Shown here: positions 1 to 31,761 of the stretch, piece by piece
How positions within the stretch are numbered: the first letter of the stretch is position 1
Layout: each line of letters opens with the position of its first letter
Virus record (IMG/VR): IMGVR_UViG_3300007960_000102
Location: 1 to 31,761 of that record
From: a virus
Reading direction: 5' to 3' (one strand)
Length of the DNA: 31,761 nt
Notes under the pieces: generated by a model
The model's database searches: none
Seen by the model: the letters and a program-made list of their open reading frames with translations, nothing else
Told to the model about the DNA's origin: nothing
Program-made: the position numbers and the translations under genes

Positions 1-3000
1 ATATTTTCTTCTGGAGATAACTATAAAGTAAATGATAGAGTAGATATTGATATATCTGGTAGTGAAGGAATACAATCAAATATAGTTGTAAGTGAATTAG
101 ACGGAAGAAAAATAGAATCTTTTACTTTAATTGATGATGTAATAACAAACGCAGAATTCTTAATAGGAAATCCAAATACTACTGTACGAACAAGTTCACC
201 TCACCAACTGCAAAATGGCCAACCAGTTTTGATAAGTGGAATATCCACTATTACATCATCTAAGTTTGAAGGTATAAAATTTGTTAATGTTTATGAAAAG
301 AGATCACAATTATCTGAGGACATTGGTGATTCTATTACTACTGGGGTATCCACTTTTATAAAACTGAAGGACATTAGTGGATTTAAAGTTAATGATTTTA
401 TAGGAATAGGTACAGAAGTACTCTTAATTACTAATATTGACCCTAGAAGATCCGGATTTTATGTCAATAGACTTGAAAATGTGGGAGTTCATACAGTTGG
501 AATTGATGATGTAGTTTTATTGCCTACAGAATTTACTATACCAACAATTGGTGTAAATGATGTAACAATTGATAATTATACTACATTTTTTGATCCAAAA
601 TATTCTGTAGGTATTGGTACGAGTGGCTCAATTCGCACTGTTGTTGGATTTGGAACTACATCTTTCGAAACTAGATTTATACCACAAAGAAACATATATT
701 TACCATCTCACAAGTTTTATACTGGCCAGCCATTAATTTATAATTCTGGTTTCGCTGGTACATCATTATATGTTAATAATGTGGGATCTGCATCATCTAT
801 TAAACTACTTGATGATCAAATAGTTTATGCTGTCAATCTTGGTAAAGATTATATAGGGTTATCTACTATTGGATTTACTAGTTCTACAGGGATTGGAACC
901 AATTTTAATTCTTTAGAGTTTTGGGATCAAACTTCTTCTTATGGAATTATTGGAGCAGCTCATTCATTAACTACCATAAATCCAAAAATTACTGGAACCA
1001 TTCAAAATATAATAGGTTTAGTAACTACCAAAACAAATCATAATCTTTCTACCGATGATATTGTAACTCTTAAATTAACTACAGATTATAATGAAGTAGT
1101 CAAAGTTATTTTTGACCCTGTAAATAGAAAAGTTTTAATGAGAGAAATTTCTTTTTCTGATACTGATGTTTCTGTAGAAAGAAGCTCGATAGATATTTCT
1201 TCATATGATGGAAATATTGAAACAGGTGATAAAATTGTCTATGTGGCTACATCTCCCATAAATGGTTTAAGTAATTATGGTGTATATTATGTTTCAAAAA
1301 CAGATTTTAATTCTATAAACCTATGTCAGTATAGGAGTGATATTGATGAATCCAACTTTATTAGTTTTTCTTCAGATGGTGGTGTAGGAACTACGCACAA
1401 ATTATATTTTATTAACCCACAAATTTCATGTCTTAGAACTACAAAGATAGAATTTGATTTGTCCGATAGTAGTTTACTCGACCTCGATTTGCAATTCTAT
1501 TTTGATCCCAACTTCATTCAGAAAATTAATGAAAGAAGTGAATTTTTCGTATTTAGAAGTGGAACTCCAGGAAACTCTGGAGCTAAAGTTGTTTTGGATC
1601 TTTCCTCACAATTTTTCCCAATTTATTATAACTTATTCCCGAAAGGATCTTCAGATGAAAGTAAAAAACAAATATCATCTGATATAGATGTAAAATCTTA
1701 TAATAAAGTTTCTATAGTAAATCACCAACTTAATGACAAATTTAAAATAGTAGTTTCATCGGATAAAGTATTTTCTTTCTATAATACTAAGAAGTTAAGT
1801 TTTGTAGAAAATAATATTATTACGAAAGCCGCTACTAATTTTTCATATAAAACAACCTCTACTAGTGCATTAGGTCCGATATCTAAATTAAAAATTAATT
1901 TCCCAGGTGGAGGATATAAGAAATTGCCAAATATCAGGGGGATAAACAGTTCGTTCGGCAGTAATGCTGTATTAAAAGTAGTATCTCCAAATATTGGAAG
2001 GGTTGAAACTTTTAGTAGAGTTAAAGACGGATTTGATTATCCAACAGATCCAACACTATCACCGTCTCTAAGTGTTCCTACTGTTATTGGAATAAAAGAT
2101 ATAAGAACTATAGATTATATTGGAATAACAACTGGCGGAAAACGATATAATAATTCTCCAAAATTAGTAGTTAAAAATGATACTAGTGGAATTGAACTTA
2201 ATGCTGTAGTATCTGGCGGATCTATAATTTCGGTTGATGTAATTAAAAATTCCACTTCATTATCATCACCATTAGAAATAATTCCAATATATAACTCAAA
2301 TGGATATGAAATTGATTCTATTTCTGTAGCCGGTAATTTAGTGACACTAGAATTACTTAATGATCCCGCTATAAATCCTTATATACCAATCGGATATGGA
2401 ATAACAGATTATATCTACCCATTTAAAATCGGAGATCAAATTTTTATTGAAAATTGTAGACTAACTGATACGACTGCAGATGATTCTAATTATAATTCAT
2501 CTTCGTATAACTATGCATTCTTTGATGTTGTCGGTGTAAACACTAATAATAATACTGTAACATATGACATGACAGGAATTTCTACAGGTTCCTTTGGTAC
2601 ATACAGTGATGAGTTTAACTTGGGGGTTGTCATTAATAGAAATGATATGCCACAATTTGAAATGGTATTAAGAGATGATGTTAATTATATTTCAAATGAA
2701 AAAATCTCCTCAGAAACATTTTCTGGTGTAGTAATGGAAAATGGTTGGGATAATGATCTCAATCAAATGAGATTAAAAAATATTTTCGGAGAAATAAATA
2801 CGGGAGATAAAATATTTGGAGAAACATCAAAAATTAATGGTACTGTTGAATATTTTGATGTATTCAACTTATTTGCTACTTTAGGAGTTTCCAGAGATAA
2901 AACATCTTCAATAGATTTATCCTCTGGTATCTTGAATGACTCTTTACAAAAAATTTCAGATAATTTTTATTATCAAAAGTTTTCATATTCAATTAAAGGA

Positions 3001-6000
3001 AATATTCCATATAATATTTGGAGAGAATCTGTAAGATCTATACTACATCCTTCCGGATTTAAAGAATTTTCTGATTTGGAAATTTTGACAAAACCAACTT
3101 TAAATGAAGTTAATTTGGGTATTGCTAAGTCTACTGACATGAAACCAAGGTTATCATTAACCGATACAGTTACATTAGTTAGTATTGATCAAACAACACC
3201 TATGAGTTTGAGAAACAATTTTGCTAGAGTTTATGAAGAAGAATTATTGCCTGATGGATCTACACAAAACATATACTTGGATGAAGGAATTGATTTAACC
3301 TCTTATATTATTAATAGGACAAATAAAGTTGTTGAAATAGATGACATTAGTGATCAATTTGAAGGATCTTCTTTGCAAGAGTTGGATTCTCGTTTTGCTG
3401 GTGGATCAGATTTATTAGATTCAAATAGACAATTTATCCAAGAAGAAGTTGTAGGATTTATTACTGCAAGATATCCGGGAATTAGTACAAATATTGGTTG
3501 GAGTAGAACAACATTTTATGATAGTATTGGATATATTGTTGACTTCATATCTCACGATGTAAAATATGAGTCAAATAACAAATCTATTGAAGGAGGACTG
3601 GCTTATTGGGCTGGATTAGGTACTAGTTACGTATCAGAAATAACGGATGAAACTATACATGCAATTGGTTATGTAGTTGATCTTTCAAAATATATTATCA
3701 ATAACGTTGGAGTTACTACTTCATATCAACAGGGGTATTCTATTGGGATATCATCGGTGATTTATAACAACTTGACTGGTGTAACGACTGTTTCAACTAC
3801 AACTTCCCATGGATTATCGACAACAACAACCAACTATATTCTCTTAAAAGATCTATCATTCTCATTTGATGCTGGTGCTGGAGTTACTACTGCAATTTTC
3901 CCAAGTTTAAACTTGACTGACGGACCACTATCATATCAGAGATTTGTTTATGAAGTAGAAGTTGTTGATCCCATAAGATTCAGAATAAATGTTGGCCCGT
4001 CCACAATAAATTATAATTATGTTGGCGGAGGTACAGCTGAAAAGTCATTTATATTTGTTGATCAGTATTTTGATGATAGTATTTTGCCAGATTTTGATTG
4101 TAGTCCAGATTACAATGAAAATTGTTATGTCGATGTTCAATCATCAATTATCAATTCCGCTGGAATAATAACTTCAATAATCGGAATCGGAACCACAGCT
4201 GTCCCAACTACAATAACTTATCCTTCTCTTGCTAAAGGTGGATCTGTAGTTGGATTGAGTACCTTTAAACTAAAAAATAAAGGGACTTCACTGTTTAAAC
4301 ATGAGTTTACTGGCAGTTCTATTGATATTATTGAAGAGAAATTTGTAATTCCAAATCACAACTTCCAATCCGGTCAAGAGTTGATATATTCATATTCCAA
4401 TGGAAGTCCTATTGGAATTGCAACTACTTCTTACGTAACTGGCACTGTTGATACACTATTAAATGTATTTGATTATGATGGCACGGCTATTTTAGAAAAT
4501 GGATATAATGTTGCAATTAGTACTACTATTTCCGGAACTGTCGCAACAGGTCCAACTGGAGTTATAGAATATTTCCAAATACCATCAACTACCACAGGCC
4601 TTGGCACTGATGCTGAATTCAGTGTCCTTATTGCATATAGTGGTGGAGGAGTGGCTGTGTCTACAAATATCATTCCCACTTATGGTGGATATGGTTATAG
4701 TGTTGGTGATCAAGTCTCTATTTCTGGAACTCATTTCTCAGGAACAAGCCCAGCTAATGATTTAACATTTAATATTTCTAAGACAGGTCCAACAGTACTA
4801 CAGTCAGAGTCAAATAATAGTTATTCGTCTGTTCCATCTAACGATGCGACTGGAGCAACTTTTGACATCGCTAGAGATTCTGATGGTGCTATTAACTATG
4901 TTAAAGTTTTAAATGGCGGATCTGGTTATAACAATAACTCTGTAATTTCTGTAGCAGGTACTTACATCGGTGGATCAAGTTCCAACGATGATCTATCATT
5001 TAGTCCGTTGGAATTGGGCACTAAAATTTTACCAACATCAGTATTTGTATATAAATTAAACGATAATGAATTTAAACTTTCCGGATTATCTACAAGTGTA
5101 TTTTTCAATATAACCGGAGTAGGAACAGCAACTCATTCGCTGGAGTATAAAGATCCTAATGCTAGTGCAATTATTACAATAGATGGAATAATTCAAAAAG
5201 CAGTGACTAGAAAATCATTAAGTGTATCTTTTGGATCTAGTGTTTCCTCGGCCTCAACCACATTAATTGATATCTCCGCTGGTATTTCATCATTATCTCT
5301 AGGTGATATTATTAATATCGATAATGAATATGTTTCAATTAAAACTATTGGAATAACTTCTGAAAATCAGATAGAGGTTGAACGTGGATATTTTGGTACA
5401 GTTGCTTCAGCACACACGATAGGTGCTGGTGGAACAGTATTATCTGGGGATTTCAATATTGTAGGAGATGTAATATACTTCGATGATCCCCCTAATGGAA
5501 AAATTGGTCCTGTTGGATTGCAAACAGGATCTACATTTAGTGGAAGGGCTTTTAGTAGACAATTTAATCCAGATACTCCAGAAGATAAAAATATTTTATT
5601 TGATGATATATCACTATCCTTTACTGGTGTTGCAGCTACAGAATTTACATTAAAGTCTGGTGGAGAAACTGTCAATACTATTTTTAATAATGTTAATAGT
5701 TCTACAAATATTAATAATAATCCAATAGTATTAATTAATAATGTTTTCCAAAACCCTACTAGTGACCTCACAGTTGACGGAGAGGGAGTAAATGTTATCA
5801 GGTTCTTATCTGGTACTCCAAATTCTGGAAAAATATCAAAAGTTTCTATATCTACAAGTTATGGTTATGCTCCAAGAATTGGAGCAGCTGCTACTGCGGT
5901 AGTTTCTGCTGCCGGAACTATTTCAGATATAATTGTTACTGGATCTGGTTCTGGATATAGAAATCCACCAGTTGTAAGTATTGCATCTACTATTGGATTT

Positions 6001-8895
6001 GGTGGAAGTATAACTGCTACGGTAAGTGCTGCTGGGACTATTTCCGGATTTACCATTGTCAATGCAGGATCTTCATACACAACAACCTCATTACCAGAGG
6101 TTGTTATCGGAATTCCTACTGGTTATAGTAATCTTAATTTGGAGTATACTGGAGGGACTTCTGGAGTAGGCCAAAAGGCAAAACTTACTGTAGAAGTAGG
6201 AATGGGATCAAGTGTAATTGCATATAAGTTTGATCAACCTGGAATTGGATATAAGGTTGGGGATAAACTCACACCTGTTGGAATCGTAACTGATCCACTA
6301 CTTAGTTTTGAACCCTTTGTATTAACCGTAGATGGAGTAGAAACAGATAGTTTCTCTGGATTCTATCCCGGTCAATTTATACAATTTGATGATATTTCAC
6401 AATTCTTCAATGGATTTGCTAAGAAATTTACATTAACAACTACTTTAAATGGAGTTAAACAGGTTTTGGGACTGAGGGTTCCTGATGGAACAGATTTGGA
6501 TATAACAAATAATATCTTTATATACATAAATGATATCTTACAAGTTCCAAATACAGCTTATAGATTCTCTGGAAGTAGAGTAATATTTACCGAAGCTCCT
6601 AAACCAGGTTCTAAGTGTGTTATTCTGTATTACAGAGGTTCTTCCACTGACGTTGAGTTAGTTGATCCACCTAAAACTATTAAACCTGGAGATATAGTCA
6701 CCATACAGGAAAATCCTGAAGATTTATTTGATATTTCTCAATTCGAAAGAGTTGTTAAAAAAATTGCAGCCGCAGATCAATTTGAAACATTTAATTATTA
6801 TTCAGTAGGAATTATTACTGATCCTGCAAAGATTAGACCTCTTTCTTGGCGTAAACAACTTAATGATACGGTAATCAATGGCTCTCTGTATTCCAAATCT
6901 AGACCAAGTTTACAGAGTAATATAAAACCGTTTGCAACAGTCATTAAAAAAATAGAACCCACTGATACAGTGATATATGTTGATAATGCATATCCATTAT
7001 TTACAGATTTTGATAATCTTCCTGAAGATATACGAGATGCATTAATAGTTGAAAATAGAACTGTTAGAGAGTCTTTGGGTCAGGCTGTAGTGTCATCTGC
7101 TTCTACAATTTCATCCATTATTATTAATGATGGCGGAGTTGGATACGCTAATACACAGTCACCTAAAGTAATTATTTCTGAATCATTAATTACTAAAAAG
7201 GATCCAATTTTTAATTGGACTGGAGTTAATGGAATAACCACGTCATATGATTTAAAATCAATCAAATATAACAATAAATTTGTTGCCGTTGGAAATAATT
7301 CTGTATATTCTACCAGCTTTGATGGAATAGATTGGCAGGTTTCTACAGTCGGATTTGGAGTATCTTCTAATTTCAATTCTCTTGAAATTGTGGGAGTTGG
7401 TGTAAGCAATTTCTTAGTTTCTGTAGGAAATTTAGGAAAAGTTATAAAAGCCACAGACTACGGAAATATAATAACTCCATGGACTCAGATTGGATTGGAA
7501 GAAGAGGTTTCAATTCTTGGTCTTGGTGCAGTAAGTAGAGTAGGTAGTGGATATAGTGGAACACTTAATCAGATCGCATACTCAAGTATAACGGATACTT
7601 GGGTTACTGTAGGTACAGCGGGATCAATATTTATGGGTCCCGGAGTAACTACAGAGTCATTTGTAAGTAGATATTCGGAAACTCTATCAGATTTGAATAG
7701 TGTAACTTTTGGAGCCGAATATTTTGTGGCAGTTGGTAATGATGGTGTAATTAGAACTTCCAATGATGGAAATGTCTGGGAATTTGTAAACCCACCGGTA
7801 GCTACTAATTTAAATAAGGTCATTTATGTTGAAGGCAAATATGTTGCTGTTGGAGATTATGGAATAATTGTTAGATCTATAAATAGAAATTCATATGAAA
7901 TTATTTCAAATAATCTTGGGATAGTAAATATAAAAAATATTTACTATAGTTATGGTTTCTATGTAATTATTACATCTTTAGGTGATTTATATTATTCATT
8001 TGATCTAAGTAATTGGATTTATAGATCCACGTCACAACCAAACTTTGTCAATGACTTAGTTTTTGTTGATAATATTGGTTCTGATGGAAGATACGTTGCT
8101 ATAGGATCTGGTGCTACTGCAATATATTCCGAACCTGTATATAATAGAGCTACTGCTATATCTAATATAACTTCTGGAGTGGTTACTTCTATACAGATTG
8201 TAAATTCTGGATTTGGATATGATTCAAATACCCCACCACCAGTAATAATAGAACCAGATAGTTTTAATAATGAATTAATTAGATCTTTAAAAGTTGTCGG
8301 TGATCATGGAATAATTATTGGAGTCACTACATATATTACTGGAACTCCCGGCATAGGAACAACTTCTCCAAAAATTTCGTTTACATTACAATCTGAGCAA
8401 TATGATAATAGTACTCTCGGAATTGGATATTCTAGTTTAAATTCCTTCGGAATTTCTAATAGTCAATTGTCCAAAGGAGATTACTTTGTAATTACTGACA
8501 GTAATGTTGAAACAGGAGGAGACCTAGTTGGAATTACTACACTTCTTGGTGGCATGAGCAATTATCCAAATTCTAAAATTGGTATAGCGAAATCTTTCAT
8601 AGATGGAGTTTATATTGTAGAAGATGTAACTACTCCATCAATTGGAATTGTAACTGTTACATGTAATTTTGCTCCTATGGTGGATAATTATCTTAAAGTT
8701 TATACCAGAGGGTCCAATAATAGTGGAGTTGGAACAAATAATTATTATGGAAGATATAGTTGGGCTAAAATTTATGATTATCAAAATAGAATTTTAGGTG
8801 ACCCAAAAACTTTTGAAGTTTTTAATGACAATGGAATTAATGGAATTTCATCTTCCCCCAAAATTATTAGAACTAGAAATATAATAAGTAAGTAA
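1..8895 (+). CDS. Giant baseplate-region virion structural protein, 5'-truncated (VrlC-like)
   Basis: The frame is open from the first base, so the real start lies left of the window; at least 2964 residues are present. It stands directly before gp8, the place of T4 gene 7 (gp7, 1032 aa), and resembles the very large protein often called VrlC in cyanophages. Visible parts, in window codons: beta-rich repeats with GGxGYxxxPxV motifs (about 635, 715, 1565, 1640, 1985, 2025, 2380, 2738); a helix-rich stretch (about 1115-1255) containing IQEEVVGFITARYPG; an IDNE...RGYFGT...AH module (about 1750-1815); a YVDNAYPLF segment (about 2325); a probable beta-propeller (2406-2713); and a C-terminal YYGRYSWAKIYDYQNR block. 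No signal peptide or membrane segment is seen. A structural role in or around the baseplate wedge is inferred from position and family resemblance; the exact role is unknown. Confidence 0.8.
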   Translation: MFSSGDNYKVNDRVDIDISGSEGIQSNIVVSELDGRKIESFTLIDDVITNAEFLIGNPNTTVRTSSPHQLQNGQPVLISGISTITSSKFEGIKFVNVYEKRSQLSEDIGDSITTGVSTFIKLKDISGFKVNDFIGIGTEVLLITNIDPRRSGFYVNRLENVGVHTVGIDDVVLLPTEFTIPTIGVNDVTIDNYTTFFDPKYSVGIGTSGSIRTVVGFGTTSFETRFIPQRNIYLPSHKFYTGQPLIYNSGFAGTSLYVNNVGSASSIKLLDDQIVYAVNLGKDYIGLSTIGFTSSTGIGTNFNSLEFWDQTSSYGIIGAAHSLTTINPKITGTIQNIIGLVTTKTNHNLSTDDIVTLKLTTDYNEVVKVIFDPVNRKVLMREISFSDTDVSVERSSIDISSYDGNIETGDKIVYVATSPINGLSNYGVYYVSKTDFNSINLCQYRSDIDESNFISFSSDGGVGTTHKLYFINPQISCLRTTKIEFDLSDSSLLDLDLQFYFDPNFIQKINERSEFFVFRSGTPGNSGAKVVLDLSSQFFPIYYNLFPKGSSDESKKQISSDIDVKSYNKVSIVNHQLNDKFKIVVSSDKVFSFYNTKKLSFVENNIITKAATNFSYKTTSTSALGPISKLKINFPGGGYKKLPNIRGINSSFGSNAVLKVVSPNIGRVETFSRVKDGFDYPTDPTLSPSLSVPTVIGIKDIRTIDYIGITTGGKRYNNSPKLVVKNDTSGIELNAVVSGGSIISVDVIKNSTSLSSPLEIIPIYNSNGYEIDSISVAGNLVTLELLNDPAINPYIPIGYGITDYIYPFKIGDQIFIENCRLTDTTADDSNYNSSSYNYAFFDVVGVNTNNNTVTYDMTGISTGSFGTYSDEFNLGVVINRNDMPQFEMVLRDDVNYISNEKISSETFSGVVMENGWDNDLNQMRLKNIFGEINTGDKIFGETSKINGTVEYFDVFNLFATLGVSRDKTSSIDLSSGILNDSLQKISDNFYYQKFSYSIKGNIPYNIWRESVRSILHPSGFKEFSDLEILTKPTLNEVNLGIAKSTDMKPRLSLTDTVTLVSIDQTTPMSLRNNFARVYEEELLPDGSTQNIYLDEGIDLTSYIINRTNKVVEIDDISDQFEGSSLQELDSRFAGGSDLLDSNRQFIQEEVVGFITARYPGISTNIGWSRTTFYDSIGYIVDFISHDVKYESNNKSIEGGLAYWAGLGTSYVSEITDETIHAIGYVVDLSKYIINNVGVTTSYQQGYSIGISSVIYNNLTGVTTVSTTTSHGLSTTTTNYILLKDLSFSFDAGAGVTTAIFPSLNLTDGPLSYQRFVYEVEVVDPIRFRINVGPSTINYNYVGGGTAEKSFIFVDQYFDDSILPDFDCSPDYNENCYVDVQSSIINSAGIITSIIGIGTTAVPTTITYPSLAKGGSVVGLSTFKLKNKGTSLFKHEFTGSSIDIIEEKFVIPNHNFQSGQELIYSYSNGSPIGIATTSYVTGTVDTLLNVFDYDGTAILENGYNVAISTTISGTVATGPTGVIEYFQIPSTTTGLGTDAEFSVLIAYSGGGVAVSTNIIPTYGGYGYSVGDQVSISGTHFSGTSPANDLTFNISKTGPTVLQSESNNSYSSVPSNDATGATFDIARDSDGAINYVKVLNGGSGYNNNSVISVAGTYIGGSSSNDDLSFSPLELGTKILPTSVFVYKLNDNEFKLSGLSTSVFFNITGVGTATHSLEYKDPNASAIITIDGIIQKAVTRKSLSVSFGSSVSSASTTLIDISAGISSLSLGDIINIDNEYVSIKTIGITSENQIEVERGYFGTVASAHTIGAGGTVLSGDFNIVGDVIYFDDPPNGKIGPVGLQTGSTFSGRAFSRQFNPDTPEDKNILFDDISLSFTGVAATEFTLKSGGETVNTIFNNVNSSTNINNNPIVLINNVFQNPTSDLTVDGEGVNVIRFLSGTPNSGKISKVSISTSYGYAPRIGAAATAVVSAAGTISDIIVTGSGSGYRNPPVVSIASTIGFGGSITATVSAAGTISGFTIVNAGSSYTTTSLPEVVIGIPTGYSNLNLEYTGGTSGVGQKAKLTVEVGMGSSVIAYKFDQPGIGYKVGDKLTPVGIVTDPLLSFEPFVLTVDGVETDSFSGFYPGQFIQFDDISQFFNGFAKKFTLTTTLNGVKQVLGLRVPDGTDLDITNNIFIYINDILQVPNTAYRFSGSRVIFTEAPKPGSKCVILYYRGSSTDVELVDPPKTIKPGDIVTIQENPEDLFDISQFERVVKKIAAADQFETFNYYSVGIITDPAKIRPLSWRKQLNDTVINGSLYSKSRPSLQSNIKPFATVIKKIEPTDTVIYVDNAYPLFTDFDNLPEDIRDALIVENRTVRESLGQAVVSSASTISSIIINDGGVGYANTQSPKVIISESLITKKDPIFNWTGVNGITTSYDLKSIKYNNKFVAVGNNSVYSTSFDGIDWQVSTVGFGVSSNFNSLEIVGVGVSNFLVSVGNLGKVIKATDYGNIITPWTQIGLEEEVSILGLGAVSRVGSGYSGTLNQIAYSSITDTWVTVGTAGSIFMGPGVTTESFVSRYSETLSDLNSVTFGAEYFVAVGNDGVIRTSNDGNVWEFVNPPVATNLNKVIYVEGKYVAVGDYGIIVRSINRNSYEIISNNLGIVNIKNIYYSYGFYVIITSLGDLYYSFDLSNWIYRSTSQPNFVNDLVFVDNIGSDGRYVAIGSGATAIYSEPVYNRATAISNITSGVVTSIQIVNSGFGYDSNTPPPVIIEPDSFNNELIRSLKVVGDHGIIIGVTTYITGTPGIGTTSPKISFTLQSEQYDNSTLGIGYSSLNSFGISNSQLSKGDYFVITDSNVETGGDLVGITTLLGGMSNYPNSKIGIAKSFIDGVYIVEDVTTPSIGIVTVTCNFAPMVDNYLKVYTRGSNNSGVGTNNYYGRYSWAKIYDYQNRILGDPKTFEVFNDNGINGISSSPKIIRTRNIISK
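7219..8130 (+). other. Probable seven-bladed Asp-box (BNR-like) beta-propeller domain within the giant virion protein
   Basis: Seven copies of a (F/Y)VAVGxxGxIxxS-like strand pair follow one another: FVAVGNNSVYSTS, FLVSVGNLGKVIKAT, WVTVGTAGSIFMG, FVAVGNDGVIRTS, YVAVGDYGIIVRS, YVIITSLGDLYYS and YVAIGSGATAIYS. Three carry Asp-box-like endings: STSFDGIDW (7309-7335), RTSNDGNVWEF (7753-7785) and YYSFDLSNW (7990-8016). This is the pattern of sialidase/BNR/Ycf48-type propellers, where the SxDxGxxW turn recurs once per blade. In a tail protein such a fold would fit glycan or surface binding, but no catalytic residues of a sialidase can be assigned, so function is inference only. Confidence 0.62.
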
Positions 8896-8901
8896 AATGT
8901 A

Positions 8902-8909
8902 ACTAAATA
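8902..8909 (+). promoter_or_regulatory. Weak late-promoter-like box ACTAAATA before gp8
   Basis: ACTAAATA differs from the T4-type late box TATAAATA at two positions but keeps the TAAATA core. It lies 20 nt before the gp8 ATG, in the 33-nt gap after the giant gene. The same CTAAATA core precedes gp15 and the 654-aa gene. In DNA this AT-rich it may be chance. Confidence 0.25.
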
Positions 8910-8928
8910 AAAAAAAGTATGTTCTAAA

Positions 8929-10524
8929 ATGCCAGCCATAATATCAGATCAATTTAGAATTGTAAATGCGGAAAACTTTATAAAAAGTGTTTCTGGGGTG
9001 GGCGATACATCAAATAAATATTACACTTTTATCGGACTACCTAACAGTAATAATTTTGCTGCTGGAGGTTCTCCTACTTGGTCATCCAATACTCCATCTC
9101 CACTTGATGGATTTAAGGAAGAATATCAAGTTAAGGAGAGTATATTAACCTTAAAACAAATTGCAACTCAAGATGTTAGGAGACTTGTTCGAAAAGTTAC
9201 CTGGACAGCTGGAAACACTTATGAAATGTATAGGCATGACTATAGTGTATTTAATGTTACTCCTGTTACTTCCCAAACGAGTCTCTATGAAGCAAATTAT
9301 TATGTAATTAACGAAGATTTGAGAGTTTATATATGTTTACAAAATGGAACTGATCCTGAAAATCCAAAAGGAAGACCATCTTTCGACCAACCAACTTTTA
9401 TTGACTTAGAACCAAGAGCTGCTGGCGCTAGTGGTGATGGATATATTTGGAAATATTTGTATACGATCAAACCATCGGAGATTGTTAAATTTGATTCTAT
9501 TGAATTTATTCCAGTACCAGAAGATTGGGGAAATACTGGGGAATCTATATCCACAAAAAATAATGCAGTTGATGGAAAAATTGAAGTCATTATTATTAAT
9601 GAAAGAGGATCAAATTATCAACCAATTTCTACATCCTTTTCTAATGTTCCTATTTTAGGTGATGGTTCTGGTGGTAAAGCCACGATAACCATTGACTCTT
9701 TTGGAAAAGTTTCCGAAGTATTTGTTACAGATGGCGGAAAGGGGTATACATATGGAACAATTCAGTTTTATCCAGGTGCTCCAGGTTCTGAAGTTACTGG
9801 TCCATTACGCCAACTAAGTAATACTGGTATAGGTACGACATCTGTTGCATCTTTTAACGTCATTATTCCACCAAAGGGTGGTCATGGGTATGATATTTAT
9901 AGAGAGTTGGGAGCATATAGAGTACTATTATATTCCAGATTCGAAACATTGGAAAGTAATCCTGATACTATTTTGGGAAATGATTTTGCCAGGGTTGGGA
10001 TATTAAGAAATCCAACAATAGTTGGAAGTACTAATCAATTACTCGATGTATCTTTAGTTAGTGGATTAAATGCTTTAAAACTATCTGGAGTTACTACTAA
10101 TACAACATATGCTATAGACTCAGAAATAACGCAAACTGTTGGACTTGGTTCTACTGCAATTGGATTTGTATCCTCTTGGGACCCGATAACAGGCGTTTTG
10201 AAGTATTATCAACCAACAGGATTAGCTTCAAGTGAGACTGGATTTAAAATTATTCCATTTACTGCAACTCCAGATGTTGGATATGGATTGACAATTAATT
10301 GTTCATCAATTATTGGTCCAACTTTAGTAATCAACTCCAATTTTAATGGCGTAAGTACAACAATAAATAATAGAATATATCAGTTGGGACAAGAGTTTGT
10401 AGCGGGTATTTCTTCTGCTGAATATAACAAAAAATCCGGTGATATTATCTATTTGGATAATAGACAACCAATTCCCAGATCAGCCAACCAAAAAGAAGAC
10501 ATTAAAATTGTATTGGAGTTCTAA
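8929..10524 (+). CDS. 8: Baseplate wedge protein gp8
   Basis: Homologue of T4 gp8, a dimeric component of the baseplate wedge that works with gp6, gp7, gp10, gp25 and gp53. The strongest signatures are GDGYIWKYLYTI (about residue 167), matching GDGYVWEYLFEI of T4 gp8, and the C-terminus SGDIIYLDNRQPI...KEDIKIVLEF, matching SGEMIYMENRPPI...TEEINILFTF. It has 531 residues against 334 in T4. The extra length is mainly a central beta region (about 215-430) with GGKGYTYGTIQF-type repeats also seen in neighbouring virion proteins. The ATG at 8929 starts the conserved MPAIISDQFRIVNAENF N-terminus, although no good ribosome site is visible before it. It follows the giant gene after 33 nt and is 5 nt from the next gene. 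Confidence 0.93.
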   Translation: MPAIISDQFRIVNAENFIKSVSGVGDTSNKYYTFIGLPNSNNFAAGGSPTWSSNTPSPLDGFKEEYQVKESILTLKQIATQDVRRLVRKVTWTAGNTYEMYRHDYSVFNVTPVTSQTSLYEANYYVINEDLRVYICLQNGTDPENPKGRPSFDQPTFIDLEPRAAGASGDGYIWKYLYTIKPSEIVKFDSIEFIPVPEDWGNTGESISTKNNAVDGKIEVIIINERGSNYQPISTSFSNVPILGDGSGGKATITIDSFGKVSEVFVTDGGKGYTYGTIQFYPGAPGSEVTGPLRQLSNTGIGTTSVASFNVIIPPKGGHGYDIYRELGAYRVLLYSRFETLESNPDTILGNDFARVGILRNPTIVGSTNQLLDVSLVSGLNALKLSGVTTNTTYAIDSEITQTVGLGSTAIGFVSSWDPITGVLKYYQPTGLASSETGFKIIPFTATPDVGYGLTINCSSIIGPTLVINSNFNGVSTTINNRIYQLGQEFVAGISSAEYNKKSGDIIYLDNRQPIPRSANQKEDIKIVLEF

Positions 10525-10529
10525 TAGAA

Positions 10530-13500
10530 ATGGCACAAAACATTAATTTAAATACATCTCCATATTTTGATGATTTTGATCCAAGAAAAAATTATGGAAG
10601 AGTTTTATTTAAGCCAGGAACCCCAATTCAAGCAAGAGAATTAACAACACTCCAATCTATCTTGCAAAATCAGGTTGAAAAGTTTGGTAAACATTTTTTC
10701 AAAGAGGGATCTGTAGTAATACCTGGTGGCATTGCATATGATTCGGAGTACACATGTGTACAAATTGATCCATCTCACTTAAGTATTCCGGTAGAAACTT
10801 ACCTACCATTTTTACTTGGAAAACAAATAAAAGGTGAAAGTAGTGGGGTTTTTGCTAAAATTGAAAATTATATTACTAGTCAAGAGTCTGAAAATGATAC
10901 TTTTACTTTGTATATAAAGTATCAAAGTTCTAGTGAAAGTGATTTTACTTCTAAAACTTTTGTCGATGGTGAAAATTTAATAGTACTGGAAAATATTGAC
11001 TATGGTCTAGGAGTCATTAGATTGGATTCCTCATTTGCAACTACTACAATATCAAATTCTACAGCAATTGGATCTGCAGTAAAAATAGAAGAAGGGGTAT
11101 ATTTTATACGAGGATTTTTTGTAGATGTATTTCCACAAACTATTATATTAGATCAGTATTCCAATTTACCTTCCTATAGAATTGGACTATCTATTTTTGA
11201 AGACATAGCTATACCATCTCAATCAAATCCAGATTTATATGATAATGCAAGGGGATTTTCAAATTTTGCGGCTCCAGGGGCAGATAGACTAAGGATCGTA
11301 GCAACACTGATAAAAAAATCTTTAGATGATTTTAATGATGAAAATTTTGTGGAGTTGATTAGAATTGTAAATGGAAATATCCAAAGAATTCCTAGAAAAG
11401 AGAATATTCCATCACTAATAACTGATGAATTAGCTAGAAGAACTTCTGATGAGTGTGGAGATTACTACGTAACTCCATTTAAAGTTGTTGCTAAAGAATC
11501 ATTAAATGATAAAATAGGAAACAATGGTGTTTATAATCCGAATCAATTGACAAAACAAGGGAATAATCCCTCAGATGAGTTAATAACATTACAAATTTCA
11601 CCCGGAAAAGCATACGTTAAAGGATATGAAGTAGAGACTATTTTAACGGTAAATGCAGACTTAGAAAAACCAAGAACTACTGAAACCGTTAAAGATATAA
11701 CAGTTCCTTTTAGTTTAGGTAATCAAGTAGAACTTAATAATGTTTATGGATCTATTCCAGTTGGATTTGGTTCTACATCTCAAGTGACTTTGTTCTCGGA
11801 GAGAACTGTAACCCCAGGTCTTTCTTCAGGAATTCCAATAGGAGTTGGTAGAGTTTATGATTTAAAATTAAAAAATGCTGAGTATACTGGTGCCTCCACT
11901 ATTTTTGAGACATCGATTTATGATTTACAGACTTATACATATTTGACATTAAATGCTACTACAACTCTCCCTAAACCATCATTCGTTGAAGGAAAAAACA
12001 GCTCAGCTTCTGGATATTTGGTATCATCAGTCACAAACAATAATCAAGTAATATTATATCAAGTTTCTGGAGATTTTATTGTTGGGGAACAATTAAAAGT
12101 TGATGGACAAGATATTTCCAGAACAATAGTTAGTGTTAGAGACTATAATTTAGGTGATATTAAACAATTAGTTGGATACGTTGGATCGACAACATCTTTT
12201 ACAGCCGATACTAGAATATCTATAGGAATTCCCATTGCTCCACAGGGAACTAGTTTTACAATTTCTGCAGGTTCTGGGGGAATAAGTACTGTAACAACTT
12301 CTTCTTCAACTTTTGGTGTTGGAATTAATACAGGAGATATTTTTGTTTATACAAAATCAGGACAAATAGTACCCACTTATAACAGAGTTAACTCTGTAAG
12401 CACTTCTGGCAAGTCTATAACTGTTCAATCAACTACAAGTGTTTCTGGAGTTAGTAGTGGGGGACTACCTACCAGCACCACTGTAACAGATAGTTTGGTA
12501 AAAGGAGTTTCTACACTATTAAATTCTAAAGAATCTTTCATCTTTGCCGAATTACAAAATCCAAATGTTGCTAGTGTTGATGTTTCTAATGCTGAAGTAA
12601 TTTATAGGAAATCATATTCTGTAACAGTTGCGTCAAATGGGTTGACTGCAACTTTAGAGAGTGATACTAATATTACTTTACTGCCATTTGATGAAGAAGA
12701 TTATTCTCTAGTATTTTCTGATGGTACTATTGAAACATTAACTTCCAGTCAATTTACTATTACATCCGGCAGAACTTTAACATTAGTAAATTTAAGTAAG
12801 AATGGTCCTGCAACTTTAACAGCTACTTTAAGAAAAAAAAGATTAAAATCCAGAAAAAAAATCTATAATAGATGTGCAATTTTAGACGTAAGAAATTCTA
12901 GCACTCGTTCATCTGGAGTAGGTGGTACAACTCTTAATGATGGATTAACTTATAATCCATATTATGGAACAAGAGTACAAGATTCCAGAATATCATTGAA
13001 TGTTCCGGACGTAGCTCATGTTGTTGGTGTTTTTGAGTCTTCAAATTCAAGTGATGCAGAGTTGCCAAAACTAGAAGTTGTTGATTTAAATGCGAATATT
13101 TTAAATACTATTAAAGGTGAAATAATTTATGGAGAATCTAGTAATGCGATGGCACTATTTGTTTCAACTAATGGAACAAATCAGTTAGAATTTGTATATA
13201 TTAATGAAAATACTTTTATTAAGGGTGAAAAAATCATATTTAATGAATCAAATGTTAGTGCAAGAATAAGTTATTTGATAGAAGGTGATAGGAATATCAT
13301 ATCTGATTTTATTTTCGATAGTGGCCAAACTTTAGAAATAGTTAATTATTCATCGTTAAGGAGAAAATCTGGTGTTACACCACCAACAAAGAGGTTAAAG
13401 GTAGTATATAGTTATTATTATATAGATTCAAATGATGATGGAGACTTTGTAACGGTCAGTTCATATGAACTAGAAAGATATTCAAGAGATTTGCCAGATA

Positions 13501-16500
13501 TTTTTTACTACAAATCAAGTGATATTATAGACTTAAGACCTAGAGTTATTCCATATGATAGTTCTATAACTCCATTTTCTCCATTTGAATTTGATTCAAG
13601 AAAGTTTTCATCTTCAACAAATTCAAGTCCATATAATTTTGCTAAAGATAGAGACTTACTTTTATCTTATTCATATTATCTAGGTAGAGTTGATAAATTA
13701 TATCTTAATAGATATGGAGAATTCTTTATTACAAAAGGAGTACCATCAAATACTCCAATTCCGCCAAATGATGTTGACAACGCTATGGAAGTAGCTACGA
13801 TTACTATGAATCCATATGTGTACAATATTAAGGATGTTACTGTGAAACTATCTTCACACAAACGTTATAGAATGCAAGATATTTCACAACTTGAAGATAG
13901 GATAAAAAATATTGAATATTATAGCTCATTATCTCTTTTAGAAATTGATACAAAGAATTTATCTATTAGAGATTCCCAAACTCAGTTAGATAGATTTAAG
14001 TGTGGTTTTCTTGTAGATAATTTTAAATCTATACGTTCTGGATCTTTTGGCGATCCTCAACAAAAGTGTAGTGTTGACACTAAAGAAGGATTACTCAGAC
14101 CACAACATTATTCAACAGCAATAGACCTTCTTTTAGCTTCAGAATCCATAGCAGGATTATCAAATATTTCAAATCCAGATGCGGATTTAAGATTTGTAAA
14201 AGATTTGGGAAGTCCAAATACAGTTAAAGTTGGAGATGTAGTTTGTTTGAAATATACCGATGAAGTATTTTTAAAGAATACTTTTGCAACTAGAGTAGAA
14301 AATGTGAATGCATTTAATGTTGTTAACTGGATCGGGTCTATTGAATTAAATCCAACTTCCGATACTTGGATTGAAACTAGATCATCTCAGAGAACCATAG
14401 ACCAAGAAGGAAATTATGAAGCCACACTTAGATCTCTTGGTGCTGATACTAATACTGGATTGTCTCCAATCGATTGGGGTTCTTGGGAAACTACTTGGAC
14501 AGGTGTACGAGAAATTGATAGGCAAAATTTACATAGTATATTCCAAGGAAGTACATATGTTAGTTCCACTGGTAACTGGTGGCTTGAAGAACAAACTTGG
14601 AGAGATCAGTATTTTACATTTAGTAATGTAACCACTCTTACTACTACAGAAGAGTCTAGAAGAGGTGTTCAATATAAGGTTGGTGAAAGAATCGATTCAG
14701 TAAATTTGGGTACTTCCGTGGTATCTACAGACATTATTCATGTAATGAGATCCAGAAATATTGAATTTGTAGCAAAAAGATTAAAACCAAAAACAAGAAT
14801 GTATGCATTTTTCGATAACGTCGATATGAACAAATATATTGTTCCGAAACTTATCGAAATTCAAATGCAAGGTGGTGCTTTTATTGTTGGTGAAACTATT
14901 ATTGGTACATTAGGAAACACTTCTATTAGATTTAGATTGGCAACTGCCAATCATAAGTATGGACCATATAATAATCCAAATCAAGTTTATATCGAAAATC
15001 CATATGTACCTACACAATCAATACCCACTTCTTATTCTACAACATCAACTATACTGAATGTTGACACAGCTTCATTGGAGTTGCAATCTGATTCGACATT
15101 TTATGGCCACATTGTAGAAAATATGCAATTAAGAGGAGTGGTTTCTAGGGCAATTGCAAGAGTAACCAATATTAGATTAATTACTGATACTTCTGGTACA
15201 GTAATTGGATCATTATTTATTCCAAATGCTACATTACCATCTACTCCAACATTTGAAACTGGAACAAAAACTTTTGTTTTAACATCAAGTTCCAGCAATA
15301 CACCGATTATTGGAGCCACAGATAGTGTAGCGGATACTAAATTTAGATCTACAGGAACAATAAACAATACGGAAGAGGTTACTTTAAGGACAAGAAATGC
15401 AGATATAGAAAGAACCCACAGGACGGAAGAAAGAACATTAACTTCAAGAGAAACAACATTAACTGCAGGAACTACATTCCTAGATCGTACTGTAATCCAG
15501 AGAAGATGGGTCGATCCAGTTGCACAATCTTTTGAAGTTCCAGAAGAAACCGGAATGTTTGTTACAAAATGTGATTTGTTCTTCCAAAGTAAAGATACTA
15601 ATAATTTGCCAATTACCATGCAAATTAGAACAATGAAAACTGGTTTGCCCACTCAAACAATTGTTCCTTTTGGTGAAGTTACTTTAGATCCGAGACAAAT
15701 TAACATATCTGAAGATGGCAAAACTCCCACAACATTCACTTTCCCATCTCCGGTCTATCTTGAGAGTGGAAATGATTATTGTATAGCTCTACTTTCTGTA
15801 TCAAATGAATATAATGTTTGGATATCCAGAATGGGTGAAGAAGATGTAACAACCCTGAATTTACCAGAGTCCCAAAAAATAGTTGTGGCGCAACAACCCT
15901 TATTAGGATCGTTGTTTAAATCTCAGAATGGAGCTACATGGGATGCCAGTCAACTAGAAGACTTGAAAATGACTCTTTATAGAGCAAAATTTGTTACCGG
16001 ATCTTCTACGGTTAGATTCCATAATCCAAAACTGGACACAGGTAACAATCAAGTTGTAACTTTGAGACCCAACCCATTAGATTGTATTTCTAAGTCTACT
16101 TTGATTGGATTAGGAAAGAGCTTAACTTCAACTGAAGTTGATGGACTAACACCGGGAACTCCAATATTGCAAAGTAATAATGAACTCTTTAGTTCCAATT
16201 TAAAGAGTATAGTTGGATCTGTGGGAATAGGAAGTACTTTAGTAATAACTTCTTCAGGAATTGGATTTACATCTACATTTAAAACTTACTCCAATGTAAA
16301 CTTGGTTTCTATAACTGGATATGGTTTTGGAGCTAAGGTAAATCTAAGTGTTCAGAACGGAGTTGCTATCGCAGCTACAGTTTCAATTGGGGGAACTGGA
16401 TATGCTTATGGGGATTCGTTAGAAGTTAATTATTCGGAAACAGACGGACTTGGCAATAATTTAATTCTTACTATTCCAAATAATGTTGGTATAATTTCAT

Positions 16501-18014
16501 CATTCAACTCTTTATTGGTAGATAGAGTACAGGGAACTTTAAATAAAAATACTGTGGACAGTTTATATTATGTTGGTTCTTCTGGAACTTCACTTCTTTC
16601 TAGTGCGACTGTAAATACTATAACTGATTTGACTGATGGATTGCACTTCAAAGTCAGCCACAATAATCACGGAATGTATTCGATTGCCGATAGAGTTATA
16701 CTTTCTGGAATTCAACCCGATCAAAAACCAGAAACATTAACATCTTCATATAATTCAACATCTACCGATAGTATTGCAGTAAGTTCTGTTGGAATATTTA
16801 CTAGTTTTGAAAATGTTCCGGTTTCTTCTGTAAATCCTGGATATATTTTAATAGATTATGAAATCATTGAATATACTGGAATTGTCACATCTACCAAAAA
16901 TTTAATTGGAATAACAAGAAATATTGATAATACAGTTTCTGGATCTTATGACATCGATTCGTCAATCTTCAAATATGAATTAAATGGAGTGTCATTGAGA
17001 AGAATAAATAAAACTCATAATCTGTCTGACACCAATTTAGTTACTTATCCAACGGATCTAGATTATTATTATGTTAAAGTTGGAATGAGTAGTAGAGGTA
17101 TTGATAGAACTCCAGATAATGTTCTTGGATATCCTGCTCTATATTTCAAAGATGATAAATCTTGTGGGTCATATGATACAGTTCAGGCTTTAGGATCACC
17201 TAAAGTCCCCAAAGCGACACAAAATATACCATTCAATATAATTAGACCGAATATTCAAACATTATTACCTCAACAAACATCAATATCAGCAAAGGCAAGA
17301 ACTTTCAGTGGTTCTAGCCCAGATGGGGATTTAGTACCATTTTTGGATCAAGGATTTGTTGATGTACCATTGAACTCGAATACCGAATTTAGTTCACCCA
17401 GAATCATTTGTTCTCAAATCAATGAGGAAACTTATTTGTCAAGTTTCCCTGGTAAAAAGTCATTTACCATGGAACTAACAATGTCATCTCAGAATGATTA
17501 TGTTTCTCCAATGATCGACCTGGATAGGGTAAGTTTGATCACTGTTTCTAACAGAATAAACTCTAAAGTTACGGATTATGCTAATGATGCGAGAGTGAAC
17601 TCTCTGACTGATGATCCAACGGCAGCAGTTTATTTGAGTAGTCCTGTTTTATTGGATAAGTCAGCTGATACTTTGAAAGTATTTTTTGAGGCTTTCCGAC
17701 ATTCAACTAATGATATTAGATTGTGTTATAGAATCTTTAGGTCCGATTCTCCTTCAGAATCTCAACTTTGGCAATTATTCCCAGGATATGACAATCTGGA
17801 TGCAAATTTACAAGTGATTGATTCTTCTAAGAATAATGGAAGACCCGATAAAAATGTCTTAAGTTCTAAATTTGAAAATAATTTCAATTCTTATGAATTT
17901 ACTGCTTCCAATTTACCACAGTTTAATGGATTCCAAATTAAAATTCTAATGTCCGGAACTAATTCAGCATTTACTCCAAAAATTAGAGACTTTAGAGCTA
18001 TTGCAACCATCTAA
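10530..18014 (+). CDS. DUF4815-family giant virion protein (baseplate/fibre periphery)
   Basis: The N-terminus (NTSPYFDDFDPRKNYGRVLF, then PIQARELTTLQSILQNQVEK) is the hallmark of DUF4815 proteins of T4-like marine phages. These virion proteins follow gp8 in the place of T4 genes 9-12. At 2494 residues it is very long. Further landmarks: beta modules of the GExIxGxxS type (LLGKQIKGESSG, FIVGETIIGTLG); a charged segment near residue 1630 (ERTHRTEERTLTSRETT); then QRRWVDPVAQSFEVPEETG and KCDLFFQSKD (about 1655-1690), which begin a conserved beta-sandwich-like domain; an IDYE...TRNIDNT module near 2110; and a C-terminal block ending in FTPKIRDFRAI. A GGAG-like site (10515-10518) precedes the ATG, 5 nt after gp8, suggesting co-expression. 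A tail-fibre or baseplate-edge role is inferred. Confidence 0.85.
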   Translation: MAQNINLNTSPYFDDFDPRKNYGRVLFKPGTPIQARELTTLQSILQNQVEKFGKHFFKEGSVVIPGGIAYDSEYTCVQIDPSHLSIPVETYLPFLLGKQIKGESSGVFAKIENYITSQESENDTFTLYIKYQSSSESDFTSKTFVDGENLIVLENIDYGLGVIRLDSSFATTTISNSTAIGSAVKIEEGVYFIRGFFVDVFPQTIILDQYSNLPSYRIGLSIFEDIAIPSQSNPDLYDNARGFSNFAAPGADRLRIVATLIKKSLDDFNDENFVELIRIVNGNIQRIPRKENIPSLITDELARRTSDECGDYYVTPFKVVAKESLNDKIGNNGVYNPNQLTKQGNNPSDELITLQISPGKAYVKGYEVETILTVNADLEKPRTTETVKDITVPFSLGNQVELNNVYGSIPVGFGSTSQVTLFSERTVTPGLSSGIPIGVGRVYDLKLKNAEYTGASTIFETSIYDLQTYTYLTLNATTTLPKPSFVEGKNSSASGYLVSSVTNNNQVILYQVSGDFIVGEQLKVDGQDISRTIVSVRDYNLGDIKQLVGYVGSTTSFTADTRISIGIPIAPQGTSFTISAGSGGISTVTTSSSTFGVGINTGDIFVYTKSGQIVPTYNRVNSVSTSGKSITVQSTTSVSGVSSGGLPTSTTVTDSLVKGVSTLLNSKESFIFAELQNPNVASVDVSNAEVIYRKSYSVTVASNGLTATLESDTNITLLPFDEEDYSLVFSDGTIETLTSSQFTITSGRTLTLVNLSKNGPATLTATLRKKRLKSRKKIYNRCAILDVRNSSTRSSGVGGTTLNDGLTYNPYYGTRVQDSRISLNVPDVAHVVGVFESSNSSDAELPKLEVVDLNANILNTIKGEIIYGESSNAMALFVSTNGTNQLEFVYINENTFIKGEKIIFNESNVSARISYLIEGDRNIISDFIFDSGQTLEIVNYSSLRRKSGVTPPTKRLKVVYSYYYIDSNDDGDFVTVSSYELERYSRDLPDIFYYKSSDIIDLRPRVIPYDSSITPFSPFEFDSRKFSSSTNSSPYNFAKDRDLLLSYSYYLGRVDKLYLNRYGEFFITKGVPSNTPIPPNDVDNAMEVATITMNPYVYNIKDVTVKLSSHKRYRMQDISQLEDRIKNIEYYSSLSLLEIDTKNLSIRDSQTQLDRFKCGFLVDNFKSIRSGSFGDPQQKCSVDTKEGLLRPQHYSTAIDLLLASESIAGLSNISNPDADLRFVKDLGSPNTVKVGDVVCLKYTDEVFLKNTFATRVENVNAFNVVNWIGSIELNPTSDTWIETRSSQRTIDQEGNYEATLRSLGADTNTGLSPIDWGSWETTWTGVREIDRQNLHSIFQGSTYVSSTGNWWLEEQTWRDQYFTFSNVTTLTTTEESRRGVQYKVGERIDSVNLGTSVVSTDIIHVMRSRNIEFVAKRLKPKTRMYAFFDNVDMNKYIVPKLIEIQMQGGAFIVGETIIGTLGNTSIRFRLATANHKYGPYNNPNQVYIENPYVPTQSIPTSYSTTSTILNVDTASLELQSDSTFYGHIVENMQLRGVVSRAIARVTNIRLITDTSGTVIGSLFIPNATLPSTPTFETGTKTFVLTSSSSNTPIIGATDSVADTKFRSTGTINNTEEVTLRTRNADIERTHRTEERTLTSRETTLTAGTTFLDRTVIQRRWVDPVAQSFEVPEETGMFVTKCDLFFQSKDTNNLPITMQIRTMKTGLPTQTIVPFGEVTLDPRQINISEDGKTPTTFTFPSPVYLESGNDYCIALLSVSNEYNVWISRMGEEDVTTLNLPESQKIVVAQQPLLGSLFKSQNGATWDASQLEDLKMTLYRAKFVTGSSTVRFHNPKLDTGNNQVVTLRPNPLDCISKSTLIGLGKSLTSTEVDGLTPGTPILQSNNELFSSNLKSIVGSVGIGSTLVITSSGIGFTSTFKTYSNVNLVSITGYGFGAKVNLSVQNGVAIAATVSIGGTGYAYGDSLEVNYSETDGLGNNLILTIPNNVGIISSFNSLLVDRVQGTLNKNTVDSLYYVGSSGTSLLSSATVNTITDLTDGLHFKVSHNNHGMYSIADRVILSGIQPDQKPETLTSSYNSTSTDSIAVSSVGIFTSFENVPVSSVNPGYILIDYEIIEYTGIVTSTKNLIGITRNIDNTVSGSYDIDSSIFKYELNGVSLRRINKTHNLSDTNLVTYPTDLDYYYVKVGMSSRGIDRTPDNVLGYPALYFKDDKSCGSYDTVQALGSPKVPKATQNIPFNIIRPNIQTLLPQQTSISAKARTFSGSSPDGDLVPFLDQGFVDVPLNSNTEFSSPRIICSQINEETYLSSFPGKKSFTMELTMSSQNDYVSPMIDLDRVSLITVSNRINSKVTDYANDARVNSLTDDPTAAVYLSSPVLLDKSADTLKVFFEAFRHSTNDIRLCYRIFRSDSPSESQLWQLFPGYDNLDANLQVIDSSKNNGRPDKNVLSSKFENNFNSYEFTASNLPQFNGFQIKILMSGTNSAFTPKIRDFRAIATI

Positions 18015-18018
18015 AATT

Positions 18019-18255
18019 ATGTTAATACCCGTAGAAGGAAACATTGGATTATTTCGAGATGAAAATTCTGGTGCTATATTAAATTGTTCTAATTCCGATT
18101 ATGAAAAATATTTGGAATTAAAAAATCAAAAAATAAAAGAAATTGATAATCTAAATCAACTTAAAAGTAGAGTTGATGAAATAGACCAGTTAAAATCTGA
18201 TATGAATGAAATGAAAGATATGATGAAATTAATTTTGTCTAAATTAGACTCTTAA
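18019..18255 (+). CDS. Small coiled-coil protein, function unknown
   Basis: A 78-residue protein starting MLIPVEGNIGLFRDENSGAI, followed from about residue 30 by a charged heptad-like helix (LKNQKIKEIDNLNQLKSRV...IDQLKSDMNEMKDMMKLIL) typical of a coiled coil. The ATG at 18019 is chosen over an in-frame TTG at 18001, which would overlap the previous gene and add six residues unlike the family. Short proteins with this N-terminus and helix are common beside DUF4815 genes in cyanophages. Its place in the structural block suggests a virion or assembly role, but no specific function is known. Confidence 0.7.
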   Translation: MLIPVEGNIGLFRDENSGAILNCSNSDYEKYLELKNQKIKEIDNLNQLKSRVDEIDQLKSDMNEMKDMMKLILSKLDS

Positions 18256-18256
18256 T

Positions 18257-18264
18257 CATAAATA
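18257..18264 (+). promoter_or_regulatory. T4-type late promoter box CATAAATA
   Basis: CATAAATA matches TATAAATA at seven of eight positions. It begins two bases after the stop codon of the coiled-coil gene and about 20 nt before the ATG at 18285. A start about 6 nt downstream would leave a short leader holding the CGGA ribosome site (18273-18276). Confidence 0.55.
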
Positions 18265-18284
18265 CTTAAAAACGGATACTAATA

Positions 18285-18617
18285 ATGGCGGCAAGAAATG
18301 TAAACTTAATTCTTGAACAAGGGGTTGATTTTCAAGCCACCTTTACTATCAGGAACACTAATAATGCACCATTAAATTTGACCGGATATACCGGAATCTC
18401 ATCAATCAGAAAACATCCTACATCTTCTACCGCATACCCTTTAACACTTTCTTTTACCGATAGATTAAATGGGAAAATTGCAGTTTCTATGGGATATACT
18501 GCAACAGATGCAATTGAAGGTGGTCGTTATGTTTATGATGTTATTCTTATTTCACCTAATTCTTACAGAACCCGAGCTGTTCAGGGAAACGTTCTGGTAA
18601 CTCCAGGAGTATCATAA
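18285..18617 (+). CDS. Small virion structural protein, beta-sandwich-like
   Basis: A 110-residue protein starting MAARNVNLILEQGVDFQATF, with an LNLTGYTG motif (about residues 32-38) and alternating strands to the end (GGRYVYDVILISP). The pattern resembles small Ig-like or baseplate-upper-protein N-terminal domains in phage tails, and such proteins are common in cyanophage structural blocks. A late-type box and a CGGA ribosome site precede it. Its TAA overlaps the next ATG (TAATG), so the two are probably translated together. Precise role unknown. Confidence 0.72.
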   Translation: MAARNVNLILEQGVDFQATFTIRNTNNAPLNLTGYTGISSIRKHPTSSTAYPLTLSFTDRLNGKIAVSMGYTATDAIEGGRYVYDVILISPNSYRTRAVQGNVLVTPGVS

Positions 18618-19294
18618 TGACCGATTACTTAGTAACTTTAAATGAACCAGGACCCTATAGAATTGGCGTTGACTATGAAATTCCAACTAAATCTATTCAA
18701 TATGGGAATATTATTCTCGATAGTATAAACTCAGAATTTAATGGAATTGTCCAGACTTTTAGTTTATTTTCAAATGGAAATCCATATGTTCCTATTAATG
18801 ATCAACAATTAATTGTTGTTAAAAATAATCTTATGATGAAACCAATTGAGGACTATACTATATCTACAAATAATATAACTTTTAGTACATCTCCAAACTC
18901 CGGAGATGATGTTTTTATTATAGCTCTTGCATCAACAGCGGATTTGACTAGAACTATTAACTATGTGGTAGATAGTGGATCTATAGATATGTTGCCTGGA
19001 AATAAGGGGTCTATTACTTTGGATGTAAGTGGGGTCATAGAATCATTAGTTATTTTATCGGATCAACAGGGTGATTTAACTTTAGACATAAAAAAATCAA
19101 ATTATTTAACATTCCCAACTTTTACTTCAATAGTTGGTGGGGCTTATCCACAAATAAATAATCAAATAAAAGTTCGTGACGATGATTTAACTAATTGGAC
19201 AAAAAGTATAGTAGCGGGAGATATTTTGTCATTTGATGTTATTGCGGTCAATAATATCAATAGATTTTTGATCTCATTAAAATTAAAATTATAA
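18617..19294 (+). CDS. Tail/fibre-associated virion protein of 225 aa
   Basis: Beta-rich protein with a repeated phage-fibre module: QYGNIILDSINSEFNGIVQT, DQQLIVVKNN, SGDDVFIIALASTADLTRTI, then GNKGSITLDVSGVIESLVIL and a C-terminal TNWTKSIVAGDILSF...NRFLISLKLKL block. These segments recur in cyanophage tail and fibre proteins, which supports a virion role, though the partner is unknown. The ribosome site AGGAG (18605-18609) lies inside the upstream gene, and the ATG overlaps that gene's stop by one base. Confidence 0.72.
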   Translation: MTDYLVTLNEPGPYRIGVDYEIPTKSIQYGNIILDSINSEFNGIVQTFSLFSNGNPYVPINDQQLIVVKNNLMMKPIEDYTISTNNITFSTSPNSGDDVFIIALASTADLTRTINYVVDSGSIDMLPGNKGSITLDVSGVIESLVILSDQQGDLTLDIKKSNYLTFPTFTSIVGGAYPQINNQIKVRDDDLTNWTKSIVAGDILSFDVIAVNNINRFLISLKLKL

Positions 19295-19297
19295 ATA
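19290..19297 (+). promoter_or_regulatory. T4-type late promoter box TATAAATA
   Basis: Perfect match to the T4 late box TATAAATA, overlapping the TAA stop (19292-19294) of the preceding gene and lying about 40 nt before the ATG at 19338. Transcripts starting near 19303 would carry a 35-nt leader with a CGGAG ribosome site. Confidence 0.65.
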
Positions 19298-19337
19298 GTG
19301 ATATCAAGAAACATTATAGTTTGTACGGAGTTTTTAA

Positions 19338-20345
19338 ATGGCACTATTAGTTCCAAACATTGGAGAACTTGAATCCCTTCGATATTTGATTGCTCAAAAT
19401 AATTTTACAGCAGATTTAGCTGACCAATCTCCGAGAAATTTAGTTCTAAAACTTTTTACAAGTAACACTGTTCCTGCAGAATCTGATGTTCCGTCACAAA
19501 CCGATTATTATGAACCTTACACTACTTCTGGAGCGGTTGGATATGGGTCAACTCCGGTTACTGGATATCCGTATTGTGTAAATAATAGATCAGATCAAGA
19601 TTATACTTCGCAAACTGGAATTCTATTAAATGGCTCTCGTTGGAGGATAAATCAAGTAGGTTCAGGTACAACTGCTACATATCCAGAACAAACTTTTAGT
19701 TTTACCTCAGAGGCTGGTGATGTTTATGGATATTATGTGACTCGTGCAAATAATATGCCGGTCACAGTCCAAGGTGTAAATCACTATGCTTCAGTTGGTA
19801 TTGGAACTACAGTTACTAAAGGAAGTAATACAGATCCAGTTATTGGAGTTGTTGGAAATTTCTATTTAACAATTGACCAAGATCTAAGTGTAGATGATAT
19901 TACTTTGGGTATGGTTGTTGCTGGAAATGCTGGAATTCAAACCGGAACCGTAGTTGTAGGTATTGATAGGTCATTAAATGTTGTTTATTTGGATAAAGCA
20001 TTGATTGAGAATATTCAAGTAGCAACAGATCCCAGCGTAGATTTTAATTACGGAAAAATTACAGCAATAGGACATCAACTAATTCCGGGAGATATTTTAT
20101 ACATTTCTGCTGGAACTGGAAATACAACATTAACATCAGGAACTTATACTGTATTTGATGTTCCTAATGCAGATGAATTTTACACAACACCGGCTCTAAA
20201 TCCAACTCTTAACAGTCCAATTGGATTGGGTAGCGCAACTCTTTATAATTCGATTATGTACGCAGAAAGGTTTACTAATGGACCATATACTATAAGTAAT
20301 CCCGGTGATCAAATTAAAATTACCTTAAATGTTGCTCTTGATTGA
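19338..20345 (+). CDS. Virion structural protein of 335 aa
   Basis: Begins MALLVPNIGELESLRYLIAQ, followed by NLVLKLFTSNTVPAESD (about residues 34-50), TGYPYCVNNR, LNGSRWRI, YPEQTFSFTS and VYGYYVTRANNMPV. This conserved family occurs in T4-like marine phages near fibre genes, and a Gly/Thr-rich beta half follows. The C-terminal part contains HQLIPGDILYIS, a strand-turn module also present in the giant proteins to the left. The ribosome site CGGAG (19326-19330) is well placed. The gene has its own late box and is followed by an intrinsic terminator, so it ends a transcription unit. Function beyond a virion role is not known. Confidence 0.75.
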   Translation: MALLVPNIGELESLRYLIAQNNFTADLADQSPRNLVLKLFTSNTVPAESDVPSQTDYYEPYTTSGAVGYGSTPVTGYPYCVNNRSDQDYTSQTGILLNGSRWRINQVGSGTTATYPEQTFSFTSEAGDVYGYYVTRANNMPVTVQGVNHYASVGIGTTVTKGSNTDPVIGVVGNFYLTIDQDLSVDDITLGMVVAGNAGIQTGTVVVGIDRSLNVVYLDKALIENIQVATDPSVDFNYGKITAIGHQLIPGDILYISAGTGNTTLTSGTYTVFDVPNADEFYTTPALNPTLNSPIGLGSATLYNSIMYAERFTNGPYTISNPGDQIKITLNVALD

Positions 20346-20382
20346 CACATTAGAAGATAATTTAAATATTAATAATTTCTGT

Positions 20383-20420
20383 GGAGGATCCTTTTTTTAT
20401 GGCATCCTCCTATTTTTTTT
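20383..20420 (+). terminator. Rho-independent terminator after the 335-aa gene
   Basis: GGAGGATCC (20383-20391) pairs with GGCATCCTCC (20401-20410) with one bulged base, loop TTTTTTTAT, followed by TATTTTTTTT. A strong GC stem plus T-run is unusual in this AT-rich block. It separates the baseplate-type genes on the left from the beta-repeat gene. Confidence 0.85.
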
Positions 20421-20448
20421 CTAAAAAAGTTGTTACAGATCAGTATCA

Positions 20449-22152
20449 ATGAATTATTCATTTGAAAGTACTATAGGCTCGTTAAAACTTGGTGTTATTA
20501 CAGGAATAAACACCAATACTTTTGCGTCAAAAACTGTCACTTTTAACATTAATGAAGAAATAATAACTTTTGGTAGAGAAATACTTGTAGGTCGATCCAA
20601 ATCCGTAGACGTTTTTGTTCCTTCTTACATAGGTACTCCCGCCCTATTCGGGGTTTCTGGCGAAACTAAGTACAGATTGTTATCAAACTACAGTGGAAGT
20701 GGAAGTATATTTGTAGATATTTTTTCGAGAAACTATGATTTTAAATATAAGGGCCGTGGATCATTAAATCTTAATGATGATAAAAAATTAACAAATACTC
20801 AAGGATTTAGAGCTCCATATAAAGCATCTGGTACATTTACTATTTCTGGAATAGGTGGATATAATTTTGAAATATCTCAATATATTTCTATTGGATCACT
20901 GAGTCTTTATGGGGATTCTTTAAATAGAAAAATTTCAGTTTATGGTTATTATGGTGACTCTGGAGAATTTGCAACTTCTGGATCAATTGCAATTTCTCAA
21001 CAAACAAGTTTAACCAGAGAAAAATTAAGCAAGTCTTATTCTGGTTCTGGTGAAATATTATCTACATCAGTAAGTGATCTTAAGAAATCTTATGCGTATG
21101 GTGGTAATGGAAATATTTCTATATCCGGAACAACTTCAGAATCTACTTCGATAAATTCTCCAAATAATGTACAGTTATTTACTTTCTCTAATTCTTCTCA
21201 GAATAGTTTTAGTAAACCGATTATAACAGATACACCAATTTATAGTATTTCCGGATATTCTTCATCCAAAGTTGTATATTCAAATATTAGTAGTGTCCAA
21301 ATTTCAATAAATGGATCATCCACAAATAATCAATTTATACTATCACCCACAACTTCTACCGCTTTATTCAGATTTACAAGATATGATGTAGATAATACAT
21401 ATGATACTTGCGATAGTGAAGACATTAAATGCGACAATCAAGATTCGGCTACATCTAAAGTCAGTTTTAGTCCTTCACAAGGATTTGGATTATTTGCATT
21501 TGATGGCGCATCTAACACTCAAATTAACTCAACATATTCTTATAACGCATTAAGTACATATCAATTATCTGGATCTTATAGTGGATTTAAATTTAGTTAC
21601 TCCGATATCGGAAGTGGATCACTATATGCTTTATCATCTTATAATGCAGTTGATACTAAAAATTATACTGGACAGATTGCTACATTAAATATTCTAGGTT
21701 CATCACAATCATCTGTTACAAGATCATCACCTTCTTCTGGTCATTTATATACTATATTTGGTAATAGTCTTGCAAAAATAGAATCTGAATACTTCATTGA
21801 TTCGAGTGGATTAATTAATTTTGGAGGTTTTGGATCCACCAGAAAACTATCAGTCTATTCCAAGGTTGGTTTAGTAGATTTTAATTTATATGGAGAATTG
21901 AATTATCCCGATGTCAGATTTGTACCATCTACTGTAACTGGGGGGTCTATTAATATTTCTGGATACTCTGAAGAATCAATTACTAAATTATATGTTAATA
22001 CTTTTAATACGTTATTTAATATTTGTTTTGGATTTGAATCATTCTCAAAATCTTCCTATGTTGGAATTGGATCGATATATGTTCAAGAAATAAATGCTCT
22101 CACTATCAATAATCCATATCAGATACCAAGAACATATGTTTCTATTATTTAA
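20449..22152 (+). CDS. Gly/Ser beta-repeat structural protein of 567 aa
   Basis: About fifteen short repeats of the form SGxhxhxG are visible: GSGSIFVDI (82-91), GRGSLNL (102), ASGTFTISG (126), SIGSLSLYG (147), TSGSIAIS (176), GSGEIL (199), GNGNISISG (219), QGFGLFAFDG (344), GSGSLYAL (388), SSGHLYTIFG (429), SSGLINFGG (452), TGGSINISG (497) and GIGSIYV (539). This fits a beta-solenoid or fibre shaft. A cysteine pair (321, 328) lies in YDTCDSEDIKCDNQDS. No signal peptide or membrane helix is seen. It sits where T4 has wac (fibritin), just before gp13, but no sequence likeness to fibritin is seen. It is bracketed by hairpins, with no clear late box or ribosome site upstream, so it may be expressed apart from its neighbours. 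Tail-fibre or whisker-like role is a guess. Confidence 0.7.
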   Translation: MNYSFESTIGSLKLGVITGINTNTFASKTVTFNINEEIITFGREILVGRSKSVDVFVPSYIGTPALFGVSGETKYRLLSNYSGSGSIFVDIFSRNYDFKYKGRGSLNLNDDKKLTNTQGFRAPYKASGTFTISGIGGYNFEISQYISIGSLSLYGDSLNRKISVYGYYGDSGEFATSGSIAISQQTSLTREKLSKSYSGSGEILSTSVSDLKKSYAYGGNGNISISGTTSESTSINSPNNVQLFTFSNSSQNSFSKPIITDTPIYSISGYSSSKVVYSNISSVQISINGSSTNNQFILSPTTSTALFRFTRYDVDNTYDTCDSEDIKCDNQDSATSKVSFSPSQGFGLFAFDGASNTQINSTYSYNALSTYQLSGSYSGFKFSYSDIGSGSLYALSSYNAVDTKNYTGQIATLNILGSSQSSVTRSSPSSGHLYTIFGNSLAKIESEYFIDSSGLINFGGFGSTRKLSVYSKVGLVDFNLYGELNYPDVRFVPSTVTGGSINISGYSEESITKLYVNTFNTLFNICFGFESFSKSSYVGIGSIYVQEINALTINNPYQIPRTYVSII

Positions 22153-22154
22153 TT

Positions 22155-22162
22155 AATAAATA
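22155..22162 (+). promoter_or_regulatory. Late promoter box AATAAATA before gp13
   Basis: AATAAATA matches the T4-type late box at seven of eight positions, just after the stop codon at 22150-22152. By T4 spacing, transcription would start near 22168, inside the loop of the following hairpin and 20 nt before the gp13 ATG. Confidence 0.55.
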
Positions 22163-22188
22163 CCTCTATAAGACTAGGGGTATTTTTT
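22159..22188 (+). terminator. Hairpin with T-run directly before gp13; may also mask its ribosome site
   Basis: AATACCTC (22159-22166) pairs with GGGGTATT (22177-22184) through seven Watson-Crick pairs and one U-G pair, with loop TATAAGACTA and a following T-run reaching the ATG. It would act as a terminator for the 567-aa gene. The right arm also holds AGGGG (22176-22180), the only plausible ribosome site for gp13. Confidence 0.65.
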
Positions 22189-23019
22189 ATGGCGCAGCCA
22201 TCTAGTAGAGTGGAGTTGAAAGAATACTGTCTGAAACAATTAGGCAAACCAGTTCTAGAGATAAACGTAGATGACGATCAAATTGATAATCTAATTGATG
22301 ACGCAATTCAGTATTATCATGAACGTCATTACGATGGAATTGATAGGGTATTCTTAAAACATAAACTCACTCCTGCAACTAAAGGAACTCTTTCTCAATC
22401 TGGTCCTGTAGGGACTTCAACAACATCTGGTGCGATTGTTGGAGCTGGACTCACTTCACTCACTTATGTTGAAGGAGTAAACTATTTACCTCTTCCAGAT
22501 TCGATCATCGGCGTTAATAATATTCTTAAAATAAATTCGAGTACGGTTTCAGACGGTTTATTTAATATTAAATATCAACTATTCTTAAATGATGTTTACT
22601 ATTATGGTGCATTAGACCTTCTCAACTATGCAATGGTCAAGAGATATTTGGAAGATCTAGATTTCCTTTTGAATCCACATGCACAAATTCGTTTCAACAA
22701 GTTAAATCATAAACTTTATCTCGATATTGATTGGTCTGAGGTGGGTGAAAATGAATATGTAATTATTGATTGTTATAGAATTGTTGACCCATCAGATGCA
22801 CCAAAACTATACAATGACTGGTGGTTGAAAAAATATCTTACGGCTCTTATAAAGAAACAGTGGGGTCAAAATATGATTAAGTTTAATGGAGTTCTTCTCC
22901 CTGGAGGGGTTCAATTAAACGGTAGGCAAATTTATGATGATGGGGTTACTGAGATAGAGAAATTAGAACAACAACTTAAGAATGAATACGAATTACCACC
23001 ACTAGATCTTATAGGTTGA
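22189..23019 (+). CDS. 13: Neck protein gp13 (head completion)
   Basis: Homologue of T4 gp13, which with gp14 forms the neck that seals the filled head and joins it to the tail. It has 276 residues (T4: 309). The N-terminus RVELKEYCLKQLGKPVLEIN followed by DDDQIDNLIDDAIQYYHERH is diagnostic, as are the later AQIRFNKLNHKLYLDIDW and DWWLKKYLTALIKKQWGQN. A low-complexity Gly/Thr/Ser insert lies near residues 65-90. The ATG follows the hairpin; gp14 begins one base after the stop, so the two are co-translated, fitting their joint assembly. Confidence 0.95.
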   Translation: MAQPSSRVELKEYCLKQLGKPVLEINVDDDQIDNLIDDAIQYYHERHYDGIDRVFLKHKLTPATKGTLSQSGPVGTSTTSGAIVGAGLTSLTYVEGVNYLPLPDSIIGVNNILKINSSTVSDGLFNIKYQLFLNDVYYYGALDLLNYAMVKRYLEDLDFLLNPHAQIRFNKLNHKLYLDIDWSEVGENEYVIIDCYRIVDPSDAPKLYNDWWLKKYLTALIKKQWGQNMIKFNGVLLPGGVQLNGRQIYDDGVTEIEKLEQQLKNEYELPPLDLIG

Positions 23020-23020
23020 T

Positions 23021-24454
23021 ATGTCACCACTCAATTCTTATTTTTTACAAGGATCTCCGAGTGAGCAGAGACTTATTCAAGATCTAATTAACGAACAACT
23101 TAAAATGTACGGACAAGATGTTCTGTACATGCCTAGAAGAATTATAGGCGAAAATACAGTAATTAAAGAAGTAACTGCTTCAAAATTTGATGATAGTTTT
23201 AGAATAGAAGCATACTTAATGAATTTTGATGGGTTTAGTGGTAATGGGGATCTTCTTACCAAGTTTGGTGTAAGGAGTAATGACGAGATCAATCTTGTGA
23301 TTTCTAAAGAGAGGTATGATGATTTTATCTCACCACTACTAAAATTATGGCCTGAAGATGAAAGAAAAGTTGCATATAGACCACAAGAAGGAGATTTGAT
23401 TTGGTTTCCTCTTGATGAATCTCTGTTTGAAATTAAGTATGTTGAAGGTAAAAAGCCTTTTTATCAACTCAATAATCTATATGTTTACGAACTTAGATGT
23501 GAAAGATTTGAATATGAAGATGAAATTATTGATGTCCCCGAAGTTGATGCAACTGGAATTGAAATTAATGAATCAATAAAAGATCTTGGAAATGTTTATG
23601 CGATTCAGATGGTCGGAACTGCGGCAACTACTGCGGTAGCTACGGTTGGTTTTGCAACTACAAATCCAAATTCCAAGTCCGTACAGTACATTGATCTCAT
23701 TAATGACGGATTTGGATATACTTTTGCACCTACGGTTTCTATATCTACTGCTCCAACTGGCGGTCAAACTGCAACCGCTGTTGCAATTATGACAAGTAGA
23801 TCTACAAACCAAAAACTTGCAATTGATAAGATTCTTATTACAAATCCCGGATTTGGTTATACTTTACCACCAACGGTTACTATTTCTGGTGGTGGTGGAG
23901 GAGCTGGTGGCATTGCAACTGCAATAATCAATACAGGAGTCCTGGGAATTGTTGGGCTTTCTTCTGGTGGAGTTGGATATACTACAACACCACAAGTAAC
24001 GATTCAGAGAGTCTTTATTCCGACTAGTGTCGGAGTATCTTCAAATATTAATAATGCACAGGCAGAGGCAGTAGTTAACTCTAATGGTCAAGTTGTTTCT
24101 GTTCGTTACTCCAACGCTGGTGCTGGGTATACATTCACCCCAACAATATCTTTCACAGATCCCACCGCAACTACTTTTGGCGATTATGATTATAATGAAG
24201 TTGTTACTGGTTCAAGAACTGGCACAACTGGATATGTAAGAGATTGGGATGCAACGAATAGAATACTCAAGGTTGCAATAGTTGATGGAGTTTTTGCAAG
24301 AGGTGAAGCTATAGTCGGAGTAGCTGCAAGTTATAAAGTTTCTACAGTTCAAACGAATGAATTCCAAGATCTCTATGCAGAAAATATTGAAATAGAAGAG
24401 GCTGCTGACCTAATTGTAGATTTCAGTCAAAAGAATCCATTTGGTGAATACTAA
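23021..24454 (+). CDS. 14: Neck protein gp14, with a large beta-repeat insertion
   Basis: The N-terminal ~190 residues match T4 gp14 (YFLQGSPSEQRLIQDLINEQ, MYGQDVLYMPRR, EGDLIWFPLDESLFEIKYVE, YELRCERFEYEDE), and so does the C-terminus (IEEAADLIVDFSQKNPFGEY). Between them (about residues 195-445) lies an insertion absent from T4 gp14, making this protein 477 residues against 256. The insertion carries four repeats: DGFGYTFAPTVSIS, PGFGYTLPPTVTIS, GGVGYTTTPQVTI and AGAGYTFTPTISF, and ends with a GSRTGTTGYV...FARGEAIVGV module. Both kinds also occur in the giant baseplate proteins. The insertion probably projects from the neck as a decoration or collar-like part (inference). Confidence 0.94.
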   Translation: MSPLNSYFLQGSPSEQRLIQDLINEQLKMYGQDVLYMPRRIIGENTVIKEVTASKFDDSFRIEAYLMNFDGFSGNGDLLTKFGVRSNDEINLVISKERYDDFISPLLKLWPEDERKVAYRPQEGDLIWFPLDESLFEIKYVEGKKPFYQLNNLYVYELRCERFEYEDEIIDVPEVDATGIEINESIKDLGNVYAIQMVGTAATTAVATVGFATTNPNSKSVQYIDLINDGFGYTFAPTVSISTAPTGGQTATAVAIMTSRSTNQKLAIDKILITNPGFGYTLPPTVTISGGGGGAGGIATAIINTGVLGIVGLSSGGVGYTTTPQVTIQRVFIPTSVGVSSNINNAQAEAVVNSNGQVVSVRYSNAGAGYTFTPTISFTDPTATTFGDYDYNEVVTGSRTGTTGYVRDWDATNRILKVAIVDGVFARGEAIVGVAASYKVSTVQTNEFQDLYAENIEIEEAADLIVDFSQKNPFGEY

Positions 24455-24457
24455 ATA
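24450..24457 (+). promoter_or_regulatory. Weak late-promoter-like box ACTAAATA before gp15
   Basis: ACTAAATA overlaps the gp14 stop codon (24452-24454) and lies about 25 nt before the gp15 ATG. It is the same variant as before gp8. Two mismatches to the T4 box make it doubtful. Confidence 0.25.
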
Positions 24458-24481
24458 ATTATTACACTACCAATACTTGTA

Positions 24482-25531
24482 ATGATCTCAAATTATTTTT
24501 ATCACGAAATATTGAGAAAGACGATTGTATCTTTCGGCACGTTGTTTAATGATATTAAAATTAAACATAAAGATAACGCAGGGGATGATTTTAGTATCCT
24601 AACTGTGCCGATTGCCTATGGTCCAGTACAAAAGTTCTTGGCAAGAATTGAACAAGTACCCGATCTCAAAAAGAGAGTAGCTATAACTCTCCCAAGAATG
24701 TCATTTGAAATGACAGGAATTCAATATGATCCTTCCAGAAAGTCTTCAACAATGCAGACTTTTAAATCAGTTGATAAGAATAATAATGGAGTGACAAATG
24801 TTTTCATGCCTGTCCCATATAATGTAAACTTCAAACTTTCAATTATGTCCAAATTGAATGAAGATGCTTTACAAATTGTAGAACAAATATTACCATATTT
24901 TCAACCACACTTAAATCTCACTGTTGACTTAGTATCAAGTATTGGGGAGAAACGAGATATCCCGATGATCCTTGAAAGAATTTCAATGGATGATCAATAT
25001 GAAGGGGATTTTACTACGAGAAGAATTTTAATTTATACTCTAGAATTTACTGCAAAGACATATCTATTTGGTCCTGTTGGAAATGGAAATGACTCTCTGA
25101 TTAAAGAGGTTCAAGTCGATTACTATACAAATACAAATAGAGTTAATGCTTCCAGACAACTCAGATATGTTGCTGAGCCAAGGGCTCTCAAAGATTATAA
25201 TAGCGATGAAATTACAGTAATTGCAGAAGATATTACTGAAGATGTTACGGAGTTTAATGTATCTGATGCAACTGCATTGGTTGTTAATTCATACATTCAA
25301 ATCGATGATGAGTCGATGTATATTCGTAAGATTACTGGAAATACTTTATTAGTCAATAGAGCACAAGATAATACTAGTATTGCAATCCATGCATCTGGAA
25401 CTGCAGTAAATGTAATTAATGACGCAGATGACGAATTAATAGATTTAGATGATGATTTTGGATTTAGTGAATATCGTTACGACTATGGCGATGGTAAAGT
25501 TTACAGTACTACTAAAGGAATTGATGTATGA
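24482..25531 (+). CDS. 15: Tail completion / sheath stabiliser protein gp15
   Basis: Homologue of T4 gp15, the hexamer that caps the tail tube and sheath and docks to the neck. Matching segments: NYFYHEILRKTIVSFGTLFN, DIKIKHKDNAGDDFSILTVP, KKRVAITLPRMSFEMTGI and above all ALQIVEQILPYFQPHLNLT (T4: FQIVEQILPYFQPHFNTT), then RRILIYTLEF. It has 349 residues against 272 in T4. The extra C-terminal part (about 245-315) is a beta module (VTEFNVSDATALVV, IQIDDESMYIRKITGNTLLV, NRAQDNTSIAIHASGTAV) also found in the giant proteins on the left, followed by an acidic tail. Its stop overlaps the gp16 start (ATGA). Confidence 0.94.
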   Translation: MISNYFYHEILRKTIVSFGTLFNDIKIKHKDNAGDDFSILTVPIAYGPVQKFLARIEQVPDLKKRVAITLPRMSFEMTGIQYDPSRKSSTMQTFKSVDKNNNGVTNVFMPVPYNVNFKLSIMSKLNEDALQIVEQILPYFQPHLNLTVDLVSSIGEKRDIPMILERISMDDQYEGDFTTRRILIYTLEFTAKTYLFGPVGNGNDSLIKEVQVDYYTNTNRVNASRQLRYVAEPRALKDYNSDEITVIAEDITEDVTEFNVSDATALVVNSYIQIDDESMYIRKITGNTLLVNRAQDNTSIAIHASGTAVNVINDADDELIDLDDDFGFSEYRYDYGDGKVYSTTKGIDV

Positions 25532-25956
25532 GTTTCGAAGATATTGATAAAGCTTTAGATATAGAACCAACAGAGATTAAATCCGAAATTGTAAAATCGG
25601 AAATTTCTCCAATCATAAAAAAAGAAGAATCAGATCAACTTCAAAAAGATTATGAATATTCTAGAGGACAACTTTATTCTATCATAGAAAAGGGTCAAGA
25701 AGCTATTAATGGTATTTTAGAACTCGCACAAGAATCTGATTCTCCTAGAGCATATGAGGTTGCTGGACAATTAATTAAAAACGTTGGCGATGTTACCGAC
25801 AAACTAATCGATCTTCAGAAGAAGATGAAAGATATTAATCAAGAACAAAAAGGATCTGCGCCAACTAATGTAACTAACAATGCAGTATTTTTGGGATCTA
25901 CTGCTGAACTTCAAAAGTTCTTGAAGAGTTCCATGAATCAGGATCTATCTAAATAA
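25528..25956 (+). CDS. 16: Terminase small subunit gp16
   Basis: Homologue of T4 gp16 (164 aa; here 142), the ring-forming regulator that recognises the concatemer end and stimulates gp17. Visible are the central helices KDYEYSRGQLYSIIEKGQEA and NGILELAQESDSPRAYEVAG, followed by QLIKNVGDVTDKLIDLQKKM, a coiled-coil-like hairpin, and a C-terminal FLGSTAELQKFLKS segment. The N-terminal 30 residues are charged and probably flexible. AAGGA at 25515-25519 is a good ribosome site, and the ATGA overlap couples it to gp15. Confidence 0.92.
   Translation: MSFEDIDKALDIEPTEIKSEIVKSEISPIIKKEESDQLQKDYEYSRGQLYSIIEKGQEAINGILELAQESDSPRAYEVAGQLIKNVGDVTDKLIDLQKKMKDINQEQKGSAPTNVTNNAVFLGSTAELQKFLKSSMNQDLSK
25948..25955 (+). 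promoter_or_regulatory. Weak late-promoter-like box TCTAAATA before the 654-aa gene
   Basis: TCTAAATA overlaps the gp16 stop codon and lies about 27 nt before the ATG at 25982. It is the third CTAAATA variant in the window in a comparable place, but matches the T4 box poorly. Confidence 0.25.
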
Positions 25957-25981
25957 AATATAGGAAAGTATTTGCAAAATA

Positions 25982-27946
25982 ATGGATAAACTCACCTTTA
26001 AGGAGTGGTCTATTCTCTCTGATCTGGAAACCATTGCTCCTCTTGGAGAAGACTTTGAGTTTTCTATGGCTCGTGGGGAACTAAAGACTGCAAAATCTGC
26101 TATTGAAAGATTGATGCGTCACCTCAAAGGTGAGGGAGATCTTGAAGCATGGGTTCAATCCAAGATCACTAAGGCATCTGAGTATCTTGATACAGTAGCT
26201 GACCACATGGATGGTGGCGAAGATGATACTGAGAAAAAGAAGGAAGTAAAAGAATCATTCAAGTCGTATAAGTCGGTAGAAGAAATCGCAAAAAAGCATA
26301 AAGTATCCCCATCAGTAATTGAAAAACAACTTGAGATGGGGATGAAAGTTGAACATGAACATACTACTGATAATCAAGTAGCAAAAGAGATTGCACTTCA
26401 ACATCTTGACGAACTTCCAAACTACTATTCCAAACTAAAGAAAGTAGAAAAAGTAAAAGAAGAGTGGTCTGACAAATATAAGAAGTCAATTGATTGCGAT
26501 AATCCAAAAGGATTTTCTCAGAGAGCTCATTGTCAAGGTCGTAAGAAAAAAATTGAAGAGATGATTTCTACCTCTTCGGTTACTGGTAGAAAATACAGAG
26601 ATATTTCAAGTAAAGAAGATCAGGCCGAACTTGAAAAAGAAAGAGGTGAAAAAGAAGAATCAAAGAGAACTTCCGCAAAAAAGAGAAAGGAAGAGTTGAC
26701 CTCTGAGAGACTGACAAAAGGTATTCGTTTCTACGATAAGAAAGGATCTGGTTATATTAAAGATGGAAAGAAAGTTTATGATGAATCTGCAAAACTAGAT
26801 GAAAAGTGTTGGGATGGTTATAAACAGGTTGGAATGAAAAAGAAGGGAAAAAAAGTAGTTCCCAATTGTGTGAAGGAGGAATCTATTGATGAAAACAAGA
26901 GTGGTGATAGTTCTTTGCGTGACTGGTTTACTAAGAGTCGCGCTTCTGATGGCACCCCTGGTTGGGTTCAACTGGGTGGTAAATACGCAGGAAAACCCTG
27001 TGCAAAACAACCAGGACAAACCACAAAACCAAAGTGTGGTTCCAGCAAAATGAAGGCAGACCTCTCCGATAAGGAAGAGGAAAAAGCATTCCGTCGCAAG
27101 AATGAAGAAGACCCAAATCCCGACAGAGAGGGTAAGGCTAAGATGGTTGCGACTGAAGAGAAAGACGCATGTTACTCAAAGGTAAAATCTCGTTATAAGG
27201 TTTGGCCTTCTGCATATGCTTCTGGTGCATTAGTTAAGTGCCGTAAAGTTGGTGCAAAGAACTGGGGCAATAAAACTCAGAAAGAGGGTTATGAGTTTTC
27301 TAACTGGAGAGATGAATTCAGAGCAACTGAGTATGAATTTGTGGATATTGTTAAACCGGATCCAATCGTAACTGGAACTTCCATCCAGGAAATGAATGAA
27401 ATGGTTAGATATTGCCCTAAGTGTAAGAAAAAAGAGACCGCAAAGGAATGTAAGTATGGTGAAGGTTATTGGAAAATGTTCTCAATGCCTGCATCATTAG
27501 ATCCAAATCCATATGACCCAAATGAAGTTCATCCAGCAAATGAAAATGTGAGTTTTGAGATCGGTGGAGGTCATAGACAGTCACAAAGAACTGCAAAAAT
27601 TAGAAATCTTGCAAAGGGTACTACCAATCCTAGAGAAAAGGCCGCTGCAATGAAGAAGTTTAGTGGCCCATCCCTACCACTTGCAGATTCTGTTATTCAA
27701 CCTGGGCAATTAACAAACGAGGACTATCAACGGATACAATCCACTGGTAATGTTTATACTATACTATTTTCCTGGAGAGGAAGACCAATGATGAATATTC
27801 AACTTTTCTTCCCAAATATGAAGAGACCATCAAAAGATGAAGTCAAAAAGGAAATCGAGAAGTTCTATCCAGGCGCAGTTATAATGCAGTGGTATCCAAG
27901 CCCCACAGACCCATCTAAACCAATTGTAGTTATTCCAGGTAAATGA
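25982..27946 (+). CDS. Mosaic protein of paired-cysteine, lysine-rich modules between the terminase genes
   Basis: No single known function. Modules visible in its 654 residues: an N-terminal helical unit (about 31-76, GELKTAKSAIERLMRHLKGE...LEAWVQSKITKASEYLDT); a DUF5661-like unit (about 100-155, GMKVEHEHTTDNQVAKEIAL, HLDELPNYYSKL); CDNPKGFSQRAHCQGRKKK (172-190); CWDGYKQVGMKKKGKKVVPNC (276-296); a DUF5872-like unit (312-390) with DWFTKSRASDGTPGWVQLGG and GKPCAKQPG; CYSKVKSRYKVWPSAYASG (397-415); CPKCKKKETAKEC (478-490); and a C-terminal FSWRGRPMM...IQLFFPNMKRPS unit (about 588-650). Many of these recur in other marine-phage proteins. An AGGA site (25962-25965) precedes the ATG. The stretch near 26930-27250 is clearly richer in G+C than its neighbours. 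Possible roles are a head-internal, scaffold-related or DNA-binding protein; none can be chosen from sequence. Confidence 0.75.
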   Translation: MDKLTFKEWSILSDLETIAPLGEDFEFSMARGELKTAKSAIERLMRHLKGEGDLEAWVQSKITKASEYLDTVADHMDGGEDDTEKKKEVKESFKSYKSVEEIAKKHKVSPSVIEKQLEMGMKVEHEHTTDNQVAKEIALQHLDELPNYYSKLKKVEKVKEEWSDKYKKSIDCDNPKGFSQRAHCQGRKKKIEEMISTSSVTGRKYRDISSKEDQAELEKERGEKEESKRTSAKKRKEELTSERLTKGIRFYDKKGSGYIKDGKKVYDESAKLDEKCWDGYKQVGMKKKGKKVVPNCVKEESIDENKSGDSSLRDWFTKSRASDGTPGWVQLGGKYAGKPCAKQPGQTTKPKCGSSKMKADLSDKEEEKAFRRKNEEDPNPDREGKAKMVATEEKDACYSKVKSRYKVWPSAYASGALVKCRKVGAKNWGNKTQKEGYEFSNWRDEFRATEYEFVDIVKPDPIVTGTSIQEMNEMVRYCPKCKKKETAKECKYGEGYWKMFSMPASLDPNPYDPNEVHPANENVSFEIGGGHRQSQRTAKIRNLAKGTTNPREKAAAMKKFSGPSLPLADSVIQPGQLTNEDYQRIQSTGNVYTILFSWRGRPMMNIQLFFPNMKRPSKDEVKKEIEKFYPGAVIMQWYPSPTDPSKPIVVIPGK

Positions 27947-27947
27947 A

Positions 27948-28124
27948 ATGAATGTAGACCCTTCTGAGATTGTACTTGAAGATATCAATAAAATGTTAAT
28001 CTATGAACAGCAGTCAAGAGTCATAGATAAATTAGATAGAGAAGAAGCAATAGAATTTGCAAAAGCTTATTTTAAGCTGTATCTAAAACAACAAGAAGTA
28101 GTAGCGAGTCTAGCGAAGTTTTGA
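27948..28124 (+). CDS. Small helical protein of 58 aa before gp17, unknown function
   Basis: An open frame starting MNVDPSEIVLEDINKMLIYE and ending QEVVASLAKF, predicted largely helical, with a charged middle (RVIDKLDREEAIEFAKAYFK). It begins one base after the TGA of the 654-aa gene and ends three bases before the gp17 ATG, filling the gap exactly, as expected of a real phage gene. Short proteins of this type between genes 16 and 17 are familiar from cyanophages. A packaging-related role is possible from position only. Confidence 0.72.
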   Translation: MNVDPSEIVLEDINKMLIYEQQSRVIDKLDREEAIEFAKAYFKLYLKQQEVVASLAKF

Positions 28125-28127
28125 TTT

Positions 28128-29777
28128 ATGAGTGATCAGATTTATCTTGGTAATCCAAACCTTAAGAAGGCTAATGTAGCTGTAGAATTCACACAGGAAC
28201 AAATTCTTGAATTTATCAAGTGCAAAAATGATCCTGTTTATTTTGCTAAGAATTATATTAAGATCGTTTCTCTGGATTATGGTGAGATACCATTCAAGAT
28301 GTATCCTTTTCAAGAAAAACTGATTACCAATTTCCACGATAATAGATTTAATATTTGTAGAATGCCTCGTCAGACAGGTAAATCTACTACTTGTGTTTCA
28401 TATTTGTTACATTATGCGGTTTTTAATGATAATGTAAACATAGCTATTCTAGCCAACAAGGCGTCCACTGCACAAGATTTGTTAAGTAGGTTGCAGTTTG
28501 CATATGAAAAATTACCAAAGTGGATGCAACAAGGTATCGTATCATGGAATAAACGATCTCTAGAATTAGAAAATGGTTCCAAAATTATCGCCGCATCTAC
28601 TTCTGCATCTGCTGTCCGAGGTGGATCGTATAATATCATCTTTTTGGACGAGTTCGCATTCATCCCAAATCACATTGCTGATGACTTCTTTGCCTCTGTT
28701 TATCCTACTATATCGTCTGGCCAAAACACAAAAGTCATCATAGTTTCAACCCCAAAGGGCATGAACCATTTTTATCGTATGTGGCATGACGCTGAACGCG
28801 GTAAGAATGAATATGTACCTACCGATGTTCATTGGTCTGAAGTTCCTGGTAGGGACGATAAATGGAAAGATCAGACCATTGCAAATACTTCGAAAGAACA
28901 ATTCCAACAAGAATTTGAATGTGATTTTTTAGGATCTTCAGATACTCTCGTATCTGCGGCAAAACTTAAATCTTTAGTTTATGATGATCCAATTAAATCA
29001 AATGCAGGGTTGGATATTTATGAGGAACCTCAAAAAGAACACAATTATGTGGTAACTGTAGATGTTGCAAGAGGTGTAGAAAAGGATTATTCTGCATTTA
29101 CTATTTGTGATACAACAAGTTTCCCATATCGCCTTGTTGCAAAGTATAGGAATAATCAAATCAAACCAATGTTATTCCCAAGCATAATTAAAGATCTTGC
29201 TATTGCATATAATAATGCATACATTCTTGTGGAAGTTAATGATGTTGGAGAACAAGTAGGTCAAATTCTTCACATGGACTTGGAGTATGATAATGTTCTT
29301 ATGTGTACAATGAGAGGTCGTGCTGGTCAACTAGTTGGTCAAGGATTTTCTGGTAAGAAATCTCAGATGGGTGTCAAGATGTCCAAAAATGTCAAAAAGA
29401 TTGGATGTATGAATCTTAAGACACTGATTGAGGGAGATAAACTAATTATTAAAGATTATGATACCATAAGTGAACTTACGACTTTTATTCAAAAATCAAA
29501 TTCATTTGAAGCTGAAGATGGATCCAATGATGATCTTGCAATGTGTCTAGTTATTTTTGCTTGGTTAATTGCACAACCATATTTTAAAGAGATGACGGAC
29601 AATGATGTTCGTAAAAGATTATACGAAGAACAGAAAAATCAAATTGAACAAGACATGGCTCCATTTGGATTCATAACTGATGGATTGGAAGGTGGGGAGA
29701 GTTTTATTGATGAAGATGGGGATCGTTGGCATATTGATGAGTATGGAGATAGATCATTTATGTGGGATTATCAATAA
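28128..29777 (+). CDS. 17: Terminase large subunit gp17 (packaging ATPase and nuclease)
   Basis: Homologue of T4 gp17, the motor that pumps DNA into the prohead and cuts the concatemer. The ATPase domain shows a Walker A PRQTGKST (80-87), a Walker B with catalytic acid IIFLDE (170-175), and a coupling motif IIVSTPKG (204-211). The RNase H-like nuclease shows the three acidic sites in order: VTVDVARG (Asp312), ILVEVNDVG (Glu369) and SNDDLAMC (Asp468/469). Its 549 residues compare with 610 in T4, and all key residues are present. It follows the 58-aa gene by three bases, and its TAA overlaps the next ATG by one base. Confidence 0.97.
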   Translation: MSDQIYLGNPNLKKANVAVEFTQEQILEFIKCKNDPVYFAKNYIKIVSLDYGEIPFKMYPFQEKLITNFHDNRFNICRMPRQTGKSTTCVSYLLHYAVFNDNVNIAILANKASTAQDLLSRLQFAYEKLPKWMQQGIVSWNKRSLELENGSKIIAASTSASAVRGGSYNIIFLDEFAFIPNHIADDFFASVYPTISSGQNTKVIIVSTPKGMNHFYRMWHDAERGKNEYVPTDVHWSEVPGRDDKWKDQTIANTSKEQFQQEFECDFLGSSDTLVSAAKLKSLVYDDPIKSNAGLDIYEEPQKEHNYVVTVDVARGVEKDYSAFTICDTTSFPYRLVAKYRNNQIKPMLFPSIIKDLAIAYNNAYILVEVNDVGEQVGQILHMDLEYDNVLMCTMRGRAGQLVGQGFSGKKSQMGVKMSKNVKKIGCMNLKTLIEGDKLIIKDYDTISELTTFIQKSNSFEAEDGSNDDLAMCLVIFAWLIAQPYFKEMTDNDVRKRLYEEQKNQIEQDMAPFGFITDGLEGGESFIDEDGDRWHIDEYGDRSFMWDYQ

Positions 29778-30007
29778 TGGATATAGATGATCAATTTGAA
29801 TTAGAACATCTATTTCTTACGGAAAGAAAATGTAGAGTTTGTGGCCAAATTAAAGACCTATTGGATGGATTTTATTTAACACGGAAAGGAAGAGGAGACA
29901 TTCCTTCTGCATATTCATATGAGTGTAAAGAATGCACTAAAGAGAGAATTATTAGTAATAGAAAACAAAAATTATCGAATTCATATTGGAAATATCCAGA
30001 TTGGTAG
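29777..30007 (+). CDS. Small zinc-finger protein
   Basis: A 76-residue protein with two CxxC pairs, CRVCGQIKD (about 19-27) and CKECTKERI (about 50-58), about 30 residues apart: a zinc ribbon like the N-terminal part of HNH / endonuclease VII-type phage proteins. There is no catalytic HNH segment, so it is probably a zinc-binding protein only. The ATG at 29777 is preferred: it gives a TAATG overlap with gp17 and has a GGGA ribosome site (29764-29767). Expressed with gp17; role unknown. Confidence 0.75.
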   Translation: MDIDDQFELEHLFLTERKCRVCGQIKDLLDGFYLTRKGRGDIPSAYSYECKECTKERIISNRKQKLSNSYWKYPDW

Positions 30008-30012
30008 TGTTC

Positions 30013-30030
30013 ATTGGCGGTTTCCCCAAT
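30013..30030 (+). terminator. Possible hairpin after the zinc-finger gene
   Basis: ATTGGCGG (30013-30020) can pair with CCCCAAT (30024-30030) with one bulged C and loop TTT. No T-run follows, so it may be a weak terminator or an mRNA-end stabiliser. It ends 16 nt before the late box for gp18. Confidence 0.35.
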
Positions 30031-30045
30031 ATAAAGTTAGCAAAT

Positions 30046-30053
30046 AATAAATA
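30046..30053 (+). promoter_or_regulatory. Late promoter box AATAAATA before gp18
   Basis: AATAAATA, one mismatch from TATAAATA, lies about 37 nt before the gp18 ATG in the largest gap between the packaging and sheath genes. The leader holds a strong AGAGGG ribosome site (30078-30083). An individual late promoter suits a protein made in many copies. Confidence 0.6.
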
Positions 30054-30089
30054 TTTCTAGTTAAGTTGAACTTCTTCAGAGGGAAAGAC

Positions 30090-31761
30090 ATGTCGCTAAA
30101 CTTAGTATCACCTGGCATAAAAGTTCGAGAAGTTGATCTTACTGTAGGTAGAATTGATGCAGTAAACGATCAAGTAGGTGCTTTTGCTGCACCTTTTGTA
30201 AAAGGGCCAGTAGGCGAGCCAGTTTTAATTGAAACTGAGCAAGATTTATTGAATACATTTGGCAAACCATCAGCTTCCGATGGTCAGGCTGAATACTGGT
30301 TAACCGCTTCGTCATACCTTTCATATGGAGGAACTCTACGAGTAGTTAGAGTAGACTCTGAGGATTTGAGAAATGCAAATTGGCCAGTAGACCCAGCAGC
30401 TCCAGTTAATTTAAAGATCACCGGTCAAGAAGATTATAACAACAATCATGCTACAGATAGCGATTGGCTTTTTGCTGCTAAGAATCCGGGATCATGGGCT
30501 AACGGACTAAAAGTTTGCACGATTGATGCTTTTGCGGATCAAAGAGTATCAATTGGAACCTTTGGAATTTCTGCTGGATTTGCTATTACTTGTTCAATCG
30601 GAACTAGTTATGCCACCCCAACTGGAACTATTGAACTTTTTGACGGATATGTAAAAGGAATTGTTAGTAAAGTAAATGAGGGTAGTATTGATGTCAAGAT
30701 CGTCAGTCTCCACAACAATGTTACCGGTCTTGCTACCGAAATTACATATGCATCATCGGGTTTGAATAGACTTCCTGATGGTCCAGGAAATTACTATCAA
30801 GTTTTCAACAGTGTAGGAGCTGCCACTTCTCTTGAGAAGTTCAGATTTCCTGGGACTGCAACAGTTGGACTCGGATCTACAACTATTACATATGCATCTG
30901 ACCTAACACCTGTTACAGTAATAGATACGGTTCAGGTTGGAGATTTAATCCAAACTTTAAATGGATCTTTGTCAGCTAGAATTGTTGGGGTTGACACGGG
31001 ATTAATTATAATTGATTCCGCGTCCCCATTATCAATAGCTTCTACTACATTAGTAGTAAGATATACAAGAAGTATTGCTGATGGAACTGATGGTTATGGT
31101 GAAGGATTGCTGACTACTAACGAAAATGTTTCCGTTGATTGGTATGACCAACAGACTTTAGGATTGTCAAATTCTACAGTTTTCTGGAAATCTATTGCAC
31201 CAAAACCAGGTACATCACAGTATGCCAAAGATAGAGGTGGAAGGAATGATGAAGTGCATGTCGTTGTAGTTGACGAAAGTGGATCTATAACAGGAACCGC
31301 AGGAAATCTTCTAGAAAAATATACAAATCTATCAAAAGCTATTGACGGTAAAATTTCTCCTGCCGAGAACATTTACTACAAAGATTACTTAGCAAATGTA
31401 TCCCAATACATTTACTCTGGGGCAGCGGAAGAAGTCAGTGGCGCAAGATTTACTAATATTACTGGTTATGTCCAAACTAGTGGTGGTTCTATAGCTCCTG
31501 GACAAATTGCTACTGGAGTAAACTTTGGATGTTTTGGAAATAGATCATACTCATTCTCAAATGGATATGACTACTCCTCAGCAACTGGTGGAATGGAAGC
31601 TACTTTAGCTGATGTTATCAGTGGTTATGAAGTTTTCAGAAATCCTGCAGAATATGATATTAATTTCTTAATTGCAGGTCCAGACGGTGGTGCGGCTATA
31701 TTTGATGCTCAAGCGAAGGCAAACAGACTTATTGATATTGCAGAAAATAGAAAAGATTGTA
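30090..31761 (+). CDS. 18: Tail sheath protein gp18, 3'-truncated
   Basis: The first 557 codons of the contractile sheath protein (T4 gp18: 659 aa). The N-terminus SLNLVSPGIKVREVDLTVGR is diagnostic, followed by VGAFAAPFVKGPVGEPVLIE and YGGTLRVVRVDS. A middle region (about 140-330) rich in Gly/Thr strands forms the variable outward-facing domains; SWANGLKVCTID and later QYAKDRGGRNDEVHVVVVDE belong to the conserved core, as do FLIAGPDGG and the helix with NRLIDIAENRKD near the edge. The frame is open at the right edge, so the C-terminal part that interlocks with neighbouring subunits is missing here. A strong ribosome site and its own late box precede it. Confidence 0.96.
   Translation, partial: MSLNLVSPGIKVREVDLTVGRIDAVNDQVGAFAAPFVKGPVGEPVLIETEQDLLNTFGKPSASDGQAEYWLTASSYLSYGGTLRVVRVDSEDLRNANWPVDPAAPVNLKITGQEDYNNNHATDSDWLFAAKNPGSWANGLKVCTIDAFADQRVSIGTFGISAGFAITCSIGTSYATPTGTIELFDGYVKGIVSKVNEGSIDVKIVSLHNNVTGLATEITYASSGLNRLPDGPGNYYQVFNSVGAATSLEKFRFPGTATVGLGSTTITYASDLTPVTVIDTVQVGDLIQTLNGSLSARIVGVDTGLIIIDSASPLSIASTTLVVRYTRSIADGTDGYGEGLLTTNENVSVDWYDQQTLGLSNSTVFWKSIAPKPGTSQYAKDRGGRNDEVHVVVVDESGSITGTAGNLLEKYTNLSKAIDGKISPAENIYYKDYLANVSQYIYSGAAEEVSGARFTNITGYVQTSGGSIAPGQIATGVNFGCFGNRSYSFSNGYDYSSATGGMEATLADVISGYEVFRNPAEYDINFLIAGPDGGAAIFDAQAKANRLIDIAENRKDC

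Follow-up and report, generated by a model that had tools for sequence, protein, structure and literature searches.

A seven-bladed beta-propeller inserted into the gp7-type baseplate wedge protein of a cyanophage clade

To our knowledge, little has been established about the receptors that cyanomyoviruses use or about their adsorption devices. A 31,761-nucleotide viral sequence (IMG/VR record IMGVR_UViG_3300007960_000102, analyzed in full and here called the window) raises the question of what a run of propeller-like repeats is doing inside a giant baseplate protein. An open reading frame in frame 1 of the + strand spans bases 1 to 8895, giving 2964 visible amino acids of a protein whose 5' end lies beyond the window; the full homologue in S-SCSM2R is a single 15.5-kb ORF. 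The protein is of the cyanophage gp7 type, with a phrog_2885 match at E 0 and gp8 directly 3', which confirms the giant wedge-region protein named as the location in a preliminary description of the sequence. Likeness to T4 gp7 was limited to a short local match (T4 residues 856-897 against window residues 991-1030, BLAST E 0.012), and hhalign detected no homology to T4 gp7 with the propeller profile and the N-terminal flank. Features of the region are as follows, the blades being delimited with an AlphaFold2 (AF2) model and a blade HMM.

1..8895, + strand: giant gp7-type baseplate wedge protein (phrog_2885 and related profiles; adjoins gp8; S-SSM7 homologue annotated gp7)
7075..7176, + strand: first flanking GGxGY..PxVxI repeat, three strands, directly 5' of the propeller (AF2 strands at 8-41 of the model; also in propeller-less gp7s)
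7192..8139, + strand: seven-bladed beta-propeller domain, codons 2398-2713 (AF2, VIA-align, Foldseek, family HMM alignment)
7207..7227, + strand: N-terminal segment IFNWTGV with an invariant Trp (short DSSP strand at model 56-59)
7243..7365, + strand: blade 1 (SFDGIDW)
7366..7524, + strand: blade 2, whose outer strand is longer and is followed by a hairpin
7555..7686, + strand: blade 3
7687..7803, + strand: blade 4 (SNDGNVW)
7804..7923, + strand: blade 5 (SINRNSY)
7924..8040, + strand: blade 6 (SFDLSNW)
8041..8139, + strand: blade 7, with only three strands of its own
8152..8250, + strand: second flanking GGxGY..PxVxI repeat, directly 3' of the propeller (AF2 strands at 367-399)
8251..8892, + strand: C-terminal gp7 module, common to propeller-less gp7s (tblastn, alignment)
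8929..10524, + strand: gp8 baseplate wedge protein (PF09215, 44 bits; phrog_438, E 5e-158)

The structure prediction and fold search proposed in the preliminary description yielded a confident seven-bladed propeller. The AF2 model, built with 49 homologues, had a pLDDT of 90.5 and a pTM of 0.84, and VIA-align superposed its residues from about 47 to 362 on solved seven-bladed propellers with Z about 28 and an rmsd of 2.6-3 A over 280-300 residues. The seven units reported earlier at 7219-8130 are thus upheld, although the domain as aligned by the family HMM (codons 2398-2713) is slightly wider. The Trp of the IFNWTGV segment was invariant in two alignments (W20 in A1, W55 in A2), and blade 7 probably takes its outer strand from this segment, as a "velcro" closure of the ring.

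Judged from aligned sequences, the propeller is an insertion between the two flanking GGxGY repeats. These repeats are joined directly in S-SM2, Bellamy, SynMITS9220M01, B23, P-SSM2, S-T4 and ACG-2014f, and the propeller profile found no match (E<1) on the gp7 frame of those loci. On the N-terminal flank, phrog_2885 is covered almost to its C-terminus without any propeller, and tblastn with 8191-8892 matched both propeller-plus and propeller-minus cyanophages. We used gp8 as an independent marker gene for the tree and for locus selection. All sampled carriers fell in one clade of 22 rows with support of 100/100, the sister group lacked the propeller, and the domain was present in 107 of 107 loci chosen by gp8, blind to the propeller. 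The "prop" label of AG-345-D19 (L175) in the gp8 tree is wrong, as this locus has no propeller and lies outside the clade; locus L017, whose gp7 is broken by many frameshifts, was left out of the alignments. Most likely the propeller was acquired once by the ancestor of the clade and then inherited vertically. A scan of genome contigs for a cellular donor returned only distant bacterial propellers (23-35% identity) and one contig, L321, with 40% identity over the full propeller domain, and therefore we name no donor.

The same domain occurs at the same site of the same protein in S-SSM7, Sf-FS3, S-SCSM2R, S-CAM9 and S-8S55 (35-41% identity for the closer ones), S-SSM7 gp7 being the top BFVD match at TMq 0.88. 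Names in those records are only gp7, wedge initiator, YHYH protein and large exoprotein, and a literature search, outside which many journals lay, gave no description of a cyanophage baseplate propeller. Propellers of phage tails and baseplates are already known; it is their placement within gp7 that we did not find described. PhiKZ gp131C (PDB 4GBF), likened here by description, is likewise seven-bladed and sits on the outer edge of the baseplate in a myophage, where it was speculated to bind a receptor (PMC4901313), but it is a domain of a protein other than gp7. It did not appear among the Foldseek or VIA-align matches listed, to which we attach no weight. The phi11 Gp45 propeller, also presented by a baseplate and proposed to bind cell-wall GlcNAc, has five blades and belongs to a separate trimeric receptor-binding protein on a stem; with PRD1 P2 and gp131C it is among the candidate receptor-binding propellers (PMC4901313). 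The SU10 and T7 nozzle proteins are phage tail proteins in which a propeller serves a structural purpose, although these are podovirus nozzles and not myovirus wedges, and are again likened by description.

The propeller diverges faster than the remaining gp7 and the neighboring wedge proteins. Against the distant relatives S-SCSM2R and S-SSM7 it was the least conserved gp7 segment, 35-36% identical, compared with 41-60% for the rest of gp7 and 76-79% for gp8, and only the putative fiber gene scored lower (23-29%). Such divergence would be usual in a domain that is exposed and faces a partner. Site entropy, compared by strand and loop class without coordinates, revealed no outstanding face and no conserved ligand pocket. 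Propeller distances tracked those of the flank (r 0.94) and of the C-terminal tail (r 0.90), and with no incongruence in this comparison module swapping of the propeller was rejected. Swapping or variable presence is a frequent, though not obligatory, trait of receptor-binding proteins, and neither was seen here. Fixed presence without swapping is unlike many host-range adhesins and counts against host contact.

The preliminary description had also suggested an adhesin built into the baseplate in place of a separate fiber, and this was not supported. Downstream of gp7 lies a likely fiber region (18285-22152) with a relative of an L-shaped-fiber-assembly protein, a protein resembling an adaptor, a homologue of a gene that is annotated "tail fiber rope protein", and a variable gene at 20449-22152. 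From this candidate locus, separate tail fibers are likely present alongside the propeller. The presence of separate fiber-like genes also counts against a host-contact reading.

What, then, would the propeller do? It probably binds something at the tip of the virus, either the host surface or another part of the virus. We lean slightly, at a probability of roughly 0.5, toward a putative secondary host-surface contact. Because it is inserted where two repeats otherwise join, the propeller would project from the wedge and give each gp7 copy one rigid platform for binding, with no enzymatic activity. As the baseplate settled on the cell, it would touch the host surface, for example an envelope polysaccharide, and would act alongside the tail fibers, not instead of them. 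It is unlikely that matters went further, such that a single propeller gain turned the gp7 of one T4-like cyanophage clade into a receptor-contacting organ, with a ring of lectin-like heads that would sense the cyanobacterial surface and help to trigger contraction.

The propeller may instead be a structural or docking platform within the virion that makes no host contact, holding a clade-specific fiber, fiber adaptor or wedge partner, or spacing the wedges. We regard this as quite possible, if tentative. The domain is fixed in the clade and inherited vertically with its flanks, a fiber-adaptor-like protein (19338-20345, 74-75% identical among clade members) is kept downstream, and there is a precedent in the SU10 nozzle protein, where the blade-1 dock loop of a seven-bladed propeller core attaches a short tail fiber (PMC9509320). 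A docking surface would usually rank with the better conserved parts, however, whereas this domain diverges fast, and the propeller-less relatives assemble without one. Fast divergence thus agrees with a binding role, while a structural or docking role accounts at least equally well for universal presence without swapping.

Many Asp-box propellers are glycosidases, and the motif itself had been taken as a link to the sialidase/BNR and Ycf48-type propellers. Some phage endosialidases have propellers (PMC4901313), which lends the idea of an enzyme, sialidase-like or another glycan hydrolase that cuts host-surface polysaccharide, some plausibility. The three SxDxxxxW endings reported earlier are indeed blade ends, but SFDGIDW, SNDGNVW and SFDLSNW are seven-residue SxDxxxW motifs, one residue shorter than the textbook Asp-box, and a fourth, SINRNSY, ends in Tyr. 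We therefore rejected the textbook assignment and with it BNR/Asp-box membership of the sialidase type. The canonical eight-residue form (SxDxGxTW) occurred nowhere in the window, and just 3 of 49 homologues had it. With no FRIP-type [FY]R[IV][PS] motif in the window, no glycosidase family match for the propeller in Pfam, NCBIfam or PHROGs, and invariant columns without an invariant acidic pair plus arginine triad, an enzymatic role is very improbable.

The Ycf48 half of that link stood at the level of fold. Ycf48 (PDB 5oj5, 2xbg) is likewise seven-bladed with a related blade motif, and was the top Foldseek match of the model (E 7e-10, 16% identity). The domain scored 20.3-21.3 bits against PSII_BNR (PF14870), below the curated Pfam cut-off of 27, which the DSL-LC03 homologue passes at 29.2. 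Yet WD40 propellers rank at Z 28 in VIA-align, so that the likeness is only one of fold. Searches of the PDB by sequence, with the domain and its profiles, gave no meaningful match and no Ycf48 chain; NCBIfam had no match to the propeller, and PHROGs had no family for the propeller itself. As the domain has the rest of a giant virion protein on both sides of it, it is scarcely credible that the phage carries it as an auxiliary metabolic module with the function of a photosystem II assembly factor.

That the repeats are a chance or low-complexity pattern, as the many short repeats and abundant V/G/S/T of gp7 might suggest, is refuted by the confident AF2 model and VIA-align superpositions, by a (F/Y/W)V(A/T)VG core with five matches in codons 2407-2710 and none in the other 2660 residues (shuffles of the propeller segment: mean 0.12, maximum 3), and by one-blade HMMs, each of the seven giving at least one other blade a higher score than any of 25 shuffles, with narrow margins for blades 2, 3 and 6.

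These results carry a warning for annotation, in that the label "photosystem II assembly factor" on a phage propeller can rest on fold alone. The propeller is compact, foldable and present in every sampled member of the clade, including the cultured S-SSM7, S-CAM9, S-8S55, S-SCSM2R and Sf-FS3, and it is thus amenable to expression and to direct tests of whether it binds a surface. Propeller-plus and propeller-minus phages offer a natural comparison.

The record is a linear virus sequence of 31.8 kb that carries a T4-like structural cluster, laid out as follows:

1-8895: giant gp7-type wedge protein, open at its 5' end (phrog_2885)
8929-10524: gp8 (PF09215, 44 bits; phrog_438)
10530-18014: DUF4815 protein
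18285-20345: fibre-associated proteins
20449-22152: variable protein
downstream of 20449-22152: neck proteins (phrog_211, phrog_460), tail sheath stabilizer, terminase small and large subunits, tail sheath

Among the relatives listed for gp8, most were T4-like phages that infect Synechococcus or Prochlorococcus. The genes for the small and large terminase subunits flank one for a lysine/glutamate-rich protein of 654 aa and unknown function (25982-27946; phrog_727 and others).

Codons 2415 to 2713 of gp7, in frame 1, encode seven blade-like units. A regular expression for the blade core matched 5 times within the stretch that the preliminary description had taken for a propeller (7219-8130) and not at all in the rest of the 2964-residue protein (shuffle mean, 0.12). 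Each of seven one-blade profiles scored another blade higher than the best of 25 shuffles, with wide margins in blades 1, 4, 5 and 7 and narrow ones in blades 2, 3 and 6. AlphaFold2, given an alignment of 49 homologues, returned a seven-bladed fold (mean pLDDT 90.5, pTM 0.84) with four strands in each of blades 1-6 and three in blade 7, and the same strands were recovered in a second model 908 residues long. Judging by strand order, the N-terminal IFNWTG segment, whose Trp was invariant in both alignments, probably contributes the missing strand of blade 7 as a "velcro" closure. VIA-align matched model residues of about 47-362 (window 7192-8139) to seven-bladed propellers with Z of about 28 and an rmsd of 2.6-3 Å over 280-300 residues. 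The top Foldseek match was Ycf48 (E 7e-10, 16% identity), and the nearest predicted viral structure was gp7 of phage S-SSM7 (TMq 0.88). The seven repeat units of the preliminary description are confirmed as a propeller. The designation of the blades as Asp-box units needs correction: the blade ends are of the form SxDxxxW (SFDGIDW, SNDGNVW and SFDLSNW, with a fourth ending in Tyr), and a motif search found no canonical 8-residue Asp-box in the window and few across the family. The propeller scored under the cut-off of the Pfam Ycf48 family.

Comparison of related loci shows that the propeller is a domain insertion in gp7. A GGxGY..PxVxI repeat flanks it on either side, and in S-SM2, Bellamy, SynMITS9220M01, B23, P-SSM2, S-T4 and ACG-2014f the equivalent two repeats adjoin via a short linker, without a propeller. 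The C-terminal module 3' of the second repeat is common to gp7s with and without the domain. The family HMM matched S-SSM7, Sf-FS3, S-SCSM2R, S-CAM9, S-8S55, DSL-LC03 and DSL-LC02. In the gp7 reading frame of the propeller-less loci it found nothing at E<1; the only matches below 1 at those loci were chance ones on the opposite strand of one contig (L174). The distance from propeller to C-terminus was about 230-245 residues in the window's family, or 203-300 when divergent members and partial matches were included. The gp7 region is a single 15.5-kb ORF in S-SCSM2R (L319:124-15642), and in S-SSM7 (L320:562-19656) it comprises separate genes with an additional virion protein in between. Modules of the GGxGY..PxVxI type are scattered over gp7, gp8, gp14 (23021-24454, with four) and the DUF4815 protein, as if they were a mobile structural module.

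The gp7 propeller is common: one IMG/VR profile scan found 285 relatives, to which additional scans contributed a set of marine, S-SSM7-like sequences. In the gp8 tree all propeller-bearing rows (22/22) fell in one clade with support of 100/100, and propeller-less rows fell outside. AG-345-D19, labelled "prop" in that run, is propeller-less and falls outside this clade; the "2 changes" that the run printed are therefore one too many. Because the IMG/VR rows had first been found via the propeller, a second survey selected loci by gp8 without regard to what their gp7 contained, and counted those with enough upstream sequence. The propeller was present in 107 of 107; since gp8 in all of them was at least 54% identical to that of the window, this figure describes the clade rather than its sister groups. 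The simplest reading of the tree is a single gain followed by fixation in the clade, with loss in sister groups also compatible.

Several further loci were observed. In one relative (IMGVR 3300049043_000117), the gp7, gp8 and DUF4815 frames are interrupted many times, probably through error-prone long-read assembly. The gp7 propeller is also encoded, at 40% across the full domain, on a 50-kb contig that is catalogued under a Rhodobacteraceae MAG (NZVE01000039.1); this contig probably comes from a cyanophage and was binned with bacterial sequence. Two other viral contigs (L168, L169) encode proteins of >4000 aa with weaker matches to the gp7 propeller profile mid-protein and without the gp7 C-tail. 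DSL-LC01 has, among collagen-like structural genes, a propeller (L027:5995-6867) that bears the annotation "photosynthesis system II assembly factor"; since the gp7 propeller profile matches it (E 5e-30), it looks like a tail-region protein, not a metabolic gene.

Among 33 homologues, mean p-distance was 0.54 for the propeller, 0.43 for the N flank and 0.42 for the C-tail, and propeller distances correlated with those of the N flank (r 0.94) and C-tail (r 0.90). The domain has thus passed down together with gp7 rather than being exchanged among phages. Against S-SCSM2R and S-SSM7, the window's propeller was the most divergent part of gp7 (35-36% identity; other parts, 41-60%). By comparison, gp8 reached 76-79% and the fibre-adaptor-like protein reached 74-75%; the one gene below the propeller was the variable gene at 20449-22152. 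The faster divergence is consistent with an exposed surface that contacts a varying partner, but relaxed constraint would give the same pattern. When site entropy was broken down by strand and loop class, no face of the propeller stood out.

The preliminary description had proposed an adhesin built into the baseplate rather than a separate fibre. This is unsupported, because a fibre-like locus lies downstream (18285-22152), including a relative of L-shaped-fibre assembly proteins and genes whose S-SCSM2R homologues bear the labels "tail fiber rope protein" or "tail adaptor protein". The 567-aa product of 20449-22152 had no Pfam or PHROG match and was 23-29% identical to its positional counterparts (neighbours, 55-79%); this gene is probably the real variable host-recognition gene. 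At the same position S-SCSM2R encodes a 1369-aa protein annotated "TolB" (L319:27253-31362). With its FG-GAP repeats (E 5e-43), it is a second repeat protein of propeller type, located in the fibre region.

Phage tails and baseplates are already known to contain propellers; we found no description in the searchable literature of one at this gp7 site, fixed in one cyanophage clade. For T4 gp7, similarity was limited to a short local match with window residues 991-1030 and with the start of phrog_2885. The propeller would therefore lie ~1400 residues further downstream than the last part resembling T4, in an extension of the cyanophage type. Inspection of T4 gp7 (L183:5061-8159) by eye picked out blade-like stretches and a single Asp-box, SNDKGQTW; a propeller there, if present, would lower the novelty of the cyanophage case.

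Phage precedents are available for two functions. We put the probability that the propeller is a secondary host-surface contact at about 0.5; propellers of phi11 Gp45, PRD1 P2 and PhiKZ gp131C are proven or proposed to bind receptors (PMC4901313). Close to this reading stands a docking or structural platform for another virion part, a serious if slightly less favoured candidate, as in the SU10 nozzle, where a seven-bladed propeller bears a fibre dock loop (PMC9509320). An enzyme or a photosystem factor is unlikely. The propeller would form a rigid platform that projects from the wedge in the copy number of gp7.

Follow-up and report, generated by a model that had tools for sequence, protein, structure and literature searches.

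The window, by which we mean the whole stretch of 31,761 nucleotides analysed here, is a cyanomyovirus record of IMG/VR. In its open reading frame list, a gene of 567 amino acids (20449-22152, plus strand, stop codon 22150-22152), whose product matches no Pfam or PHROG family, lies directly upstream of gp13 (22189-23019, plus strand), which encodes the neck protein or head-tail adaptor Ad2 (phrog_211, E value 1.2e-45). Downstream of gp13 on the same strand are gp14, gp15, the terminase small subunit, an unknown protein of 654 amino acids and the terminase large subunit (23021-29777). Judged from the sequence, these genes are likely served by the late promoter of gp13; exact ATAAATA does not occur on the plus strand between 22163 and 30046. 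In such phages a hypervariable host-recognition island adjoins the neck genes (PMC7029224).

The structural region also holds two very long open reading frames, at 229-8895 (2888 aa) and 10530-18014 (2494 aa). Between a 335-aa gene and the 567-aa gene we found a strong hairpin resembling a terminator, GGAGGATCC...GGCATCCTCC with a T run after it (20383-20418; -13.4 kcal/mol, z -4.1), which a rule-based terminator scan does not call, probably because of its long loop.

Just 5′ of gp13, a late promoter box, a hairpin and a ribosome site form an element of 34 nt. The T4-type box, read directly, is AATAAATA (22155-22162, plus strand), as the initial annotation had it, and can be compared with the cyanophage late consensus NATAAATA (PMC2984593). 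It runs into the left arm of an 11-bp stem, in which AAATACCTCTA (22158-22168, plus strand), containing an ACCTC similar to an anti-Shine-Dalgarno, pairs with TAGGGGTATTT (22175-22185, plus strand) around the loop TAAGAC (22169-22174, plus strand). The hairpin proposed earlier therefore exists, but its arms had been drawn too short, at 22159-22166 and 22177-22184. The right arm contains AGGGG (22176-22180, plus strand, 8 nt 5′ of the ATG), the only Shine-Dalgarno (SD) of gp13, in agreement with the earlier claim. A terminator-like run of six T (22183-22188, plus strand), with T6-T8 in relatives, abuts the start codon. The 39 nt at 22153-22191 fold with -12.6 kcal/mol compared to a mean of -4.5 in shuffled sequences (z -4.52, 0 of 200 shuffles as low). 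In most relatives a 12-bp stem is capped by a G-GAAA-C tetraloop. Separately, the gp13 start codon lies inside a small hairpin, AUGGC-GCA-GCCAU (22189-22201), possible in the long and the late RNA alike.

T4 late boxes occupy -13 to -6 (PMC1524935). At this spacing the predicted late start (+1) is 22168 on the plus strand, the last base of the left arm, consistent with the start that had been expected near this position, and the late RNA would thus lack the left arm. In folding models, window RNA starting at or after about 22166 forms no local hairpin; with a start 4 nt earlier part of the hairpin still forms, above all in the consensus. The box has the properties of a T4-type late promoter, being a consensus match on the coding strand just 5′ of a late gene, and close relatives keep ATAAATA even though the box begins with unpaired bases. 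Late boxes in the window number 10 in sense and 4 in antisense, and they are strongly one-sided in 8 cyanophages (for example 53 versus 3).

Conservation of the element and its pairing

Among the closest gp13 loci with a leader, found by protein, the late box is present in 13 and the full element TATAAATACCTCTA-loop-TAGGGGTATTTTTT in 12, while the sequence 5′ of the element is mostly unrelated. The upstream gene varies among relatives and the element stays with gp13; we accordingly reject the view that it is simply the terminator of the upstream gene. Among the 284 gp13 leaders classified, 85 carry the element with its U-run and 22 carry it without; most leaders outside the element-bearing clades do not have it.

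Viral contigs scanned for ATAAATACCTC..GGGGTATTTTT, with no gene required, contain at least 119 matching stretches. Among the matches listed, gp13 accounts for about 105, and all stretches lie 0-7 nt 5′ of a start codon (read by eye); the non-gp13 matches listed belong to a RusA-like resolvase, endonuclease VII, a SegE GIY-YIG nuclease and two families of unknown function. Loci L113, L123 and L166, with their relatives, carry the same late-box/SD hairpin on genes of the RusA, endonuclease VII and SegE types, a parallel to T4 gene 49 and I-TevI. Each genome having the element has a single copy. In named phages, BLAST of the 39-nt consensus returned one clear relative, S-SCSM2R, whose copy lies near 101638, and the pattern ATAAATACC..GGTATTTT is absent from Syn9, S-PM2, P-SSM2, S-SSM7, S-N03, GAP32 and T4. 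A known Rfam RNA was also considered and rejected, the best matches being far below gathering scores.

Between gp13 clades (88 non-identical U-run leaders), the element positions not fixed by the selection pattern are 86-96% identical, a value inflated by the sampling, as the element itself had initially served to detect many of the clade B-D loci. Identity is 24-40% at gp13 four-fold sites and about 31% over the 40 nt 5′ of the element, and these two comparisons do not carry that bias. The U-run itself (T5-T8) is kept in 85-88 main-group leaders. One gp13 (L368, at about position 2001) is 96% identical to that of an element-bearing D-clade query and has a late box in an unrelated leader without the hairpin; its upstream gene also differs from that of the query. 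The switch proposed below would therefore not be indispensable.

Loss of pairing in relatives had been named beforehand as one result that would refute the switch; pairing is kept by compensatory change. The stem occurs in two-sided variants, namely CCTC/GGGG, CCCC/GGGG, CCTC/GAGG and CCCG/TGGG, and one leader (L147) has a one-base-pair insertion on both arms. In the U-run set, which contains two non-gp13 members, 97.6% of cells are paired, two-sided changes affect 4 of 12 pairs, and the covariation score is 0.199 compared to 0.079 when shuffled (0 of 500) and at most 0.060 when slid. The set restricted to gp13, U-less leaders included, is 89.7% paired and scores 0.163 compared to 0.103 when shuffled. 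The exception is L022, which has the same upstream gene as the window and a degraded stem, with two compensatory changes but two mismatches. These comparisons indicate that the hairpin is kept by selection on pairing.

Opening energies and the T4 leaders

Hairpins that sequester the ribosome binding site (RBS) are named for T4 e, 49, I-TevI and soc (PMC3014915). In gene e the long RNA is blocked and the late RNA translated (PMC3014915), and in the hairpins of I-TevI and other homing endonucleases the position of the late promoter leaves the late RNA without the left arm (PMC2988022). The gp13 leader has the same two defining features, a box overlapping the 5′ arm and an SD in the 3′ arm. The leader of gene 49 (endonuclease VII), AATAAATACCCTTA...TAAGGGTTTATT-ATG, likewise has its box in the left arm, its SD in the right arm and its start after the stem; it differs in the gene, in a shorter T stretch and in the E. 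coli host. That of gene e (lysozyme), TATAAATACCTTCTA...TAGGAGGTATT-ATG, has nearly the same left arm as the window; in contrast, it has two late boxes and no U-run, and it guards against premature lysis. The I-TevI type yields late RNA without the left arm, as is predicted for gp13, but from nuclease genes, intronic or free-standing, whereas the gene here encodes a structural protein. Only T2-T3 follow the stem in e, 49 and I-TevI compared to T5-T8 in the main group of gp13 leaders.

We computed the predicted cost of opening the ribosome site (-15 to +3) in read-through and in late RNA. Element leaders with the U-run have means of 16.3 and 6.0 kcal/mol, respectively (n = 87), element leaders without it 10.3 and 5.9 (n = 23), and leaders with the box only 6.2 and 4.3 (n = 62). 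The corresponding T4 values are 16.8 and 3.9 for e, 16.9 and 3.0 for 49, and 13.8 and 1.5 kcal/mol for I-TevI. The initial annotation had likened the leader to e and soc: the likeness to e, and also to 49 and I-TevI, holds in layout and energetics, while soc, although likewise RBS-sequestering by name, is much weaker by opening cost (8.1 versus 5.8 kcal/mol). With 12.1 kcal/mol in read-through and 7.4 in late RNA (region 22176-22191), the window copy is a weak member, below most leaders, and in the model of its late RNA the SD is largely paired with coding sequence.

Late boxes in terminator-like hairpins

The initial annotation described an overlap of promoter, terminator and ribosome site. 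Box, hairpin and SD do overlap; the terminator is the least certain assignment. The window hairpin escapes the rule-based scan, probably because its stem takes up three of the six Ts: the hairpin can be drawn with 11 bp, leaving three Ts free, or with 8 bp, leaving all six. The second terminator scan of this analysis accepts the S-SCSM2R homologue.

Across 16 genomes (14 cyanophages, T4 and GAP32), 19 hairpins of -8 kcal/mol or better have their left arm in a late box and their right arm at a ribosome site, compared to 0.3 in shuffles, and this screen recovers T4 e, 49 and I-TevI unprompted. In a search that began from terminators, predicted late starts concentrate where the left arm ends, in the 0-10 nt 5′ of the loop centre; at U-run hairpins there are 18 in 10 nt against about 1 per 5-nt bin, about ninefold over background. 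U-runs precede the start codon in 7 of 14 cases with such hairpins and in 12 of 374 without (p value = 6e-7).

In many of the nested late-box hairpins the right arm contains no SD. Several gp13 leaders, that of S-PM2 among them, have the late box within the loop of a strong terminator, apart from the SD. Based on these sequences, the late promoter nested in a terminator is the wider pattern and SD masking a narrower one that includes the window. The arm polarity (C left, G right) is constant in gp13 elements, and both polarities occur in other genes. Finally, 24 gp13 leaders have box, stem and SD and no U-run, suggesting that masking persists even where termination is unlikely; elsewhere, the leaders with the box in the loop point the opposite way. 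For the clade of the window, masking and termination both at once are plausible.

A literature search on late promoters overlapping terminators returned no relevant report. PeSL cassettes, in which a promoter is fused to a stem-loop terminator, reportedly occur in variable regions of RB49-like phages; they differ from the gp13 element in that their promoters are early sigma-70 promoters. Two further leaders were observed. The neck gene of Cronobacter phage GAP32 (JN882285; L209, 2425-2517) has CCCCTAAATATG...CATGTTTAGGGGTATTTTTTATG, whose left arm holds a CTAAATA box and whose right arm holds the SD; it may be an independent case. In S-N03 (L211, 1480-1526) the ATG of a hypothetical gene follows CTCCTAGGAAACTAGGGG, 5′ of which stands a sigma-70-like TACAAT in place of the late box, possibly an early-promoter version of the layout.

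A probable translational switch and proposed insulation of the neck operon

We consider it probable that the element is a T4-type late translational switch situated at the start of the neck and packaging operon, its U-run tail probably serving also as an intrinsic terminator. A polymerase arriving from upstream would produce RNA with both arms, which would fold; the folded read-through RNA would be released at the U-run or would elongate with its SD locked in the stem. From a gp55-type late promoter on the left arm, RNA would begin at the end of the arm, form no hairpin, escape termination and expose the SD. As both arms would be present only in read-through RNA, the operon would rely on its own late promoter and be insulated from the variable upstream gene. 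Several points speak against this reading: a ribosome halting at 22152, the end of the 567-aa gene, would cover part of the left arm; L368 has no hairpin and L022 a degraded one; the window copy is weak, with an SD largely paired in its late RNA model; the rule-based scan calls no terminator; and the element is missing from most gp13 leaders outside its clades.

The closest alternatives keep one of the two functions. That the element is just a translational switch like those of T4 e, 49 and I-TevI, with the U-run as a spacer and no termination, is rather unlikely: the opening energies match those of the T4 cases, whose stems are followed by so few Ts, and U-less gp13 leaders exist, but the long U-run is kept throughout the main group and U-runs are enriched with such hairpins generally. 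We also regard as unlikely that there is only a promoter nested in an insulating intrinsic terminator, from which late RNA escapes and in which the SD pairing is incidental. The accompanying U-runs, the recurrence of nested boxes in many cyanophages, often without a right-arm SD, the S-PM2-like gp13 leaders and the position at the edge of a variable region would all fit this, whereas the leaders keeping box, stem and SD without a U-run, the uniform arm polarity at gp13 and the rule-based scan speak against it.

In a different explanation, the element is an exchangeable regulatory cassette or recombination joint at the edge of the host-recognition island and its conservation reflects module exchange and not gp13 regulation. 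The unrelated flanks upstream of a constant element, the replaced leader of L368 and the hypervariable island beside the neck genes (PMC7029224) are in its favour. We nevertheless hold it to be improbable: identity is limited to the 34 nt and does not continue past the start codon, the four-fold sites that follow being nearly saturated, the element is single-copy, and compensatory changes indicate selection on the pairing. As AAATA is complementary to TATTT, a U-run stem can give rise to a late box, yet a mere chance overlap of an AT-rich box with a palindrome is extremely improbable given the conservation and the genome-wide excess of hairpins, and is rejected on the shuffles and the covariation.

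That the switch would make neck-protein synthesis strictly late, as first proposed, is unsupported. A nearly identical gp13 (L368) does without the hairpin, the stem of L022 is degraded, the window copy is weak, and the 567-aa gene may itself be late, since late boxes at 18257 and 19290 belong to structural genes neighbouring it. If it is late, the element would insulate instead of delaying, and insulation from upstream transcription is at least as good an explanation of the element as timing.

A broader reading is possible, though we put it forward tentatively and at less than even confidence: the 34 nt would act as a three-way insulator that terminates transcripts of a swappable upstream gene, masks the RBS in those that escape and fires an immune late RNA. 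If true, host-recognition genes could be exchanged beside the neck and packaging operon with the operon undisturbed, and cyanophage genomes would in general be punctuated by late promoters nested in terminators. The switch itself would extend a control known mainly from T4 nucleases and lysozyme to the structural and packaging operon of abundant marine viruses, by a strongly constrained non-coding module amid saturated flanks. It would also offer a testable rule for uncultured phages, namely to look for such switches where a late start is predicted at the point where the left arm of a terminator ends.
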